DNA of 64,000 nucleotides, taken from Pseudogemmobacter hezensis. Lineage in GTDB: Bacteria; Pseudomonadota; Alphaproteobacteria; Rhodobacterales; Rhodobacteraceae. The DNA is taken from assembly GCF_013155295.1 (NCBI RefSeq), contig NZ_JABJXT010000012.1:62001-126000 (forward strand). Direction: 5' to 3'. A model generated the notes under the pieces. That model had not been told where the DNA came from, did not search any database, and saw nothing but the letters and a program-made list of their open reading frames with translations. Numbering within the stretch: position 1 is the stretch's first letter; every line of letters starts with the position of its first letter. The position numbers were made by a program, and so were the translations under genes. Positions 1 to 64,000 of the stretch are shown in pieces.

Positions 1-1
1 C

Positions 2-1855
2 TTTTCCACGCTTTACATGGACAAGCTGCGGGCGCTGAAGGGGCTTTATCGCGGTGTGGCCTTTGAGGATGAGATGGTCGGCTATCTGCCGCATTGCACC
101 TTCAATCTGAACCCGCGCGCCGCCTCGATCGACACGCCGCTGCATGCCTATGTGCCGAAGAAACACGTCGATCATGTGCATTCCGATGCGATCATCGCCA
201 TCGCGGCCTCGGTCAATTCGAAAGAGCTGACGGCTGAGATCTTCGGCGATGAGATCGGCTGGCTGCCCTGGAAAAAGCCGGGCTATGAGCTGGGCCTCTG
301 GCTTGAGAAACTGGCCACCGAAAACCCCGGCATGCGCGGGGCGGTGCTGGAAAGCCACGGGCTTTTCACCTGGGCGGATGATGCGAAAGACTGCTATCTG
401 ACCACGCTTGAGATCATCAACAAAGCCGCCACCTGGCTTGAGGTGAAATCGGCGGGCAAGCCCGCTTTCGGCGGCGCGAAAGTGCCGACGCTGCCCGCAG
501 ATGAGCGCCGCGCGATTGCGGCCAGGCTGATGCCGGTGATCCGTGGCCTGATCTCGAAAGAGCGTCACAAGATCGGCCATTTCGACGATCAGGATGCGGT
601 GCTGGAATTTGTCGCCTCGCAGGATTTTGCCCGGCTGGCGCCGCTTGGCACCTCTTGCCCGGATCATTTCCTGCGCACCAAGATCCGCCCGCAGGTGGTC
701 GATTTCGATCCGGCCAACCCCGATCTGGACAAGACAATCGCCAGCCTTCCCGCCGCCGCCGAGGCCTATCGCGCCGATTACACCGCCTATTATGAGCGCT
801 GCAAAAAGCCCGACAGTCCCGCTTTGCGCGATCCGAATGCGGTGGTCTGGCTGGTGCCGGGTGTCGGCATGATCACCTTCGCGCTGGACAGGGCCACCGC
901 CCGGATCTCGGGCGAGTTCTATGTCAACGCGATCAATGTGATGCGCGGATCCTCGGCCGTCTCGACCTATCAGGGCCTGCCGGAACAGGAGGCCTTTGAT
1001 ATTGAATACTGGCTTCTGGAAGAGGCGAAACTGGCCCGTATGCCAAAGCCGAAGGCGCTGGCAGGGCGTGTCGCGCTGGTGACGGGGGGTGCAGGTGGCA
1101 TCGGATCCGCCACGGCCGAGCGGCTTTTGCGTGACGGCGCCTGCGTGGTCCTGGCCGATATTGACGCTGCGGCTGCGGCCGATGTGGCGGCGGGCATGGC
1201 AAAGGTCTTTGGCCAGGATGCGGTGCGTTCGGTTGCGATGAATGTCACCGTCGAATCAGATGTGGCTGAGGCCTTCGCCTTTGCCGCGCTGGAATTTGGC
1301 GGCGTTGATATTCTGGTCTCGAACGCCGGGATCGCGTCCTCGGCGCCGATTGAAGAGACCTCGCTCGCGCTTTGGAACAAGAACATGGATATCCTTTCGA
1401 CGGGGTATTTCCTGGTCTCGCGTGAGGCATTCAAACTGCTGCGCCAGCAGGGGATTGGCGGCTCGGTGGTGTTTGTGGCCTCTAAGAACGGGTTGGCGGC
1501 CTCGCCCAATGCGGCGGCCTATTGCACCGCGAAGGCTGCAGAGATCCATCTGGCGCGCTGCCTTGCGCTGGAAGGGGCAGAGGCCGGGATCCGCGTCAAT
1601 GTGGTCAACCCCGATGCGGTGCTGCGTGGATCAAAAATCTGGTCGGGCGAGTGGCTGGATCAGCGCGCCAGCACCTATCAGACCGACAAAGAGGGGCTGG
1701 AAGAGATGTATCGCAGCCGCTCGATGCTGAAGCGCTCGGTCCTGCCCGAGGATATCGCCGAGGGGATCTGGTTCTTCGTTTCTGACCTGTCGGCGAAATC
1801 GACCGGGAACATTCTCAATGTCGATGCCGGCAATGTGCAGGCCTTCACAAGGTAA
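2..1855 (+). CDS. rhaD: Bifunctional rhamnulose-1-phosphate aldolase / short-chain dehydrogenase (5' partial)
   Basis: Cut by the left window edge: the frame is open from base 2, so the ATG at 17 is probably internal and roughly 80 residues are missing (family length about 690-700, from general knowledge). Counting from ATG 17, the class II aldolase domain shows the zinc-binding HVH pair (H53, H55) and the later SHG histidine (H114). A short-chain dehydrogenase domain follows, with a TGGAGGIG nucleotide loop near residue 355, an NAG motif and a YCTAK catalytic pair near 501. This fusion is the rhamnose enzyme that cleaves rhamnulose 1-phosphate to dihydroxyacetone phosphate and lactaldehyde and oxidises the lactaldehyde in the cytoplasm. 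It lies six bases before the isomerase gene, so the two are one operon. The rhamnulokinase is not in view. Confidence 0.9.
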   Translation, partial: FSTLYMDKLRALKGLYRGVAFEDEMVGYLPHCTFNLNPRAASIDTPLHAYVPKKHVDHVHSDAIIAIAASVNSKELTAEIFGDEIGWLPWKKPGYELGLWLEKLATENPGMRGAVLESHGLFTWADDAKDCYLTTLEIINKAATWLEVKSAGKPAFGGAKVPTLPADERRAIAARLMPVIRGLISKERHKIGHFDDQDAVLEFVASQDFARLAPLGTSCPDHFLRTKIRPQVVDFDPANPDLDKTIASLPAAAEAYRADYTAYYERCKKPDSPALRDPNAVVWLVPGVGMITFALDRATARISGEFYVNAINVMRGSSAVSTYQGLPEQEAFDIEYWLLEEAKLARMPKPKALAGRVALVTGGAGGIGSATAERLLRDGACVVLADIDAAAAADVAAGMAKVFGQDAVRSVAMNVTVESDVAEAFAFAALEFGGVDILVSNAGIASSAPIEETSLALWNKNMDILSTGYFLVSREAFKLLRQQGIGGSVVFVASKNGLAASPNAAAYCTAKAAEIHLARCLALEGAEAGIRVNVVNPDAVLRGSKIWSGEWLDQRASTYQTDKEGLEEMYRSRSMLKRSVLPEDIAEGIWFFVSDLSAKSTGNILNVDAGNVQAFTR

Positions 1856-1861
1856 TCCGCC

Positions 1862-3136
1862 ATGTTTGACAAGACCATCATCGAGGCTGAAAACGCGCGG
1901 GCAGATGCCGATCTGCAGGCCGATTACGATATGCTTGGCACGCAGCTGGCGCGTCAGGGCATGGATATCGAGGCGCTGACCACCCGCGCCGCCGCCTTTG
2001 GCGTGGCGGTGCCCAGCTGGGGCACCGGCACCGGCGGCACCCGTTTCGCCCGCTTTCCGGGCGAGGGCGAGCCGCGCAATATCTTTGACAAGCTGGATGA
2101 CTGCGGCGTCATCCATCAGCTGACGGGCGCGACCCCGAAAGTGTCCCTGCATATCCCCTGGGACAAGGCCGCGCCTGCCGATCTGCTGGCGAAAGCCGCA
2201 GAATGGGGCCTGGGGTTCGATGCGATGAATTCGAACACCTTCCAGGACCACGCCGATATGGCGCATAGCTTCAAATACGGCTCGCTGTCGCATAATAAGG
2301 CCGCCACCCGCCAGCAGGCCATCGACCACAATATCGAAACCATCGAGATCGGTGCGAAACTGGGGTCCAAAGCGCTGACCGTCTGGATCGGTGACGGCTC
2401 TAACTTCCCGGGCCAGACCAGCCTTTCAAAGCAGTTCGACCGTTATCTGGCCTCGATGAAAGAGGTCTATAAGGCGCTGCCCGCAGACTGGCGGATCTTC
2501 TCGGAACATAAAATTTATGAGCCAGCCTTCTATTCGACGGTGGTGCAGGACTGGGGCACCAGCCTGATGATCGCGCAGGAGCTGGGCGACAAAGCCCAAT
2601 GCCTGGTCGATCTTGGCCACCATGCTCCGAACGTCAATATCGAGATGATCGTGGCGCGGCTGATCCGGGCGGGCAAGCTGGGCGGCTTCCATTTCAACGA
2701 TTCCAAATATGGGGATGATGATCTGGATGCAGGCACCATCGAGCCCTATCGGCTGTTCCTCGTCTGGAATGAGCTGGTCGAGCTTGAGGATACGCCCGGC
2801 CTGAACCTGGCGCATATGATCGATCAGTCGCATAATGTGACCGATCCGATCGAAAGCCTGATCGTCTCTGCCATTGAGATCGAGCGGGCCTTCGTGCAGG
2901 CAAGCCTTGTCGATCGCAAGGCGCTGGCGGGCTATCAGGACGCAAATGACGCGCTGATGGCATCAAAGACGCTGCGCCGCGCGTTCCAGACCGATGTCTC
3001 GCCCATCCTGGCCATGGCCCGCAAGCGCAAGGGCGCGGCGATTGACCCGATTGCCACCTACCGCGCCAGTGGCTACCGGGCCGCAGTCGCGGCGGTGCGC
3101 CCGAAGGTTGCAGGCGGCGGTGGCGGCATCGTCTGA
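1862..3136 (+). CDS. rhaI: L-rhamnose isomerase (RhaI type, TIM barrel)
   Basis: A 424-residue xylose-isomerase-like TIM barrel that converts L-rhamnose to L-rhamnulose, the step before phosphorylation and aldol cleavage. Likely metal-site segments are SEHKIYEP near residue 214, DLGHHAPN near 251 and HFNDSKYGDDD near 277, which supply Glu, Asp and His ligands typical of this isomerase class. The length fits the alphaproteobacterial RhaI family rather than the shorter RhaA. It starts six bases after the aldolase/dehydrogenase gene, the rhaD-rhaI order known from rhizobia. The C-terminus is a run of five glycines followed by IV, probably disordered. The family assignment is confident; activity on other aldoses is possible. 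Confidence 0.9.
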   Translation: MFDKTIIEAENARADADLQADYDMLGTQLARQGMDIEALTTRAAAFGVAVPSWGTGTGGTRFARFPGEGEPRNIFDKLDDCGVIHQLTGATPKVSLHIPWDKAAPADLLAKAAEWGLGFDAMNSNTFQDHADMAHSFKYGSLSHNKAATRQQAIDHNIETIEIGAKLGSKALTVWIGDGSNFPGQTSLSKQFDRYLASMKEVYKALPADWRIFSEHKIYEPAFYSTVVQDWGTSLMIAQELGDKAQCLVDLGHHAPNVNIEMIVARLIRAGKLGGFHFNDSKYGDDDLDAGTIEPYRLFLVWNELVELEDTPGLNLAHMIDQSHNVTDPIESLIVSAIEIERAFVQASLVDRKALAGYQDANDALMASKTLRRAFQTDVSPILAMARKRKGAAIDPIATYRASGYRAAVAAVRPKVAGGGGGIV

Positions 3137-3203
3137 GCGGATGCGGGTTGCGCGGGGCGGTCTGCGCCTTGATCCGGCCATAGCGCGACCTTAGCGACGC
3201 GCT

Positions 3204-4103
3204 ATGCCTTCCCATAAATTCTGCCGGGATCTGTGCATGTCCCGTGCCGAGCCCATGCCTGGCGCAGGGGCTGCTGCCCGCCACTATGTGCTTTTGCATT
3301 GGCCCCGCGCCCATTGGCGGGTGCCGCGGATTGCCTCTTTCGGCATGCCCGAAGATCTGAGCGCGGCGATCATAGCGGCGCATGAGGCGGGGCTTCATGT
3401 CGCGCTGGTCGAGGGCGATCAGATCGCGCTTAGCTCGGGGGCAGAGGTGCTGCCCGCAGCCAGCCCTTCTGAGGCGGCGGCGGCTATTTTGCGGCTGGCA
3501 AGGGGTGGGGCGCTGGCAGAGGCAGGCCAGCTGCATCATGACCCCCGTATCACCATCATGTGCTGCACCGATGGCAAGATGGACCCCTGCTGCGCGCGTT
3601 ATGGTTTTGCCACCTGGAAGGCGCTGCGGGCTGCGGCCGATCCGGCCCGGTTCCGGGTGCTGCAATCGACGCATATCGGCGGCTGCAGGTTCGCGGCCTC
3701 ATTGCTGGTGCTGCCGGAAAGGGCGCGTTACGGGCGGCTGGAACCTGCGCAGGTGCCGGATTTTCTGGCGGCGCTTGCGCTTGGCCAGCCCTATCTGCCC
3801 GCCTGGCGGGGCGATGCGCGGCTAGATCCGGCGGCCCAGGTGGCCGATCATGCCGCCCGCGCCTATGCGGCGACGCGTGGTGAAACTCTGGCCACCCCGC
3901 CCGAGGCGGTTTTTACCGATGATGCCGGGGCGGTCTTTCATGCGGCCTTGCCCTCTGGCAGGGTTGAGATCCGGCTGCATGAGGCGGATTTCGCGGTCAA
4001 TACCAGGTGCCGGACCATGACCGGGGATGCCCCGCCGGAAACCGCGCGGCACTGGCTGCTCAGCTCGCTTGTGCCGCTGGGGGGGGTAGGCGGATCAGGG
4101 TAG
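3204..4103 (+). CDS. Sucrase/ferredoxin-like protein (thioredoxin-like [2Fe-2S] fold)
   Basis: A 299-residue soluble protein of the sucrase/ferredoxin-like family, whose members carry a thioredoxin-fold [2Fe-2S] ferredoxin. The likely cluster cysteines sit in CCTDGKMDPCCARYG (C120, C121, C129, C130) and in HIGGCRFAA near residue 161. The ATG at 3204 is preferred over 3237 because KFCRDLC and the following EP resemble the conserved N-terminus of the family; no strong ribosome binding site is visible. It converges on the iron-siderophore importer and overlaps its binding-protein gene by nine bases at the 3' ends. A role in reducing imported ferric siderophore or in electron supply is inference from position only. 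Confidence 0.75.
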   Translation: MPSHKFCRDLCMSRAEPMPGAGAAARHYVLLHWPRAHWRVPRIASFGMPEDLSAAIIAAHEAGLHVALVEGDQIALSSGAEVLPAASPSEAAAAILRLARGGALAEAGQLHHDPRITIMCCTDGKMDPCCARYGFATWKALRAAADPARFRVLQSTHIGGCRFAASLLVLPERARYGRLEPAQVPDFLAALALGQPYLPAWRGDARLDPAAQVADHAARAYAATRGETLATPPEAVFTDDAGAVFHAALPSGRVEIRLHEADFAVNTRCRTMTGDAPPETARHWLLSSLVPLGGVGGSG

Positions 4104-5027
4104 CTGACGCAGCGCCTCGCGCTCGGCGATATGCGAGAACAGCAGCGTGGCGGAGCCGATCAGCCCGCCCATCGTCTCGCCATAGCGGCTGCGGTTCAGG
4201 TAAAGGAACTGGCTGTTGCGCACCGCGAACAGGGCTTTCCATTGCGCGGTCTGGCGAAAGGCGCGGGTCTCTGCCTCTTCGTCCAGGGCCTCTTCATAGG
4301 TGTCGATGAGGAAATCGCTGTCGAAATCCGCCAGCCGCTCAAGGCTGTAGGGGATGTCGGCGGCGTGGCTGTCATAGGCGGGCACATGGCCAAGGTCGAA
4401 ATCGGCGATCACCTGCTCGATGCCGCCGCGCCCGATCAGGCGAAAGCCGTCACGGTAGATCTCTAACGGGGTGACGGTGATCCTGTCCGCATCGGGCACC
4501 CGGCGGCGAAAGGCGGCGACGATGGTCTGATATTCGCCCGCCAGTTCCTGGTATCGGTCCTGCCGCCCGACCAGATCGGCCAGCTCGGCCGCGCTGGCCC
4601 CGATCCCCTTTTCTCGCAGCGGCAGCAGCACAACGGGTGCGATTGCCGAAAGCCTGTCGCGCAGCGCCGCGTGATAGGAGAGGCCAATGATCAGATCGGG
4701 CTTCAGCGCGGCGATGGTTTCCAGGTCAGGGGCCTGATGGGTGCCGATATAGGCGATGCCAGCCGTGTCATAGCGCCCTGAACTGCCGCGAAACTGCGTT
4801 TCGGCCCAAAGCCTTTTGCGCCCGGTTGAGCCGCAGGGCGTGACCCCGAACTCCAGCAGCTGGGCGGTCAGACTGAAATCGTGGAGCGAGACGATGCAGC
4901 GCGGGGTGACGGGCACTTCGGTCGTGCCGAATTCATTGGTGAAGATGCGGGCCTGGCGGTCCTCGGCCTTTGCGCCGGGGATCTGCAGGGAAAGCACCAG
5001 CAAGGCAGCCAGCAGGCGGGACATCAT
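4095..5027 (-). CDS. Iron-siderophore ABC transporter substrate-binding protein
   Basis: Class III periplasmic binding protein of the FepB/FecB/FhuD type, 311 residues. An N-terminal Sec signal (hydrophobic LLAALLVLSL, then PGAKA) precedes the typical opening GTTEVPVTPRCIVSLHDFS and the segment IAALKPDLIIGLSYH. The start at 5027 is chosen because AAGGAG lies seven bases upstream and the signal peptide begins there; an in-frame extension to 5117 would run back into the permease gene and spoil the signal. It is the last gene of a minus-strand operon (ATPase, permease, permease, binding protein). Its ATG overlaps the TGA of the upstream permease. It should deliver ferric siderophore to the FecCD-type permeases. 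Confidence 0.88.
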   Translation of the reverse strand: MMSRLLAALLVLSLQIPGAKAEDRQARIFTNEFGTTEVPVTPRCIVSLHDFSLTAQLLEFGVTPCGSTGRKRLWAETQFRGSSGRYDTAGIAYIGTHQAPDLETIAALKPDLIIGLSYHAALRDRLSAIAPVVLLPLREKGIGASAAELADLVGRQDRYQELAGEYQTIVAAFRRRVPDADRITVTPLEIYRDGFRLIGRGGIEQVIADFDLGHVPAYDSHAADIPYSLERLADFDSDFLIDTYEEALDEEAETRAFRQTAQWKALFAVRNSQFLYLNRSRYGETMGGLIGSATLLFSHIAEREALRQLP

Positions 5028-5979
5028 GCGCGGGCTCCTTTGCGCGACAGCAGGATCAGCAGATAGGGCGCACCGATGACCGCCACGACCAGCCCTGCCG
5101 GATCTGCACAGGGGCAAAGGCGCTGCGGCCGATGGTATCGGCGGCCAGCACGATGATCGCCCCCGCCAGCTGCCGCGCCAGATGCGGCGCGAGCAGGCCG
5201 ATGAAGCTCATCATGCCGACATTGGCGACGGCAGAGGCGGTCAGCATGGTGCACAGAAACAGCGCCGCGATCTGGAACCGTGCAGGGTTCAGCCCACGGC
5301 TGGCGGCGAGGCTGTCGCCCAACTGGAACAGGTCGAAATGCCGCCAGAGCAGCAGGATCGGCAGCCCGGCCAGGATCAGCCAGATGATCTGGCTTTGCAC
5401 CTGATCCCAGGCGGCGCGGTGCAGGCGGCCCGACAGCCAGAGCAGCGCGGATTCGACGCGCTCGATCCGGCCATAGGTGATCAGCAGGTCTGAAAACGCC
5501 GAAAGAAGCGCCGTCACCCCAACGCCGACCAGCAAAAGACGCAGGGGCGACACCCCCTGCCGCCATGCCAGGCCCGCAATCGTTCCCGCCACCGCAATCG
5601 CGCCGGTAAAACCCGCCAGCGGATAAAGCCCGACGGCCAGCGCGCCTGGCCAAAGCACCATCGCCGCCAGCACCGTGATACTGGCCCCGGCCTCGACTCC
5701 GATCAGCCCCGGCGCGGCCAGCGGATTGCGGGTCAGTGTCTGCAAGACCGCCCCCGACAGCGCCATCGCCATGCCGCAGGACATGGCCAGCAGGATCCTG
5801 GGCAGGCGGAACTCGAAAAGAACGGTGCGCAGCATCGGATCCTCTGACCCGCCCATGGCCACAGCCGCAAGATCTGACAGGCCAAGCGGATAGCGACCCG
5901 CGAAGATGGCAAGCAGCGTCAGCCCGGCCAGCGCAGCCCCCGCGAGGGGCAGCAGCAGCGGCCTTGCGGCGGCGCTCAT
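5024..5979 (-). CDS. FecCD-family iron-siderophore permease, apparently frameshifted near the 3' end
   Basis: Inner-membrane permease with multiple hydrophobic helices and FecCD signatures (SGAVLQTLTRNPLAAPGLIGVE; MSFIGLLAPHLARQL). As read, the frame from 5979 loses the family ending after FAPVQI and stops at 5056. The expected ending GLVVAVIGAPYLLILL is intact in the next frame and ends at 5024. One missing base at about 5099-5101 (plus-strand reading gccggatc) explains it: restoring one C on the coding strand gives QIPAGLVVAVIGAP. The restored TGA at 5024 overlaps the ATG of the binding-protein gene, the coupling expected of an ancestral full-length gene. It may be a sequencing or assembly error or a real mutation; as written the last transmembrane helix is lost. 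Confidence 0.85.
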
Positions 5980-6959
5980 TTCACCCTCCGCACGACAAGG
6001 AAGATAAAGACCGGGGCGCCGATGATCGCAGTGACGATGCCGGTGTTCAGCTCCAGCGGGCGAACCGCCAGGCGGGCCAGGATGTCGCCCAGCACCAGAA
6101 GCCCCGCGCCGATCAGGGTGGCTGCGGGCAAAAGAAGGCGGTAATCGGTGCCGAAGATCAGCCGGGCAAGATGCGGTGCCACCAGCCCCACAAAGCCGAT
6201 TGGCCCGGCAGTCGCCACCGATGCGCCCGCCAACAGCACGATGGCCAGCAATAGCGTCAGCCGAAACCGCGCCACATTCAGCCCCATCAGCCCCGCCGCC
6301 TGATCGCCAAGCCGAAAGAGGTTCAGCGCCGGGATATTGGCGACCGCGATCACGGCGGCCAGCAGGATGAAGGGTGTCACCATCTGCCGCATCCCCGCGC
6401 TTTCAAAAGCCAGCGAGCCTGTCAGCCAGCGCCGCAATGTCTCAATCCCTTGCTGATCCAGGATCAGGATCCCGATGGTCAGGGCAGAGAAAAGCGCCCC
6501 CGTCATTACCCCCGCCAGGATCAGCCGCGCCGAGCCTACCGCGCGGCCCGCATTCAGAACGACACAAAGCGCCGCGCAGATTGCGCCTGCGATGGCCAGC
6601 CAGGGCAGCATGGAAAGCGTGCTGCCCGGAACCAGCAAAAGGCCCGTCACGACAAAGAAAGCCGCGCCGCTGTTGATGCCCAGAAGGCCCGGCTCTGCCA
6701 GCGGATTTCCGGTCAGCCCCTGCATCAATGCCCCCGCAAGGCCAAGCGCCGCCCCGACCGTCAGCGCGCTTAACAGTCGCGGCAGGCGCATTTCGATGAC
6801 GATGTTATGGGCGGGGTTCTCCGGCTGCCAGGCGGTTACCGCGCCCCAGACCTCGGCCCAGGACAGGGGGCTTGCGCCAAGGCGCAGGTGGAAAAGCCCC
6901 GCAATCGCAAGGCCAAGCGCAAGCGCCAGAAAAGCCGGGATATGGCGCAGATCAGCCAT
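5976..6959 (-). CDS. FecCD-family iron-siderophore permease
   Basis: A 327-residue polytopic permease, intact and of normal family length. FecCD hallmarks are visible: SGALMQGLTGNPLAEPGLLG-like segment, GPIGFVGLVAPHLARLIFG, and the ending PLELNTGIVTAIIGAPVF. It should form a heterodimer with the product of 5024-5979, coupled to the ATPase of 6952-7833. Its stop overlaps the next permease start (ATGA at 5976-5979), and its own start lies eight bases inside the ATPase gene, so all members are translationally coupled. Confidence 0.9.
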   Translation of the reverse strand: MADLRHIPAFLALALGLAIAGLFHLRLGASPLSWAEVWGAVTAWQPENPAHNIVIEMRLPRLLSALTVGAALGLAGALMQGLTGNPLAEPGLLGINSGAAFFVVTGLLLVPGSTLSMLPWLAIAGAICAALCVVLNAGRAVGSARLILAGVMTGALFSALTIGILILDQQGIETLRRWLTGSLAFESAGMRQMVTPFILLAAVIAVANIPALNLFRLGDQAAGLMGLNVARFRLTLLLAIVLLAGASVATAGPIGFVGLVAPHLARLIFGTDYRLLLPAATLIGAGLLVLGDILARLAVRPLELNTGIVTAIIGAPVFIFLVVRRVK

Positions 6960-7833
6960 CGCTTTGCATCTGGTCGGCGGAAGACGAAGGGGCAGGCGGC
7001 AGCGAGGCGGGCAGGCAAATCTGGCGGCCTGTCACCGGATCCGGCAGCATTCGCGCCCCGACCGAGAAAACCTGCCCGATCGTTTGGGCGGTAAAGACCT
7101 CAGAGGTCGGGCCCTGGGCCGCGACATGGCCGTCGCGCATCAGGATCAGCTGGTCAGCATATTGCGCGGTCTGGTTCAGATCATGAAGGATGGTGATGAT
7201 CGTGCGCCCGTCCTTGCGCAGGTTTGCCAGCAGATCCAGCAGGCTCAGCTGGCTGGCGATATCCAGAAATGTGGTCGGCTCATCCAGCAGGATGACCGGG
7301 GTGTCCTGTGCCAGGGTCATGGCGATCCAGCCGCGCTGCAGCTGCCCGCCCGAAAGGCTGTCGAGACGTCGATCCATCAGCCCGGAAAGGTCGCAAAGGG
7401 CTACGGCGCGGGTCACGGCCTCTTCGTCGCGCGGCGTCCAGGCCTTCAGCCAGCCGCGCCGGGGAAACCGCCCCTGGACCAGCAACTCGCGCAGGGTCAG
7501 CCCGTCAGGGGCCAGCAGCTGCTGCGGCAGGAAGGACAGCTCGCGCGCCAGATCCCGCCTGCTGCGTTTTGCCAGATCGGTGCCATTCAGCATGACGCGC
7601 CCCTGCGCAGGCGGCAGCATCCCGGCCATCGCCGCCATCAGCGTCGACTTCCCGGAGCCGTTCGGCCCGATCAGCGCCGTGACGCAGCCCGGCGCGATGC
7701 GGGCGTTGATATCGTGCAAGATGGTGCGCCCGCCGCGCATCACCTTCAGGCCCTGAACCTCAAGTATCGCCACAGTGTTCCGTCTGATCATATCCGGGGG
7801 CATGTGCCGGGGCAGGACTCTAGCAGAAGTCAT
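6952..7833 (-). CDS. Iron-siderophore ABC transporter ATP-binding protein
   Basis: Cytoplasmic ATPase of the FecE/FhuC type. It shows Walker A LIGPNGSGKSTL, signature LSGGQLQRGW, Walker B VILLDEPTTFLD and the switch histidine in LHDLNQ. The conserved domain begins at AILEVQGLKV, so the start is one of several ATGs (7833, 7803 or 7791). I use 7833, which has GAGGT about eleven bases upstream. The frame can extend to 7872, but that would run into a palindrome at 7865-7880. It is the first gene of the minus-strand importer operon and is divergent from the TonB receptor, so receptor and importer probably respond to the same iron signal. Confidence 0.88.
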   Translation of the reverse strand: MTSARVLPRHMPPDMIRRNTVAILEVQGLKVMRGGRTILHDINARIAPGCVTALIGPNGSGKSTLMAAMAGMLPPAQGRVMLNGTDLAKRSRRDLARELSFLPQQLLAPDGLTLRELLVQGRFPRRGWLKAWTPRDEEAVTRAVALCDLSGLMDRRLDSLSGGQLQRGWIAMTLAQDTPVILLDEPTTFLDIASQLSLLDLLANLRKDGRTIITILHDLNQTAQYADQLILMRDGHVAAQGPTSEVFTAQTIGQVFSVGARMLPDPVTGRQICLPASLPPAPSSSADQMQSDG

Positions 7834-7864
7834 GCCGCTCAGACACCTCGCCCGGGTCTGAAAT

Positions 7865-7880
7865 AGTGTCATGGGACACT
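7865..7880. promoter_or_regulatory. Palindrome in the divergent siderophore promoter region
   Basis: Perfect inverted repeat AGTGTC-ATGG-GACACT between the divergent importer operon and TonB receptor gene. It is placed where an operator could control both directions. A TTGACG hexamer at 7928-7933 could be a -35 element for the receptor, but no convincing -10 is visible. The binding protein is not identified; it does not look like a classical Fur box. Confidence 0.35.
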
Positions 7881-8046
7881 TTGATGATTTTATCGAAGTG
7901 TTTCACATGCTAGCCGCAGGGAAATTCTTGACGTTGTTTGTCAGGATTCCCCTGCCAGCGTCAAGCGCTGCTCTGTCTTTCAGGAGGCCCCTTATGCAAA
8001 CCGATCCCCGTTCCGCCTTGCCCAGCCTGTCCTGCAGGGGCTGCTG

Positions 8047-10167
8047 TTGTCGACGGCTTTCCTGGCGCTTTTCACCGCGGATCTGCAGGCGCAGGAGTGG
8101 GCAGAGGCGGAAAGCGCTGCATTGGGAACGATCACGCTGCAGGTCAATGGCGCGTCAACGGCCCCTGTGACCGGCTATCTGGCCGGATCCAGCGCCGGGG
8201 CCACGAAAACCGACACGCCTTTGCATCTGACGCCTCAATCGGTCTCGGTGGTTACGGCAGATGAGGTGCGTGACCGGGCGGCGCTGACGCTTGGGGATGC
8301 GGTGAAATACACACCGGGCTTCACATCGCCCTCTCGGAGTTTCGCTCGGGCGACGGATCGCTTCCGGATCCGGGGCTTTGATGTCGAGGCAGGCACCGGC
8401 GGGCTTTTGCGCGACGGGATGCGCCTGCAGGTGAATTCCTATGACGGCACGCAAGAGCCTTTCGGGCTGGAGCGGGTCGATGTCGTGCGCGGCGCGGCCT
8501 CGGTGCTTTACGGCCAGCTTTCGCCGGGGGGCATGGTGAATGCGGTCTCAAAGCGGCCGACCGAAACCCCCTTCCATGAGCTGGGCGTCGAGGTCGGAAC
8601 ACATGGCCGCAGGCAGATCACCGGTGATTTCAGCAATCGCCTTTCCGAGACGCTGTCTTACCGCGTGACGGTTCTGGCGCGTGAAAGCGATACGGAAACC
8701 AATTATGTCAATGACGACCGGCTGTATTTCGCGCCCTCGCTGACTTGGGCCCCGACCGAGGACACCTCGCTGACGGTTCTGGGCTTCTGGCAGAACAGCA
8801 AGACCCGCTTTCCCGCGCCACTGCCCTATGGGATCATCGAGGGGATCGGCAGCGGGCCCTTCATTCTGGATCGCGGCACCTTCATCGGCGAGCCGGGCTA
8901 TGACCATATGGAAAGCGACATGATGGCGCTTGGCTATGAGTTCAGCCATCGTTTCGCCAATGACATGCGGCTGTCGGTCAAATCGCGCTATTACGAATCT
9001 GATCTCGACTGGCGCTATCTGATGGCCCAGACCGGGGCGGCGGCGGTTGCCAATGTGATGAATACCGGCATTCTGGCCCGCCAGTACAGTGATCGTCATG
9101 ACCGCGCCCGGGGTGTCACGCATGACATGAACCTCAGCTTCGGCTTCACCACCGGCGCGCTCAGCCATGAGGTTCTGGTCGGCTATGACTTCCAGAAAAC
9201 GCGGTTCAACTCTGACAATTTCCGCGCGGCCGCGCCCTCAATCGACCTGAACGATCCGGTTTACGGCGTCACCTTCTCAATCAACCGCGACCCAGCCCGC
9301 AATCGCGGCAGCGAGACCGATATCACCCAGCACGGCGTCTATCTGCAGGATCAGATCCGCTTTGACGAGCGCTGGAATGTGTTGGTTGGCCTGCGCCATG
9401 ACTGGGTCGAGCAGACCTTCAGCTATAAGGCCCTTGCCGGCACGCATGAGCGCAAATCCGAGCGCACGACCTGGCGCGCAGGCCTGGTCTATGAGGGCGA
9501 GAATGGCCTTTCGCCCTATATCAGCTTCTCGCAATCCTTCTTCCCGGTGGCGGTCTCGGAATATACCGAGGCGGTGAATTTTGAGCCGATGCTGGGCGAG
9601 CAGTTCGAGATTGGCCTGCGTTATCAGCCGCCTGGCAGCAATATGATGTTCAGCGCCAGCCTTTATGACCTGACCCAGGACAATGTCGTGGCCCGCAACC
9701 TTGCCGGTGATCTGACCCAGATCGGCCAGCGCCGCGCAAAGGGGTTTGAGCTGGAGGCGCGTGGCGATCTGACGGATGCGCTTTCGATGACGGCCTCTTA
9801 CGCCTATACCGACGCGCGGATCACCCGCAGCGAGGATGCCGCGGAAATTGGTCGCCGCAGCGAGGATACGCCGTACCACCAGGCTGCGCTCTGGCTGAAA
9901 TGGGACCTGGCACAGATGGGGGTCGAGGGCCTGACCATCGGCACCGGGGTTCGCTTTAAGGGGGATACCCGCGCCTCGGGCATCCCGCGCGAGATCCTCG
10001 GCCATACGCTGGTTGACCTGCTGGTACGCTATGAGGTGAGGGAGAATTTCGACCTTTCTCTGAACGCGACCAATCTCTTCGACAAAGACTATGCCGATTG
10101 CGATTACACGACCTGCCGCTATGGCGATGGCCGTGAGGTCACGCTGACCGCCCGCCACCGCTGGTAA
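8047..10167 (+). CDS. TonB-dependent siderophore receptor (5' end apparently frameshifted; natural start probably 7994)
   Basis: Outer-membrane ferric-siderophore receptor of about 706 residues. It has a plug domain (LHLTPQSVSVVTADEVRDRA; FRIRGFDVE; VDVVRGAASVLYGQLSPGG), a long beta-barrel, and a C-terminal aromatic residue (ARHRW). In the current frame the only starts are weak, such as TTG 8047, which sits inside the signal peptide core. A well-placed ATG at 7994, six bases after AGGAGG, is in the adjacent frame. Adding one C to the CCCC run at 8006-8009 joins them and yields MQTDPPFRLAQPVLQGLL followed by LSTAFLALFTADLQAQ, a good signal peptide. Either the read lost a C or the gene is off in this strain. 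The importer operon is divergent; a terminator follows at 10185-10222. Confidence 0.87.
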   Translation: MSTAFLALFTADLQAQEWAEAESAALGTITLQVNGASTAPVTGYLAGSSAGATKTDTPLHLTPQSVSVVTADEVRDRAALTLGDAVKYTPGFTSPSRSFARATDRFRIRGFDVEAGTGGLLRDGMRLQVNSYDGTQEPFGLERVDVVRGAASVLYGQLSPGGMVNAVSKRPTETPFHELGVEVGTHGRRQITGDFSNRLSETLSYRVTVLARESDTETNYVNDDRLYFAPSLTWAPTEDTSLTVLGFWQNSKTRFPAPLPYGIIEGIGSGPFILDRGTFIGEPGYDHMESDMMALGYEFSHRFANDMRLSVKSRYYESDLDWRYLMAQTGAAAVANVMNTGILARQYSDRHDRARGVTHDMNLSFGFTTGALSHEVLVGYDFQKTRFNSDNFRAAAPSIDLNDPVYGVTFSINRDPARNRGSETDITQHGVYLQDQIRFDERWNVLVGLRHDWVEQTFSYKALAGTHERKSERTTWRAGLVYEGENGLSPYISFSQSFFPVAVSEYTEAVNFEPMLGEQFEIGLRYQPPGSNMMFSASLYDLTQDNVVARNLAGDLTQIGQRRAKGFELEARGDLTDALSMTASYAYTDARITRSEDAAEIGRRSEDTPYHQAALWLKWDLAQMGVEGLTIGTGVRFKGDTRASGIPREILGHTLVDLLVRYEVRENFDLSLNATNLFDKDYADCDYTTCRYGDGREVTLTARHRW

Positions 10168-11533
10168 GCGCTGATTTGCGCCCCGGCCTTTCGCTTCTGA
10201 GCCCCGCCAGAAGCGAAAGGCCCCGCGTCAGGTCATCCCCCGCAGGGGCCCCCAGACAGAGGCGGATACCGCTTTCGGTATCCGCCTCATCTGTCATGAT
10301 AGTCTGGGGGGATGTGACCTCAACTCCCAGCGACTGGGCGGCGCTGGCGAAAGCCATGGCCTCGTGGGCGGGCATCGGCAGCCACAGATGGAACGCGCTA
10401 TCCGCCCCGATCAGCTGGTGGCCGTCCAGGATGGTGCGCGCGATTGCACCGCGCCGCGCCGCCTCCAGCCGCAGTGCAGCGCGCAATTCCTCGGCCACGC
10501 CGTTCAGCAGCCATTGCTCTATCAGCGCCGAATCCACCGGCGAGGCGGTCAGCGGCAGGGCCACCAGCGTTGCGGTTGCAGCCGCCACCCGGTCGGGCGG
10601 CACCAGCAGAACCCCAAGCCGCAGCCCGGCACTGAGGCTTTTCGACAAGCTGGAAACATGCAGCACGATCTCTGGCGCCAGGCTGACAAGGGGCGGCCGG
10701 GACGGGTCAGAGCCAAGGCTGTAAACGCCGTCCTCGACAATCGGAACCCTATGCGCCCTGCAGATGCGGATGATCTCATGGCGCCTGGCAAGGCCCATGG
10801 TTCTGGTGGTCGGGTTGTGGGTGTCAGGGGTGACATAGACCAGCCGCTGTTTCGGATTGTCACGCTCTGCGTGCAGGACGCGATCCAGATCCGCCGGGCA
10901 CATCCCCTCGGCGTCCATGGCAACGGCCCGCAGCGGATGGCCCCGGTGCCGTGCCAGCGAAATCGCCCCGGAATAGCTGAACCGCTCGGTGATGATCAGG
11001 CCGCGCCCGCCGCAAAGCATGTCAAACCCCAGCCACAGCGCCTGCTGCCCGCTGCCTGTCAGCACCATATCATCGGGACGGGCCGGGACGCCGATGCTTT
11101 CCAGCCAATGCGCCAGAAGCCTGCGATGGGCGTCGTGGCCCGTAGGCGGCGGCCGCAGATTGACGCGGTCGCTGTCGATCCTGCGGGCGATGATCGACAG
11201 GCTGCGCGACAACAGGCGGTCGCTGATCATATGCGGCAGCACATTGCCCGAGAAATCGATCATCGGCCCTTTGCGCGATTCCACCGCCGAGACAAAAGTG
11301 CCCCGTCCCTTGATGCTGCGCAAAAGCCCCCGGCGCTCCAGCGCGGCATAGGCCTTGGTGACGGTGCCGACGCCGATCTGCAGGGTCCAGCCCAGGTCAC
11401 GATGGGCGGGCATGCGGTCACCATCCACCAGGCGGCCGGCCAGGATATCATCGGAAATCGCGGTGATCAGACGGTCAGAGGTGGTGCCGGGGCCATCGGT
11501 CAGATGGGGGCTCCAAGGGGATTTAAGGCGCAT
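10139..11533 (-). CDS. MocR/PdxR-type transcriptional regulator (GntR helix-turn-helix fused to aminotransferase domain)
   Basis: A 464-residue fusion. An N-terminal GntR winged helix (residues about 15-80; DGDRMPAHRDLGWTLQIGVG, then TKAYAALERRGLL) is joined to a fold-type I aminotransferase domain. SLSKSLSAGLRLG contains the pyridoxal-phosphate lysine, and DNPKQRLVYVTPDTHNPT is typical of the cofactor site. Such proteins sense vitamin B6 or amino compounds and usually act on divergent or nearby genes. No pyridoxine synthesis or obvious amino-acid target lies beside it, so the effector is unknown. It converges on the TonB receptor and overlaps its last 29 bases. Two strong hairpins lie inside its 3' coding region (10185-10222 and 10249-10310). 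Confidence 0.88.
   Translation of the reverse strand: MRLKSPWSPHLTDGPGTTSDRLITAISDDILAGRLVDGDRMPAHRDLGWTLQIGVGTVTKAYAALERRGLLRSIKGRGTFVSAVESRKGPMIDFSGNVLPHMISDRLLSRSLSIIARRIDSDRVNLRPPPTGHDAHRRLLAHWLESIGVPARPDDMVLTGSGQQALWLGFDMLCGGRGLIITERFSYSGAISLARHRGHPLRAVAMDAEGMCPADLDRVLHAERDNPKQRLVYVTPDTHNPTTRTMGLARRHEIIRICRAHRVPIVEDGVYSLGSDPSRPPLVSLAPEIVLHVSSLSKSLSAGLRLGVLLVPPDRVAAATATLVALPLTASPVDSALIEQWLLNGVAEELRAALRLEAARRGAIARTILDGHQLIGADSAFHLWLPMPAHEAMAFASAAQSLGVEVTSPQTIMTDEADTESGIRLCLGAPAGDDLTRGLSLLAGLRSERPGRKSALTSGGGRSA
10185..10222. terminator. Strong hairpin after the TonB receptor, inside the 3' end of the convergent regulator gene
   Basis: Perfect 15-bp inverted repeat, GGCCTTTCGCTTCTG (10185-10199) and CAGAAGCGAAAGGCC (10208-10222), with an eight-base loop, starting 17 bases after the receptor stop. 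It probably ends or protects the receptor transcript. There is no T run after it, so it is not a textbook intrinsic terminator. Confidence 0.55.
10249..10310. other. Nested inverted repeats within the regulator coding sequence
   Basis: CCCCCAGAC (10249-10257) pairs with GTCTGGGGG (10302-10310) and encloses an 11-bp perfect stem (10260-10270 with 10277-10287, loop gctttc). The structure overlaps codons for the segment TDEADTESGIRLCLGAP of the MocR-type protein. It could be a second barrier to transcription read-through from the receptor, or a structured region in the regulator mRNA. Confidence 0.45.
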
Positions 11534-11681
11534 GGGCGGGATCTCTCAATGGCGCGGCGATGCGACCGTCTGGCCCGGCTTTGGTTGCAGATCGGGGCGG
11601 TATCCGCAAGGTGCATGCGGGGTGCCTTGCGGGCTGCACCTGCCCCCCGCACGCCCGCGCGTTTTTCCCGATCTGCCGCTT

Positions 11682-12395
11682 TCAGGTGGCGGCGAGGAAC
11701 CGCTCTGGATTGGCCGCCGCGAAGGCCTTTCGCACCTCATCTGCGGTGCGGGTCAGGTGGATCTCGGTCATCTTGCAGGCGCGCAGCACGTTGCGGTCGC
11801 GCACGGCCTCATAGATGGCGAGATGCTCTTCTGTGACCGAGCGCCAGCCGCGCGACGCCGTCAGCGAGACGCGGCGATAGCGCTCTGACTGCTGGTAAAG
11901 CTGCTGCCGAAACCGAATGATGATTGGCGAATCCGCTGCCGCCACCAGCGAGGCATGAAAGGCCCGGTTGCTTGATTCCCATGCCTCCAGCAGCTGCGGT
12001 GTCAGGGCCTCGGCGGATGCGGGCAGCTGCGCCTCTATATCGGCCAGCTGGCTGAAGGTATCGGTAACGCTTTGCATCCAGGCCGCATCGCCTTTGACAA
12101 TCGCAGAGCTGATCGCCTCGGTTTCAAGCAGGCTGCGCACCCGCGTCAGATCGTCCAGCTCGGCCAGTGACATCGGCGCGACCCAAAAGCCGCGCTGTGC
12201 TTCAGTGGTGACCATCCGGTCGCCGATCAGCCGCGCCAGCGCCTCACGCAAGGGCGACATGCCGACACCGTAATCCTGCATCAGCCCTTCCAGCTTCAGC
12301 TTGGCCCCGGCCTGCAGCTTTCCGGCGACAATATCTTCGCGCAACTGCAGATATGTGCGGTCTGACAGGCTTCTGGCGGGGCTGGCGGAAGTCAT
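11682..12395 (-). CDS. GntR-family transcriptional regulator with FCD ligand-binding domain
   Basis: About 237 residues. The N-terminal winged helix starts at LSDRTYLQLREDIVAGKLQAG and includes the recognition segment YGVGMSPLREALARLIGD. An all-alpha FCD domain follows, with metal or ligand contacts suggested by NRAFHASLVAA and HLAIYEAVRDRN, then EIHLTRT. The ATG at 12395 is chosen: it has GGAG about ten bases upstream, whereas an in-frame extension to 12428 begins with a non-standard codon. FCD regulators usually sense carboxylic acids and repress a divergent catabolic operon. The divergent eleven-gene importer and ring-cleavage unit starting at 12608 is the obvious target, and two palindromes lie between them. 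Confidence 0.88.
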   Translation of the reverse strand: MTSASPARSLSDRTYLQLREDIVAGKLQAGAKLKLEGLMQDYGVGMSPLREALARLIGDRMVTTEAQRGFWVAPMSLAELDDLTRVRSLLETEAISSAIVKGDAAWMQSVTDTFSQLADIEAQLPASAEALTPQLLEAWESSNRAFHASLVAAADSPIIIRFRQQLYQQSERYRRVSLTASRGWRSVTEEHLAIYEAVRDRNVLRACKMTEIHLTRTADEVRKAFAAANPERFLAAT

Positions 12396-12507
12396 TCTGT
12401 ATCGGCTCCGGCTGGTTCCTGCTGCCAATAGAAGGCATTATTTTCGATATTTCAACCGCGATGGTGGCCGTATGTGAGAAAAACTGCCGTATTTGTGGGG
12501 GTTTTCG

Positions 12508-12534
12508 TGAGGCGCCTCATAAAATTTCGAAATT
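12508..12534. promoter_or_regulatory. Paired 12-bp palindromes and -35 element upstream of the importer/catabolic operon
   Basis: Two perfect palindromes lie side by side: TGAGGCGCCTCA (12508-12519) and AATTTCGAAATT (12523-12534), centres 15 bp apart. A TTGACA hexamer follows at 12538-12543, positioned as a -35 box for the operon that starts with the ATG at 12608. This placement suits repression by the divergent GntR/FCD protein. The match of these sequences to that regulator is inference. Confidence 0.5.
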
Positions 12535-12607
12535 ATATTGACAGTCGTGCTGAGGTTGTGTTCCATCCCAACCAGCGGAAGGGGAGCCGCTGCCAGGGAG
12601 GATTAAA

Positions 12608-13810
12608 ATGACAATGAAAGACGCAATCACGCGCCGCAGGCTTATTGCCGCTGGTGGCGCGACGGCTTTTGCCGGGATGCTGGGCGCGCCGCTGATCGCA
12701 AAGGCCGCCAATGGATCACTGAGGATCGGCATGGTGACCTCGCTTTCGGGGCCTTTTGCGGGCCTGGGCGAGGCGATGCGCGATGGCATCGTCATGGCGC
12801 TTGAGGAATATGGCAATGAGATCGCCGGCCGCAGGATTGAGCTGATCGTCGAGGATGATCAGGCCAAACCCGATGAGGGCGTGCGCAAATTCCGCAAGCT
12901 GATCGGCCAGGACAATGTTGATATTGTCTCGGGCGTGATCTCTTCGGCGGTGGCGCTGGCGGTGCGCGATGTGGTGACCGAGGCCGAGGCGCTGACCTTC
13001 ATCTCGGCGGGGTCTGCAAATGCGCTGGCGCGCGATGCGGCCAGCCCGCTGGTGTTCCGCCCGACCAAGACGAACTGGATGCTGGGCCATACGGCGGGGC
13101 TTTGGGCGGCAGAGAAAATCTCGAAAACCGGCTGCCTTACCATCGGCGCTGATTATGCGGCCGGGCGCGAATATATCGGCGATTTTGTCGAGACCTATAC
13201 CGCTCAGGGCGGCGCGGTCGGTCAACAGCTTTGGGCGCCTTTGGGCACCACTGATTTCGGGCCGCTGCTGACCGCCATTGCCAGCGTGCAGCCCGAATTC
13301 ATCTATTCCTTCTTCGCAGGTTCGGATGCGGTCCGCTTCCTCAGGCAGATGAAAGATTACCGTCTGCATGAGAAAGTCAAAGTGCTGGGCGGTGGTGCGC
13401 TCTTTGACCAGGAAGACGTGATTGCGACGGTGAAAGATGCGGCGCTTGGCGGGCTGAACACCTGCAACCAATCGCCGACCGCGCCCGCATCGCAGGCATT
13501 CTCGGCCGCCTATCTGGCGCGGCGGGGCGTTTTGCCGGGCGAGATGGGCACTGCGGGCTATGTCACGGCGCAGGTCATCAAAGCCGCGCTTGAGCGCGTC
13601 GGGGGGGATGTGGCCGCGAAAGACCAGCTGAAGGAAAATCTGCTGGCCCTGCCGGTCGATACGGTCTTTGGACCGATGTCTTTTGATCCGCGCAACAATC
13701 AGGCGATCCTGGACATCTATGTCAATGAGATCACCGAAAGCGCGGATGGCCCGGTCAACCAGGTGATCCACACTTATCAGGGCGTGCAGGATCCGGGGCC
13801 CACCGCCTGA
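12608..13810 (+). CDS. Branched-chain amino acid/aromatic-acid type ABC transporter substrate-binding protein
   Basis: Periplasmic LivK-type type I binding protein, 400 residues. The N-terminus has a twin-arginine-like signal (TRRRLIAAGG, hydrophobic stretch, GAPLIAKAA) and the mature part opens LRIGMVTSLSGPFAGLGEAM, characteristic of this family, with ELIVEDDQAKPDEG after it. A GGGAGG ribosome site precedes the ATG. It is the first gene of the plus-strand unit running to 23719. Because ring-cleavage enzymes follow the importer, the ligand is more likely an aromatic or other catabolic acid than leucine; this is inference. A hairpin follows the gene at 13863-13883. Confidence 0.88.
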   Translation: MTMKDAITRRRLIAAGGATAFAGMLGAPLIAKAANGSLRIGMVTSLSGPFAGLGEAMRDGIVMALEEYGNEIAGRRIELIVEDDQAKPDEGVRKFRKLIGQDNVDIVSGVISSAVALAVRDVVTEAEALTFISAGSANALARDAASPLVFRPTKTNWMLGHTAGLWAAEKISKTGCLTIGADYAAGREYIGDFVETYTAQGGAVGQQLWAPLGTTDFGPLLTAIASVQPEFIYSFFAGSDAVRFLRQMKDYRLHEKVKVLGGGALFDQEDVIATVKDAALGGLNTCNQSPTAPASQAFSAAYLARRGVLPGEMGTAGYVTAQVIKAALERVGGDVAAKDQLKENLLALPVDTVFGPMSFDPRNNQAILDIYVNEITESADGPVNQVIHTYQGVQDPGPTA

Positions 13811-13862
13811 TCTGACGTCTGATCTGCTGCAATAGCTGATCCGCCCCACCTGATATGGCAGG

Positions 13863-13883
13863 GCGCGCAGAGGGTCTGCGCGC
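13863..13883 (+). other. Intercistronic hairpin after the binding-protein gene
   Basis: GCGCGCAGA (13863-13871) and TCTGCGCGC (13875-13883) form a perfect 9-bp stem with a three-base loop in the 112-base gap between the binding protein and first permease. It probably stabilises the upstream message or reduces read-through so that the binding protein is made in excess. The same gap starts with a repeated TCTGATCTG motif directly after the stop. Confidence 0.5.
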
Positions 13884-13922
13884 TCCTGTCCCAATCACAG
13901 CCTGATCCAGAAGAGGCTCGGC

Positions 13923-14792
13923 ATGTCCTTCTATCTCGTTCAGATCCTGAACGCCCTTTCCTTCTCAATGCTGCTGATGCTGACGGGGCTTGGCCTTTCG
14001 GTCGTGCTCAGTCTGCTGAATTTCGTCAACCTGACGCATGGCTCGTCTTTTCTGCTGGGGGCCTATGTCTCTATCTGGTGGCTGGGCAGCGGTGCGCCCT
14101 GGTGGCTGGCCTTCCCGGTGGCCTTCCTGGCCTCGGCGCTGGCGGGCCTGGTGCTTGAGCGGTTTCCGTTCCGCCAGTTCTACACCCGCACCCACCTGAT
14201 GCAGGTGCTGCTGACCTATGGGCTTTCGGTGATCTTCGCCGATCTGATGCGGTGGGGCTTTGGGGCGCAGATCGCCTCGCCCGAGCTGCCAGAGATCCTC
14301 AGCGGGGTGATCTTTGTCTTTGACATGCCCTTCCCGATCTACCGGCTGTTCATCATCGTCTTCGGTGCGGTGCTGGCACTTGCGCTATGGTTCGTGATCG
14401 ACCGCACGATCTGGGGGGCCGTGGTGCGGGCCTGTGTGACCGATCGCCGCTTTGTCGAGACGCTGGGGCTGGATACCAAACGGATTTTTACCATCGTGGT
14501 CGCGGTGGCCGCCGGTCTTGGCGGGCTTAGCGGGGCGCTTGGGGCAGGGGTCCTTTCCGCCTATCCCGGCCTTGATGAGGAACAGCTGATCCTTGCCCTG
14601 ATCGTGGTGGTTGTGGGGGGACTGGGCACCTTCCGCGGCACCGTGCTCAGTGCGCTTTTGCTGGGCTTTACCATGACCTTCACCAAGGTCTGGATCCCTG
14701 AAATGTCGAATGTCGCAGCGCTGGCAATCATGGCTTTGATGCTGGTCATCGCGCCGCAGGGCCTTGTTGCACGGAAAGTGAGGCAGGTATGA
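13923..14792 (+). CDS. livH: LivH-type ABC transporter permease
   Basis: A 289-residue inner-membrane permease of the branched-chain amino acid transporter family. It opens with a hydrophobic helix and the typical LGLSVVLSLLNFVNLTHGS segment and has about eight membrane segments. GGLGTFRGTVLSALLLGF near the C-terminus resembles the coupling region that contacts the ATPases. Its stop overlaps the start of the LivM-type permease (ATGA, 14789-14792), so the two are translationally coupled and should form a heterodimer. The gene symbol reflects family, not proven substrate. Confidence 0.88.
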   Translation: MSFYLVQILNALSFSMLLMLTGLGLSVVLSLLNFVNLTHGSSFLLGAYVSIWWLGSGAPWWLAFPVAFLASALAGLVLERFPFRQFYTRTHLMQVLLTYGLSVIFADLMRWGFGAQIASPELPEILSGVIFVFDMPFPIYRLFIIVFGAVLALALWFVIDRTIWGAVVRACVTDRRFVETLGLDTKRIFTIVVAVAAGLGGLSGALGAGVLSAYPGLDEEQLILALIVVVVGGLGTFRGTVLSALLLGFTMTFTKVWIPEMSNVAALAIMALMLVIAPQGLVARKVRQV

Positions 14793-15787
14793 GCGATACC
14801 GTGAAACTGCAGGATGCCGCGAATGGCAGGGCCCCGGCGCCCAGCCGTCAGATCCTGGCCCTGGGGGTGATTGCCGTGCTGGCGGCGCTGCTGCCGCTGG
14901 TGGCCAGCGATTACCAGCTGCGCTTTGTCGCCGAGATCCTGATCGTTGGCGCCGCCGTCCTCAGCCTTGATCTGCTGGTTGGCTATGGCGGGCTGGTCTC
15001 GCTGGGGCATGCGACGCTGTTTGGCGGTGCGGCCTATGCGGCGGCGGTGGCCTCGCGCTCGCTTGGGGCGGATCTGACGCTGATGGTGGGGATCGGCACC
15101 CTGACGGGCATGGTGATGGCCTTCATCACCGGCATCGTGGTGATGCGCACCATCGCGCTTTTCTTCCTGATCCTGACGCTGATCGTCGGCCAGATCTTCT
15201 GGGAGATCGCGTTCCACTGGCGCGATGTGACCGGCGGCGCGGATGGTATGCGGGGCCTGCCAACGCTGAGCCTGAATCTGGGCGTGACCAAACTCGATCT
15301 GTCCTCAAGCTTTGCGCTTTACGTCACGGCAGCCGTGCTGGCCTTCGCGGCCTGGGCTGTGGCACGTTCCTTCGTGAATGCCCCCATCGGGCGCGCCCTG
15401 ATCGGCACCCGCGAGCGTCAGCTGCGGATGAGCGCGCTTGGCTATGACATCGCCCGCATCCGCATGATGGCGCTGCTGGCCTCGGGGGCGATTGCCGGGG
15501 CGGCGGGCTCTCTCTATCCCTTCGTCAACCAGTATATCGGGCCCAATTCGATGCAATGGACCTTCTCGGCGATGATGGTCGTGATGCTGGTGATCGGCGG
15601 CGTCGGCTCGCTTTACGGGGCCTTTATCGGCACGGCGGTCTACCTGGGCATCCAGACCTATATCTCTTCCTATACCGACCGCTGGCAGCTGGTTGTGGGC
15701 CTGATCTTCGTGCTGACCGTGATGATCATGCCGCGCGGCATCGTCCATGGCGTTGGCAGCCTCTTTGGCGGAAAGGGCAAACAATGA
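14789..15787 (+). CDS. livM: LivM-type ABC transporter permease
   Basis: A 332-residue polytopic permease with the LivM hallmarks VGYGGLVSLGHATLFGGAAY, GTRERQLRMSALGYD and SLYGAFIGTAVYLGIQTY. It has an extra N-terminal hydrophilic stretch of about 25 residues before the first helix. It partners the LivH-type protein and is coupled by overlap to it and to the following ATPase gene (ATGA at 15784-15787). Its role is to form half of the transmembrane channel for the ligand captured by the product of 12608-13810. Confidence 0.88.
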   Translation: MSDTVKLQDAANGRAPAPSRQILALGVIAVLAALLPLVASDYQLRFVAEILIVGAAVLSLDLLVGYGGLVSLGHATLFGGAAYAAAVASRSLGADLTLMVGIGTLTGMVMAFITGIVVMRTIALFFLILTLIVGQIFWEIAFHWRDVTGGADGMRGLPTLSLNLGVTKLDLSSSFALYVTAAVLAFAAWAVARSFVNAPIGRALIGTRERQLRMSALGYDIARIRMMALLASGAIAGAAGSLYPFVNQYIGPNSMQWTFSAMMVVMLVIGGVGSLYGAFIGTAVYLGIQTYISSYTDRWQLVVGLIFVLTVMIMPRGIVHGVGSLFGGKGKQ

Positions 15788-16542
15788 GCGGCGATCTTCT
15801 GCGCATTGAGAATGTCGGCATCGCCTTTGGCGGGCTGAAGGTTCTGACCGATGTGAACCTGACGGTGAAACAGGGCGAGACCATGGGCCTGATCGGCCCG
15901 AACGGCGCCGGAAAGACCACGCTTTTCAACATCGTGACGGGCTTTCTCAGCCCCAGCCACGGTGAGGTGGTGTTTGAGGGCAACCGCATCACCCAGACGC
16001 GCACCGCCCAGCGGGTGCGGATGGGGATCGTGCGAACCTTCCAGAAAAGCATGGTTTTCCCGGATCTTAGCGTGATGGAGAACCTGGCGCTGGCGCTGCG
16101 GGCGCGGACGCATGGCTATGCCTGGTGGCGCAGCGGTGCCGCCCTGGCCGCCGCAGATGCCAAAGCGCTGGAGATCCTGCGCAAGGCGGGCATGGCAGAT
16201 CGCGCCGGGCGCGTCGTCTCGTCGATGTCCTACGGGGATCAGCGGATCGTTGACGTGCTGATCTCGCTGGCGATGGAGCCGAAACTCCTGCTGCTGGACG
16301 AGCCGACGGCGGGCCTGTCAAAGGCCGAGGGCGAGCATCTGATCGAGGTGATCCGCACACTTTGCGGCAATACCTCGCTGGTGCTGGTCGCCCATGATCT
16401 CGACATCGTTTTTGCGGTCTGTGACCGGGTGGCGGTGCTGGATCTGGGCCGGATGATCGCCTGCGACACACCCGATGGCATCCGCGCCCATGAAGGGGCG
16501 CAGGCCGCCTATCTCGGCAAGGGAAAGGAGGCGGTGCAATGA
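15784..16542 (+). CDS. livG: LivG-type ABC transporter ATP-binding protein
   Basis: A 252-residue ATPase. The start at 15784 begins the domain cleanly (LLRIENVGIAFGGLKVLTDV) and overlaps the permease stop; a longer open frame reaching back to 15556 would lie inside livM. Walker A LIGPNGAGKTTLFNIVTGFL, a signature region with MSYGDQRIVDV, Walker B LLLLDEPTAGL and switch histidine VAHDLDIV are all visible. The signature reads SYGDQR rather than SGGQQR, as is usual for LivG proteins. It pairs with the LivF-type ATPase that follows. Confidence 0.88.
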   Translation: MSGDLLRIENVGIAFGGLKVLTDVNLTVKQGETMGLIGPNGAGKTTLFNIVTGFLSPSHGEVVFEGNRITQTRTAQRVRMGIVRTFQKSMVFPDLSVMENLALALRARTHGYAWWRSGAALAAADAKALEILRKAGMADRAGRVVSSMSYGDQRIVDVLISLAMEPKLLLLDEPTAGLSKAEGEHLIEVIRTLCGNTSLVLVAHDLDIVFAVCDRVAVLDLGRMIACDTPDGIRAHEGAQAAYLGKGKEAVQ

Positions 16543-17282
16543 CCGCTCAGGCATTTTCGGCCCAGACCGCCACCGCGATTGCGGTATCCGGCCTTTCGGC
16601 AGGCTATGACGGCGTCCAGGTGCTGCATGACATCAGCTTTACCCTTCAGAAGGGCGAGGCGGTGGCGCTTTTGGGGCGCAACGGCTCGGGCAAATCGACG
16701 CTTGCCACCGCGCTTTTCGGAATGGAGCCGCAGGTCTCTGGTCAGATCACCATTCATGGTGCGGATGTAACGGGCTGGGCCAGCCATCGCATCGCCCGCC
16801 AGGGCATTGCGTTGGTGCCCCAGGGGCGGGGCGTATTCCCCGATCTGACGGTTGAGGAAAATCTCGACATGGCCGCATTGTGGAGCCGCAAACAGCCCTG
16901 CCGCAGCTGGACACGCGAAAGGGTTTTCGACAGCTTCCCGCGCCTGGCTGAGCGTCGCCGTTTCCACTCGGCCTCGCTCAGCGGTGGCGAGCGGCAGTTG
17001 CTGGCGATTGCCCGGGCGCTGCTGACCCAGGCCCAGACGATTGTGCTGGATGAGCCAAGCGAGGGCCTCTCGCCCCGCGCGATTGAAGAGGTGATCATCG
17101 GCACCGTCGGCCAGTTGAAAAGCGAGGGTTACACGCTGCTGATCGCCGAGCAGAACATGACCATGGCGCTGCAACTGGCCGAGCGGGTGCTGATCCTGGA
17201 TCACGGCACGCTGGTCCATGACGGCGGATCGGCGGCGTTTCTGGCCGATGAGGCCCTGCAACGCGAACATCTGGGGCTGTAA
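16539..17282 (+). CDS. livF: LivF-type ABC transporter ATP-binding protein
   Basis: A 247-residue ATPase with Walker A LLGRNGSGKSTL, the LivF-typical VPQGRGVFPDLTVEENL, signature LSGGERQLLAIARAL, Walker B IVLDEPSEGLSP and IAEQNM in place of the switch-histidine region. It overlaps the LivG-type gene by four bases and is followed three bases later by the dehydrogenase gene. Transport and catabolism are therefore one transcriptional unit. Confidence 0.88.
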   Translation: MTAQAFSAQTATAIAVSGLSAGYDGVQVLHDISFTLQKGEAVALLGRNGSGKSTLATALFGMEPQVSGQITIHGADVTGWASHRIARQGIALVPQGRGVFPDLTVEENLDMAALWSRKQPCRSWTRERVFDSFPRLAERRRFHSASLSGGERQLLAIARALLTQAQTIVLDEPSEGLSPRAIEEVIIGTVGQLKSEGYTLLIAEQNMTMALQLAERVLILDHGTLVHDGGSAAFLADEALQREHLGL

Positions 17283-17285
17283 GCG

Positions 17286-18233
17286 ATGGCACGGATCTGG
17301 ATCCTTGGCGGCGGGCTGGTCGGATGCGGCTGGGCTGCGGCCTTTGCCGGGGGCGGCCATCAGGTGGTGGTGATCGACCCCGCACCTGAGCTTGCCACCC
17401 GCCTTGCCCGTGTCTGGGCCGAAGGGCAGCAGGCGCTGGCGCAGCTGGGCCGGCTTGTCCCCGCGCCCCAGGCCCCTGTCCCGGTGGTCAGTGCCGCTGA
17501 CGCAGGCCCCGCCCCCGATCTGGTGCAAGAGGCACTGCCGGAACAGCTGGCGCTGAAGGTGCCCGCGCTGGCGGCGCTGGAGCCGCATCTGCGCCCTGAC
17601 ACGGTGATCGCCTCTTCCTCATCGGGGCTTGATCCGGCGCAGATCGCGGCGGCCCTGCAGCGCCCCGAACGGCTGGTGATCGGTCACCCCTGCACGCCGC
17701 CCTATCTGATGCCCGTCGTCGAGATCTGCGGCGCCGCGGGCACTGAGCCGGCCGCGCTTGACGAGGCAGAGGCGCTTTACAAAAGCCTTGGCAAGACCGT
17801 CCTGCGGCTGAACCGCCCTATTGCGGGCCATCTGGTCAACCGTCTGCAGGCGGCTTTGTGGCGCGAAGCGGTGCATCTGGCGGCCGAGGGCGTCGCCAGC
17901 CTTGGCGATATAGAACTTGCGGTCAATGAGGGCCTTGCGCCGCGCTGGTGCTTTGTCGGCCCGACCGGGGTGTTCCATCTGGCCGGGGCCGAGGGCGGGC
18001 TGCAACGCTGCCTTGACGCGCTAGGCCCCGAGTTCGAGCGCTGGTGGGATGAACTGGGCACCCCCCGCCTAGATCCCTGGACCCGGCAGATCCTGGTCCA
18101 GGGCATGGCCGCGCATGACCCCCGCCCCGTCGCGCAGATCGCGCAGGACCGCGACCAGCGCCTCTCGCGCCTGCTGACCTATCTGCAGGCAAACACCGTT
18201 TCGGCGCCCGACGCCCCAGAGCACCCGCGCTGA
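17286..18233 (+). CDS. 3-hydroxyacyl-CoA dehydrogenase-like NAD-dependent oxidoreductase (lambda-crystallin/carnitine dehydrogenase group)
   Basis: A 315-residue two-domain dehydrogenase. The N-terminal Rossmann fold shows the dinucleotide loop GGGLVGCGW (residues 8-16). The middle carries SSSSGLDP and GHPCTPPYLMPVVEICG, the pattern of the lambda-crystallin, L-gulonate and carnitine dehydrogenase group, and the all-alpha C-terminal domain follows from NRPIAGHLVNRLQAALWREA. It should oxidise the hydroxyl of a 3-hydroxy acid rather than a CoA ester, judging by the short length. Three bases after the LivF-type gene, it belongs to the same operon. The substrate in this pathway is unknown. Confidence 0.75.
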   Translation: MARIWILGGGLVGCGWAAAFAGGGHQVVVIDPAPELATRLARVWAEGQQALAQLGRLVPAPQAPVPVVSAADAGPAPDLVQEALPEQLALKVPALAALEPHLRPDTVIASSSSGLDPAQIAAALQRPERLVIGHPCTPPYLMPVVEICGAAGTEPAALDEAEALYKSLGKTVLRLNRPIAGHLVNRLQAALWREAVHLAAEGVASLGDIELAVNEGLAPRWCFVGPTGVFHLAGAEGGLQRCLDALGPEFERWWDELGTPRLDPWTRQILVQGMAAHDPRPVAQIAQDRDQRLSRLLTYLQANTVSAPDAPEHPR

Positions 18234-18285
18234 TCACAGCGCCGGATCTGAGACATCAGGCCCGCAGAGGAAAGAGAAACAGACC

Positions 18286-19146
18286 ATGACGCATCCTTAC
18301 CGCGACCTTCGTTATCTGCGCGTTCCGGTTCCTGACCTTCAGGCGGCGGCGGGTTTTGCATCCGGCATCTTCGGCCTGCAACGCGCCGATGAGGACGACC
18401 GCACCATCCGTTTCCGCTCGGACGACCGCAATTATGCGCTGTGCTACACGCTCGACGATGGCCCCGCCGCCGTGGCGCTGACGGTTGCTAACCGTGAGGA
18501 TCTGGCGGGGGCCATGACCCGCCTTGCCCGCTGGCAGCCCCGGATGCTGGATGATGACGAGGCCCTCGCCCGCCAGGTCAAGGCCGGGCTGGCGGTCACC
18601 GCCCCGAATGGCATCACGGTCGAGCTGGTCTGGCGGCCGCTGACCTCTGGCTGGCGCTATCACGGGCCGCGCGATGCGGGCATCACCGGGTTTCAGGCGG
18701 TGCAGCTGGCCTGCACCGACCTGTCCGCAAATGAGGTCTTCTGGACCGACGGCATCGGCGCGCGCATCTCTGACTGGGCGGGCGACGCGGCCTTCCTGGC
18801 GATTGATGACGCCCATCACCGCATCTCGCTTTACCCGTCGCAGCGCGACGGCATCCTTGGTGCGGTCTGGGCGGTCGAGGGGCTGAACAATGTGATGCAG
18901 GGCTGGTATCACTTCCAGCGCTCTCAGGTTCCCGTGATCCACGGCCCGGGCCGCCAGCCCACCTCAAACGCGATTTTCGTCACTGCCGAAGCGCCGCAGG
19001 GGATCTATTTCAGCTACGCCGCCGAAACCGAGGAAGGGCCGCAGATCGCGGCACGGGGGCCCCGCCAGTTCGCAAACCAGACATGGTCACACGACGCCTG
19101 GGGCTCGCTGTGCCATGCCCCGGAATTCGGAGGGAAAGAAGCATGA
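18286..19146 (+). CDS. VOC-superfamily protein, extradiol-dioxygenase fold lacking the metal ligands
   Basis: A 286-residue protein with two VOC domains, closely parallel to its neighbour at 19143-20003 (both have RYHG.RDAGITGF and the HGPGRQPTS or FGPGRHPTS segment). Aligned by eye against that neighbour, the three positions expected to bind iron or manganese in type I extradiol dioxygenases are A138, W195 and S243 here instead of His, His and Glu. It is therefore unlikely to be an independent dioxygenase. It may be a structural or substrate-binding partner of the second VOC protein, since the genes overlap (ATGA) and have equal length. AGGAAAGAG precedes the start. Confidence 0.72.
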   Translation: MTHPYRDLRYLRVPVPDLQAAAGFASGIFGLQRADEDDRTIRFRSDDRNYALCYTLDDGPAAVALTVANREDLAGAMTRLARWQPRMLDDDEALARQVKAGLAVTAPNGITVELVWRPLTSGWRYHGPRDAGITGFQAVQLACTDLSANEVFWTDGIGARISDWAGDAAFLAIDDAHHRISLYPSQRDGILGAVWAVEGLNNVMQGWYHFQRSQVPVIHGPGRQPTSNAIFVTAEAPQGIYFSYAAETEEGPQIAARGPRQFANQTWSHDAWGSLCHAPEFGGKEA

Positions 19147-20003
19147 TCGAGCTGAAGGATGTCGTCTATTGCCGCCTTGGCACCCGCGATCTGGCGGGAT
19201 CGGAATGGTTCGCGCTGAACATTCTTGGCCTGCAGGTGTCCGAGCGCCGCAAGGGCTCTACCTATTTCAAATCGAATGAGCGCGAGCATACGCTGTGCTA
19301 TTTCGAGGGCGACCCGGATGATCAGGTGACCGCCTTCGAACTGGGCAGCCATGACGATCTGCAACGCGCCGCCGCGACGCTGGAAAGCCTGGGGCACCGG
19401 GTTCATTATGGCTCGGCGGTGGAATGCGATGCCCGCCATGTGCGCGAGTTCATCCGCTTTAATGACCCCACCGGCAATGGGATCGAGTTCGTGGTGCGCC
19501 CGGCGGTGTCGGGCCTGCGCTATCACGGCACCCGCGATGCCGGGATCACCGGCTTCAGCCATGTCGGCCTTTGCACCACCAATGCCGAGCGCGACGAGGC
19601 CTTCTGGACCCAGGTCTGCAATGCCCGCGTCTCTGACCGGATCGGTGATGCGCCCCTGATGCGGCTGGGCACGATCCACCATTCGATCGCGCTGTTTCCT
19701 TACCACAAATCCGGCATCCAGCACATCAACCACCAGGTCGAAAGTGCCGATGACATCCAGCGCAGCTTCAACTTTGTGCGCGACAATCAGGTGAATATCA
19801 CCTTCGGCCCGGGGCGGCATCCGACCTCTTCGGCGCAGTTCCTTTACTTCACCGGGCCCGAGGGGATGACCTTCGAATATTCCACCGGGGTCTGCGAAAT
19901 CCATGACGAGCCGCTCTGGCGCGACCGTCAGTTCCACTTTGAGCCCAAGGGCTTTTGCCATTGGGGCGCAAAGCCCAATATCGCCGCATTCAGGGACGAA
20001 TAA
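19143..20003 (+). CDS. VOC-family extradiol ring-cleavage dioxygenase
   Basis: A 286-residue two-domain protein of the type I extradiol dioxygenase group. The C-terminal domain holds the metal triad: H140 in GFSHVGL, H197 in HINHQVES and E245 in GMTFEYS, aligned by eye to the family pattern. The GMTFEYSTG ending resembles the G-EVEYG motif of catechol dioxygenases. The start at 19143 overlaps the preceding VOC stop; an in-frame extension to 19083 lies inside that gene and is rejected. It is the probable meta-cleavage step of the pathway, opening a catechol-type ring for the downstream aldehyde dehydrogenase. The exact catechol is unknown; homoprotocatechuate is one candidate. Confidence 0.75.
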   Translation: MIELKDVVYCRLGTRDLAGSEWFALNILGLQVSERRKGSTYFKSNEREHTLCYFEGDPDDQVTAFELGSHDDLQRAAATLESLGHRVHYGSAVECDARHVREFIRFNDPTGNGIEFVVRPAVSGLRYHGTRDAGITGFSHVGLCTTNAERDEAFWTQVCNARVSDRIGDAPLMRLGTIHHSIALFPYHKSGIQHINHQVESADDIQRSFNFVRDNQVNITFGPGRHPTSSAQFLYFTGPEGMTFEYSTGVCEIHDEPLWRDRQFHFEPKGFCHWGAKPNIAAFRDE

Positions 20004-20005
20004 GC

Positions 20006-20677
20006 ATGGAAGCGCTTGCAAAAACCGTGCGTATCTCTGCGCGCTCGCTGGGACGGGCGGGGCTGGTCCATGCTTACGGCCATTGCTCGGCCCGGGTGGA
20101 TGCGGATCACTTCCTGGTCTGCCCGGCGCGACCGATGGCGCAGATCCTGCCCGGCGAGGCCTGCACCCTGGTTCCGGTGCGCGGTGCCCTGCCAGAGGGC
20201 GTGTTGGGCGAGGTGCGGCTGCATCAGCAGATCTATCAGCGCAGGCCCGATTGCGGCGGCGTGATCCGCTTCATGGGGCCGAATGTGATGGCGCTGGCAG
20301 CCCTTGGCCGCGTGCCCGCGATGCGCCACGGCTTTGGCACCTATTTCGCGCCGAAGGTGGGGCTTTGGGATGATATCCAGCTGATCCGCGACGAGGAAAA
20401 GGCCGTCGGCGCGATTGATGCGATGGGGGCCAGCGCGGGCCTTCTGATGCGCGGCAATGGCGGCGTGGTGGCGGGGGAAAGCCTTGAAGAGGCCACGGGC
20501 CTTGCCTTCTACCTGGATGACATGTGCCGCATCGAGCTGGCAGCCCTGGCCGCCGGGCTGGCCGATACGCCTGAGATTTCCGCCGAAGATGCCCAGACCC
20601 GCGCCACCCGCGCCGGGCGGATCTTCGGGCGGATGTGGGATCACCTGACCTTTGGTGACCCGGAAAAGACTGCGTGA
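20006..20677 (+). CDS. Class II aldolase/adducin-fold protein lacking zinc-binding histidines
   Basis: A 223-residue class II aldolase/adducin-like protein (ISARSLGRAGLVHAYGHCSAR opening; GEVRLHQQIYQRRPDCGGVI). The usual HTH-type zinc pair is replaced by R88 and M90 (VIRFMGPN). The later NHG histidine is G152 (RGNGGVV). The family acid residue is retained as E69. Catalysis by the standard zinc enediolate route looks impossible. Members of this fold also include 3,4-dihydroxyphthalate decarboxylase-type enzymes, so a decarboxylase or isomerase role filling the missing HpaF/HpaG steps is conceivable but unproven. The start at 20006 is two bases after the VOC stop region; an extension to 19955 overlaps that gene and is rejected. 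Confidence 0.7.
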   Translation: MEALAKTVRISARSLGRAGLVHAYGHCSARVDADHFLVCPARPMAQILPGEACTLVPVRGALPEGVLGEVRLHQQIYQRRPDCGGVIRFMGPNVMALAALGRVPAMRHGFGTYFAPKVGLWDDIQLIRDEEKAVGAIDAMGASAGLLMRGNGGVVAGESLEEATGLAFYLDDMCRIELAALAAGLADTPEISAEDAQTRATRAGRIFGRMWDHLTFGDPEKTA

Positions 20678-20690
20678 AAGGAAGTTTGCC

Positions 20691-22145
20691 GTGACCACCT
20701 ATCTTAATTTCATCGACGGCCAGTTCGTCAAAGGCTCTGCCACGCCTTTCGCCAATCATTTCCCGACCACGGGCGAGGTGATCGGCGAGGTTTCGGCCGC
20801 CGGCCGCGCCGAGGTGGATGCCGCTGTCGGGGCCGCGAAAGCCGCGCTGAAAGGCCCCTGGGGCCGTATGCCCCTGGCCGAGCGCGTGGCGTTTTTGCGC
20901 AAGCTCGCCGATGGGATCAACGCCCGCTTTGACGAGTTCCTGGCCGCCGAGATCCGCGACACCGGCAAGCCGCGCTCGATTGCCAGCCATATCGACATTC
21001 CGCGCGGCGCGGCGAATTTCAACGTCTTTGCCGATCAGATCCTGACCGCCTCGACCGAGACCTTCGAGATGGCCACGCCGGATGGCGCGGGTGCGCTGAA
21101 CTATGCGCTGCGCCTGCCGCGTGGGGTGATCGGGGTGGTGTGCCCCTGGAACCTGCCGCTTTTGCTGATGACCTGGAAGGTCGCGCCCGCGCTGGCCTGC
21201 GGCAATACGGTGGTGGTGAAACCCTCTGAGGAAACCCCGGCCACCGCCACGCTTTTGGGCGAGGTGATGAATGCCGTCGGCATCCCGCCCGGCGTCTATA
21301 ACGTGGTTCACGGCCATGGCCCCGATGCCGCGGGCGAATTCCTGACCTCGCATCCCGATGTCGATGGCATCACCTTCACCGGCGAGACCCGCACGGGTGA
21401 GGCGATCATGCGGGCGGCGGCCAATGGCGTGCGCCCCGTCTCGCTGGAGCTGGGCGGCAAAAATGCGGGCATCGTCTTTGACGACGCCGATCTTGCCCTG
21501 ACGCTGGAAGGCCTTGGCCGCGCGTGTTTTGCCAATACCGGGCAGGTCTGCCTTGGGACCGAACGTATCTATGTCCAGCGCGATATCTTTGACCGCTTCG
21601 CCGAGGGCCTGGCCGCCAAAGCCGCCGCCTATCGCTTCGGCGATCCCTTTGACACGGCAACCACCATGGGCACGGTGATCTCAGCCGAGCATCGCGCCAA
21701 GGTTCTGTCCTATTATGAAAAGGCACGCCAGGGCGGGGCAACCGCGCTTGCAGGCGGCGGCGTGCCTGAGGTTGCGGGCTATAGCGGCGGCTATTGGGTG
21801 CAGCCCACCGTCTGGACCGGGCTTTCCCAGGATCACCCGGTGGTGCGCGAAGAGATCTTCGGCCCCTGCACCGCGCTGATCCCCTTTGACAGCGAGGAAG
21901 AGGCCTGCGCCCTGGCCAATGACACGCCCTATGGCCTTGCGACCTCGATCTGGACCACCAATCTGGGCCGCGCGCATCGCACCGCGAGAAGCGTCGAGGT
22001 CGGCATCTCCTGGGTGAATTCCTGGTTCCTGCGCGATCTGCGCACGCCATTTGGCGGCGCGAAAGCCAGCGGCATCGGCCGTGAGGGCGGGATCCACTCG
22101 CTCGAATTCTATACCGAATTGCGCAACGTCTGCATCAAACTCTGA
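20691..22145 (+). CDS. NAD-dependent aldehyde dehydrogenase (HpaE / hydroxymuconic-semialdehyde dehydrogenase type)
   Basis: A 484-residue aldehyde dehydrogenase. The GTG at 20691 is chosen: AAGGAAG lies just upstream and the protein then opens MTTYLNFIDGQFV as in this family; the alternative GTG at 20652 lies within the previous gene. Catalytic residues are N154 (CPWN), E253 (LELGGK) and C287 (NTGQVCLG). It resembles the enzymes that oxidise hydroxymuconic or 5-carboxymethyl-2-hydroxymuconic semialdehyde after extradiol cleavage. It sits between the aldolase-fold gene and the hydratase, matching the order of steps in a meta pathway. Confidence 0.82.
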   Translation: MTTYLNFIDGQFVKGSATPFANHFPTTGEVIGEVSAAGRAEVDAAVGAAKAALKGPWGRMPLAERVAFLRKLADGINARFDEFLAAEIRDTGKPRSIASHIDIPRGAANFNVFADQILTASTETFEMATPDGAGALNYALRLPRGVIGVVCPWNLPLLLMTWKVAPALACGNTVVVKPSEETPATATLLGEVMNAVGIPPGVYNVVHGHGPDAAGEFLTSHPDVDGITFTGETRTGEAIMRAAANGVRPVSLELGGKNAGIVFDDADLALTLEGLGRACFANTGQVCLGTERIYVQRDIFDRFAEGLAAKAAAYRFGDPFDTATTMGTVISAEHRAKVLSYYEKARQGGATALAGGGVPEVAGYSGGYWVQPTVWTGLSQDHPVVREEIFGPCTALIPFDSEEEACALANDTPYGLATSIWTTNLGRAHRTARSVEVGISWVNSWFLRDLRTPFGGAKASGIGREGGIHSLEFYTELRNVCIKL

Positions 22146-22158
22146 AAGGCCCAGTCCC

Positions 22159-22941
22159 ATGTTGACCGAAGAAGAACGCGCCCGGGCTGTAGCGGGCCTC
22201 TTGGAAAGCCACCGCACGAAAATCCAGGGCGAGCGCCCCTCGGTGTTGTTCCCCAATATCGAGATCGCCGACAGCTATGCGATCTCCTCGGCGGTGGCCG
22301 AGGCGAAGGTGAAAGCCGGGGCGAAGATCATCGGCCATAAGATCGGCCTGACCTCAAAGGCGATGCAGGCGGCCTCAAAGATCGACGAGCCGGACTACGG
22401 CTATATGTTCGACGATCTGGTGCTGGCCGATGGCGCGAAAGTGCAGTTTGAGGATTTCTGCGTGCCGCGCGTCGAGCCAGAGCTGACCTTCGTGCTGAAA
22501 GAGCCGCTGCGGGGCCCGAATGTCGGGCTGGTCGATGTGCTGCGCGCTACCGAATGGGTGATCCCCTCAATCGAGATCATCGACGCCCGCGTGACAGAGC
22601 CGCGCAAGATCTTTGACACCGTGGCCGACAATGGCGCGGCGGCGGGGCTGGTGCTGGGCGGCCGCCCGGTGCGCCCGACCGATATCGACCTGCGGTGGGC
22701 GGGGGCGATTTTCTACCGCAACTCTGAGATCGAAGAGACCGGGCTTGCCGCCGGTGTGTTGGGGCATCCGGCGATGGCGGTGGCCTGGCTTGCCAACAAG
22801 CTCGCACCCTTCGGTGTGACGCTGGAGCCGGGGCATATGCTGCTTTCGGGCAGCTTCACCCGCCCGGTCTGGGCGAAGAAGGGCGACACGCTGCATGCCG
22901 ATTTCGGGCCGCTCGGCTCGGTCGCGGTTCAGTTCGTGTGA
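22159..22941 (+). CDS. hpaH: 2-oxo-hept-3-ene-1,7-dioate hydratase-like (HpaH/4-oxalocrotonate hydratase family)
   Basis: A 260-residue member of the HpaH/DmpE hydratase family. The segment IIGHKIGLTSKAMQ is strongly characteristic, and VEPELTFVL supplies acidic metal ligands. GDTLHADFGPLGSVAVQFV is the usual C-terminus. It adds water to a 2-oxo-alkenoate to give a 4-hydroxy-2-oxo acid, the substrate of the following aldolase. The ATG at 22159 is selected, with GAAAGG upstream; an in-frame extension to 22051 lies within the dehydrogenase gene. The family is confident; the chain length of the substrate is not. Confidence 0.82.
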   Translation: MLTEEERARAVAGLLESHRTKIQGERPSVLFPNIEIADSYAISSAVAEAKVKAGAKIIGHKIGLTSKAMQAASKIDEPDYGYMFDDLVLADGAKVQFEDFCVPRVEPELTFVLKEPLRGPNVGLVDVLRATEWVIPSIEIIDARVTEPRKIFDTVADNGAAAGLVLGGRPVRPTDIDLRWAGAIFYRNSEIEETGLAAGVLGHPAMAVAWLANKLAPFGVTLEPGHMLLSGSFTRPVWAKKGDTLHADFGPLGSVAVQFV

Positions 22942-22948
22942 GGGTGTG

Positions 22949-23719
22949 ATGGTGATCGAGGCCCCCCGCAACACGTTCAAGCGCCGCCTGCTGGCGGGTG
23001 AGGCGCTGCATGGCCTTTGGCTGTCGCTGGCCAGCCCGGTCTCATCCGAGGCGCTTTCGCTGATCGGCTTCGACTGGCTTTTGTTCGATACTGAACATGC
23101 GGCGATTGACCTGGGCGCGGTGCAGCCCCTGCTGCAGGCTGCGGCGGCCGGGGCCTCATCCCCGGTGGTGCGCCCGGCCTGGAATGACAAGGTGCTGATC
23201 AAACGGGCGCTGGACATGGGGGCGCAGACGCTGCTGATCCCCTTTGTCGAAACCCCCGAAGAGGCCGCCGCCGCTGTCGCCGCCACCCGCTATCCGCCCG
23301 GCGGTATCCGGGGCGTGGCAGGCGGCACCCGCGCCAGCCGTTTCGGCCTGACATCCGATTACTTCCAGGTGGCCGATCAGGAGATCTGCGTTCTTGTGCA
23401 GCTTGAGACCACTGCCGCCCTTACCCGTCTTGAGGAGATCGCGGCGGTGCCTGGTGTCGATGGCATCTTTATCGGCCCCTCAGATCTTTCGGCCTCGATG
23501 GGGTTTCTGGGCCGCCCCGGCGCGCCCGAGGTGCAAAGGGTGCTGCAGGACACGGCAGCGCGCATCCGCAATACCGGCAAGGCCGCCGGTATTCTGGCCA
23601 CTAACCCCGAGGATGCGAGGCGCTATCTCGACTGGGGATATTCCTTCGTTGCGGGGGCGGTTGATCTGGGTCTGTTGCTGAAAGCTGCGGGCGAGACCTT
23701 GTCCCGGATGCGGGCATAA
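22949..23719 (+). CDS. hpaI: HpaI/HpcH-family 4-hydroxy-2-oxo acid aldolase
   Basis: A 256-residue class II pyruvate aldolase. Residues matching the known HpaI active site are H50 (FDTEH), R75 (VVRP), E153 (QLE) and D179 (GPSDL). It cleaves 4-hydroxy-2-oxo acids to pyruvate and an aldehyde such as succinic semialdehyde, the last step of the meta pathway. The start at 22949 gives LLFDTEH the usual position; a longer frame from 22895 is inside the hydratase gene. It is the final gene of the operon, followed by a clear terminator at 23757-23793. Confidence 0.85.
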   Translation: MVIEAPRNTFKRRLLAGEALHGLWLSLASPVSSEALSLIGFDWLLFDTEHAAIDLGAVQPLLQAAAAGASSPVVRPAWNDKVLIKRALDMGAQTLLIPFVETPEEAAAAVAATRYPPGGIRGVAGGTRASRFGLTSDYFQVADQEICVLVQLETTAALTRLEEIAAVPGVDGIFIGPSDLSASMGFLGRPGAPEVQRVLQDTAARIRNTGKAAGILATNPEDARRYLDWGYSFVAGAVDLGLLLKAAGETLSRMRA

Positions 23720-23756
23720 GCCCGCGCCGTCACGCTGTAGGCCGCTGATAAAAAGC

Positions 23757-23793
23757 CAACAGGCAGCCCCGCCGGACTGCCTGTTGATGTTTT
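23757..23793. terminator. Bidirectional intrinsic terminator
   Basis: Stem CAACAGGCAG (23757-23766) and CTGCCTGTTG (23777-23786), ten-base loop, followed by TGTTTT on the plus strand. A run of A residues precedes it (from 23750), giving U residues when read the other way. It can end both the catabolic operon and the convergent gene at 23815. Confidence 0.85.
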
Positions 23794-23814
23794 CACAAAT
23801 GGCGCGGGCCTGCC

Positions 23815-26094
23815 TTAAATCGCGTAGGTCAGGCCTATGTTCAGCGCGGGGCTGGCATTGGTATGAAAACCACCATCGCTTAGCGCGAAAAGCCGCCCGG
23901 CCAGGTGGTCTACCCAGATCCCCTCAATGGCCTGGCAACGGGTCAGCTGCGGCCATGGCAGCGAGATTGCACCGCTGACCAGATCCAGCCCATGCACCGC
24001 GCCGTCGCTGCCATTGCTGCCGGATGAGGCATAAAGCATCCCCGCAGCAGCGGCATGGCACAGGTGATCGGGGGTTGTGGTGCCCAGCGTCAGTGTCGCC
24101 TGGATCGCCCCGGCCTTTGTGATGCGATAGGCGGTGGCGCTGTTGGCCGCGCTGACGAAAAGCTGGTTGCTGCCCGCATCCCAGGCCAGGCCATTGGGCG
24201 CGCTCCAGGCCCCGGCCCAGCCGGGCGCGTCCAGCAAGATGCGGTCCGCGGCGATCTCGGCCCCGGCGGCGCTGTAATGCTCGATCCGTTTCAGCCCGGG
24301 GCGGGCCAGCCAGAAGCTGTTGTCCTGGCCATCCCAGGCGACGCCCTGCACACCGTCAAGCGCCGGATCGCTTAACCCGTAAGAGACCAGGCAGCGCTGG
24401 AAATCGGCGGTCACGATGGCGATGCGGGCGGCAAAGGGGCTGCCGTCGCCCTCAACCTGGCGGCCGTCGCTGCCGATCACCCAGCAGCCCGCAAAGGGGC
24501 CGCTGCCGATCCGGTCAAGGCCGGTGGCGGTGAAGCCCAGTCCCGCCGGGCTGCCCGGCAGATCGGGCAGGTGCGACCAGCTGAGCAGCCGCGCCTCAGG
24601 GGCAGTGCGGCGGCGCCAGAGGGCCGAGCTGCCCGCCGCAACCAGCAGATCACGCACCCAGGCCCGGCGCGGCGCGGTGGCCCCGCTGCCGGGCTGGGCA
24701 TCGGTGACAAGGCGGATGCTGTCGCAGCCCGCTGGAATCGCCACATTCTGAAAGCTGACGCGCAGGGGGGCCACCGCCGCGCCATTCGTGTTCAGGCTCA
24801 TGGACTGCCGGGCGGCGGTGATCTCGCTGGCGCCGGCCCAGAACATCAGCAGGACGCGGGTCTGGGCAGCGGTTCCGGTGGCGGCCTCGGCCTCGAACAG
24901 GCAAGAGGCCGAGAGGGTGCCGCGTTCCGCCCCCGGCAGGCCAGAGCGCGGCACATTGATGTGGAAATAGGTCGGCGTGCCGGGCGGCTGGGTCAGCTGG
25001 TGGCAGCGATGACCGTCACGGGTAACAAGCGCCACGCCTGCGCCTGTGGGCCGCACCCAGCCTGTGGTGGCGGTGCAATCGTCGATCCCCTGCGGCACCG
25101 CATTCGGGTAGCGGGCGACCTCAGTCATCTCGGTTTGCAGATTGCGCCCCAGCGTTGCAACTGCGCCCGAGACGAAGATCGTATTTGCCCAGTTGAAGCT
25201 GGAATCCCCTTCGGGCCGGGTCGGGCCCATCAATGCCTCGCCCGGCTGGCGCAGGATCGGCGTGCCGCCAAAACTGTCAACCAGCAGCAGATATTTGCGC
25301 CCTGCGAGGAACATATTCGCGGCCGGCGTGTCACCGCCGCCATTGATGCGCATCGGCAGGGCACCGATCCCGTTGATATTGACCGAAAATGCCCCCTGGT
25401 TATGCGCGGGCATGGTCAGCATCAGCTGATCGCCTGTGGTATAGGCGGTGTAATCCAGCCCCGAGGGCAGCGTTCCGGTCACCGTGCCGCCGACCGCGCC
25501 GTCAAAGGCGGGGGCAGAGATGATCATCACCGGGGCGCGGCGCTGGCCGCTCAGGGCTGCGGCTGCGGCCTGGGCCTCAAGGCGGGCCTCATTGGCCGCT
25601 GTCGCATGGCCGATCGTGCCGGATGCGGCGGCCTCGACGGCGGCCAGATAGCCCGGCTCGGTAAAGCCGGACAGGTTCTCTGTTGCCGCCGCCATCGTGT
25701 CATATTGATCCTGCGTCAGTGAGGTCCACCAGCTTTGCGCCGGGGCCGGGGGCTCGGCCAGCAAAAGCTCGGCGAGACTATAGCTGGCGGCGCTGCCGAT
25801 CTGGATGCGGCCCAGTTTCGCCTCGCGCCGGGTTGTGGTGGTGCGCTCGGTCTCTGACCAGCTGGCGCTGACCTGGTAATGGGTGGCCCTCGCCCCCCCG
25901 GCATTGCGCCACAGCACGAAATCGGCGGGCAGGCTGCCATCTTCCTCCAGCGTGACGGTGACCTTGCCCGGCGCCAGCACCTGCGAGCCTTCGGCATCCC
26001 AGCCCGAAAGCGCAAAGCTAAGCTGCGCGGCTTTCGCGGGTTCGTTCGAGGGAAGGGGGACGCGGCCGGTGATCCGGCTGGTTGTGAGTGCCAT
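23815..26094 (-). CDS. Large tail-fibre-like protein with C-terminal beta-propeller, near polysaccharide genes
   Basis: A 759-residue protein without a signal peptide that I cannot name precisely. The first 300 residues resemble phage tail-fibre or appendage modules (short beta repeats, Ala-rich helix EAAASGTIGHATAANEARLEAQ, then a GAFSVNINGIG-type beta module). The middle region looks like a carbohydrate-binding jelly roll (YFHINVPRSGLPG; RVLLMFWAGASE). The last 250 residues form propeller-like blades (GVAWDGQDNSFWLARPG; NGLAWDAGSNQLFVSA; IEGIWVDHLAGRLFALSDGG). The ATG at 26094 is preferred, with GGGAGC seven bases upstream. The 245 bases to the divergent flippase gene carry a small CGCGAAT/ATTCGCG hairpin but no gene. 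Confidence 0.6.
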   Translation of the reverse strand: MALTTSRITGRVPLPSNEPAKAAQLSFALSGWDAEGSQVLAPGKVTVTLEEDGSLPADFVLWRNAGGARATHYQVSASWSETERTTTTRREAKLGRIQIGSAASYSLAELLLAEPPAPAQSWWTSLTQDQYDTMAAATENLSGFTEPGYLAAVEAAASGTIGHATAANEARLEAQAAAAALSGQRRAPVMIISAPAFDGAVGGTVTGTLPSGLDYTAYTTGDQLMLTMPAHNQGAFSVNINGIGALPMRINGGGDTPAANMFLAGRKYLLLVDSFGGTPILRQPGEALMGPTRPEGDSSFNWANTIFVSGAVATLGRNLQTEMTEVARYPNAVPQGIDDCTATTGWVRPTGAGVALVTRDGHRCHQLTQPPGTPTYFHINVPRSGLPGAERGTLSASCLFEAEAATGTAAQTRVLLMFWAGASEITAARQSMSLNTNGAAVAPLRVSFQNVAIPAGCDSIRLVTDAQPGSGATAPRRAWVRDLLVAAGSSALWRRRTAPEARLLSWSHLPDLPGSPAGLGFTATGLDRIGSGPFAGCWVIGSDGRQVEGDGSPFAARIAIVTADFQRCLVSYGLSDPALDGVQGVAWDGQDNSFWLARPGLKRIEHYSAAGAEIAADRILLDAPGWAGAWSAPNGLAWDAGSNQLFVSAANSATAYRITKAGAIQATLTLGTTTPDHLCHAAAAGMLYASSGSNGSDGAVHGLDLVSGAISLPWPQLTRCQAIEGIWVDHLAGRLFALSDGGFHTNASPALNIGLTYAI

Positions 26095-26339
26095 CTGCAA
26101 GCTCCCGTTCTGTGACTGCGATGCGCCCGCCCGGGCCAAAAGGCCGCGAATACGGGCATTCGCGCAGAATCTGTCGCCAGATGATGAACATGCGCCTGGA
26201 GCAGCGTGCGCTGCCCTGGCCGGGGGTGCGCAGGCTTGACAACTCTGGGTTGCGATCCGCTAAAGGATGCAGGCATAGCCTGGCACCCATCCCCGGGGCA
26301 AAGGCCGCGCCGCTGATGGATCTGCGGGACGGGCGGGAT

Positions 26340-27647
26340 ATGAACGCAGCGACACCTTCACGGCTGACAAAGGTGCTGCGGCGCGTGCCGCCTGCCGCGC
26401 TGAGCGGTGGCCTGCGGATCCTGGGGCTGGGGCTGCGCTTTGTGCTGTCGGTCTTCATGGTGCGCTATATGACGCTTGATGAGGTCGGGCTGTTTGCGCT
26501 GGCGGTCGGGATGGCGGGGCTGATGCCCTCGGTCTTTGGGCTGGGGCTGAATTATTTCATGGCGCGACAGCTGGTTGGCCTGTCCCATGATCAGGCGCTG
26601 CAGGTCGCGCAAAGCCGTTTGCGCTGCACGGTTCTGATGGCGCTGGTCTGTGCGGTGCTGGTCTTGCTGGCGCATGCTATGGGCTGGCTGGCTTTGCCTG
26701 TTCTGCCCTTGCTGGCGGTGACGATCCTTTGCCTTGAGATGGTGGCCGTTGATATCCAGGTCGCGCTGATTGCGCGGGGGCGGCCCGATCTGGCCAATCT
26801 GTCGCTTTTGCTGCGATCGGGTCTGTGGATCCTGCCTTTTGTCGCCCTGGCCTGGGCCTTGCCCGGCCTGCGGCAGATCGGGGCGCTGGCCTGGTTCTGG
26901 CTGGCGGGACTGCTGCTCAGCCATCTGCTGATCGCGCTGATCTGTCGCCATGATCTGCGCCGCTTTGCGGCCGGGCTGCTGCGCCCGGAGGCGGGGGGGG
27001 CCTATCCGCGCCGGATCGGCTGGCGGGCAGGGCGCATCTGGATCAGCGATCTGGGCCTTGGCGGCAGCCTTTACATCGACCGCTTTCTGATCACCGCCCT
27101 GGCGGGCCTGAGTGCGGCCGGGGTCTATTTCTTCTATGCCTCACTGATGAGCGCGGTTTACGTGATCTGCGTGGCCTCGACGGTGCAGATCTGCCAGCCG
27201 AAGCTGCGGGCGGCTTATCTGGCGGCGGGCGTTACCGGGCTGCGCCAGGACCTGCGGCTGCGCCTGCGCCTGCGCAAAACGGTTCTGATCACACTGGCGG
27301 CCTATCTCTGCAGCCTGCCGATGATCTGGCTGGTGATGCGGATCACCGACAATGCCGAGCTGGCCTCCTGGATCGGTCTCTGCCCGATCCTGCTGCTGGG
27401 CTTTGCGATGAAGGTGGTGGGCGATCTGTTCAGCTCTGCCCTTGCCGCCGCCGAGCAGGATCGTCGTTATGCGGCGCTGAACATCCTGAACCTGTGCCTT
27501 GTGGCCGGGCTGACGCTGATCCTGGTGCCGCTGACCGGCCTTTGGGGGGCGGCGGTGGCGATGGTGCTGGCCAGCGCAATCGTGCTGGCGGCCCGTGCGG
27601 CAAGCCTGGCGCGGCTGCAGGATCAGCCGGATGCGGGCAGCCCCTGA
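26340..27647 (+). CDS. Oligosaccharide flippase (Wzx-like, MATE/PST family)
   Basis: About 435 residues with twelve or so hydrophobic segments, opening LRILGLGLRFVLSVFMVRYMTLDEVGLFAL, the pattern of polysaccharide flippases that move lipid-linked repeat units across the inner membrane. Additional helices run through VVGDLFSSALAAAEQDRRYAALNIL to the C-terminus, typical of this group. The start is uncertain between 26316 and 26340; neither has a strong ribosome site, and the open frame extends much further upstream without homology. It converges with the tyrosine autokinase gene and is divergent from the tail-fibre-like gene. Together they suggest a surface polysaccharide locus, though no glycosyltransferase is in view. 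Confidence 0.75.
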   Translation: MNAATPSRLTKVLRRVPPAALSGGLRILGLGLRFVLSVFMVRYMTLDEVGLFALAVGMAGLMPSVFGLGLNYFMARQLVGLSHDQALQVAQSRLRCTVLMALVCAVLVLLAHAMGWLALPVLPLLAVTILCLEMVAVDIQVALIARGRPDLANLSLLLRSGLWILPFVALAWALPGLRQIGALAWFWLAGLLLSHLLIALICRHDLRRFAAGLLRPEAGGAYPRRIGWRAGRIWISDLGLGGSLYIDRFLITALAGLSAAGVYFFYASLMSAVYVICVASTVQICQPKLRAAYLAAGVTGLRQDLRLRLRLRKTVLITLAAYLCSLPMIWLVMRITDNAELASWIGLCPILLLGFAMKVVGDLFSSALAAAEQDRRYAALNILNLCLVAGLTLILVPLTGLWGAAVAMVLASAIVLAARAASLARLQDQPDAGSP

Positions 27648-27668
27648 CGGTGGCAGATCACGAGGCGC

Positions 27669-29762
27669 TCAGCCTGGCCCGGTGCTGTAATAGCCCTCGC
27701 CGTCGCGCGAATAGGCGCCGTAATAGCCGCCGTGACCATAGCGGCGCATGCCCGCCGGATCGACCTGGCTTAGCACCAGGCCCGCAACCGGCACCCGCAC
27801 CTGCGCCAGCTGCTGCAGCGCGTCACTGACCTGCGCCTGGGGTGTATGATCCCACCGCACCACAAAGACCGTGGTATCGGCGTGGCGGGCGATGATCCGC
27901 GCGTCGGGCACCACCAGCACAGGTGGCGTGTCGATCAGGATGATGTCATAGCGCTTGCGGGCCTCATCCAGCAGCCGCAGGAACCCCGGCGATGAGAACA
28001 GGTCCGCGGCATTGGTGCGGCCCTCGGCGCCGGGCAGAATATCGGCGATCCCCTCGACCTTCAGCACCGCCTGCGCAAGGCTGTGCTCTCCCCGGATCAC
28101 TGACGCGGTATCGGCCGCCCCCCCCGGCTGATTGCCGATATAAAGGCCGATGGTGCGCATCCGCATATCGCCCTCGATCAGCAAAACACGCCGCCCCATC
28201 ATCGTCAGGTTCTGCGCCAGCGCCAGCGCGGTGGTCGTCTTGCCCTCGCCCGGGATCGACGAGGTCATGGCGATGATCTGCGGGGGATCGCCTTTCGCGG
28301 TCAGCAGAACCGAGGTGCGCAGGTTGCGGATCGCCTCGGCCGGGGCCGAGGTGGGATTGCGCCCCAGCCAGGAAATCACATCCTGGCGCGATTTCTGCGG
28401 CACGGCCGGGATCTGCGACAGCACGATTTGCCCGGTCAGCGCCTCAAGCTCGCGGGCCGAGCGGATGCGGCTGGTGGTCAGCTCGCGCAGCAAGATGATG
28501 GCGGTGCCGATGATCGCGCCAAACACCGCCGCCGCGACCAGGATCAGCGCCTTGCGCGGCGCATAGGGGCCGCGCGGCGTGACCGCATCGGAAAGGATCC
28601 GGCTGTCGGGCTGATTGATCCCCTGCTGGGCGGCGGTTTCCTTCAGCCTGGTCTGGAAATGCTCATGCAAAAGGCGGCTGGACTCGGCCTCGCGCTCCAG
28701 CTGTTCAAGGCGGACAAGATCCTGCGACTGGCGGTTGATGTCATTTGACAGCGCGGCCTCGGCCCCGATCAGCGCGTTGATCTGCTGCTGCAGGCGGCTT
28801 TGGTCATCCGCCATCCGCGCGAGGATCTGGTCCAGCCGCAGCTGCCAGGCGGCAGGGTCTGAGCTGGCCAGCCCGCGCAGCTGATCATCGCCGATCAGCC
28901 GCGATTTTTCCGCCGGATCGGATGCCGCCGCGATCCGGGCCAGGTGATTTTGCAAATTCGTCAGATCCGCCTGCATCTGTTCAATCCGGCGGCGGGTCTC
29001 TTTCTGCTGGCGGTCCATCGCCTCCAGGTTTTCAGCGCTGATCAGATTGGTGTCGTTGCGAAAGGCGCGCACCTCACGCTCGGCGGCCTCAAATTCGGTG
29101 CGCAGGATCGCCACCTGATCTGACAGCCATTTCGTCGCCGCCTCGGTCGCCTCAAAGCGCACCCGCAGCTGGTCGTTGATGTAAAGACGCGTCAGGGTAT
29201 CGGCGATCCGCGCCGCTTTTTCGGGCGAGGTGCTGGCGACGGTAATATGGAACACCAGGCTTTGCGGCACATTCGAGATGCCGGTCTGGGTCAGAAGCTG
29301 GGTCACCGTATTGTCGCGGATCAGCGCCTCTGACGGCGGCGGGTCGGCCCCGCCCGCAAGCATGTCTTTCAGGCGGCCAATCGGGCCAGGCGGCTCAAGG
29401 GCCAGGTTGAATTCGGGGTCATTGGTCAGGTCCAGCTCATCAACCACCCGCGCCATCAAGGTGCGCCCGCGCAGCACCTCGACCTCGGTATTGACCACCG
29501 CGGATTCCCCCGAGGTCAGGCCACCCAGCACCGAGTTCAGCCCCAGCATCGCGGATTCCCGCGATTCCAGCATGACAACCGCCGTGGCGCGGTAAACCGG
29601 GGTCGCCAGCAAAAAGGCATAGATCCCGCCCAGCAGCACCATCGTCGCAACAGAACCGCAAAGCAGCAGCTTTTCGCGCCAGAGCACCTGCAGCAATGAC
29701 AGAAAATCAAGCGCTTCGGCGTCGCGGGTTTCGGGCTGTGGCGCCTCGCGCAGATGGCTCAT
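27669..29762 (-). CDS. Polysaccharide co-polymerase / tyrosine autokinase (Wzc/ExoP type)
   Basis: A 697-residue Wzc-like protein. A membrane segment at about 33-53, a long periplasmic coiled-coil region, a second membrane segment at about 406-425 and a cytoplasmic BY-kinase domain follow in order. Walker A is SSIPGEGKTTT (about 502-512), Walker A' LLIEGDMR, Walker B IILIDTPPVL (about 607-616). The C-terminus is a tyrosine cluster, six tyrosines in about 20 residues (GHGGYYGAYS and GEGYYST), the autophosphorylation tail. It controls chain length and export of a surface polysaccharide. The ATG at 29762 places the Wzz domain at the usual distance; a longer frame to 29861 lacks homology. Confidence 0.9.
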   Translation of the reverse strand: MSHLREAPQPETRDAEALDFLSLLQVLWREKLLLCGSVATMVLLGGIYAFLLATPVYRATAVVMLESRESAMLGLNSVLGGLTSGESAVVNTEVEVLRGRTLMARVVDELDLTNDPEFNLALEPPGPIGRLKDMLAGGADPPPSEALIRDNTVTQLLTQTGISNVPQSLVFHITVASTSPEKAARIADTLTRLYINDQLRVRFEATEAATKWLSDQVAILRTEFEAAEREVRAFRNDTNLISAENLEAMDRQQKETRRRIEQMQADLTNLQNHLARIAAASDPAEKSRLIGDDQLRGLASSDPAAWQLRLDQILARMADDQSRLQQQINALIGAEAALSNDINRQSQDLVRLEQLEREAESSRLLHEHFQTRLKETAAQQGINQPDSRILSDAVTPRGPYAPRKALILVAAAVFGAIIGTAIILLRELTTSRIRSARELEALTGQIVLSQIPAVPQKSRQDVISWLGRNPTSAPAEAIRNLRTSVLLTAKGDPPQIIAMTSSIPGEGKTTTALALAQNLTMMGRRVLLIEGDMRMRTIGLYIGNQPGGAADTASVIRGEHSLAQAVLKVEGIADILPGAEGRTNAADLFSSPGFLRLLDEARKRYDIILIDTPPVLVVPDARIIARHADTTVFVVRWDHTPQAQVSDALQQLAQVRVPVAGLVLSQVDPAGMRRYGHGGYYGAYSRDGEGYYSTGPG

Positions 29763-29895
29763 CAGGAATGCTGCCCCGTTGCTTTGTGACCCTGGGTGAC
29801 CCTGGCTGGTCGCGCCGCAAAGCGGCCTTTCACCTCCAGCCTGCACCAGAATGCCCTGCACCTGTCAACCTAAAGCAGATTTAAGTGAAATTATT

Positions 29896-30708
29896 TCAAC
29901 CGTTATGTCCGGAAAGGAGCAGTTTCAGCGCCGCACCATAGCCCTCCGGCTCTGACACTGGCTGCGCAAATTCACCCCGCAGAATACGCGATGAACACGC
30001 CAGATCGAAGCCGTCCGGATCCAGCGCAACCATGGTCCAGCGCCGCCGCTGCCATGCCGTCTGCGCCGCCCCCTTTCGCAGCCGAAGCGTGTTCGCCACC
30101 AGCCCGGCGATCAGCGCCGGATCGCGGTTCAGCTTTTGCAGCAGCTGCGCCTCATCCGCGCCGAGCAGCCGCCCCGCGCCGTGATGGCCCAGCTGCGCGA
30201 AGGTGACCGCCCCGGCATTTCGCGCCGGGCCGCCGCCGATATTGACCGCCGTTATCTGCAGGCGGAAGAACAGCGCATCGGGCAGCTGCAGATAGAGCCG
30301 CGCCTTCGGGAAGCGCGCCAGATAGCGGTGGCGCAGGGCCTCTTGCGCTCCGGCGTCAACGGGCTGCGCGAGGCCGCTCAGGGTCATGCGCGGCCCTGTC
30401 AGCGCATCCGCGCCCTCAAGCGCCGCCCAGCACAGCGAGGCGCGGTTGTCTTGCGCCAGATTGCGGGCATGCAGCGCGATACGGGCGGCCAGAAAGACCG
30501 GGCTGCCATCCGCATCGGGCATGACATTGGTCATGATCCCATAGGGGAAGCCGCCCGGATCCAGAGTGGAAAGCGCGGCGATCCGGCTTTCATGCAGCAA
30601 ACGCCGCCCCGCCGTGACCGGATCGAAACTGGCCCCGGCGCGGCTGTCGGGCGCCACGCTGCGCGGCGTGATTGCCTGAGGGGGGATGTCTGTGCGGCCC
30701 GATGTCAA
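29896..30708 (-). CDS. HugZ-like pyridoxamine-5'-phosphate-oxidase-fold protein
   Basis: About 270 residues. The N-terminal split-barrel flavin-type domain includes RIAALSTLDPGGFPYGIMTNV and NRASLCW, and the C-terminal part (ADEAQLLQKLNRD, then MVALDPDGFDLACSS) resembles the DUF2470 extension of HugZ-type haem-utilisation proteins. It is therefore a candidate for haem binding or haem degradation, or a general flavin reductase. I select the TTG at 30708 because GGAGG lies six bases upstream; the only ATGs in frame are far upstream at 30777 and 30819 and have no supporting homology. The neighbouring iron genes make a haem link plausible, not proven. Confidence 0.68.
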   Translation of the reverse strand: MTSGRTDIPPQAITPRSVAPDSRAGASFDPVTAGRRLLHESRIAALSTLDPGGFPYGIMTNVMPDADGSPVFLAARIALHARNLAQDNRASLCWAALEGADALTGPRMTLSGLAQPVDAGAQEALRHRYLARFPKARLYLQLPDALFFRLQITAVNIGGGPARNAGAVTFAQLGHHGAGRLLGADEAQLLQKLNRDPALIAGLVANTLRLRKGAAQTAWQRRRWTMVALDPDGFDLACSSRILRGEFAQPVSEPEGYGAALKLLLSGHNG

Positions 30709-30781
30709 GGCGGCCCTCCGGGTTTGGGGGTTGCGGGGGCTATGAATAGGGCAGAGGGCCGGGTGGATAAAGCGCATAGCG

Positions 30782-30806
30782 AAAGGGGCGGCAGTGCCGC
30801 CCCTTT
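30782..30806 (-). terminator. Intrinsic terminator of the DoxX gene
   Basis: Stem AAAGGGGCGGC (30782-30792) and GCCGCCCCTTT (30796-30806) with a three-base loop, 29 bases beyond the stop of the minus-strand DoxX gene. The U-rich end comes from the TTT of the stem itself. Confidence 0.65.
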
Positions 30807-30834
30807 GTGACAGGGTCACCGTGGTCAGGTCGGA

Positions 30835-31236
30835 TCAGAACGGGCTGGCGACAAGCGTCAGGGCACCGTCACCCAGCAGGGCCAGAACGATCAGGCTGAT
30901 GGTCCAGAAGGCGGGATATTCCCAGCCACCATTGGGGTTGGTGAACCAGAACCCGGCGGGGCCGTGCACTTTGATGATGGTGCCCAGCATCACCGGAACC
31001 AGCAGCAGCGCGATCACCCGCGGCCAGATGCCCAACGTCAGGGCGATAGCGCCTGCCAGCTCGACCAGGATGGTCACATAGGCGAACCAGCCGGGCAGAC
31101 CCAGCGATTTGAAAAAGCCGACGGTGCCTGCGGGTTTGAACACGAAGAGCTTCAGCCCGACATGGGCGAAGAACAGGGCAGCGAGGGCAAGGCGAAGCAG
31201 CAGGATGCCCCAGGATGCAGTGGAAAGGTCAATCAT
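30835..31236 (-). CDS. DoxX-family membrane protein
   Basis: A 133-residue protein with four hydrophobic helices (LLLRLALAALFFAHVGLKLF; AYVTILVELAGAIALTLGIW; VIALLLVPVMLGTIIKVHG; FWTISLIVLALLGDGALTL). Length and the conserved charged spots between helices match the DoxX/DoxD family of inner-membrane proteins, which are linked to redox or thiosulfate stress in some bacteria. AAGGGA precedes the ATG. A LysR regulator is divergent across a 165-base gap, a common arrangement for these genes, so regulation by that protein is likely. Confidence 0.8.
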   Translation of the reverse strand: MIDLSTASWGILLLRLALAALFFAHVGLKLFVFKPAGTVGFFKSLGLPGWFAYVTILVELAGAIALTLGIWPRVIALLLVPVMLGTIIKVHGPAGFWFTNPNGGWEYPAFWTISLIVLALLGDGALTLVASPF

Positions 31237-31401
31237 GATTTTTGTCCCTTATGGAATTGAGGATGGGATCCCTGCGTCAGCGCGGCCTGGTCGTTCAGAG
31301 CCGCTCTGGCGCATCCCGTTGAAGCCAATATCTGCTGCTTTGATTGCGAATGAAATGGTATTGTTGTTGTAACAGTGTCTACGCCGTGTTCTTAATCCCG
31401 C

Positions 31402-32304
31402 ATGGATATCCTTGATTGCATTCGCGCCTTTGTGGCGACGGTTGAAACCGGCTCTTTCACGGGCGCGGCCGAGCGGCTGGCGATCTCGAACCGGCTGACC
31501 TCAAAATACGTCGCCGCTCTGGAAGAGCGGCTGGGCAACCGCCTCTTGCAGCGCACCACGCGCTCGGTCGGGCTGACGGCGGCAGGGCAGGAATTTTACG
31601 CCCGCGCCCCGGCGCTGATCGAAGAGCTGGACGACCTGCTCTCGAGTGCGACCGAAAACAGCAGCCAGCTTTCCGGCCATATCCGGATCACCGCGCCGGT
31701 GGATTTCGGCTCGGTCTATATCAAAGGGATGCTGGCGCGTTTTCTGGCCGCCAACCCGGGGGTGACGGTCGATCTGCAGCTGGATGACCGCTATGTCGAT
31801 CTGGCGCGGCGCGGCATTGATCTGGCCTTCCGCATCGGCGAGCAGGATCAGCAATCGCTGCGGCTGCGTCGTCTGGGGCAGATCCGCTCCTGCGCGGTGG
31901 CGGCGCCCTCTTATCTGGCGGGGCGGAGCATGCCGCAAACGCCTGCGGATCTGGCGGACCATGACTGCATTATCGACACCAATCGCCGTGACCCGCTGCG
32001 CTGGCGGTTTGAGCGTGATGGCAGTGTGCAGCAGGTCACGGTTCAGGGGCGTTTTTCGGTCAATAGCGCGCGGGTGGCGGTCGAGCTGGCGATAGAGGGG
32101 CTGGGCGTCGCCTTTTGCCCGACTTTTGCGGTGGGCGATGACCTGCGCTCGGGCCGTTTGCTGCGCCTTTTGCCCGATTACGAGCCGCCCTGCGTCACCC
32201 TGAATGTCGTCTACCTTGAGGGCCGCGTCATGCCGCGCAAGCTGCGGGCGCTGATCGATTTCACCCTGGCCGATCTGCATCATGCCGGGCTGGATAAGGC
32301 CTGA
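31402..32304 (+). CDS. LysR-family transcriptional regulator, divergent from DoxX
   Basis: A 300-residue LysR protein. The N-terminal helix-turn-helix is LDCIRAFVATVETGSFTGAAE followed by SNRLTSKYVAALEERLGNRLL, and the effector domain opens HIRITAPVDFGSVYIKGML. It is of the group with short linker that often controls a divergent oxidoreductase or DoxX gene. The 165-base gap to doxX includes the AT-rich stretch ATTGTTGTTGTAACA, which fits a T-N11-A LysR motif. The ligand is unknown. Confidence 0.88.
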   Translation: MDILDCIRAFVATVETGSFTGAAERLAISNRLTSKYVAALEERLGNRLLQRTTRSVGLTAAGQEFYARAPALIEELDDLLSSATENSSQLSGHIRITAPVDFGSVYIKGMLARFLAANPGVTVDLQLDDRYVDLARRGIDLAFRIGEQDQQSLRLRRLGQIRSCAVAAPSYLAGRSMPQTPADLADHDCIIDTNRRDPLRWRFERDGSVQQVTVQGRFSVNSARVAVELAIEGLGVAFCPTFAVGDDLRSGRLLRLLPDYEPPCVTLNVVYLEGRVMPRKLRALIDFTLADLHHAGLDKA

Positions 32305-32361
32305 TCTGGCCCGGCCCGCCTGCATCAAACCCGCCCGCATCAGATCTGACGGCGCAGGGGC

Positions 32362-33285
32362 CTAGACCGTCAAAATCGCCGCCTGACTGCAAAGCCAGTC
32401 TGACAGGATCTGCACCGAGGGGCGCATTTGCGGGCCGGGCGGGCTGACAAGATAAAAGGCCTCTTCGGGCTGGATCCGGGGGAAGGGCAGGGTCACCAGC
32501 CGCCCCTGGGCCACCAGCTCATGCACGTTTGATTCCCAGCCCAGCATCACCCCCTGGCCTGCCATCGCCGCCTGGCTGGCCAGCACGTAATTGGTAAAGC
32601 TGCGCCCGGCTGATTTGGGGGCGGGCATGCCGATGGCGCGGCAGTAGCCCTCCCATCCCAGCCAGCTGTCATCTCCGGCGATCACATGCAGATGCGGCAC
32701 CTGATCCAGCCGCAGCCCCTGATGCAGCATCCGCGCCGCCAGATCGGGGTGGCAGACCGGAACCACGCTTTCACCAAACAGCCGGGTGACGCGGCCATCA
32801 CTCCACTGGCCCAGACCGTAGCGCAGCGCGAGGTCAATGCCCGGCTCCAGCGCGGGGGCGCCCTGGGCGGTGGTCATCACATTGACGGAAATATCCTCAT
32901 GCGCGGCGTAAAACCCCGCGAGGCAGGGCATCAGCCAATAGGTCGCGGTGCCCGCAGAACAGGCAATCGTCACATTGCCGGAATTCAGCCGCTGCATGGC
33001 GCGCACCTGTTCCAGCGCGCGTGCGATATGGCCCAGCCCATCGGCGACCGCACGATGCACCACCTGGCCCTCGGCGGTCAGGCTGGCGGGGCGGGTGGCG
33101 CGGTCCAGCAGCCTTGCGCCGACGTGATCCTCAAGCGCTTTCACCGCCTGGCTGATCGCGGGTTGCGAGACATTCATCTCTGCCGCCGCCGCCCGCAGGC
33201 TGCCATGGCGCACCACGCTTTCAAACACCGCGAAAAGGCGCAGGGGCGGCAGGCGAAGGCGCGATGCGGGATCCATTATCATCAT
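32362..33285 (-). CDS. LysR-family transcriptional regulator (GcvA-like), divergent from the dioxygenase gene
   Basis: A 307-residue regulator with the GcvA-type opening PPLRLFAVFESVVRHGSLRAAAAEM, recognition helix SQPAISQAVKALEDHVGARL, and effector domain from GNVTIACSAGTATYWLMPCL. Three in-frame ATGs lie close together (33285, 33282, 33276); AGG spacing favours 33282 or 33276. Divergent from a 2-oxoglutarate dioxygenase and class II aldolase pair, it most likely controls them. A perfect ATAAC/GTTAT dyad overlaps its own start codon. Confidence 0.85.
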   Translation of the reverse strand: MMIMDPASRLRLPPLRLFAVFESVVRHGSLRAAAAEMNVSQPAISQAVKALEDHVGARLLDRATRPASLTAEGQVVHRAVADGLGHIARALEQVRAMQRLNSGNVTIACSAGTATYWLMPCLAGFYAAHEDISVNVMTTAQGAPALEPGIDLALRYGLGQWSDGRVTRLFGESVVPVCHPDLAARMLHQGLRLDQVPHLHVIAGDDSWLGWEGYCRAIGMPAPKSAGRSFTNYVLASQAAMAGQGVMLGWESNVHELVAQGRLVTLPFPRIQPEEAFYLVSPPGPQMRPSVQILSDWLCSQAAILTV

Positions 33286-33299
33286 AACCTGTGTGTTAT
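33284..33299. promoter_or_regulatory. Candidate LysR-type operator
   Basis: ATAAC-CTGTGT-GTTAT is a perfect 5-bp dyad containing a T-N11-A core. It overlaps the start codon of the LysR gene and lies about 110 bases upstream of the divergent dioxygenase gene. The position fits autorepression plus activation of the divergent operon. Confidence 0.5.
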
Positions 33300-33409
33300 C
33301 TTATGCAAAGATTTTACGGCATTCCGCTTTGCCCGACCAGTGGCTAATTTTCCCGTCAGGGACGGATCATTCGGGCGCTTTTGCCCCATAAACAGCGGAA
33401 ATACCTGCC

Positions 33410-34540
33410 ATGGATATGACCATTGAGAAAACCGCAGAGCTGGGCGCATCGGGGTTGACGCTTGACCTGGCCTCTGGCAAGCCGGCTTATTTTAACTACT
33501 ACTGGCTGCGCGACAATTGCCCGACCTCTTTCAACACCACCACGCGTGAGCGCAGCTTTGACATCTTCCATCTGTCCGAGGCCCCCCGTCCCCTGTCGAC
33601 TGTGGTGACATCGGCCGGGCTGGATGTGGCCTGGAATGACGGCCACAGCTCGCATTATCCGATGGAATTTCTGGAACAATATGCCAGCGGCACGCTGCGC
33701 CACGATCCTGCCGATCTGCCGCGCAAGGCCTGGTATGGCGATCACTATCCCGATGTCGCCCGCTTTACCCATGCCGAATTGCTGGCCGATAAGACCAAGG
33801 TCCGCGCCTGGCTTGAGGCCATGCTGGTCGAGGGGGTCTCGGTCGTCACCGGGATGCCTGACAGCAATGAGGGGCTGACGCAGCTGGTGAATGTGATGGG
33901 CCAGGTGCGCCCCACCTTCTTTGGCGATTATTTCGACGTCAAAACCCATATCAAGCCGACGAATACCGCCTATACCTCGGCCGCGCTTGAGCTGCATACC
34001 GACACCCCGGCCGAGGAACATGCCCCCGGCGTGCAGTTCCTGCATATGCGCCGCAACTCGGTTGAGGGCGGGCGCAATCTCTTTGGTGACGGTGTCGCGG
34101 CCGCGAATGATTTCCGCAAGATCGACCCCGAGGGCTTTCGCATCCTGTCAGAAACCGACGTGCCCTTCTATTGCGAGCATGACACCTATGACATGCGCTC
34201 GCGCCAGCGCATCATCGAGCTGGACCAGCATGGCGAGGTTTCCGGCCTGACGATCAGCCAGCATATGCTGGACATCATCGACCTGCCGCAGACCGAGATG
34301 GACAGGTTCTACCCCGCCTTCTGTGCCTTTGGAAAACTCTTGCAAAGTGACCGCTATATCATGCGCTTCACGCTGCAGGCGGGCGAATGTATCGTCTTTG
34401 ACAATCACCGCATCGTGCATGGCCGCGCCGCCTATTCCGCCACCAGCGGCGAGCGTTATCTGCGCGGCTGCTATGCGGACCGGGCCGAGATGCGCTCGAC
34501 CTGGCGGGCCCTGGTCAGCGAGGGGCGGTTTCGCGCATGA
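33410..34540 (+). CDS. Gamma-butyrobetaine/trimethyllysine hydroxylase-like 2-oxoglutarate Fe(II) dioxygenase
   Basis: A 376-residue protein with an N-terminal DUF971-type domain (YYWLRDNCPT near residue 31) and a C-terminal TauD-type catalytic domain. The iron ligands are H196 and D198 (LHTDTP) and H337 (IVHGR); R352 in YLRGCY probably anchors 2-oxoglutarate. This two-domain architecture is that of carnitine-pathway hydroxylases acting on quaternary-ammonium or amino-acid side chains. Its stop overlaps the start of a class II aldolase gene, suggesting hydroxylation followed by carbon-carbon cleavage. The substrate is not known; carnitine synthesis genes are not adjacent. Confidence 0.83.
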   Translation: MDMTIEKTAELGASGLTLDLASGKPAYFNYYWLRDNCPTSFNTTTRERSFDIFHLSEAPRPLSTVVTSAGLDVAWNDGHSSHYPMEFLEQYASGTLRHDPADLPRKAWYGDHYPDVARFTHAELLADKTKVRAWLEAMLVEGVSVVTGMPDSNEGLTQLVNVMGQVRPTFFGDYFDVKTHIKPTNTAYTSAALELHTDTPAEEHAPGVQFLHMRRNSVEGGRNLFGDGVAAANDFRKIDPEGFRILSETDVPFYCEHDTYDMRSRQRIIELDQHGEVSGLTISQHMLDIIDLPQTEMDRFYPAFCAFGKLLQSDRYIMRFTLQAGECIVFDNHRIVHGRAAYSATSGERYLRGCYADRAEMRSTWRALVSEGRFRA

Positions 34541-35301
34541 ACAGACCCCTGACAGAGGACATCCACGGTGATGCGGCGGCGCTTCTGGCGCTGCGACAGG
34601 ATCTGGCGGCGGCCTTCCGGCTTTGCCACCGCTTTGGCTGGAGCGAGTCGGTCGGTAATCATTTCAGCGCCGCCGTATCCGCAGATGGCAGCCGCTTTCT
34701 GCTGAACCCGCGCTGGCAGCATTTTGCGACGATCCGGGCCAGCGATCTGTTGCTGCTGGACGCGGCAGATCAAAGCGTGATGGAGGGGCCGAATGCGCCA
34801 GACCCCTCGGCCTGGGCGGTGCATGGCTCGCTGCACCGCGCCCTGCCCGAGGCGCGGGTGATCCTGCATTGCCATTCACCCTATGCAACCGCGCTGGCCT
34901 GCCTGAAAGATCCGACACTTTTGCCGCTGGATAACAATACGGCGCGGTTTTATGGCCGGATCGGCTATGATCTGGCCTTTGGCGGCATTTCTGACAATGC
35001 CTCGGAAGGCGAGCATCTGGCGGCGGCGATGAGGGGCAATTCGGTGCTGGTCATGGGCAATCACGGCGTCTCGATTGCTGCAGATACCGTGGCGGATGCG
35101 TTTGAGGATCTCTATTTCTTCGAGAAGGCCGCCCAGACGCAGATGCTGGCCCTGGCCTCTGGCCAGCCGCTTGCGGTCCTGTCGGATGAGGTGGCGCGGG
35201 CGACGGCGGCGGGCTGGCTGCCCTATCGTGGTATGGCTTTGCGTCATTTCGATTATCTGAAATCAACGCTGGATGCCGATGATCCATCCTGGCGGGACTG
35301 A
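34537..35301 (+). CDS. Class II aldolase/adducin-family protein with intact zinc site
   Basis: A 254-residue protein with the full metal set: H111 and H113 in ILHCHSPYAT and H176 in MGNHGVS. The N-terminal segment GWSESVGNHFSAAV is typical of the short-chain hydroxyacid aldolase and adducin-head group. It overlaps the dioxygenase gene by four bases, so the two are co-translated. A retro-aldol or decarboxylation reaction on the hydroxylated product of the dioxygenase is the simplest hypothesis. Compare the protein at 20006-20677, where all three histidines are gone. Confidence 0.8.
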   Translation: MNRPLTEDIHGDAAALLALRQDLAAAFRLCHRFGWSESVGNHFSAAVSADGSRFLLNPRWQHFATIRASDLLLLDAADQSVMEGPNAPDPSAWAVHGSLHRALPEARVILHCHSPYATALACLKDPTLLPLDNNTARFYGRIGYDLAFGGISDNASEGEHLAAAMRGNSVLVMGNHGVSIAADTVADAFEDLYFFEKAAQTQMLALASGQPLAVLSDEVARATAAGWLPYRGMALRHFDYLKSTLDADDPSWRD

Positions 35302-35339
35302 GCCCCCGCCTGAATACCCCGCGCATGCTTTTGCAAAGA

Positions 35340-35369
35340 CCCCTGGCCCACCGCAAAGCGGGCCAGGGG
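35340..35369. terminator. Bidirectional terminator between convergent genes
   Basis: Perfect 10-bp stem CCCCTGGCCC (35340-35349) and GGGCCAGGGG (35360-35369), loop of ten bases. It lies between the aldolase gene and the convergent YncE-like gene, whose coding end is at 35377. Read on the minus strand it is followed by TCTTTGC. Confidence 0.7.
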
Positions 35370-35376
35370 CTGATCG

Positions 35377-36561
35377 TCATTCGGCCTGGGGCAGCTCGGC
35401 CAGCTTGGTCAGATCCAGCCGCACGACCGACCCGATGGTGCCTTTGGCATAGTCGGGGTGTTTGTCATTCGCGGGTTCCGAGACCGAGGCGAAAAGCAGC
35501 TGGTTTTCCACATCAAGGCTAAGATTGCTGGGGAAGGTTTTCACCCCCAGATCGCGGGCGATGCGATAGTCTTTGGTATCGATCACCATGATGCCGCCAG
35601 TGCCGATCGGCTGGGCGCGGTTAAAGCCGTAATAGGTGACATAGGCTTCATCGCGGGCCGGATTCCAGATCACATCCAGCGCGCCGGGGCCGATTGGCAC
35701 CTGGGCGATGATGCTGCCATCAGCGGTATTGAAGACGTAAAGTTTGCCCTCATGGCTGTCGACCGCGAAAAGCCGCCCGCCTTTGGCATCGAGCGACAGG
35801 TTCACCATGAAATGCGCCGAATCTGATCCCTGGCCGGGCGGGGTGTCGCCGGTCGAGAAGGTGGTGATCTTCTCTCCGGTTTCGGCGTTCAGCACGAGGA
35901 TTTCTTCCGCCCCGCCACCGCCGATATAGATGCGATCCGCACCGTCATAGGCCAGGCCCGCCGCCCAGATCACCGCATTGTCGATGCGATGCGTCGGCTC
36001 AGACTGGCCGGGGTCGATGATCCAGACGATGCCCTCATTGGTGGGGCCGGTGACGAAAACACGCCCCGTTGCCTGATCGACCTCGATCATGCGGGTATGT
36101 TCCATTTTGCCGCCCTCGCCGGGCTTGCCCAGCTGGATCGTCCTGAGGAAAAAGCCGCTTTTCGCGTCGATCACACTCAGCGAGCCATCCTTGGTATTGC
36201 CCGCATAAAGCAACCCGCGCTGATGATCGACCGCCAGCGCAAAGGGGCGCAGCTTCAGCTGGATGCGGCGGATGGGGGCCAGGGTATCGGCGTCCAGCAT
36301 ATAGACATCGCCTGCCGCACCATCGGTGAAATCGGGAACCGAGGCGGCAAAGACCGCGCCCAGCTCTGGCACCGACAGCACCTCATAGCCGCCGGGCACC
36401 GCGCTGTTGCGGGTGGCGGCGGCGACGAAATCGGCGGTAGGCGTCTGGGCGGGGCGGATGGCCTCTTCGGCAAAGGCAGGCTGGATCGCCAGCCCCAGCA
36501 GCCCAAGGCCAAGCGCTGCATGGCGCAGGGACGTGCCTGCAGTCCGGGTTTTCAGGGTCAT
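35377..36561 (-). CDS. YncE-family beta-propeller protein, exported
   Basis: A 394-residue protein with a Sec signal (LGLGLLGLAIQPAFAEE) and repeated propeller blades (GDVYMLDADTLAPIRRIQL; GLLYAGNTKDGSLSVIDAKSG; RVFVTGPTNEGIVWIIDPG; GKLYVFNTADGSIIAQV). The family is YncE-like; in E. coli YncE is iron-regulated (established knowledge). Here it is the last gene of a FecI-FecR-TonB receptor operon, separated from the receptor by a hairpin at 36589-36612. GGAAAG precedes the ATG. Its function in iron uptake or in the periplasm is not known. Confidence 0.82.
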   Translation of the reverse strand: MTLKTRTAGTSLRHAALGLGLLGLAIQPAFAEEAIRPAQTPTADFVAAATRNSAVPGGYEVLSVPELGAVFAASVPDFTDGAAGDVYMLDADTLAPIRRIQLKLRPFALAVDHQRGLLYAGNTKDGSLSVIDAKSGFFLRTIQLGKPGEGGKMEHTRMIEVDQATGRVFVTGPTNEGIVWIIDPGQSEPTHRIDNAVIWAAGLAYDGADRIYIGGGGAEEILVLNAETGEKITTFSTGDTPPGQGSDSAHFMVNLSLDAKGGRLFAVDSHEGKLYVFNTADGSIIAQVPIGPGALDVIWNPARDEAYVTYYGFNRAQPIGTGGIMVIDTKDYRIARDLGVKTFPSNLSLDVENQLLFASVSEPANDKHPDYAKGTIGSVVRLDLTKLAELPQAE

Positions 36562-36588
36562 GATCCCACTTTCCGTTTGTTGTGACTG

Positions 36589-36612
36589 CCCCGGCGGGTG
36601 GTTCCGCCGGGG
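36589..36612 (-). other. Intercistronic hairpin between receptor and YncE-like gene
   Basis: CCCCGGCGG (36589-36597) and CCGCCGGGG (36604-36612) form a perfect 9-bp stem, six-base loop, in the 73-base gap. No long U run follows on the minus strand, so it may only attenuate expression of the YncE-like gene or stabilise the receptor message. Confidence 0.5.
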
Positions 36613-36634
36613 TCAAAACCTCAGAAATCCGGCC

Positions 36635-39097
36635 TCAGAACCGCGAGGTCAGGGTCAGCATCGCATTGCGCGGCTCGCCATAGACGGCGGCGACGCTGGC
36701 CGAGGGGTAGTAGACCTTGTCGAAGACATTGTTCACGTTCAGCTGGGCCGACCAGGTCTCGTTGATGTCATAGCGCGCCATCAGATCCACGACCGCAAAG
36801 GCCGATTGCGAGTTGCGGATCGGGCCAACCCCTGCCACCCCCAGCGTGTTCCAGCTTTCGCTTTGCCAGCGGGCACCGCCGCCGATGGTCCATTGGCTGT
36901 TGTCACCGGGCAGGTTGTAGGTGGTGAACAGCTTGACGGTTTTTTCCGGCAGGAAGGTGTTGATCTGCACGCCGTCCGGCCCCTCGGCTTTCATTTTCGA
37001 GGCCCCGAAGAACAGGTTCCAGCCGGGCCGGATCTCGCCCGAGATCTCCAGCTCGATGCCGCGCGTGGTCTGGCCCATGGCGCCGTAATAGGCCTGATCG
37101 GTGCTGCCGGGGATATAGATCGGGTTGCCGTTGGCATCCTCGGCCCCGGTTGCGACATTGTCCTGATAGGTGCGGTAATAGCTGAGCGAGGCGTTCAGTC
37201 GCCCCTCATACCATTCGCCCTTGATGCCGACCTCTTCGCTTTTGCCCTGCACCGGGTCCAGGTAGTCGCGGTTGATGTCACGATAGCTTTGCGGCTTGAA
37301 GATCTGCGTATAGCTTGCAAAGACCGAGACATTCTCGTTCACGTCATAGACCAGACCGAAATAGGGCGTCACTTCGGTAAAATGGCGGGTATCCGCGCCC
37401 CAGTCGGTGTAACGCAGCCCGAGGATCGCGTTCAGCGGATCGGCCAGCGACAGCCGGGTCGAGGCATAGCCGGAATATTCGGTGGATTTTTCGGTCCATT
37501 CGCCTGCCTGGGGCAGGTAGAATTGCGGGCGCGGCAGGCTGCCATCCCAGTCATAAATGCTGCCCATAACCGGCTGCGCACCGACAACATCGTAGTCATC
37601 GGCCCGGTTCCAGTCGCGCCCGGCATGCATGCCGAAATTCAGCGCATGTTCGCGCCCAAAAAGGGTAACCGGACCGGAGACCGAGGCATCCAGCGCGATC
37701 TGACGCTGGAACTCATCGGCCTTGCGGGCGAAAAGCGTCATCCCAAGCCCGGTGATCGGATCGGGGCGGCCGTAAAAGCGGGTGTTCTCGGCCGTGTAGT
37801 TGCGCTTGACGGCGCTGAGCGTGGCATTCCCGGTCCAGCCGCCGCCGAAATCGTGATCAACGCGGACGGTGGCCATATCCTGCTCGCTGCCCCAGGATGC
37901 CCAATAGGGGGCCGAGGACAGATGACGCGGCAGATTGGTCGGCGTGCCATCGCTGAACAGCGTCGGGAAGGCGCTCCATTCCGAGCCTTTCGGGTCGTGA
38001 TTGCGCCGCTCATAGCTGAAGGAAAGCGTGGTCGCGGCGTCAATATCCCAGGCGATGGTGCCATAGATCGTCTGTTTGTCGACGCTATAGCGGTCGCGGA
38101 AACTGTCGCCGCTATAGACATCTGCCACCAGACGGCCGCGCAATGTGCCGCTGGCGTTCAGCTTGTTCGAGACATCAATGCCCAGCCCCATGCGGTTCCA
38201 GCTGCCATAGCGGGCCTCGATGGTTCCGGTCAGCTCGGTCGCGGTGGCCTTCTTACGCTCCATCCGCACGGCGGCAGAGGGGTCGCCCGGCCCGGTCAAA
38301 AGGCCCGTCGCGCCGCGGATCACCTCGGCATGGTCATAGGTCGAGGTCGAGGATTGCAGCCCGACACCCGACATAAAGCCGATGCCGCCATCAATCACCA
38401 CCCCGTCGATGATATAGCTGGAGACCCATTGCCCGCGCGACCAGGTATTGTCGCGGTCGGTTTCGAAGATCGCCGATTGCACGCCCGTCGTATAGGCCAG
38501 CATCTGCTGCGTGGTCGCCAGGCCCTGGTCTTTCAGGCGCTGATTGGTGATCACCGTCACCGATTGCGGCGTCTCTTTCAGGCTGATCGGCAGCCCGGTA
38601 GAGCCGGTCGCGGCCCCGGTTGTGTAGGATCCGGTGCCCTCGGTCAGGGTGGCATCGGCGTTCAGCACGATGGTGCCCAGGTTGCCTGCGCCGGCCTCAC
38701 CGCCTGCAGATGCGTCATCCGCCGCGCCAAGGATCGTCACCGTCGTCGCGCCGCTGAAGCTGTAACGCAGCCCCGAGCCCGCCAGCAGCCGCGCCAGCGC
38801 CTGTTCCGCCGTCAGCGCCCCCTGCACCGCAGGCGCCTGCGCCCCGGCGGCAATAGAGGTGCGATAGGCGATCTGAATGCCCGATTGCTGCGCCAGGTCG
38901 CGCAGCGCACGCGACAGCGACTGTGCCGGGATATTCAGCTGATGCGTGGCGGCATTTTGCGCCATCGTCATCGGGGCAGAGGCGATCAACAGCGCAGAAG
39001 CGCCCGCCAGCCCCCCCAGCCCGATCGCAGTGCCGGACAACAAAGCAGACAGCCGGTGCGCCGATGCGCGCCGGGCAGAATTGACTGATCGAGACAT
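36635..39097 (-). CDS. TonB-dependent siderophore receptor with N-terminal signalling domain (FpvA/FecA type)
   Basis: About 820 residues. After a long signal peptide comes an STN signalling domain (LNIPAQSLSRALRDLAQQSG; AVQGALTAEQALARLLAGSGL) that contacts the anti-sigma factor. Then come a plug (LKETPQSVTVITNQRLKDQG; YDHAEVIRGATGLLTGPGDP) and a beta-barrel ending in F (LTLTSRF). It imports a ferric siderophore and signals occupancy to FecR, which releases FecI. The ATG at 39097 is preferred over a GTG at 39118; both are in frame. The fecR and fecI genes are immediately upstream, so this is a complete cell-surface signalling unit. Confidence 0.92.
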   Translation of the reverse strand: MSRSVNSARRASAHRLSALLSGTAIGLGGLAGASALLIASAPMTMAQNAATHQLNIPAQSLSRALRDLAQQSGIQIAYRTSIAAGAQAPAVQGALTAEQALARLLAGSGLRYSFSGATTVTILGAADDASAGGEAGAGNLGTIVLNADATLTEGTGSYTTGAATGSTGLPISLKETPQSVTVITNQRLKDQGLATTQQMLAYTTGVQSAIFETDRDNTWSRGQWVSSYIIDGVVIDGGIGFMSGVGLQSSTSTYDHAEVIRGATGLLTGPGDPSAAVRMERKKATATELTGTIEARYGSWNRMGLGIDVSNKLNASGTLRGRLVADVYSGDSFRDRYSVDKQTIYGTIAWDIDAATTLSFSYERRNHDPKGSEWSAFPTLFSDGTPTNLPRHLSSAPYWASWGSEQDMATVRVDHDFGGGWTGNATLSAVKRNYTAENTRFYGRPDPITGLGMTLFARKADEFQRQIALDASVSGPVTLFGREHALNFGMHAGRDWNRADDYDVVGAQPVMGSIYDWDGSLPRPQFYLPQAGEWTEKSTEYSGYASTRLSLADPLNAILGLRYTDWGADTRHFTEVTPYFGLVYDVNENVSVFASYTQIFKPQSYRDINRDYLDPVQGKSEEVGIKGEWYEGRLNASLSYYRTYQDNVATGAEDANGNPIYIPGSTDQAYYGAMGQTTRGIELEISGEIRPGWNLFFGASKMKAEGPDGVQINTFLPEKTVKLFTTYNLPGDNSQWTIGGGARWQSESWNTLGVAGVGPIRNSQSAFAVVDLMARYDINETWSAQLNVNNVFDKVYYPSASVAAVYGEPRNAMLTLTSRF

Positions 39098-39346
39098 GCG
39101 ACCCGAACCCTTTCTCACGTGACAGCGGCCCCCGCCGGGCCTTGCGCGAAGAGTTTGGGTAACGTCCTGCCTGGACCCTTCACCAGATTGACGGTTGAGG
39201 GGCGGCTTTGCCTAAAGAGCAAATGGCTAAAAAGTTCAGAAAAATTTCATCTGTTTGAAATGAAGGAAATTTTCAGATGATCTGGCTCAGATCAGCGGAA
39301 AGGGATCTGCAGATGGCGTCAGCAGGCGGGGCTCGCCAGGCGGGGC
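39098..39346 (-). promoter_or_regulatory. Promoter region of the receptor gene with AT-rich dyad
   Basis: No gene. The AT-rich centre holds TGAAA-N10-TTTCA (39256-39275) and flanking near-copies of TTTCATCTG and TTTCAGATG, standing out from the GC-rich surroundings. This is where a FecI-dependent promoter or an iron-responsive repressor site would lie. I cannot assign exact -35 and -10 boxes. Confidence 0.35.
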
Positions 39347-40402
39347 TCAGCTGACCAGGATCATCACTTTCGGCACCCGACGCACCGACAGCCCCTGGGT
39401 CAGGGCCAGCGCGCTGATCGCATCACGCGCCGCATTGGTCGAGAAAATCGCGCTGACGGGCATGGCGTGATTGACGCGGCTGCCCATCACCACCCGCTCG
39501 GGCACATAGCGGGCCAGCTCTTCCATGGCGGCGTCAAAGCGTTTGCCATCAAAGATGATACGGCCCTGGCGCCAGGCAAAGGCGATTTCCGGGTCGATGG
39601 TGCCAACCGCTGCCACGCGGCGGCCGGGCCCATAGACCGCCTGTTCGGCGGCGGCCAGCTCCAGCATGTGACCGGCGGCGGCGGTGATGCGCACCGCACC
39701 CTCAGAGACGGTGACCCGGGCCTGATCGGCCTCGACCCCGACCGAAAAGACGCCGCCCCGCGCCTCGGTGATGCCGTCAAGCGCCATGACCTGCAGGGGC
39801 TGGCCCCTGTCATCGGGCACCCGGAACTCGGCCTCGCCGCGCAGCAGCGTCACCTGGCGCTGCCCATCCTCAAAACCAAGCGCAATTGCGCTGTCGGTGT
39901 TCAGTGTGGCCACCGAACCATCGGGCAGCGTCATCCCCGCCATCTCGCCAAAGCCGGTATGCAGGTCCGATTGCCAGTCCTGCCACTGATGCGGCAGGTC
40001 CACCGCCCAGGCGGCTGCCCCTGCCGCCACCCCGCCCGCAAGAAACCCGCGCCGCCCGATCAGAGCGCGGCGCGGCTGCAAAACGGCAATCGCTGGCTGC
40101 GGCGCAGACCTTTGGCCTGACTGGGTTCGGGTCTGGGTTCGGGTTTGGGCAGGGGTCTGGGCACGAGTCTGGGCACTGGCCTGATCCGTCTGCGCCCTGG
40201 CCGGAGCCAGCCCGTCCAGCTGCTGCCAGAAGCTGCGCTCAAGATCAAAGATGCGGCCATGTTCGGGCGATTGCGCCCGCCACTGGCGAAACTGCTGCAG
40301 GTCTTCGGCCCCGATCCCGCCCGCGCTGAGACGCACCAGCCAGTCCCGCGCCTCACGGGCGAGTTTGGGGTCGGCTTTGGGCGATGTCAGGGCGCGGCTC
40401 AT
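39347..40402 (-). CDS. FecR-family anti-sigma factor / sigma regulator
   Basis: A 351-residue inner-membrane regulator. The cytoplasmic N-terminal domain (REARDWLVRLSAGGIGAEDLQ, then FRQWRAQSPEHGRIF) binds FecI. A segment with GRRGFLAGGVAAGAAAWAV is the membrane anchor, and the periplasmic FecR domain follows (GEMAGMTLPDGSVATLNTDSA; ITEARGGVFSVGVE), ending in an STN-like portion. Between the first domain and the membrane lies an unusual linker rich in QT and QTR repeats encoded by imperfect hexamers at about 40122-40178. It lies between fecI and the receptor gene, and is expected to transmit receptor occupancy. Confidence 0.9.
   Translation of the reverse strand: MSRALTSPKADPKLAREARDWLVRLSAGGIGAEDLQQFRQWRAQSPEHGRIFDLERSFWQQLDGLAPARAQTDQASAQTRAQTPAQTRTQTRTQSGQRSAPQPAIAVLQPRRALIGRRGFLAGGVAAGAAAWAVDLPHQWQDWQSDLHTGFGEMAGMTLPDGSVATLNTDSAIALGFEDGQRQVTLLRGEAEFRVPDDRGQPLQVMALDGITEARGGVFSVGVEADQARVTVSEGAVRITAAAGHMLELAAAEQAVYGPGRRVAAVGTIDPEIAFAWRQGRIIFDGKRFDAAMEELARYVPERVVMGSRVNHAMPVSAIFSTNAARDAISALALTQGLSVRRVPKVMILVS
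40122..40178 (-). repeat. Imperfect hexanucleotide repeat within fecR-like gene
   Basis: Roughly nine consecutive hexamers of the form GGGTTC, GGGTCT, GGGTTT and GGGCAC on the plus strand encode a Gln-Thr-Arg-rich linker (AQTRAQTPAQTRTQTRTQ) in FecR. The length is a multiple of three per unit, so unit gain or loss would keep the frame. Confidence 0.7.
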
Positions 40403-40454
40403 CGGTTCAGGCTCTGGTTCGGCCTCTGGGCGGGTCGGGCAGCGGCGGATGTCG

Positions 40455-40982
40455 TCAATCGTTCAACTCGTCGCGCAGATGGGCCAGATGCTCAAGGGCG
40501 CGCCGGATGTGATAATAGACGGCCTCATCGCTCATATCGAGCATTTCTGCGATCCGGCGATGGGTTACCCCTTCGATGCGGTTCATCAAAAAGATCTGCC
40601 GGGTCTTTTCGGGCAGCTCATCCAGCGCCGCCTGCACCGCCTGCAATGTCTGGCGGCCCATGACCGCGCGTTCGGCAGAGACCTCGTCGGACTGTTCCCA
40701 CAGCAGGTCCTGGACCTCTGCATCCAGCTCTGCCCGCCTGCGCTCTTTGCGAAAATGATCCCGGATGCCGTTCATCGTCACCTGCGAAACAAAGCCTGCC
40801 GTGTTCGCGATGCCACCTTCGCTGCGCGTGGCGGTGCTGGCATTTTCCAGCCGCAGCCAGGTGTCCTGGACCAGATCCTCGGCCGTGGCCCGGTTGCCAA
40901 GGCGTGACTGCGCCATCGCCAGCAGGCGCGGACGCAGCGCAACGAAAGCAGCAAAAAGAGAGCCAGGCCGAAATTTGTCCAA
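40455..40982 (-). CDS. FecI-family ECF RNA polymerase sigma factor
   Basis: A 175-residue ECF sigma factor. Region 2 is visible at NRATAEDLVQDTWLRLENA, and region 4 at LPEKTRQIFLMNRIEGVTHR with the helix-turn-helix IAEMLDMSDEAVYYHIRRAL. The start codon is TTG at 40982: an in-frame TGA lies three codons upstream and no ATG or GTG precedes the conserved part. The weak start may keep the level low. It is the first gene of the fecI-fecR-receptor-yncE unit and should transcribe the receptor gene when the receptor is occupied. Confidence 0.88.
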   Translation of the reverse strand: MDKFRPGSLFAAFVALRPRLLAMAQSRLGNRATAEDLVQDTWLRLENASTATRSEGGIANTAGFVSQVTMNGIRDHFRKERRRAELDAEVQDLLWEQSDEVSAERAVMGRQTLQAVQAALDELPEKTRQIFLMNRIEGVTHRRIAEMLDMSDEAVYYHIRRALEHLAHLRDELND

Positions 40983-41344
40983 AGACCGTCACCCGTCAAC
41001 AGTCAGGCAGGAAGATGCGGCTGCCAGCCCTAATGGGGGCGTTAATTTCTGACAATAGCTCTTTGGAATTCTTTGCCGCCACTGTTGCAAGGCCGCCAGC
41101 TGTGGCTGTGGCGGTTGGGGGTTTCGCGGTGTGAGGGGGCTGAATCGATTCATATTTGGTGAAAATGCAGGCATTGGCGGCCCTGCCAGCCCGGAAATGC
41201 ACCAGCCCCGGTGACTTGCGAATATTTACCAGAGGGAAAATTTGTATCCCAGAGAAATAGCTGCCGAAATATCCGGGACTGCCATCCCGGCCCTGACCCC
41301 CGGGTTTTGCCTCTGGGTCCGGCCTTCAGCTTTGGGGAATGACA
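40983..41344. promoter_or_regulatory. Divergent control region between fecI-like and amt genes
   Basis: No gene found in 362 bases. Features seen: a perfect palindrome TGAATCGATTCA (41141-41152); TGCACC (41198-41203) facing GGTGA (41210-41214), an imperfect NtrC-like site in the right place for an ammonium transporter; and alternative hairpins directly upstream of amt (41273-41308). No clear sigma-54 promoter was found. Confidence 0.4.
41273..41308 (+). promoter_or_regulatory. Mutually exclusive hairpins in the amt leader
   Basis: CCGGGA (41273-41278) can pair with TCCCGG (41285-41290), or CCCGG (41286-41290) can pair with CCGGG (41300-41304), which is followed by TTTT. The second form resembles a weak terminator. 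Stems are short, so this is only a candidate attenuator. Confidence 0.3.
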
Positions 41345-42730
41345 ATGAATGCAAGACACCTGATTTCAATGACGGCAGCGCTTGCGGCGCTGCCCTTTGC
41401 CGCAAGGGCCGAAGAGGCAGAGCCCGTGCTTTCGGCGGGTGATACCGCCTTCGTGGCCACCTGCGCCCTGATTGTGATGCTGATGATGCTGCCGGGCTTG
41501 GGTCTGTTCTATGCGGGCATGGCGCGCAGCAAGAATGTGCTCTCGGTGCTGACGCAGATCTTCGCCTCGATCTCGCTGATCATCGTGCTTTGGGTGGCGG
41601 TGGGCTATTCGCTGTTCATCGACGGCACCGGGCCGATCATCGGCGGCTTTGGCAAGGTCTTTCTGGCCGGCGTCACGACGGACAGCCTGGTCGGCACCAT
41701 CCCTGAATATACCTATGTGATGTTCATGGGGATGTTCGCCGCGATCACCCCGCCGATCATCATCGGCGCCTTTGCCGAGCGGATGAAATTCTCGGCCGTG
41801 CTGATCTTCATGGGCGTCTGGTTCATGATCAACTATGTGCCGATGGCCCATATGGCCTGGGGCGGCGGCTGGGTCTTTGGGATCGAGGTGCAGGACTATG
41901 CGGGCGGCAATGTCGTTCACCTGAACGCAGGCATCGCCGCGCTGGTCTGCGCCCTGGTGATCGGGCCGCGCAAGGGCTATGGCAGCCAGATGATGGCACC
42001 GCACAACATGACCATGACCTATACGGGCGGGGCCATGCTCTGGGTGGGCTGGCTGGCCTTTTGCGGCGGCTGTGCGCTGGCGGCGAATGGCTTCTCGGGC
42101 CTTTTGATGCTGAACACCTTCCTGGGCGGCGCGGCAGGTGCGCTTGGCTGGATGATCACGGAATCGATCCATCGCGGCAAAACCAGCACCTTTGGCCTGC
42201 TTTCGGGGGCGATCTCTGGCCTCGTGGCGATTACCCCGGCCTGCGGCTTTGTCGGCCCGGCTGGCGCGATTGCCATTGGCCTGCTGGCGGCCCCGGTCTG
42301 CGTCTTTGCCGTCGAGGTGATGAAGCCGAAACTGGGCTATGACGACAGCTTCGACGTGTTTGGTGTGCATGGTGTGGCCGCGATTGTCGGCGGTATCCTG
42401 ACGGTGATCTTTGCCGCGCCCTCGCTGGGCGGTGGCGGCTATCCTGAGGGGCGCGATATGGTCAGCCAGATGGTGCCCCAGGTGGCGATCATGGGCTTTT
42501 CGATCCTGGTCTCGGCGGTGACGACCTGGATCGCGCTGATGGTGGCGAAAGCGCTGGTCGGGCTGCGCGTCAGCGAAGAGGCGGAATATGAGGGTCTCGA
42601 CACTACCTCGCATGGCGAAAGCGGCTATCGGCTGAGCGATGGTCTCTTTGGCGGTGCCGCAGTTGCCCCCACGGCCGAGGCCCATGGCGCGGCGCTGGCC
42701 CCGGCCAAGCTGAAGAACGTGCCGGGCTAA
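41345..42730 (+). CDS. amt: Ammonium transporter Amt
   Basis: An Amt/MEP/Rh family channel of about 461 residues with a cleavable-type N-terminus (AALAALPFAARAEE) and eleven membrane segments. The opening GLGLFYAGMARSKNVLSVL is diagnostic. The pore twin histidines are in VVHLNAG (near 191) and GVHGVAA (near 341). It conducts ammonium across the inner membrane. The ATG at 41345 has GGGG seven bases upstream, better spaced than the ATG at 41339. No glnK gene accompanies it in this window, unlike the usual pairing. The stop codon lies inside a 17-base tandem duplication, and a terminator follows. Confidence 0.93.
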   Translation: MNARHLISMTAALAALPFAARAEEAEPVLSAGDTAFVATCALIVMLMMLPGLGLFYAGMARSKNVLSVLTQIFASISLIIVLWVAVGYSLFIDGTGPIIGGFGKVFLAGVTTDSLVGTIPEYTYVMFMGMFAAITPPIIIGAFAERMKFSAVLIFMGVWFMINYVPMAHMAWGGGWVFGIEVQDYAGGNVVHLNAGIAALVCALVIGPRKGYGSQMMAPHNMTMTYTGGAMLWVGWLAFCGGCALAANGFSGLLMLNTFLGGAAGALGWMITESIHRGKTSTFGLLSGAISGLVAITPACGFVGPAGAIAIGLLAAPVCVFAVEVMKPKLGYDDSFDVFGVHGVAAIVGGILTVIFAAPSLGGGGYPEGRDMVSQMVPQVAIMGFSILVSAVTTWIALMVAKALVGLRVSEEAEYEGLDTTSHGESGYRLSDGLFGGAAVAPTAEAHGAALAPAKLKNVPG

Positions 42731-42745
42731 AGAACGTGTCGGGCT
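42713..42745 (+). repeat. 17-base tandem duplication across the amt stop codon
   Basis: AAGAACGTGCCGGGCT (42713-42728) is repeated as AAGAACGTGTCGGGCT (42730-42745) with period 17 and one mismatch. The TAA stop lies at the junction, so the second copy is untranslated. Confidence 0.85.
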
Positions 42746-42765
42746 GAGGCGCATAGATCTGTCGG

Positions 42766-42808
42766 GATTACGCGGGGGGCTGATCGCCTCTCGCGTGATC
42801 TTTTTTTT
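42766..42808 (+). terminator. Intrinsic terminator of amt
   Basis: GATTACGCG (42766-42774) pairs with CGCGTGATC (42792-42800, one G-U pair), followed at once by eight T residues (42801-42808). The loop is 17 bases. Confidence 0.8.
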
Positions 42809-42822
42809 GCGGTTCTGGTGGC

Positions 42823-43269
42823 CTATTCGCCCCTGTTTGCCGCGCGACATGTGACCGCTGCGCCCTGCACTGAGCAGTCGTATCCTTGCGCTGCAGGGGC
42901 CTTACCCGCCACGCGCGGCAGAGGAATGTCCGAACGTGTCGCCCAGGCCTGCCCCGCCAGCCCGCACCAAAGCTGCAGGACCGGCATCTCATCCCCGGTC
43001 TCGTTCCGCTCATACACCGTCCCGCTGGCCAGATCATAGCCAAAGCGGATCGTCAGCTCATGATGCGGGGCCTGCTGCGGCGCAATCCGGCCCAGATCCT
43101 TTGAAAACCAATGCGCCAGGCTCGCCCCGCATTCGAGCGTTGAATCTGAGCTGTTGGCTACCCGGATTTCCAGCGTATGCTGCGCCACGAAAGCCGATAC
43201 GGCCAGAGGCCCTGACAAAGCGGGCAAAAGACCCGCCAGCAGGGCCGTGATGAAAGATTTGCGGTGCAT
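42823..43269 (-). CDS. Small exported hypothetical protein
   Basis: About 148 residues with a Sec signal (KSFITALLAGLLPALSGPLAVSA) and a mature part containing four cysteines (LECGAS, LWCGLA, YDCSV, VTCRA) that could form two disulfides in the periplasm. I do not recognise the family. The ATG at 43269 begins the signal peptide; an upstream in-frame ATG at 43317 adds a non-hydrophobic stretch. It is divergent from the first BMP-family binding protein gene, with 98 bases between them, and convergent with amt. Confidence 0.6.
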   Translation of the reverse strand: MHRKSFITALLAGLLPALSGPLAVSAFVAQHTLEIRVANSSDSTLECGASLAHWFSKDLGRIAPQQAPHHELTIRFGYDLASGTVYERNETGDEMPVLQLWCGLAGQAWATRSDIPLPRVAGKAPAAQGYDCSVQGAAVTCRAANRGE

Positions 43270-43367
43270 CTGCGTCTTTTGTCGGGCTATTGGCTTTTCA
43301 TACTGTGCGGATCGCATCCGGCCCAGGGGTAAGTGTCAACTGATAAACGACGACAGGGAATTATGTG

Positions 43368-44411
43368 ATGAAAAAGATGGTGACCGGCTCTGTCAGCCGT
43401 ATGGTGATGGCCCTGGCTCTGGTTCTGGGGGGGGGATGGGCCAGCGCGGCCTCGGCGGAAGAGATCGATACGATTGCCATTATGGCACCCGAGATGGGCA
43501 CCGATATGGGCTGGAACCAGCAAGGCGTTGATGCGGCCCGCGCGGCAGCAGCGGCAGCCGGGCTTGAGGTGATCGTGGCTGAAAACCTTGGCTATGGTGA
43601 CGTGCGCCCGGTCCTGCGTGAGCTTATCGAGGATGGCGCAGATCTCGTGATCGGCCATGCGGCGGGCTTCAACACCGCCGCACTGGAGATCGGCGAGGAA
43701 ATGGGCGTGCCGATTGCGATCGCCGATATGCCCGAAAAACTGTCGAAGGGCAAAGTGGCCGATTACACGGGAACCGGGTCAGACGGGGCCTGGCTTGCCG
43801 GGCGGCTGGCGGCCAAGATGACCCGCACCGGGATTGTCGGGATCGTGGTCTCGGGCGAGCCGCCGTCCTGGAACAATATGTCGGTGGCCTTTGCCGAGGG
43901 GGTGCGGGCCGAAAACCCCGCCATTGAGGTGCGCTATGCGGTGATCGGGCCTGCGGCCTATTCCGATGCGGCGGGCGGCAAACGGGTGGCAGAGACGGTG
44001 ATCGCCTCTGGCGCGGATATCATCTTCGGCCAGGGCAATGGCAGCTCATTCGGGATGTTGCAGGCGGTAGAGACAACGCCCGCAACCGATGGCGGCAAGG
44101 CCTGGTTCATCGATGTGATCGGCGACAAAAGCAGCATCGACAAGGGGCATCTGCTCTCGTCTGTGGTCTGGGATCTGACGCCGATCTATTCTGCGATGAT
44201 CGCCGATCTGCAGGCGGGCAACTATGGCACCCGCAATTACGATATCAGCCTTGCCGATGACAGCCTGCGCCTGCTGAAAACCGATCATATCCCGGCTGAT
44301 GTCTGGGCAGAGCTTGAGGCGCTGAAGGCCGATATCGTCGCCGGAAAGATCACCATCGCGCCGAAATATGACGCCGCCAGCGTGCATGCGCTGGTGCGCG
44401 CCGTCGAGTAA
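43368..44411 (+). CDS. BMP-family ABC transporter substrate-binding protein (first system)
   Basis: A 347-residue periplasmic protein of the basic membrane protein family (BmpA/PnrA), which binds nucleosides. A signal peptide (MVMALALVLGGGWASAASA) precedes IDTIAIMAPEMGTDMGWNQQG, and the family segments DLVIGHAAGFNTAALEIGEE, GSDGAWLAGRLAAKM and GADIIFGQGNGSSFG follow. AGGGAA precedes the ATG at 43368 (GTG 43365 is an alternative). It starts a four-gene operon with a two-domain ATPase and two permeases. A hairpin at 44423-44443 follows it. Confidence 0.87.
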   Translation: MKKMVTGSVSRMVMALALVLGGGWASAASAEEIDTIAIMAPEMGTDMGWNQQGVDAARAAAAAAGLEVIVAENLGYGDVRPVLRELIEDGADLVIGHAAGFNTAALEIGEEMGVPIAIADMPEKLSKGKVADYTGTGSDGAWLAGRLAAKMTRTGIVGIVVSGEPPSWNNMSVAFAEGVRAENPAIEVRYAVIGPAAYSDAAGGKRVAETVIASGADIIFGQGNGSSFGMLQAVETTPATDGGKAWFIDVIGDKSSIDKGHLLSSVVWDLTPIYSAMIADLQAGNYGTRNYDISLADDSLRLLKTDHIPADVWAELEALKADIVAGKITIAPKYDAASVHALVRAVE

Positions 44412-44422
44412 GGGGCGGCTCT

Positions 44423-44443
44423 GGCGGGGGGCTTTCCCCCGCC
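44423..44443 (+). other. Intercistronic hairpin after the BMP binding-protein gene
   Basis: GGCGGGGG (44423-44430) and CCCCCGCC (44436-44443) form a perfect 8-bp stem with a five-base loop in the 53-base gap before the ATPase gene. It probably uncouples binding-protein abundance from the rest of the operon. Confidence 0.5.
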
Positions 44444-44464
44444 GCATTGCCAAAGGAGCAGCCG

Positions 44465-46096
44465 ATGCAGACCCCCCCCGGGGCGGCTTTGCCGCCAGCA
44501 GATGACCGCGCGGGATATGGCCGCGCGGGCTCAGGCGTTACTGGTGCAGGCATCCGGCCCGTTGTCGCCTTGCAGAATGTGACGCGCCGCTTTCCTGGCG
44601 TGCTGGCCAGCGATGCGGTCAGCCTGGGCTTTCTGCCAGGTGAGGTGCATGTGCTGCTGGGCGAAAACGGCGCGGGAAAATCCACGCTGGTTGCCATGCT
44701 GTCTGGTCTGCAGCAGCCCGATGCGGGGCAGATCCTGATCGATGGGGCGGCGGTCTCCCTGGCCGCGCCGCGTGACGCGCTGCGCCTTGGCATCGGCACG
44801 GTGTTTCAGCATTCGATGCTGGTGCCCTCGCTGAGCGTGGTCGACAACTTCACCCTGGGCGGGCCCTGGTGGCAGCGCCCTGACCGCAAGGCCCTTGCTG
44901 CGCGTATTCAGGCCGCCGCTGCCGGGCCGGGGCTGCGGGTGGATCCCTTCGCCAGCGTTGCCTCGCTTTCGCTGGGCGAGCGTCAGCAGGCCGAGATTCT
45001 GCGGGCGCTGATGCGCGGCTCGCGCTGTCTGATCCTTGATGAGGCGACGGCGATGCTGACCCCGCAAGAGGCGGGCGCGCTTGGGGCGCTGATGCGCAGG
45101 CTGGCGGCGACCGGGCTGGCGGTGGTGTTCATCACCCATAAACTGCAAGAGGCGCTGGCCTTTGGCGACCGTATCACCGTGCTGCGCGGCGGGCGCAATG
45201 TGGGGATGATCGCGCCGGATGTGCTGCAGGCCAGAAGTGGGGCAGAAAATACCGCCCATATCGTCAGCCTGATGTTTGGCGAGGACAGCCGCCGCCCCGA
45301 TCCTCTCTCTCACGATCTGCCCCGGCCCGCGCCCCCCCAAAAAGGGCCGGCGCTGCTAAAGGTGGCGGGCCTTTCGACAGCCGGGGGGCCGCAGCCGCTG
45401 CGCGATATCAGCTTCACCCTGCATGCGGGCGAGATCTTCGGCATCGCCGGGATTGACGGCAATGGTCAGAAAGCGCTGGCCGAGGCGCTGGCGGGGCAGA
45501 TCCCCTCAACCGGAACCCTGCACCTGGGCGGGGCTGAGATAAATGGCGGCGTCGCGGCAAGGCGGCGGGCCGGGCTGAGCTATGTCACCGATGACCGCCT
45601 TGGCGAGGGGATCGTCGCGGGCTTTCCGGTGGCGACCAATCTTGTCCTCAAGGAAATCGGCCAGCCCCCGTTCTGGCGGCGCGGGCTTGTGCAAAGCGCA
45701 ACCATCGCGGCGGCGGCGCGGGCCCTGGTGCAGGCCTTTGACATCCGCACCCCCGATGTCACGACGCCCGCAGGCAGGCTGTCGGGGGGCAATATCCAGA
45801 AGGTGCTGCTGGCGCGCGAGCTGACTGGCCAGGCGCAGGTGGTGATCTTCGCAAAGCCCACCTATGGGCTGGATCTGCAAAACATCACCGCCATTCGCGC
45901 CCGCATCCGCGAGGCCGCGGGTCACGGCAAGGCGGTGCTGCTGATCTCGACCGATCTTGATGAGCTGCTTGAACTGTCAGACCGGATCGCGGTGATCGAG
46001 CGCGGGCGGCTGAGCCCGCCGTATCCGAATGACGATACCGCCCGCGCGGCGATCACCCGCCTGATCAGCGGCGCGACCGGGGGTGCCGATGTCTGA
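44465..46096 (+). CDS. Two-domain ABC transporter ATPase, nucleoside-importer type (first system)
   Basis: About 543 residues with two fused ATPase domains. Domain 1 has Walker [19 protein letters not shown], signature LSLGERQQAEILRAL and Walker B CLILDEATAMLTP. Domain 2 has a degenerate Walker A region GIAGIDGNGQKALAEAL and signature LSGGNIQKVLLAREL, with VVIFAKPTYGLD in place of a Walker B with Glu. This arrangement is standard for ribose- and nucleoside-type importers. AAGGAG lies seven bases before the ATG at 44465. Its stop overlaps the first permease gene. Confidence 0.88.
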   Translation: MQTPPGAALPPADDRAGYGRAGSGVTGAGIRPVVALQNVTRRFPGVLASDAVSLGFLPGEVHVLLGENGAGKSTLVAMLSGLQQPDAGQILIDGAAVSLAAPRDALRLGIGTVFQHSMLVPSLSVVDNFTLGGPWWQRPDRKALAARIQAAAAGPGLRVDPFASVASLSLGERQQAEILRALMRGSRCLILDEATAMLTPQEAGALGALMRRLAATGLAVVFITHKLQEALAFGDRITVLRGGRNVGMIAPDVLQARSGAENTAHIVSLMFGEDSRRPDPLSHDLPRPAPPQKGPALLKVAGLSTAGGPQPLRDISFTLHAGEIFGIAGIDGNGQKALAEALAGQIPSTGTLHLGGAEINGGVAARRRAGLSYVTDDRLGEGIVAGFPVATNLVLKEIGQPPFWRRGLVQSATIAAAARALVQAFDIRTPDVTTPAGRLSGGNIQKVLLARELTGQAQVVIFAKPTYGLDLQNITAIRARIREAAGHGKAVLLISTDLDELLELSDRIAVIERGRLSPPYPNDDTARAAITRLISGATGGADV

Positions 46097-47150
46097 GCGA
46101 TTTCGAACTGGAGCAGGGCGCGAGCTGGCCATACAGGCGCTTTTCCTGATCGGGCCATTGCTGGCGGTGCTGATCCTCGGCGGGCTGATCCTGCTGGCGC
46201 TTGGCGCGAACCCCTTCAGCTATTACGCCTTTGTCGTTGAGCGCGGCATGCTGCGCCCCTCGGGGCTGGAGGCGACGCTGACCCGGATGGGCCCATTGCT
46301 GCTGATCGCATCCGGGCTGATCATCGCCTTTCGCGCCGGGGTCTGGAATCTGGGCGGCGATGGGCAATTCCTGCTGGCGGCGGTGATGGCGGCGGCCCTT
46401 GCACCGCTTTTGCATCAGGCGGGCTGGCCGGTCTGGCTTTTGCTGATGGCGGGGCTTTTGACGGGCGCGATCACGGGTGCGGCCTGGGCCGTGCTGCCAG
46501 CATTGCTGCGCGCCCGCCAGGGGCTGAACGAAATCATCACCACCCTGATGATGAGCTTTCTTGGCGTTTCACTGGCGAACCTTCTGGTAAAGCTGGCTTT
46601 TCTTGATCCCACCACCACCACACCCCAGACCCGGACGCTGCCGGTCGAGGCAAGGCTGCCACGCCTTTTTGACACGACCATATCTTCTGGGCTGCTGATC
46701 GGGCTGGTCGTGGTGATCCTGGTGCATCTGATGATGACGCGCACCGCCTTTGGCCTCAGGCTGCGGGTGGTGGGCGCGAACCCCCGCGCCGCGCTGCATG
46801 CCGGGCTGGCGGTGCCTGCGCTGACGATTGCGGTATTTGCGCTGTCAGCCGGGCTGGTGGGGCTGGCGGGGGCGGTGGATGTGCTGGGGATCCAGGGCAA
46901 TATCCGCGCCGACTGGAACCCCGCCTATAGCCTGAGCGTGGTGCCACTGGTCTTTCTGGCGCGGCTGAATGGCTATGGCACCATTGTTTACGTGTTCCTT
47001 TTCTCGGCGCTCAGCATCGGGGCGGAAAGTGCCGCCCGCCGTCTGGGCGTGCCGGGCTATTTCTCGTTGGTTATCGTGGCGCTGATGCTGATCACCTTCG
47101 CCCTGTCTGACCACTTCCAAAAGCGCCGCCAGCGGCTTTCGCAAATCTGA
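46089..47150 (+). CDS. Nucleoside-type ABC transporter permease 1 (first system)
   Basis: A 353-residue permease of the branched-chain/ribose-like clan, with about ten membrane helices. FRAGVWNLGGDGQFLLAAVMA and LRVVGANPRAALHAGL are typical of nucleoside importers (NupP/YufP type). The ATG at 46089 overlaps the ATPase stop by eight bases. It pairs with the permease of 47160-48086. Confidence 0.87.
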   Translation: MSERFRTGAGRELAIQALFLIGPLLAVLILGGLILLALGANPFSYYAFVVERGMLRPSGLEATLTRMGPLLLIASGLIIAFRAGVWNLGGDGQFLLAAVMAAALAPLLHQAGWPVWLLLMAGLLTGAITGAAWAVLPALLRARQGLNEIITTLMMSFLGVSLANLLVKLAFLDPTTTTPQTRTLPVEARLPRLFDTTISSGLLIGLVVVILVHLMMTRTAFGLRLRVVGANPRAALHAGLAVPALTIAVFALSAGLVGLAGAVDVLGIQGNIRADWNPAYSLSVVPLVFLARLNGYGTIVYVFLFSALSIGAESAARRLGVPGYFSLVIVALMLITFALSDHFQKRRQRLSQI

Positions 47151-47159
47151 GGCTCGCCC

Positions 47160-48086
47160 ATGCTGAGTGAAACTTTCCTCATCACCCTTTTCCTGGGCGC
47201 GGTCATGGCGGGGATGCCGCTTTTGCTGGCGGGCCTGGGCGAGCAACTGTCCGAGCGGGCGGGCGTGCTGAACATCGGGCTTGAGGGGATGATGCTGGCG
47301 GGAGCCTGGGCGGGCTTTGTCGCGGCCTGGGCCAGCGGCTCTGCGGGGCTCGGCTTTTTGGCCGGGGCAGGGGCGGGGCTGGTGGTCGCGGCTTTCATGG
47401 CGCTTTTTTGCGTGATCATGGCGCTGAACCAGATCGTCGTGGGGATTGCGCTGGTGCTGGCGGTGCAGGGGCTGACCGCGCTTTTGCATTTCGTGCAATT
47501 CTCGCAATCCTATCCGCGCCTTGATGGGATGCAGGCCTGGGCCGTGCCTGGGCTTTCGCAGATCCCGCTGCTGGGGCCGATGCTGTTCAGCCATAATCCG
47601 GTGGTCTGGCTGGGGCTGGCGCTGACCGCTGCCATGGCCTTTCTCTACCGCCAGACCAACCTGGGAATTGCGCTGCAGGCGGCGGGCGACAGGCCTGCGG
47701 CGCTGGATGCGCTTGGCGGCAATGTCACGCGGCTGCGGGTGCTGACGGTGCTGACCACCGGGGCGCTGGCGGGCCTGGGCGGCGCGTTCATGTCGGTCGC
47801 CGTGGCAGGCGTATTCGTGCCGTTCATGAGCCATGGCAACGGCTTTATCGCCATCGTCCTGGCCATGCTGGCGCGGGGCCGCCCGCTTTGGGTGCTGGGC
47901 GGCGCGTTCCTGTTCGGGGCCAGCCTTTCGATGACCACCGCGCTGCAGGTGGTGGGGGTGAATGTGCCGGTCGATGTGATCCAGATGCTGCCATTTGCCA
48001 TGGTCATGCTGGTGCTGGTGCTGGCCGGACGCAAAGCGAACCTGCCCGCAGCCCTTGGCGAAAGTTTCGAGCGCGGGGCCAGGTAG
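47160..48086 (+). CDS. Nucleoside-type ABC transporter permease 2 (first system)
   Basis: A 308-residue permease with the family opening LLLAGLGEQLSERAGVLNIGLEGMMLAGAWAGF and ALQAAGDRPAALDALGGNV later on. It is the last gene of the first BMP importer and lies nine bases after permease 1. It converges closely (ten-base gap) with the GalM-like gene, leaving no room for a separate terminator. Confidence 0.87.
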   Translation: MLSETFLITLFLGAVMAGMPLLLAGLGEQLSERAGVLNIGLEGMMLAGAWAGFVAAWASGSAGLGFLAGAGAGLVVAAFMALFCVIMALNQIVVGIALVLAVQGLTALLHFVQFSQSYPRLDGMQAWAVPGLSQIPLLGPMLFSHNPVVWLGLALTAAMAFLYRQTNLGIALQAAGDRPAALDALGGNVTRLRVLTVLTTGALAGLGGAFMSVAVAGVFVPFMSHGNGFIAIVLAMLARGRPLWVLGGAFLFGASLSMTTALQVVGVNVPVDVIQMLPFAMVMLVLVLAGRKANLPAALGESFERGAR

Positions 48087-48096
48087 GCCGCGCCCT

Positions 48097-48981
48097 TTAC
48101 AGCCGCTCTGCCGAAACCGTCAGCGCAAAGGCCCTGGTTTCACCCGGCGCAAGGCTGGTGCTATAGGGCCTGGCCGCAATCTCTGGCCCGGCCCCGATCT
48201 GCGAGGGCAGGCCCTGCCATGGCTCGATACAGAGGAACCCGGCCCCCTGCGGCCGCCAGAGCACCAGGTTTTCGGTCGTCGGAAAGCTGATCTCCAGCCC
48301 GCGCCCGCTGGCCGGGCCGTAATAAAGGCGCTGGCCCGCCCCTTCCGTGATGATGATTGAGGAAGAGGGGCGGAAGGTTTCATCGGCAATCGCCAGCCGC
48401 CCGTCCTGGAACACCGTGGGCAGGGTTTTCCCGGTCAGGAAGTTGTCGCGCTGCTCAGCGATCATGGGGTCGGGGCCTTCTGACAGGCGTCTGACCTCAT
48501 GCGGCTGGCCGTCAGCGCCTGGCAGAGGCAGGGCGAAGCCGGGGTGAAAGCCAAAGCTGAAGGGCATCGGCTGCGCGCCGGTATTGCTGATTTCCGCCGT
48601 GCAATGCAGCGCTTTGTCCTGCAGCCGGTATTCCAGGACAAGTTGGAAATCAAAGGGATAGATGGTGCGGGTCTGCGGGTTCGATGAAAGCGCCAGCCTG
48701 ACCAGGGCGGGCTGATGTGCCACTACCGTGAAAAGGCTTTCCATCGCAAAGCCGTGGATGGTCATCGGATAGTCGCGCCCGTCAATGCGGACCTGGTTGT
48801 CAATCGCCCGCCCGCAAATGGGGAAGAGGATCGGGGCGGTCTGATCCCAAAAGGCGGCATCGGCCTGCCAGAGCAGCTCATCCTGGGCAGGCCCATATTT
48901 CAGCGAGCGCAGCTCGGCCCCCATGGGCGAGACCAGGGCACTCAGGTGACCATCGGTAAGGCGGATTTCTTCAGCCGACAT
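48097..48981 (-). CDS. Aldose 1-epimerase family protein (GalM/LacX-like)
   Basis: A 294-residue beta-sandwich mutarotase-like protein. Family segments are APILFPICGRAIDNQ, YPMTIHGFAMESLF with a likely catalytic His, MPFSFGFHPGF and LVLWRPQGAGFLCIEPWQG. It would interconvert sugar anomers. Located between two nucleoside-type importers, it could process the sugar released from imported nucleosides; this is inference. It may form a unit with no other gene, because the next minus-strand gene upstream is the MYG1-like gene 94 bases away. Confidence 0.8.
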   Translation of the reverse strand: MSAEEIRLTDGHLSALVSPMGAELRSLKYGPAQDELLWQADAAFWDQTAPILFPICGRAIDNQVRIDGRDYPMTIHGFAMESLFTVVAHQPALVRLALSSNPQTRTIYPFDFQLVLEYRLQDKALHCTAEISNTGAQPMPFSFGFHPGFALPLPGADGQPHEVRRLSEGPDPMIAEQRDNFLTGKTLPTVFQDGRLAIADETFRPSSSIIITEGAGQRLYYGPASGRGLEISFPTTENLVLWRPQGAGFLCIEPWQGLPSQIGAGPEIAARPYSTSLAPGETRAFALTVSAERL

Positions 48982-49074
48982 CGCAACCCCTTAAATGGGC
49001 CTGCGAAAGCGGCCCGGTATCACCCGCTGAGACTGGGGCAGATCAGCCCGCCGCGCAAGCCTTGCCGTCTGGCC

Positions 49075-50034
49075 TCAGGCGGATGCCGCCTCGGCCTCGG
49101 CCTCGGCCTCGGCCACCGCGATCCGGGCCATGGCAAGGATCGCCTCACGCGTTTCGGCCACGGCGATAAAGCGCCCGTTGTGGCAAAAACGCGCGCCTTT
49201 AACGCCGCTTGCGGCCTCAAGTGCGGCATCGGTCAGCCCCGCCCAGGCCAGCGGCAGATCGGCGCGTTGCTCGAAGCCGCTGTCGGCTTTGCGGATGCCG
49301 GTGATCATCCAGTCAGCCTCGCGCGGATGCACCACGAAAAGCAGGTGATCCGCCCCGGCCTTTTCAACAGCGGCGCGAAACGGCATGCCCTGCGGCAGTT
49401 CCAGCACCCGCGAGGCACCCGCCTGTGCGATTGCCGCCATCACCATCGCCTCGGCCCGGGCCCTGGCGGCGCGGTTGCGGATCGCGGCCTCGACAAAGGC
49501 GCGGGCGATCTGCAGCGCCGCCATGAAGGCGCGATCATCCGCGCCCTCGCCCCGGTCATCAAAGACGGGTTTCAGCGATTCCATCAGCTCTGGCAGCGTC
49601 AGCCCCGCCAGCTGTGCGCCCGCAGCGGCGGGGCTGAGCGCCCCATTGTCCGTCAGGTCAATCGGCAGCACGAAGCCCATGTCAAAGCTGGTATGAATGC
49701 GATCCAGATCCGCTTCGGGCACAGCCATGGCCCGCAGATAGTCGCGGCCATAATGATGCCAGATCAGCCCGAATGAACTGTAGGGCTGCCCGTCAGGGCG
49801 CAAAGGGGCCTCACGCTGGTGGTGATCAAAGATCCGTTTTGCAGGGTCATAATCGCGGCCCACGTCATAGATGATGCGGTTCTCTGCCGGGGTGATCCAG
49901 GCCTCATCGCGGCTGCGGATGATCTGCGCCTGCGGGAACAGCCGGGTCAGGATGACCGAGGACATCAGCTCATCGGCATGAAAGCCGCCCGAATGGGTGA
50001 CAAGATGGGTGACGGGGGTCAGATGCGGTTCCAT
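49075..50034 (-). CDS. MYG1-family metal-dependent hydrolase / exonuclease-like protein
   Basis: A 319-residue MYG1/GAMM1 family protein. DHH-type metal motifs are THSGGFHADEL near the N-terminus, IYDVGRD and FDHHQRE. Eukaryotic MYG1 is a 3'-5' exonuclease (established); bacterial homologues are little studied. The ATG at 50034 begins directly before the conserved core; a frame extending to 50142 lacks homology. The C-terminus ends in an AEAEAEAEA run encoded by a perfect hexanucleotide repeat at 49088-49111. Between two nucleoside importers, a nucleotide-related role is plausible. Confidence 0.82.
   Translation of the reverse strand: MEPHLTPVTHLVTHSGGFHADELMSSVILTRLFPQAQIIRSRDEAWITPAENRIIYDVGRDYDPAKRIFDHHQREAPLRPDGQPYSSFGLIWHHYGRDYLRAMAVPEADLDRIHTSFDMGFVLPIDLTDNGALSPAAAGAQLAGLTLPELMESLKPVFDDRGEGADDRAFMAALQIARAFVEAAIRNRAARARAEAMVMAAIAQAGASRVLELPQGMPFRAAVEKAGADHLLFVVHPREADWMITGIRKADSGFEQRADLPLAWAGLTDAALEAASGVKGARFCHNGRFIAVAETREAILAMARIAVAEAEAEAEAASA
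49088..49111 (-). repeat. (GCCTCG)4 microsatellite in the MYG1-like gene
   Basis: Four perfect copies of the hexamer GCCTCG (plus-strand reading) encode Glu-Ala repeats at the C-terminus. Units are in frame, so copy-number change would lengthen or shorten the acidic tail only. Confidence 0.85.
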
Positions 50035-50370
50035 GGCGGGCAGGTCCTGGTCTTTGGCGGGCTTTGATCGGACTTTGATCGGGCCGGTTTCAGCCCAGGC
50101 GGCTAGCGCAAAAAAGCAGCCTTGTCGCCTGCGAAATCGCATTTCGCGCCGGGTTCACCGGGGGCAGGGCGCCAAAATGGCGCTTGCCGCCTGTCACGGT
50201 CCAGTATCCGCTCGCACAATCCAGCAAAAAACTGACCAATGGGTCAAAATTTATGCACTTCCATGGCTGGCCTGCAACCCAAAGCGGTGGCAAGAGACGA
50301 AGGCGTTGACTCGCCCGATCGTCGCTTCCACGACTGGTCAGAGCAACACGACCAGCCACAGGGGGTTTCC
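50035..50370. promoter_or_regulatory. Intergenic control region of the second BMP operon
   Basis: No gene in 336 bases. Visible elements: a direct repeat CTTTGATCGG (50062-50071 and 50073-50082), and the dyad TGACC-AATG-GGTCA (50233-50246) followed by an AT-rich stretch, a candidate operator or promoter for the binding-protein gene at 50371. Confidence 0.35.
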
Positions 50371-51363
50371 ATGACCACAGATTTCCGTCCGTCCCGCCGA
50401 TTTTTGCTGCAATCGGGTCTGATCCTTGGCGCATCGGCGCTGCCTTTCGCGCGTGGGGCAAAGGCCTCGACGCCGCTGAAAGTGGCGGGGGTGCATGGGT
50501 CCCCGGTTGAAAACGCCTGGAACTCGGTCCTGCACCGGGCGCTTTTGGATGCAGCGGCAGAGGGCAAGATCGAATACACCTTCTCTGAGGGGATCTCGGC
50601 CACCGATTACCCGCGTGCGATGCGCGAATATGCCGAGGCCGGCAATAAGCTGATCATCGGCGAGACCTTCCCCATCGAGCGTCAGGGCCGTGAGGTTGCC
50701 GCCGATTACCCCGAGACCGCCTTCGTCATGGGTTCTTCCGCCGGGCCAGAGGGCGACAATTTCGGCGTCTTTGGCACCTGGAATTATGACGGCGCCTATC
50801 TGGCGGGCATGCTGGCGGGCAAGATGACCAAAACCGGGGTTGTCGGCTCTGTCGGCGCGATCCCGATCCCGGAAATCAACCTGCTGATCAATGCCTTCGC
50901 CGAGGGTGTCAAGGCGACGAACCCCGAAGCAATGCATCTGGTGGCCTGGGTCGGCACCTTCTTTGATCCGCCCAAAGCCCGCGAGCTGGGCCTGGCCCAT
51001 ATCGAGGCCGGCGCGGATATCCTGTTCGGCGAACGGATCGGCACCGCCGATGCCGCCAAAGAGCGCGGCGTGAAGGCAATCGGCTCGCTGATCGATTACA
51101 CCCCTGCCTATCCGGATACGGTTTTCGCCAATGCGCTGTGGGGCTATCGCCCGATCCTTGACGCGATCATCGCCGATGTCGAGGCGGGCAATCCGACCGG
51201 CAAAGACTATACGGCGTTTGGCCTGATGAAAGAGGGCGGCAGCGATATCGCCTATGTGAAGGGCGCAGCCCCCGCAGAGGCCGAAGAGGCGATGGAGAAG
51301 ATCCGCGCCGAGATCAAAGCGGGCACCTTCACCGTGCCGCAGAATTTCGACGAGCCGAAGTAA
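50371..51363 (+). CDS. BMP-family ABC transporter substrate-binding protein (second system)
   Basis: A 330-residue BMP-family binding protein with a twin-arginine-type signal (PSRRFLLQSGLILGASALPF), unlike the Sec signal of the first system. The mature part has KVAGVHGSPVENAWN, the family GTWNYDGAYLAGMLAGKMTK and GADILFGERIGTADAAKERG. GGGGG lies six bases before the ATG at 50371; the open frame extends upstream without homology. It starts an operon with an amidase, a two-domain ATPase, two permeases and a cytosine-deaminase-like enzyme. The ligand is probably a nucleobase-related compound. Confidence 0.86.
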   Translation: MTTDFRPSRRFLLQSGLILGASALPFARGAKASTPLKVAGVHGSPVENAWNSVLHRALLDAAAEGKIEYTFSEGISATDYPRAMREYAEAGNKLIIGETFPIERQGREVAADYPETAFVMGSSAGPEGDNFGVFGTWNYDGAYLAGMLAGKMTKTGVVGSVGAIPIPEINLLINAFAEGVKATNPEAMHLVAWVGTFFDPPKARELGLAHIEAGADILFGERIGTADAAKERGVKAIGSLIDYTPAYPDTVFANALWGYRPILDAIIADVEAGNPTGKDYTAFGLMKEGGSDIAYVKGAAPAEAEEAMEKIRAEIKAGTFTVPQNFDEPK

Positions 51364-51379
51364 CAAGTAAGAAGACACA

Positions 51380-52780
51380 GTGGCAAATGATGCGACAGCC
51401 CTGGCCTCGGCGATCCGCCGGGGCCATTTGACGGCGGCGGATGCAATGGCGGCATCGCTGGCGCAGGCCGTGGATTGGGCGGATCTGGGCGCGGTTGCCT
51501 GGATGAACCCGGCCCGCGGTCGCGCCTTCGCGGCCGAGTTTGACGTGCTGCCCGGCAATGCCCCGCAGCGCTATGCGGCCTTTGGCGGCGTGCCCTTGCT
51601 GGTCAAAGACCTTGGTGCACCCTTCCTTGGCTTTCCGGTCAGCGCCGGATCTGCCCTTTTCCCACGCGAAGGGATGGGCGATCACAGCCAGCTTGCGGCG
51701 CGGTTCCGGGCAGCGGGTCTTTGCCCCTTTGGCCTGACCACCAGCCCCGAGTTCGGCCTTTCGCTGGCGTCAGAACCTGCCATCGGCCCGATTGCCCGCA
51801 ACCCGCTGGATCTGCGCCTGTCGCCTGGCGGGTCCTCGGGCGGGGCGGCGGCGGCGGTGGCGGCGGGTATCACCGCGATTGCCCATGCGACGGATGCGGG
51901 TGGCTCGATCCGGGTGCCTGCGGCGGCCTGCGGGCTTGTCGGGCTGAAGCCCGGTCGCGGCTCGGTGCCGGGTGGGCCGGGGTTTGGCAATCATCTGGCG
52001 GGCATCGCCAGCGAATTGGCGGTCTGCCGATCCGTGCGCGATGCCGAGGCGATCTTTGCCGCCTGCACCATCGGCGGCGTGCAGGGGCCCTTTGCCAGCC
52101 CGAGCCTCGAAGAGGCGCGGCCCGGCCCGCTTAGGATCGGTCTGGTAACTGACACCGGCCCCGACTGGCCCACTGATGAGACGCGCACAGAGGCGGTTGA
52201 GGCAGCGGCCCGGGTGCTGGCGCGAAACGGTCACCGCATCCATCCGCTGGAAAGCGCGGCGGTCACGGGGCTCGCCCGGCGCTCTGCCCGGATCTTTGCC
52301 GATATCGTCGCGGTCAACCTGGCGGGGCTATGCACCCACCCTGGCTTTGACCAGGTCGAGCCGATGACCCGCGCCTTTGCCACCCGTGGCCAGGCGATGT
52401 CGGGTCAGGACCTCTGGGCCAGCCTGCATGAGATGGTGCTGGTCAGCCGCGATCTGTGGCGGCTTTTCGATCAGGTCGATCTGTTGCTGACGCCGATGCT
52501 GGCCACCGCGCCACTGCCCATCGGCTCTTTCCCGACCGATCATCAGGATGTGGATCTGCATCTGCACCGCATGTCGGCTTTTGCGCCGCTGGCAGGCCTT
52601 GCCAATATCGCGGGCGCCCCGGCGATTACCCTTCCTTTTGGCGCAGATGCCCAGGGCCTGCCGCTGCCCGTGCAGATGATCGCGCCAATGGGACAGGAAA
52701 AGCTCTTGCTTTCAGTCGCCGCCCGGCTTGAGGTGGAAGAGCGCTGGACCCATCCCTTTGCTGTTGCAGGCCTGACATGA
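51380..52780 (+). CDS. Amidase-signature family hydrolase
   Basis: A 466-residue amidase. The Ser-cisSer-Lys triad is visible: Lys in PLLVKDLGAPF, cis-Ser in SPGGSSGGAAAAV, nucleophile Ser in DAGGSIRVPAA. The start codon is GTG at 51380. It is inserted between the binding protein and the ATPase of the second BMP operon and overlaps the ATPase gene by four bases. It may hydrolyse an amide or ureide intermediate from an imported nitrogen compound, working with the deaminase at the end of the operon. The exact substrate is unknown. Confidence 0.85.
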   Translation: MANDATALASAIRRGHLTAADAMAASLAQAVDWADLGAVAWMNPARGRAFAAEFDVLPGNAPQRYAAFGGVPLLVKDLGAPFLGFPVSAGSALFPREGMGDHSQLAARFRAAGLCPFGLTTSPEFGLSLASEPAIGPIARNPLDLRLSPGGSSGGAAAAVAAGITAIAHATDAGGSIRVPAAACGLVGLKPGRGSVPGGPGFGNHLAGIASELAVCRSVRDAEAIFAACTIGGVQGPFASPSLEEARPGPLRIGLVTDTGPDWPTDETRTEAVEAAARVLARNGHRIHPLESAAVTGLARRSARIFADIVAVNLAGLCTHPGFDQVEPMTRAFATRGQAMSGQDLWASLHEMVLVSRDLWRLFDQVDLLLTPMLATAPLPIGSFPTDHQDVDLHLHRMSAFAPLAGLANIAGAPAITLPFGADAQGLPLPVQMIAPMGQEKLLLSVAARLEVEERWTHPFAVAGLT

Positions 52781-54306
52781 GCGAAACCGTCCTCGACATC
52801 TCGGCCGTCAGCAAGCGCTTTGGCCCGGTGATCGCCAATGAAAATGTCTCGCTTTCGCTGCAGCGCGGCGAGGTGATCGCGCTTTTGGGCGAGAATGGCG
52901 CGGGCAAGACCACGCTGATGTCGATCCTGTTTGGCCATTACACCGCCGACAGCGGCCATGTGACGGTGATGGGCCGCCTGCTGCCGCCTGGTCGCCCTCG
53001 GGCGGCGATCCGGGCCGGGATCGGCATGGTGCATCAGCATTTCTCGCTGGCCCCCAATCTTAGCGTGCTGGAAAACGTGATGACCGGCACCGAAAGCCTC
53101 TGGCGGCCCTGGTCTGACAAGGCGCGGGGGCGGGCAAAGCTGCTGGCGCTGTCAGTGAAATTCGGGCTGAAGGTCGATCCCGACGCGCGACTGGGCGATC
53201 TGTCGGTCGGCGAGCGGCAGCGGGTTGAGATCCTCAAGGCGCTTTACAATGACGCGAAGATCCTGGTGCTGGATGAGCCGACGGCGGTTCTGACCAATAT
53301 CGAAGCCGAACAGATGTTCGCCACGCTGAAAGACATGGCGCGGCAGGGCCTGTCGATCATCTTCATCTCGCATAAGCTGGATGAGGTGATCTCGACCGCA
53401 GACCGGGTGATCGTGTTGCGCGGCGGGCGTGTGGTGGCAGAGCGGCGGGCGATGGAAACGACCAAGGCAGAGCTTGCAGGCCTGATGGTCGGCCGCGAGG
53501 TGACCCGCCCGCAGCGTGAGGCTGCAACGCCTGGCGCGGTGGTGCTGCAGGCGCGATCCGTCACCCTGCGCGAAGGCGGGGTCGAGCGGCTGAAGGCGGT
53601 CGATTTTCACCTGCGCGCGGGCGAGGTGCTGGGGATCATCGGCGTCTCTGGCAATGGTCAGGCGGCACTGGCGCGGGTTTTGGGCGGGCAGGCCGAGCCA
53701 TCGGATGGGCAGATTACCCTCTTTGGCCAGGACTTTACCGGAAAAGACGTGCGCGGGGTGGTGGCGGCAGGCATCGGCCGCATCCCCGAGGATCGCAATC
53801 ATGACGGCGTCATCAGCGAGATGACAATCTGGGAAAACGCGATCCTGGAACGTCTGCCTGATTACACCAGGCGCGGCCTTGTCGACCGCAAGGCGGGGAT
53901 GGATTTCGCCGCCCGCATCATCGAAAAATTTGACGTGCGCGGTGGCACCCCCAGCAGCCGCATTGGCCGCCTCTCGGGCGGCAATGTGCAAAAGCTGATC
54001 CTTGGCCGCAACCTGATCGCGCATCCGAAAATCCTGATCGCCGCCCAGCCCGCCCGGGGCCTTGATGAGGGCGCGGTCGCAGCGGTGCATGAACGTATTC
54101 TTGAGGCAAGGCGGGCGGGAACGGCGGTGCTGCTGATCTCGGAAGACCTTGATGAGGTCATGGCGCTGGCCGACCGGATCCAGGCGATTGTCGGCGGGCG
54201 GCTTTCGCCCCCGGTGCGCCCGGAGGCGGCAGATGCGCGACAGTTGGGGCTGATGATGGCCGGGGAATGGGCGATGGAGTCACAAGAGGCAGATCATGCG
54301 GTTTGA
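52777..54306 (+). CDS. Two-domain ABC transporter ATPase, nucleoside-importer type (second system)
   Basis: A 509-residue fused ATPase. Domain 1: LLGENGAGKTTLMSILFG, MVHQHFSLAPNLSVLENV (diagnostic of nucleoside importers), LSVGERQRVEILKAL, ILVLDEPTAVLT. Domain 2: GVSGNGQAALARVLGG, RIPEDRNHDGVISEM, LSGGNVQKLILGRNL, with ILIAAQPARGLD as the degenerate Walker B. Its start overlaps the amidase stop (ATGA) and its stop overlaps the first permease. Confidence 0.9.
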   Translation: MSETVLDISAVSKRFGPVIANENVSLSLQRGEVIALLGENGAGKTTLMSILFGHYTADSGHVTVMGRLLPPGRPRAAIRAGIGMVHQHFSLAPNLSVLENVMTGTESLWRPWSDKARGRAKLLALSVKFGLKVDPDARLGDLSVGERQRVEILKALYNDAKILVLDEPTAVLTNIEAEQMFATLKDMARQGLSIIFISHKLDEVISTADRVIVLRGGRVVAERRAMETTKAELAGLMVGREVTRPQREAATPGAVVLQARSVTLREGGVERLKAVDFHLRAGEVLGIIGVSGNGQAALARVLGGQAEPSDGQITLFGQDFTGKDVRGVVAAGIGRIPEDRNHDGVISEMTIWENAILERLPDYTRRGLVDRKAGMDFAARIIEKFDVRGGTPSSRIGRLSGGNVQKLILGRNLIAHPKILIAAQPARGLDEGAVAAVHERILEARRAGTAVLLISEDLDEVMALADRIQAIVGGRLSPPVRPEAADARQLGLMMAGEWAMESQEADHAV

Positions 54307-55345
54307 ACGGCGCGAGCAGGTCTCGCCGATCCTGGCACTGGTCACGCCGCTGATTGCTGTGGCGGTGGCGCTTTTGCTGGCGGGGGTGCTGATTGCCCTG
54401 GCCGGTGCGCCGGTGTTTGAGGCCTATGGCAGGATCCTGACCGGGGCGTTTGGCTCCAGGCTGGCCGCGACCGAAACCCTGGCCCGCGCTGCGCCTTTGA
54501 TCCTGACCGGGCTGGCGGCGGCGGTCGCCTTTCGGGCGCGGCTGTGGAATATCGGGGCCGAGGGGCAGCTTTACCTCGGCGCGATTGCGGCGGCGGCGGC
54601 CAGTGCGCTGCTGTTTGGCAATCTGCCGGGGCTGATCCAGATCCCGCTTTTGTTCGTGATCGGCGCGGTGGCGGGCATGATCCTGTTGTTGATCCCGCTT
54701 TGGCTGCGGCTGAAATTTCAGGTCGATGAGGTGGTGACGACGCTGCTGCTGAACTTTGTCGCGCTGCTGTTTGTCTCAATGCTGATCGACACGGTGCTGA
54801 AGGATCCGATGGCCTTTGGCTGGCCGCAATCGCTGCCCGTCTCGCCCGAGGCAGAGTTGCCGAAGATCATCCCGCGTTCGCGGCTGCATATCGGCCTGGG
54901 CGTCGCGGTGGTGCTGGCCTTCGTGGTCTATTTCATCCAGACCCGCACGGCCTTTGGCCTGCAATCCAGGGCTGCCGGCCTGAACCCCTCTGGCGCGGCA
55001 TTTGCCGGCGTGCCTTTGGGGCGCACGCTGGTGCTGGTGGCGATGATGTCAGGCGGCCTTGCCGGGCTTGCGGGCGCGGTTGAGGTGATGGGCGTCACCT
55101 CTTACGTCACCACCGAACTTTCGCCCGGTTATGGCTATTCGGGCATCGTGGTTGCGATGCTGGCAGGCCTCAGCCCGCTGGGCGTGGTGCTGGCCGCCTT
55201 GTTCACCGCCACCATGTTCGTCGGCGCCGACGCCATGAGCCGCAGCATGGGCGTGCCCTCTTACATCGCCGATGTCACGGTGGCGCTGTCGCTGCTGTCG
55301 ATGCTGGTGGCGATCTTCTTCACCCAATACAGGATCCGCAAATGA
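54296..55345 (+). CDS. Nucleoside-type ABC transporter permease 1 (second system)
   Basis: A 349-residue permease with the pattern FRARLWNIGAEGQLYLGAIAA and LQSRAAGLNPSGAAFAGVPL, homologous to the permease at 46089-47150. About ten hydrophobic helices. It overlaps the ATPase gene by eleven bases and the next permease by four. Confidence 0.9.
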   Translation: MRFERREQVSPILALVTPLIAVAVALLLAGVLIALAGAPVFEAYGRILTGAFGSRLAATETLARAAPLILTGLAAAVAFRARLWNIGAEGQLYLGAIAAAAASALLFGNLPGLIQIPLLFVIGAVAGMILLLIPLWLRLKFQVDEVVTTLLLNFVALLFVSMLIDTVLKDPMAFGWPQSLPVSPEAELPKIIPRSRLHIGLGVAVVLAFVVYFIQTRTAFGLQSRAAGLNPSGAAFAGVPLGRTLVLVAMMSGGLAGLAGAVEVMGVTSYVTTELSPGYGYSGIVVAMLAGLSPLGVVLAALFTATMFVGADAMSRSMGVPSYIADVTVALSLLSMLVAIFFTQYRIRK

Positions 55346-56283
55346 GCGATATCATTGATATTCTCACCTCGGCGGGGCTTTGGGCGGCGGTCTTGCGGAT
55401 CGCCACGCCGCTGATCCTGGGCACGCTGGGCGCGCTTTTGTGCGAAAGGGCGGGGGTGCTGAACCTCGGGATCGAGGGGGTCATGACTTTCGGCGCGATG
55501 ATCGGCTGGTTTGCGGTCTGGAATGGCGCGGATCTTTGGACGGGGCTGCTGATCGCGGCGCTTTCCGGCATGCTATTCGGCCTGTTGCATTCCGGTCTAA
55601 CAGTCACGCTGGGGCTGTCGCAGCATGTCTCGGGGCTGGGGGTGACACTTTTTGCATCCTCGTTCAGCTATTACCTCTTCCGCCTGCTGGTCCCGGTTGA
55701 GGGCACGCCGCCCAAGATCATCCCCTTCCAGCCGATCCGTATCCCGGGCCTTGCCGATCTGCCGTTCCTTGGCGAGGTTTTCACCCAGACCGCGCCGACC
55801 TGGGTGGCGATTGGCCTTGCGCTGCTGCTGGCCTTCGTGCTGTTTCGCACCCCTTTGGGCCTTGCGATCCGCATGACGGGCGAGAACCCCCATGCCGCCG
55901 AGGCCCAGGGCATCAACCCGATGCTGGTGCGCTATGGCGCGGTGATCTTCGGCTCGGCGCTGATGGCGATGGGAGGGGCCTTCCTGACGCTTTCCGCCTT
56001 TGACAGCTTTATCCCGACCATGGTGCAGGGGCGCGGCTGGATCTGTATCGCGCTGGTGGTATTTGCGTCCTGGCGGCCCGGGCGGGCGCTGGCGGGGGCG
56101 CTTTTGTTCGCCTTTTTCGACGCCTTCCAGCTGCGGCTGCAAAATGTGATCGGCGGGGTGGTGCCCTATCAGATTTTCCTGATGGCCCCCTTCCTTTTGT
56201 CCATCCTGGCGCTGGTGGTGATGGCGCGGCGCACCCGCGTGCCCCAGGCATTGATGCAACCCTATCGGCGCGGCGAGCGCTGA
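55342..56283 (+). CDS. Nucleoside-type ABC transporter permease 2 (second system)
   Basis: A 313-residue permease opening LILGTLGALLCERAGVLNLGIEGVMTFGAM, homologous to the protein at 47160-48086, with IRMTGENPHAAEAQGINPM in the cytoplasmic loop. It completes the importer and is followed twelve bases later by the deaminase gene, behind GAGGAGAGAG. Confidence 0.9.
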   Translation: MSDIIDILTSAGLWAAVLRIATPLILGTLGALLCERAGVLNLGIEGVMTFGAMIGWFAVWNGADLWTGLLIAALSGMLFGLLHSGLTVTLGLSQHVSGLGVTLFASSFSYYLFRLLVPVEGTPPKIIPFQPIRIPGLADLPFLGEVFTQTAPTWVAIGLALLLAFVLFRTPLGLAIRMTGENPHAAEAQGINPMLVRYGAVIFGSALMAMGGAFLTLSAFDSFIPTMVQGRGWICIALVVFASWRPGRALAGALLFAFFDAFQLRLQNVIGGVVPYQIFLMAPFLLSILALVVMARRTRVPQALMQPYRRGER

Positions 56284-56295
56284 GGAGAGAGAGAT

Positions 56296-57582
56296 ATGTT
56301 CGACACCATCATTCGCGGCGTGAACCTGCCTGATGGCCGCCAGGGCTTTGACATCGGCATCCGCGCCGGGAAAATCGCCGCGATTGAAAAGCGGCTGACG
56401 GCTGAGGCCGGTCAGGTGATCGAGGCCGCAGGCCGCCTGCTGTCCCCCGCCTTTTGCGACCCGCATTTCCATATGGATGCGACGCTTTCGCTGGGGCTGC
56501 CGCGCATGAATGCCTCTGGCACGCTTCTGGAAGGGATCGCCCTTTGGGGCGAGCTGCGCCCGACGCTGACGCGTGAGGCGCTGGTCGAACGCGCGTTGCG
56601 CTATTGCGATCTGGCGGTTTCCCAGGGGCTTTTGCACATCCGCACCCATGTCGATACCTCAGACCCGAGGCTGGTGACCGCCCAGGCCATGCTTGAGGTG
56701 CAGGAGCTGGTGAAGGATTACATCGACCTGCAGCTGGTCGCCTTCCCGCAGGATGGTTATTACCGGGCGCCAGAGGGCGCGAAATCGCTGGAGCGGGCGC
56801 TGGATATGGGCGTCGGCATCGTTGGCGGCATCCCGCATTTTGAACGCACGATGGAAGAGGGGCGGCTCTCACTGGAAGCGCTGTTCCGCATCGCCGCCGA
56901 GCGCGGGTTGCCGGTTGACGTGCATTGCGATGAGACCGATGACCCGCTCTCGCGTCATGTCGAGACCATGGCGGCCGAGACCATCCGCTTTGGTCTGCAG
57001 GGCCGGGTAAATGGCTCGCATCTGACCTCGATGCATTCGATGGACAATTACTATGTCTCGAAACTGATCCCGCTGATTGCCGAGGCGGGGATGAACGCGA
57101 CGCCCAATCCGCTGATCAATATCATGCTGCAGGGCCGTCATGACAGCTATCCGAAACGGCGCGGCATGACGCGGGTGCGCGAGCTGATGGCGGCAGGCGT
57201 CAATGTCTCGCTGGGCCAGGATTGCTGCATGGACCCCTGGTATTCGATGGGCTCGGGCGACATGCTTGAGGTCGCGCATATGGCGGTCCATGTCGGGCAG
57301 ATGGGTGGCATTGCCGAAAAACATCAGCTGTTTGAGGCGGTTACCGTCAATTCGGCAAAGACCATGGGGCTTGAGGGCTATGGGCTGGACATCGGCTGCA
57401 AGGCGAACCTTGTCATCTTGCAGGCCGCCGATGTGACCGAGGCGATCCGGCTGAAGCCGACCCGGCTTTACGTCCTGCGCCAGGGCCGCGTGGTCAGCCA
57501 GACCGCGCCGCGGCTGCCGCAGCTGTCGCTTGCAGGGCGGCCCGGCCAGATCGACCCCGGCCTTGATTACCTGCCCGCTTGA
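56296..57582 (+). CDS. codA: Cytosine-deaminase-like amidohydrolase
   Basis: A 428-residue TIM-barrel metal hydrolase of the CodA group. Metal and catalytic residues align with those known in E. coli CodA: H57 and H59 (DPHFHMD), Q152 (FPQDG), H210 and E213 (VHCDET), H242 (GSHLTS) and D309 (GQDCCMDPWY). The residue after D309 is Cys where E. coli has Asp314, a position known to influence substrate choice, so the substrate may be a related ring (isocytosine, creatinine-like or triazine) rather than cytosine. It closes the second BMP importer operon, which suggests it acts on the imported compound. Its stop is inside a 16-base tandem repeat. Confidence 0.8.
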   Translation: MFDTIIRGVNLPDGRQGFDIGIRAGKIAAIEKRLTAEAGQVIEAAGRLLSPAFCDPHFHMDATLSLGLPRMNASGTLLEGIALWGELRPTLTREALVERALRYCDLAVSQGLLHIRTHVDTSDPRLVTAQAMLEVQELVKDYIDLQLVAFPQDGYYRAPEGAKSLERALDMGVGIVGGIPHFERTMEEGRLSLEALFRIAAERGLPVDVHCDETDDPLSRHVETMAAETIRFGLQGRVNGSHLTSMHSMDNYYVSKLIPLIAEAGMNATPNPLINIMLQGRHDSYPKRRGMTRVRELMAAGVNVSLGQDCCMDPWYSMGSGDMLEVAHMAVHVGQMGGIAEKHQLFEAVTVNSAKTMGLEGYGLDIGCKANLVILQAADVTEAIRLKPTRLYVLRQGRVVSQTAPRLPQLSLAGRPGQIDPGLDYLPA

Positions 57583-57625
57583 TTACCTGCCCGCTTGATT
57601 ACCTGCCCACTTGATTACCTGCCCG
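57562..57625. repeat. Four 16-base tandem repeats spanning two convergent stop codons
   Basis: Four consecutive copies of CTTGATTACCTGCCCG (third copy ends in A) occupy 57562-57625. The TGA of the deaminase gene (57580-57582) lies at the copy 1/2 junction, and the TAA of the convergent LysR gene (57615-57617 on the minus strand) lies in copy 4. Units are not a multiple of three. Confidence 0.95.
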
Positions 57626-58589
57626 CCAGCAAGGCCTGAACATCAGCCGGGGCATCGCCCGCAACCCCGCCCGCCAGAAGCCTTTCGCGCAATTGCTGCG
57701 CCAGAGGCGACAGCGGGCGGCGTTTGAGATCCAGCAGGTAATAGCGCGACACCCGGATGTCATGCGCGGTCGGCAGGGTGACAAACCCCGCGCTCAGCGG
57801 CTTGCGGATCAGAAGCTTTGCCACCTCATCCGACAGGGGCGCAATCGCGTCGGACTGGGCCAGATAGGCCAGCGTCAACAGCGTCGAGGGGCTGTTCACG
57901 ACGTTTCCCGGCTCTGACAGGCCAAGGGCGGCAAAGGCGGCCATGGTCGCCTCGCGGATCGGGGCGCCGCGCTGCTGCATGATCCATTCATGGCTTTGCA
58001 GCTCGGCCAGGGTGACGACGGGGGCACGCGCCAGCGGATGCTTTTCACGCACCATCAGCGCCACTTTCTCATCCTGCAGCGGCAGGATGTTGAAATCGGT
58101 GCTGTCAAATTCCGGCAGAATCCGCGCCAGCACGAAATCCATCTCGCCCGCCAGCAGATGATGCAACAGATCGCGTGAGGGCAGCACATCGACGGTGATC
58201 TCGGCCCTGGGGGCCTCTTCCTTGACCTGGCGCACGGCGGTGACCAGATAGCGCACCGCAGGCCCGGTCACAGCGCCGATCCGCACCGTGCCGCCATGCC
58301 CGTCCTGCATCTCGCGCAGCTCTGCCGCCATTGACCCCATCTCGCGCAGGATCACCCGCGCCCGGCGCAAAATGGCGGTGCCGATCTCGGTCGGCTCCAT
58401 CCCTTTGGGCTGGCGAAAAAACAGCGGGCTGCCGATCTGGCGCTCGGTCTCGGCCAGCATGCGCGAGGCGGCGGGCTGCGTCATTCCCGCCGCCTCGGCT
58501 GCCAGCTGCAACTGGCCGCTTTCGGCAATCTCATGGATCAGCCGCAGCTGACCGGGTTTCAGCATCAGGCGGGCAGGGGGCTTTGACAT
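57615..58589 (-). CDS. gbpR: LysR-family regulator, GbpR-like, divergent from the chvE operon
   Basis: A 324-residue LysR protein. The DNA-binding region is GQLRLIHEIAESGQLQLAAEAA followed by MTQPAASRMLAETERQIGSPLF, and the effector domain opens GGTVRIGAVTGPAVRYLVTAV. The position, divergent from a ChvE-type sugar-binding gene and its gguAB partners, is that of GbpR (galactose-binding protein regulator) in Agrobacterium. It should activate the sugar operon in response to arabinose, galactose or a metabolite. The last codons lie within the 16-base repeat array. Confidence 0.82.
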   Translation of the reverse strand: MSKPPARLMLKPGQLRLIHEIAESGQLQLAAEAAGMTQPAASRMLAETERQIGSPLFFRQPKGMEPTEIGTAILRRARVILREMGSMAAELREMQDGHGGTVRIGAVTGPAVRYLVTAVRQVKEEAPRAEITVDVLPSRDLLHHLLAGEMDFVLARILPEFDSTDFNILPLQDEKVALMVREKHPLARAPVVTLAELQSHEWIMQQRGAPIREATMAAFAALGLSEPGNVVNSPSTLLTLAYLAQSDAIAPLSDEVAKLLIRKPLSAGFVTLPTAHDIRVSRYYLLDLKRRPLSPLAQQLRERLLAGGVAGDAPADVQALLAGR

Positions 58590-58755
58590 ATCAAAACTGC
58601 TATGTTGAATGCGGCAGATGTAATTTTACCGATATGCAGATGAAAAGCTAGACTAAACCCCGAGCCGTGGAGGACGGCGAAACAGGGAATCGACCCCGGC
58701 CAGTTTGCGATTGGCAAACAGCAGGTGGCGCGGTGACCCAAAGGGGAGAGAGACC
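58590..58755. promoter_or_regulatory. Divergent promoter region gbpR/chvE with LysR-type dyad
   Basis: No gene. TCAA-N10-TTGA (58591-58608) is a dyad near the regulator start, and GCAGATGTAATTTTACCGATATGC forms a further AT-rich element around 58613-58637. These are candidate GbpR sites. GGGGAGAG precedes the chvE start. Confidence 0.4.
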
Positions 58756-59811
58756 ATGAAATTCAAGGCCGCAACGGTCGCGCTGGCGATCAGTGCTTCT
58801 TTTCTTGCGTTTGGCGCCATGGCAGAGACCATCGGCATCGCCATGCCCACCAAATCGTCCGCCCGCTGGATCGGCGACGGCAATTCGATGGTCGAGCAGT
58901 TCAAAGCCGCAGGCTATGACACCGATCTGCAATATGCCGAGGATGATATCCCGAACCAGCTGGCCCAGATCGAGAATATGGTCGCCAAGGGCGTCGATGT
59001 TCTGGTGATCGCCTCGATTGACGGCACCACGCTGTCGAATGTGCTGGAAAACGCCAATGCCGCCGGGATCAAGGTCATCGCCTATGACCGCCTGATCCGC
59101 GACACCGATGCGGTCAGCTATTACGCGACCTTTGACAATTTCAAGGTCGGCGTGCAGCAGGCAACCAGCCTGGTGAAAGGCCTGGAAGAGCGTTTCCCCG
59201 ATCAGAAGCCCTGGAATGTAGAGCTGTTTGGTGGCTCGCCCGACGACAATAACGCTTTCTTCTTCTATGATGGCGCGATGTCGGTGCTGCAGCCGCTGAT
59301 CGACGATGGTTCCATCGTGATCGGCTCGGGTCAGACCGGGATGGACAAGGTCGGCACCCTGCGTTGGGATGGTGCGGTTGCCCAGGCGCGGATGGATAAC
59401 ATCCTCTCGGCCAATTACAACGACAGGCATGTGAATGGCGTGCTGTCGCCCTATGACGGGCTGTCGATCGGGATCCTGTCGTCGCTGAAAGGCGTGGGTT
59501 ACGGCTCGGGCGATCTGAAGATGCCGATCGTCTCTGGCCAGGATGCAGAGCTGCCCTCGGTCAAGTCGATCCTTGCAGGCGAGCAATATTCGACCGTCTT
59601 CAAAGACACCCGCGAGCTGGCCCGTGTGACTGTGGGCATGGTGGACGCGCTGCTGAAAGGCGGCGAGCCGGAAATCAACGACACCACCACCTATAACAAC
59701 GGTGTGAAAGTGGTGCCGTCCTACCTGCTGGAACCCGTCGCGGTTGATGCCTCGAACTGGGAAGAGGTGCTGGTGGGTTCGGGTTACTACAAGAAAGAAG
59801 ACGTTCAGTAA
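58756..59811 (+). CDS. chvE: ChvE-type multiple sugar-binding periplasmic protein
   Basis: A 351-residue type I sugar-binding protein with a Sec signal ([18 protein letters not shown]). The mature protein opens [20 protein letters not shown], very close to the ChvE/MmsB group, followed by [20 protein letters not shown] and [21 protein letters not shown]. It binds aldoses such as arabinose, xylose and galactose for import by GguAB. The ATG at 58756 starts the signal peptide; an upstream frame from 58705 is rejected. A large hairpin follows at 59830-59876. Confidence 0.9.
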
Positions 59812-59829
59812 CCCCTGAAGCCGCAGCCA

Positions 59830-59876
59830 GTGACCGCGCCGCCACCGCGCTCCCCGGTGGGGGCAGGCGCGGTCAC
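59830..59876 (+). other. Intercistronic hairpin after chvE
   Basis: GTGACCGCGCC (59830-59840) and GGCGCGGTCAC (59866-59876) form a perfect 11-bp stem; CCACCG and CGGTGG inside the loop can extend the structure. It lies in the 92-base gap before gguA, and no T run follows. Probably a processing or stability element that raises binding-protein expression. Confidence 0.6.
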
Positions 59877-59903
59877 GCCCCGACCCTTCGGAGATCATCA
59901 GCC

Positions 59904-61466
59904 ATGACCTCATCTTCCAGCCTTTTGGAAATGCGCAATATCGGCAAGAGCTTTCCTGGTGTCAGGGCTCTGGATCAGGTCAATCTGAGCGTCGCCCCCG
60001 GCGAGATCCATGCGATCTGCGGTGAAAACGGCGCCGGAAAATCGACCCTGATGAAGGTGCTTTCGGGCGTCTATCCGGCGGGCAGCTATGATGGTGAGAT
60101 CCATTATGACGGCGCGACCGCCAGCTTTCGCTCGATCCGTGACAGCGAGGCGAAGGGCATCATCATCATCCACCAGGAGCTGGCGCTGGTGCCGCTGCTG
60201 TCGATTGCCGAGAATATGTTTCTGGGCAATGAGGTCGCAAATCGCGGCGTGATCAGCTGGCCAGAGGCCTGGGCGAAAACCGCCGCTTTGCTGCAGAAGG
60301 TTGGCCTGCGTGAAAGCCCGCAGACCCCGGTGGAAAAGCTGGGCGTCGGCAAGCAGCAGCTGATCGAGATCGCCAAGGCGCTGGCGAAAGATGTGCGCCT
60401 GCTGATCCTGGACGAGCCGACCGCGGCTTTGCAGGAAAATGACAGCGCGAAGCTGCTGGATCTGATGCTGGAGCTGAAGGCCCAGGGCGTCACCCAGATC
60501 ATCATCAGCCATAAGCTCAATGAAATCAGACGTGTGGCAGACCGTGTCACCGTGATCCGCGACGGCTCGACCGTCTCGACCATGACCAGGGATGAAATCA
60601 CCGAGGACCGTATCATCCGCGATATGGTCGGGCGCGATATGGCAAACCGCTATCCCCACCGCGAGCCGCAGATCGGCGAGGTGCTGATGGAGGTGCGCGA
60701 CTGGAACGTCACCCATCCTGAACAGCCCCGCCAGGTGATCCGCGATGCAGGTTTCACGGTGCGCCGGGGCGAGATCGTCGGCATTGCCGGGCTGATGGGC
60801 TCTGGCCGGACCGAACTGGCCATGAGCCTGTTCGGCCGCAGCTATGGCCGCGAGATCCGGGGCGCGGTGACGATCAAAGGCGAGAGGGCCGATCTTTCAA
60901 CGGTTCCGGCGGCGATTGCGGCGGGGCTGGCCTATGTGACCGAGGATCGCAAACATCTGGGCCTGATCCTGGATGAGCCGATTGCGAAGAATGTCTCGCT
61001 GGCCAATCTGCGCGGCATTGCCGAACGCGGCGTGCTGTCGCGCGGGCGCGAGGCCCAGGTGGCGGAAGGCTACCGCCAGGCGATGCGCATCCGCACGCCG
61101 ACGGTGTTCCAGCAGGTCGGAAACCTTTCAGGCGGCAATCAGCAAAAGGTGGTGCTGTCGAAATGGCTCTTTACCGAGCCCGACGTGCTGATCCTGGACG
61201 AGCCGACCCGCGGCATCGACGTGGGCGCGAAATACGAGATCTACAACATCATGAACGAACTGGCCGCCCAGGGGCGCGGCGTCGTGATGATCAGCTCTGA
61301 AATGCCAGAGCTGCTGGGCATGTGCGACCGGATCTGCGTGATGAATGAGGGCCGGATCATCGGCGAACTGCCAAAGGCCGAGGCCAGCCAGGAGGCGATC
61401 ATGGCGATGATCCTGCGCGATGGCACCTCAGAAGAGGATGTGACGAATGGGGAGAGGGTTGCCTGA
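59904..61466 (+). CDS. gguA: Sugar ABC transporter two-domain ATPase GguA
   Basis: A 520-residue fused ATPase of the xylose/arabinose/ribose type. Domain 1: [51 protein letters not shown]. Domain 2: [67 protein letters not shown]. Its stop overlaps the gguB start (TGATG). It powers import of sugars delivered by ChvE. Confidence 0.92.
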
Positions 61467-62653
61467 TGTCGGATGAGAATGGAATGCGCACGCATCTGGG
61501 CGGGCATCTGCGGGAAAATGGCATGCTGCTGGCGCTGCTGGCGATTGTGGCCTTCTTCGCCGTCCTTCTGCAGATGCAGGACCGCCCCGTCAACTTTCTG
61601 CAGCCGCTGAACATCGCCAATCTGTTCTTGCAAAACGGCCATGTGATCATCCTGGCGCTTGGCATGCTGCTGGTGATCGTGGCGGGGCATATCGATCTTT
61701 CCGTCGGCTCTGTTGCGGCTTTCACGGGCGCGGTCTCGGCCTGGCTGATTGTCACGCTTGGCTGGCCGGTCTGGGCGGCGGTGCCTGCAACGCTGCTGGT
61801 CGGCGCGGCGATTGGCGCGGCCCAGGGCTATTGGGTGGCCTGGTGGCGTATTCCGTCGTTCATCGTGACGCTGGCGGGGATGATGGTGTTTCGCGGTGCC
61901 ACGATGTGGATGCTGGGCGGCCAGAACATCGGGCCTTTCCCGCGCGAATTCCAGTTCATGGCCAATGGCTACCTGCCCGACCTGACCGGGATCGGCAAGC
62001 CGCATGGGCTGACACTGATCCTGGCATCGGCGGCGATCATCCTGCTGGTTTCTTTGGGGCTGAAGGCGCGGGTGCGGGATGCGAAATTCGGCATCACCCC
62101 GGAACCGATGGGCTTTTTCGTCTTCCGCATGGTGGTGATCACTGCTGCGATCGGCTTTGTCGGCTGGCAGCTGGCCAGCTTCCGCGGCTTCCCCATCGTG
62201 ATGCTGATCCTTGTGGTGCTGACGGTGATCTATGCCTTCTTCACCGAAAACACCGTCGCAGGCCGCCGCATCTATGCGCTTGGCGGCAATGAAAAGGCCA
62301 CCAAGCTTTCGGGCATCCGCACCGAGCGCATGGTCTTCCTGTGCTTTGTCAATATGGGCGTGCTGGCGGCGCTGGCTGGGATGCTGGTCACCGCAAGGCT
62401 GAACTCGGCCACGCCCAAGGCGGGCACCGGGTTCGAGCTGGACGCGATTGCCTCGGTCTTTATCGGCGGCGCGGCAATGGCCGGGGGCTCGGGCAAGATC
62501 GTCGGCGTGGTGATCGGGGCGCTGATCATGGGCGTGATGAATATGGGCATGTCGATGATGAGCCTGGGCATTGATTACCAGCAGATGATCAAAGGCGCGG
62601 TGCTGCTCGCGGCGGTCTGGTTCGACATTTACAACAAACAAAAACGGGGCTGA
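61466..62653 (+). CDS. gguB: Sugar ABC transporter permease GguB
   Basis: A 395-residue permease of the XylH/GguB type with about twelve hydrophobic segments. IVAGHIDLSVGSVAAFTGAVSA is the typical EAA-like or conserved loop of ribose-class permeases, and TVAGRRIYALGGNEKATKLSGI occurs near the middle. It forms the homodimeric channel for the GguA-ChvE importer. Confidence 0.92.
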   Translation: MSDENGMRTHLGGHLRENGMLLALLAIVAFFAVLLQMQDRPVNFLQPLNIANLFLQNGHVIILALGMLLVIVAGHIDLSVGSVAAFTGAVSAWLIVTLGWPVWAAVPATLLVGAAIGAAQGYWVAWWRIPSFIVTLAGMMVFRGATMWMLGGQNIGPFPREFQFMANGYLPDLTGIGKPHGLTLILASAAIILLVSLGLKARVRDAKFGITPEPMGFFVFRMVVITAAIGFVGWQLASFRGFPIVMLILVVLTVIYAFFTENTVAGRRIYALGGNEKATKLSGIRTERMVFLCFVNMGVLAALAGMLVTARLNSATPKAGTGFELDAIASVFIGGAAMAGGSGKIVGVVIGALIMGVMNMGMSMMSLGIDYQQMIKGAVLLAAVWFDIYNKQKRG

Positions 62654-62658
62654 TCCTG

Positions 62659-63648
62659 ATGTTTCTCTCTCAAATCCGCCTTGAAAACGGCGCACGTGCC
62701 CTGGTCGCCCGCGAAGGTGAGGCCGCCTGGATCGTGCCCGGCGTCACCACGACCACCGAGGCGGCGAATGCCGCAATCGCTGCCCGCCGCAGCCTGAAAG
62801 AAGAGGTGATGTCGCGCGGCAAGGGCGAGGCGGTCGATCTGGCGGCCACGCTTGCCGCAGGCCGGGTGCTTTTGCCCGTAGATCATGCCGACCCTGCGCA
62901 TCTGCATCTGACGGGCACCGGGCTGACCCATCTGGGCTCGGCTGCGACCCGCAACTCGATGCATGCAAAGACCGATCCCGACACGCTGACCGACAGCATG
63001 AAGATGTTTCGCATGGGCGTTGAGGGCGGCAAGCCCGATGCGGGCCGGATCGGCGTGCAGCCCGAATGGTTTTACAAAGGCAATGGCTATAATGCGGTCG
63101 CGCCCGGCGCGGCCCTGGTCTCGCCCGGCTGCGCGCTGGACGCGGGCGAGGAACCCGAGGTCGCAGGCCTTTACCTGATCGGCGCCGATGGCACGCCCTT
63201 CCGCCTGGGCTGGGCGCTGGCCAATGAGTTTTCCGACCATGTGACCGAGCGCGGCAATTACCTCTGGCTGGCGCATTCCAAACTGCGCCCGGCCAGCTAT
63301 GGCCCCGAGATGCTGCTGGGCGATCTGCCCGCTGACATCCAGGGCAGCAGCCGCATCCTGCGCGACGGCAAGGTGATCTGGGAGAAGCCCTTCCTTTCGG
63401 GCGAGGCGAATATGTCCCATTCCATCGCCAATCTCGAACATCACCACTTCAAATATGACATCTTCCGCCAGCCCGGTGACGTGCATGTGCATTTCTTCGG
63501 CACCGCCACGCTGAGTTTCGCCGATGGCATCAGCGCCACCCAGGGCGATGTCTGGCAGATCTCTGCGCCCGGCTTTGGCCTTGCGCTGGAAAACCCGCTT
63601 GATCAGCAACCGGCCGAGACCGGCCCCTTCGCTGTCACCTCTCTGTGA
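62659..63648 (+). CDS. gguC: GguC / AraD1-family 2-keto-3-deoxy-L-arabinonate dehydratase-like protein (FAH fold)
   Basis: A 329-residue protein of the fumarylacetoacetate-hydrolase fold AraD1/GguC family, identified by HLTGTGLTHLGSAATRN, GVQPEWFYKGNGYNAVAPGA, and ANEFSDHVTERGNYLWLAHS with its acidic metal ligands. It lies five bases after gguB as in Agrobacterium. In the non-phosphorylating arabinose route it probably dehydrates 2-keto-3-deoxy-L-arabinonate to 2-oxoglutarate semialdehyde; this fits the arabinonate dehydratase gene that follows. Confidence 0.87.
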   Translation: MFLSQIRLENGARALVAREGEAAWIVPGVTTTTEAANAAIAARRSLKEEVMSRGKGEAVDLAATLAAGRVLLPVDHADPAHLHLTGTGLTHLGSAATRNSMHAKTDPDTLTDSMKMFRMGVEGGKPDAGRIGVQPEWFYKGNGYNAVAPGAALVSPGCALDAGEEPEVAGLYLIGADGTPFRLGWALANEFSDHVTERGNYLWLAHSKLRPASYGPEMLLGDLPADIQGSSRILRDGKVIWEKPFLSGEANMSHSIANLEHHHFKYDIFRQPGDVHVHFFGTATLSFADGISATQGDVWQISAPGFGLALENPLDQQPAETGPFAVTSL

Positions 63649-63660
63649 AAGTTCCGACAG

Positions 63661-64000
63661 ATGTCCGAGAAGCCCGCACCCTTTAAGCCAGCGCCCTGGC
63701 CACGCAAGCTGCGCTCGACCCATTGGTACACCGGCACCTCGCGCGATACGATCTATCACCGGGGCTGGATGAAGAACCAGGGCCACCCGCATGATCTGTT
63801 CGATGGCCGCCCGGTCATCGGCATCATGAACACCTGGTCCGAGCTGACACCCTGCAACGGCCATCTGCGCGAGCTGGCCGAAAAGGTGAAGGCCGGCGTC
63901 TGGGAGGCTGGCGGCTTCCCGGTCGAGGTGCCGGTATTCTCGGCCAGCGAGAACACCTTCCGCCCCACCGCGATGATGTATCGCAATATCGCCGCCATGG
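63661..64000 (+). CDS. L-arabinonate dehydratase, IlvD/Edd family (3' partial)
   Basis: The first 113 residues of a dihydroxy-acid dehydratase family enzyme, cut by the right window edge (full length about 580). The opening [22 protein letters not shown] and the segment [21 protein letters not shown] match sugar-acid dehydratases; the cysteine in TPCNGH is a likely iron-sulfur cluster ligand. With GguC it gives two consecutive steps of the oxidative L-arabinose route. It follows gguC by twelve bases, so it is in the same operon. Confidence 0.85.

Follow-up and report, generated by a model that had tools for sequence, protein, structure and literature searches.

A type I extradiol dioxygenase gene and its neighbour encoding a homologue without metal ligands form a conserved pair in Pseudogemmobacter hezensis and related bacteria

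Results

Organisation of the locus

The window analysed here is a stretch of 64,000 nucleotides from Pseudogemmobacter hezensis (contig NZ_JABJXT010000012.1, positions 62,001 to 126,000). Two co-linear genes on its forward strand, here termed U (18286..19146, +) and D (19143..20003, +), each encode a protein of 286 amino acids, and the stop codon of U overlaps the start codon of D in the tetranucleotide ATGA (19143..19146, +). In all these particulars an earlier, sequence-only reading of the same DNA proved correct. U is a VOC / type I extradiol-like protein in which A138, G192 and S243 replace all three metal ligands, while D is a VOC type I extradiol dioxygenase carrying the triad H140/H194/E245 plus H180, H226 and Y235. 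BLASTP aligned the two with 34% identity (93 of 272 aligned positions); the gaps are confined to the N-terminal half, in agreement with the earlier description of a second domain that aligns without gaps. Pfam assigned PF00903 to both proteins, the match being weaker for U (37.6 bits) than for D (73.4 bits). This is the single U-D pair in the window's own genome.

Upstream of the pair lie a divergent GntR/FCD regulator gene (11682..12428, −), branched-chain-type ABC uptake genes for a binding protein, two permeases and two ATPases (12608..17282, +) and, just before U, the gene of a 3-hydroxyacyl-CoA dehydrogenase family protein (17286..18233, +). The ABC binding protein was identified by Pfam, the other uptake genes by reading of the open frames and by the order of their kin in locus L019 and in Bosea loci. 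D is followed by a class II aldolase/adducin family gene (PF00596; 20006..20677, +); its best named model is the PhtC decarboxylase at 43 bits, far below the cut-off of 200, and from its context the product is likely to decarboxylate the ring-cleavage product. Next come a 2-hydroxymuconic semialdehyde dehydrogenase (TIGR03216, 814.6 against a cut-off of 693.25; 20652..22145, +) and an HpaH-like protein of the FAH superfamily (345, just below the cut-off of 351.5; 22051..22941, +), the true starts of both being uncertain, and an HpaI-like aldolase (309.1, below the cut-off of 368.8; 22949..23719, +).

The steps encoded here match known steps of 2,3-dihydroxybenzoate breakdown. According to excerpts of PMC6362003, that route proceeds from 3,4-cleavage, whose product absorbs near 343 nm, through decarboxylation of 3-carboxy-2-hydroxymuconate semialdehyde to a dehydrogenase, the decarboxylase being either the class II aldolase family enzyme DhbB or the metallo-dependent hydrolase OpaD. 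The same excerpts present DhbA of P. reinekei MT1 (AFN52421) and OpaC of Pseudomonas sp. PTH10 (285 aa) as type I extradiol enzymes, like D, from clusters with a decarboxylase (DhbB or OpaD, respectively), to which opa adds a hydroxymuconate semialdehyde dehydrogenase. The operon contains both elements of this context, a PF00596 gene as decarboxylase candidate and a TIGR03216 gene above cut-off. By gene context alone, D is therefore likened to the DhbA/OpaC family, and its substrate would be of the 2,3-dihydroxybenzoate type. A difference is that a single gene sufficed for OpaC activity in E. coli extract and DhbA is described as one gene (excerpts of PMC6362003), whereas D is paired with U.

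Within 20652-23719 of the window, the HpaH/HpaI-like genes take the place of the DmpG/acylating acetaldehyde dehydrogenase pair. No tautomerase was found among the operon proteins scanned, a set without short ORFs. In view of both features, the end products may differ from those of the classical meta pathway. With enzymes of the HpaH/HpaI type, the lower half of the route may end in pyruvate and malonate semialdehyde. A siderophore-type uptake set (window 4095-10167), consisting of a PF01497 binding protein, two FecCD permeases, an ABC ATPase and a TonB-dependent receptor, adjoins the regulators of the operon; it would fit the use of pieces of catecholate siderophores, such as 2,3-dihydroxybenzoate.

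Conservation of the gene pair

A scan of named genomes with a profile of nine U sequences yielded 41 loci, nearly all of them alphaproteobacterial by title. L044 is titled Mesoflavibacter, and in the tree described below its proteins adjoin those of a genome from the window's class. The database search for further adjacent pairs that the sequence-only reading had proposed was thus productive: in 41 of 41 loci U directly precedes D, which is followed by a class II aldolase gene. The two genes overlap in 25 or 26 loci, depending on the choice of start codon, and lie 7-49 bp apart in the remainder. U is a single open frame in 40 of the 41. The exception is L033 of Metarhizobium album, where the U frame (about 9929-10860) falls into two pieces beside an intact D.

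Whole-genome samples gave a similar picture. Within the window's own order, 9 of 292 genomes (its own included) match the U sequence at E <= 1e-30, and all nine show two side-by-side matches, U with no triad residue and D with all three. The U profile was matched at 1e-25 by 9 of 398 genomes of a phylum sample: five hold U plus D, G519 and G559 a lone D-type protein, and G365 and G418 remoter full-triad proteins. In a class sample, 17 of 385 genomes match the D profile at 1e-40, seven with U plus D, three with adjacent full-triad doubles (G846, G929, G1000) and seven with a lone full-triad protein; a scan of the neighbourhoods of five of these seven revealed no second VOC gene of the U/D kind. 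Six of 149 genomes in the family of G475 match, five with adjacent U plus D and the sixth being G1087. Twelve of 198 match in the family of G564; eleven have the adjacent pair and G1162 a lone full-triad protein. In G1087, U (L168, contig C12) adjoins a D gene from which an internal deletion has taken two of the metal ligands, and an intact D is located on another contig; the deleted D is either real or an assembly effect. G1092 has a second pair with a shortened D.

In total, U is present in 32 distinct genomes (the window's own included), with an intact full-triad D adjacent in 31; this count overlaps with the 41 named loci, and the two must not be summed because several are the same organisms (e.g. 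G1113 and L021). The sequence-only reading had considered that a U homologue might stand alone elsewhere; none does in the genomes read, each genome with U also holding a D relative. Among plasmids, 54 records match D and 45 match the U query, 38 of each being from Pseudosulfitobacter; some of the remaining U-query matches are D-type solos at the same places. The 38 plasmid records of Pseudosulfitobacter pseudonitzschiae have two D-matching places each, and most of them list diatoms as their source. Plasmid CP069021.1 of this species (L104), predicted to be conjugative, carries the pair in a p-cumate-like cluster.

Such p-cumate-like clusters, labelled by the best phmmer match to annotated neighbours, hold the pair on the Pseudosulfitobacter plasmid and in G475, G900, G811, G1092 and G1267. 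They comprise genes for a Rieske oxygenase, a short-chain dehydrogenase, a TetR regulator and an amidohydrolase, some together with an alpha/beta hydrolase. G1252 has the same set, with the amidohydrolase not in the stretch read. Both decarboxylase types adjoin D relatives in the genomes examined; neither was found with the queries used in L116, L161, L162, L163, L167, L170 and L171. Transporters vary between clusters and are of the ABC or the TRAP type. The only constant neighbour of U is D, G1087 excepted, and this is the main reason to tie the function of U to D.

Metal ligands and active-site residues

The window, the 41 loci and the second piece of the split L033 frame gave 43 U rows. That second piece lacks the sites and was dropped, so that 42 rows remained, namely 41 full-length sequences and the C-terminal part of L033 U. 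Alignment to BphC (1han) matched H140 and E245 of D with residues that we take to be the metal ligands of BphC. It also identified H194, in the motif GIQHINH, as the middle ligand. The sequence-only reading had been right about H140 and E245 and had placed the middle ligand at H197; of the U equivalents it named, A138 and S243 hold, and G192 is the correct residue in place of W195. Its central point, that U lacks all three ligands, stands with A138/G192/S243 opposite H140/H194/E245.

Of 11 stand-alone rows, 8 have F and 3 have H at position 197, whereas all of them, like every other full-triad row examined, retain H194; H197 (window 19731-19733) was therefore discarded as a metal ligand. H197 is invariant in paired D, which made it a candidate mark of partner dependence; this was rejected because the solos G559, Caballeronia and Cupriavidus carry it as well.

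The loss is conserved. In D numbering, positions 140 and 194 are never H and position 245 is never E in the 42 U rows; the residues found at the three positions are A/S/G, G/A/S/E and S/G/T/V. Across all U rows read, isolated lineages have D or C at 140 and E at 194. By alignment, all 42 D rows have the 2-His-1-Glu triad H, H, E, and H180, H226 and Y235 are likewise invariant in them. As every U relative read lacks the ligands, the loss is neither chance nor sequencing error. Two further active-site residues are changed in U, with Q224 for H226 of D and T233 for Y235, and the equivalents of both vary among U rows.

A His pair, H177-H178, is retained in U. All 27 U rows compared have it, and it stands at the same place in D, which indicates that the position of D H180, whose equivalent is catalytic in relatives, is preserved without the metal. 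In the named loci this invariance is partly built in, AHH being part of one of two recruiting patterns; the U rows from whole-genome searches, free of this bias, also keep the pair. Across the 27 rows the only strictly invariant D/E/H/C residues of U are D163, H177 and H178, and because all three are shared with D, no alternative metal set is evident among the invariant ligand-type residues. Four further residues, D46, H126, D174 and E280, vary only rarely among 44 U rows.

Predicted structures

U and D were modelled as single chains with AlphaFold2 (U: pLDDT 95.0, pTM 0.92; D: pLDDT 90.8, pTM 0.89), and both models show the two-module VOC fold. In Foldseek comparisons the U model reached a TM score of 0.86 to BphC 1kmy and 1han, and the D model 0.87 to 1kmy and 0.88 to 1f1r. 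The separate prediction for U that had been suggested earlier thus indicates that U retains the extradiol fold despite ligand loss. Apart from one glyoxalase-like relative, the PDB matches listed for both models are all VOC extradiol dioxygenases. This relative, 3B59, an Mn-bound protein from Novosphingobium aromaticivorans, ranks first among PDB entries for both proteins, in sequence searches as well as by Foldseek E-value; it differs in being metal-bound and in having only 21-23% identity. BphC, HsaC and homoprotocatechuate 2,3-dioxygenase, known as homo-oligomers, have the same fold as U and D; in the listed Foldseek rows identity is about 13-24%. Their triad is present in D and missing from U.

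Phylogeny and selection

A tree was calculated from 74 rows, including 27 U and 27 D rows plus solos and adjacent full-triad copies. One branch (100/93) separates all 27 U rows from the remainder and another (100/96) does so for all 27 D rows; the solos and adjacent full-triad copies are nearer D than U (91/85). Long branches and odd letter make-up were flagged among some U rows, above all those of Pseudosulfitobacter and G475, and long-branch attraction may account for the placing of the U clade outside the group of D and solos, which is not relied on here. The solos G559, Caballeronia and Cupriavidus, which have H197, adjoin D; with full-triad relatives existing without U, three of them next to D, the wider clade of D did not need U. 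The adjacent full-triad pairs (G846, G929, G1000) were considered as an intermediate stage and dismissed, as they are placed inside the solo part of the tree. These doubles (L106, L107 and L105, respectively), all from one family, are natural active/active pair controls.

U and D distances are correlated over the 27 pairs (r = 0.918; matched by 0 of 9999 permutations), which fits, on these sequences, one origin and joint inheritance of the two. The median U distance is 2.26 times the D distance, and U is thus less constrained than D. In 16 of 17 close pairs, which overlap in species, dN/dS of U was 0.068-0.250, one pair having no finite dS; for D in the same pairs it was 0.011-0.117. Judged by these ratios, U is under purifying selection; together with a U frame that is unbroken in 40 of the 41 loci, they do not describe a pseudogene.

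Discussion

U and D are encoded as a pair, the metal ligands are lost from one of them throughout, and the two share a history in which U has been kept under selection. We consider it reasonably probable that U is a functional pseudoenzyme which joins D as the second subunit of a VOC ring-cleavage dioxygenase, in a layout resembling that of the unrelated AmnAB enzymes. D would bind the metal and cleave the 3,4 bond of a 2,3-dihydroxybenzoate-type ring, and the resulting carboxylated muconate semialdehyde would be decarboxylated by the product of the next gene. U, with a D-like fold and no metal site, would most likely assemble with D, as suggested by the equal lengths and the overlapping genes. 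In the complex it may stabilise D, shape its active site or regulate it, comparable to the second chain of AmnAB. Counted against a subunit are the full-triad solos, the faster change of U, the arrangement in G1087, the split frame in L033 and the irregularities flagged among U rows in the tree. The sequence-only reading had gone further in suggesting, as one of two options beside a pseudoenzyme with a binding role of its own, an obligate heteromer; a partner is not needed for this kind of enzyme as such, since full-triad relatives without U exist and OpaC, in excerpts of PMC6362003, works from one gene. Ring-cleavage chemistry therefore does not require U in every branch.

The main rival takes U for a separate, metal-independent protein whose old pocket and conserved His pair serve to bind or isomerise the unstable product of ring fission or to pass it on, with no lasting attachment to D. 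There are VOC proteins with a metal-free binding role, the invariant H177-H178 could serve such a role, and the operon proteins scanned, short ORFs aside, include no tautomerase. The pair is, however, also found in p-cumate-like clusters with the other decarboxylase type and in some cases an alpha/beta hydrolase, contexts to which a single downstream chemical role is hard to fit, and the equivalents of H226 and Y235 vary in U. We therefore regard this reading as rather unlikely, and U as the missing tautomerase was set aside on account of the same clusters. The constant linkage to D alone would suit a U that regulates D or senses its substrate by transient contact only as well as it suits a fixed subunit; yet Pfam finds only VOC-type domains in U, and the clusters read already have GntR or TetR regulators, which makes such a role improbable.

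Two further readings concern what the ligand loss itself means. U could be an active metalloenzyme with a different metal site, as single lineages with D or C at 140 or E at 194 and the nearly invariant D46, H126, D174 and E280 might suggest; the strictly invariant D163, H177 and H178 are nevertheless all common to D and the replacements at 140 and 194 do not recur as a set, so we judge it very unlikely. That U is a decaying duplicate of D, functionless and carried along by linkage, is least credible of all. Its loss of catalytic residues, its faster change and the split frame at one of the 41 loci would be expected of decay, but the dN/dS values in 16 pairs, retention across many genera, a compact and confident model and the constant presence of a D relative wherever the genomes read hold a U all oppose it.

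The arrangement favoured here, a pseudoenzyme subunit beside an active one, has a counterpart in 2-aminophenol 1,6-dioxygenase (AmnAB), a type II enzyme of the LigB superfamily whose alpha chain is a homologue without ligands. The two chains of AmnAB come from neighbouring genes and the iron is in beta (excerpts of PMC10470539 and PMC3790839); in one such enzyme neither chain is soluble alone, and the whole consists of two heterodimers (excerpts of PMC10470539). U and D share with it the layout of two chains from neighbouring genes with a metal site in one, as far as sequence can tell. They are not members of the AmnAB group because the fold differs, both being VOC proteins and neither of the LigB type. 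Heterodimeric enzymes for carboxylated catechols from Novosphingobium are presumably LigAB-type, and heterotetrameric hydroquinone dioxygenase belongs to another family. Excerpts of PMC4059872 describe the Novosphingobium proteins as extradiol enzymes related to 3,4-dihydroxybenzoate dioxygenases.

The view that no such pair has been described holds in so far as no active/inactive or heteromeric VOC extradiol pair occurred among the literature matches listed, a set with few subscription papers. It is weakened by PsbC2, the 2,3-dihydroxy-p-cumate dioxygenase of Rhodopseudomonas palustris no. 7 (BAA82122), which excerpts of PMC6362003 include among the relatives of OpaC. The name implies a PsbC1, and this hints that a pair of the U-D type had already been sequenced. 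In the two annotated records of the pair that were examined, both genes bear the name 'VOC family protein', even though in each record one of the two products has no metal site.

Type I extradiol dioxygenases serve as standard models for the activation of oxygen, and each is usually taken to be the product of a single gene; we know of no division of labour with a gating dead twin among them. A more specific version of the subunit reading, which we put forward tentatively, is that U is an obligate subunit whose retained, metal-free pocket senses the aromatic carboxylate, so that U tunes or switches D in a mixed oligomer. If true, ring cleavage in this VOC branch would be gated by a dead twin. 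With a conserved metal-less partner on the one hand and single-gene relatives as natural controls on the other, the family would offer a direct way to learn what a pseudoenzyme subunit adds. The pair is found in some bacteria that apparently break down aromatic acids, and it suggests that the ring-cleaving enzyme there has a silent partner subunit.
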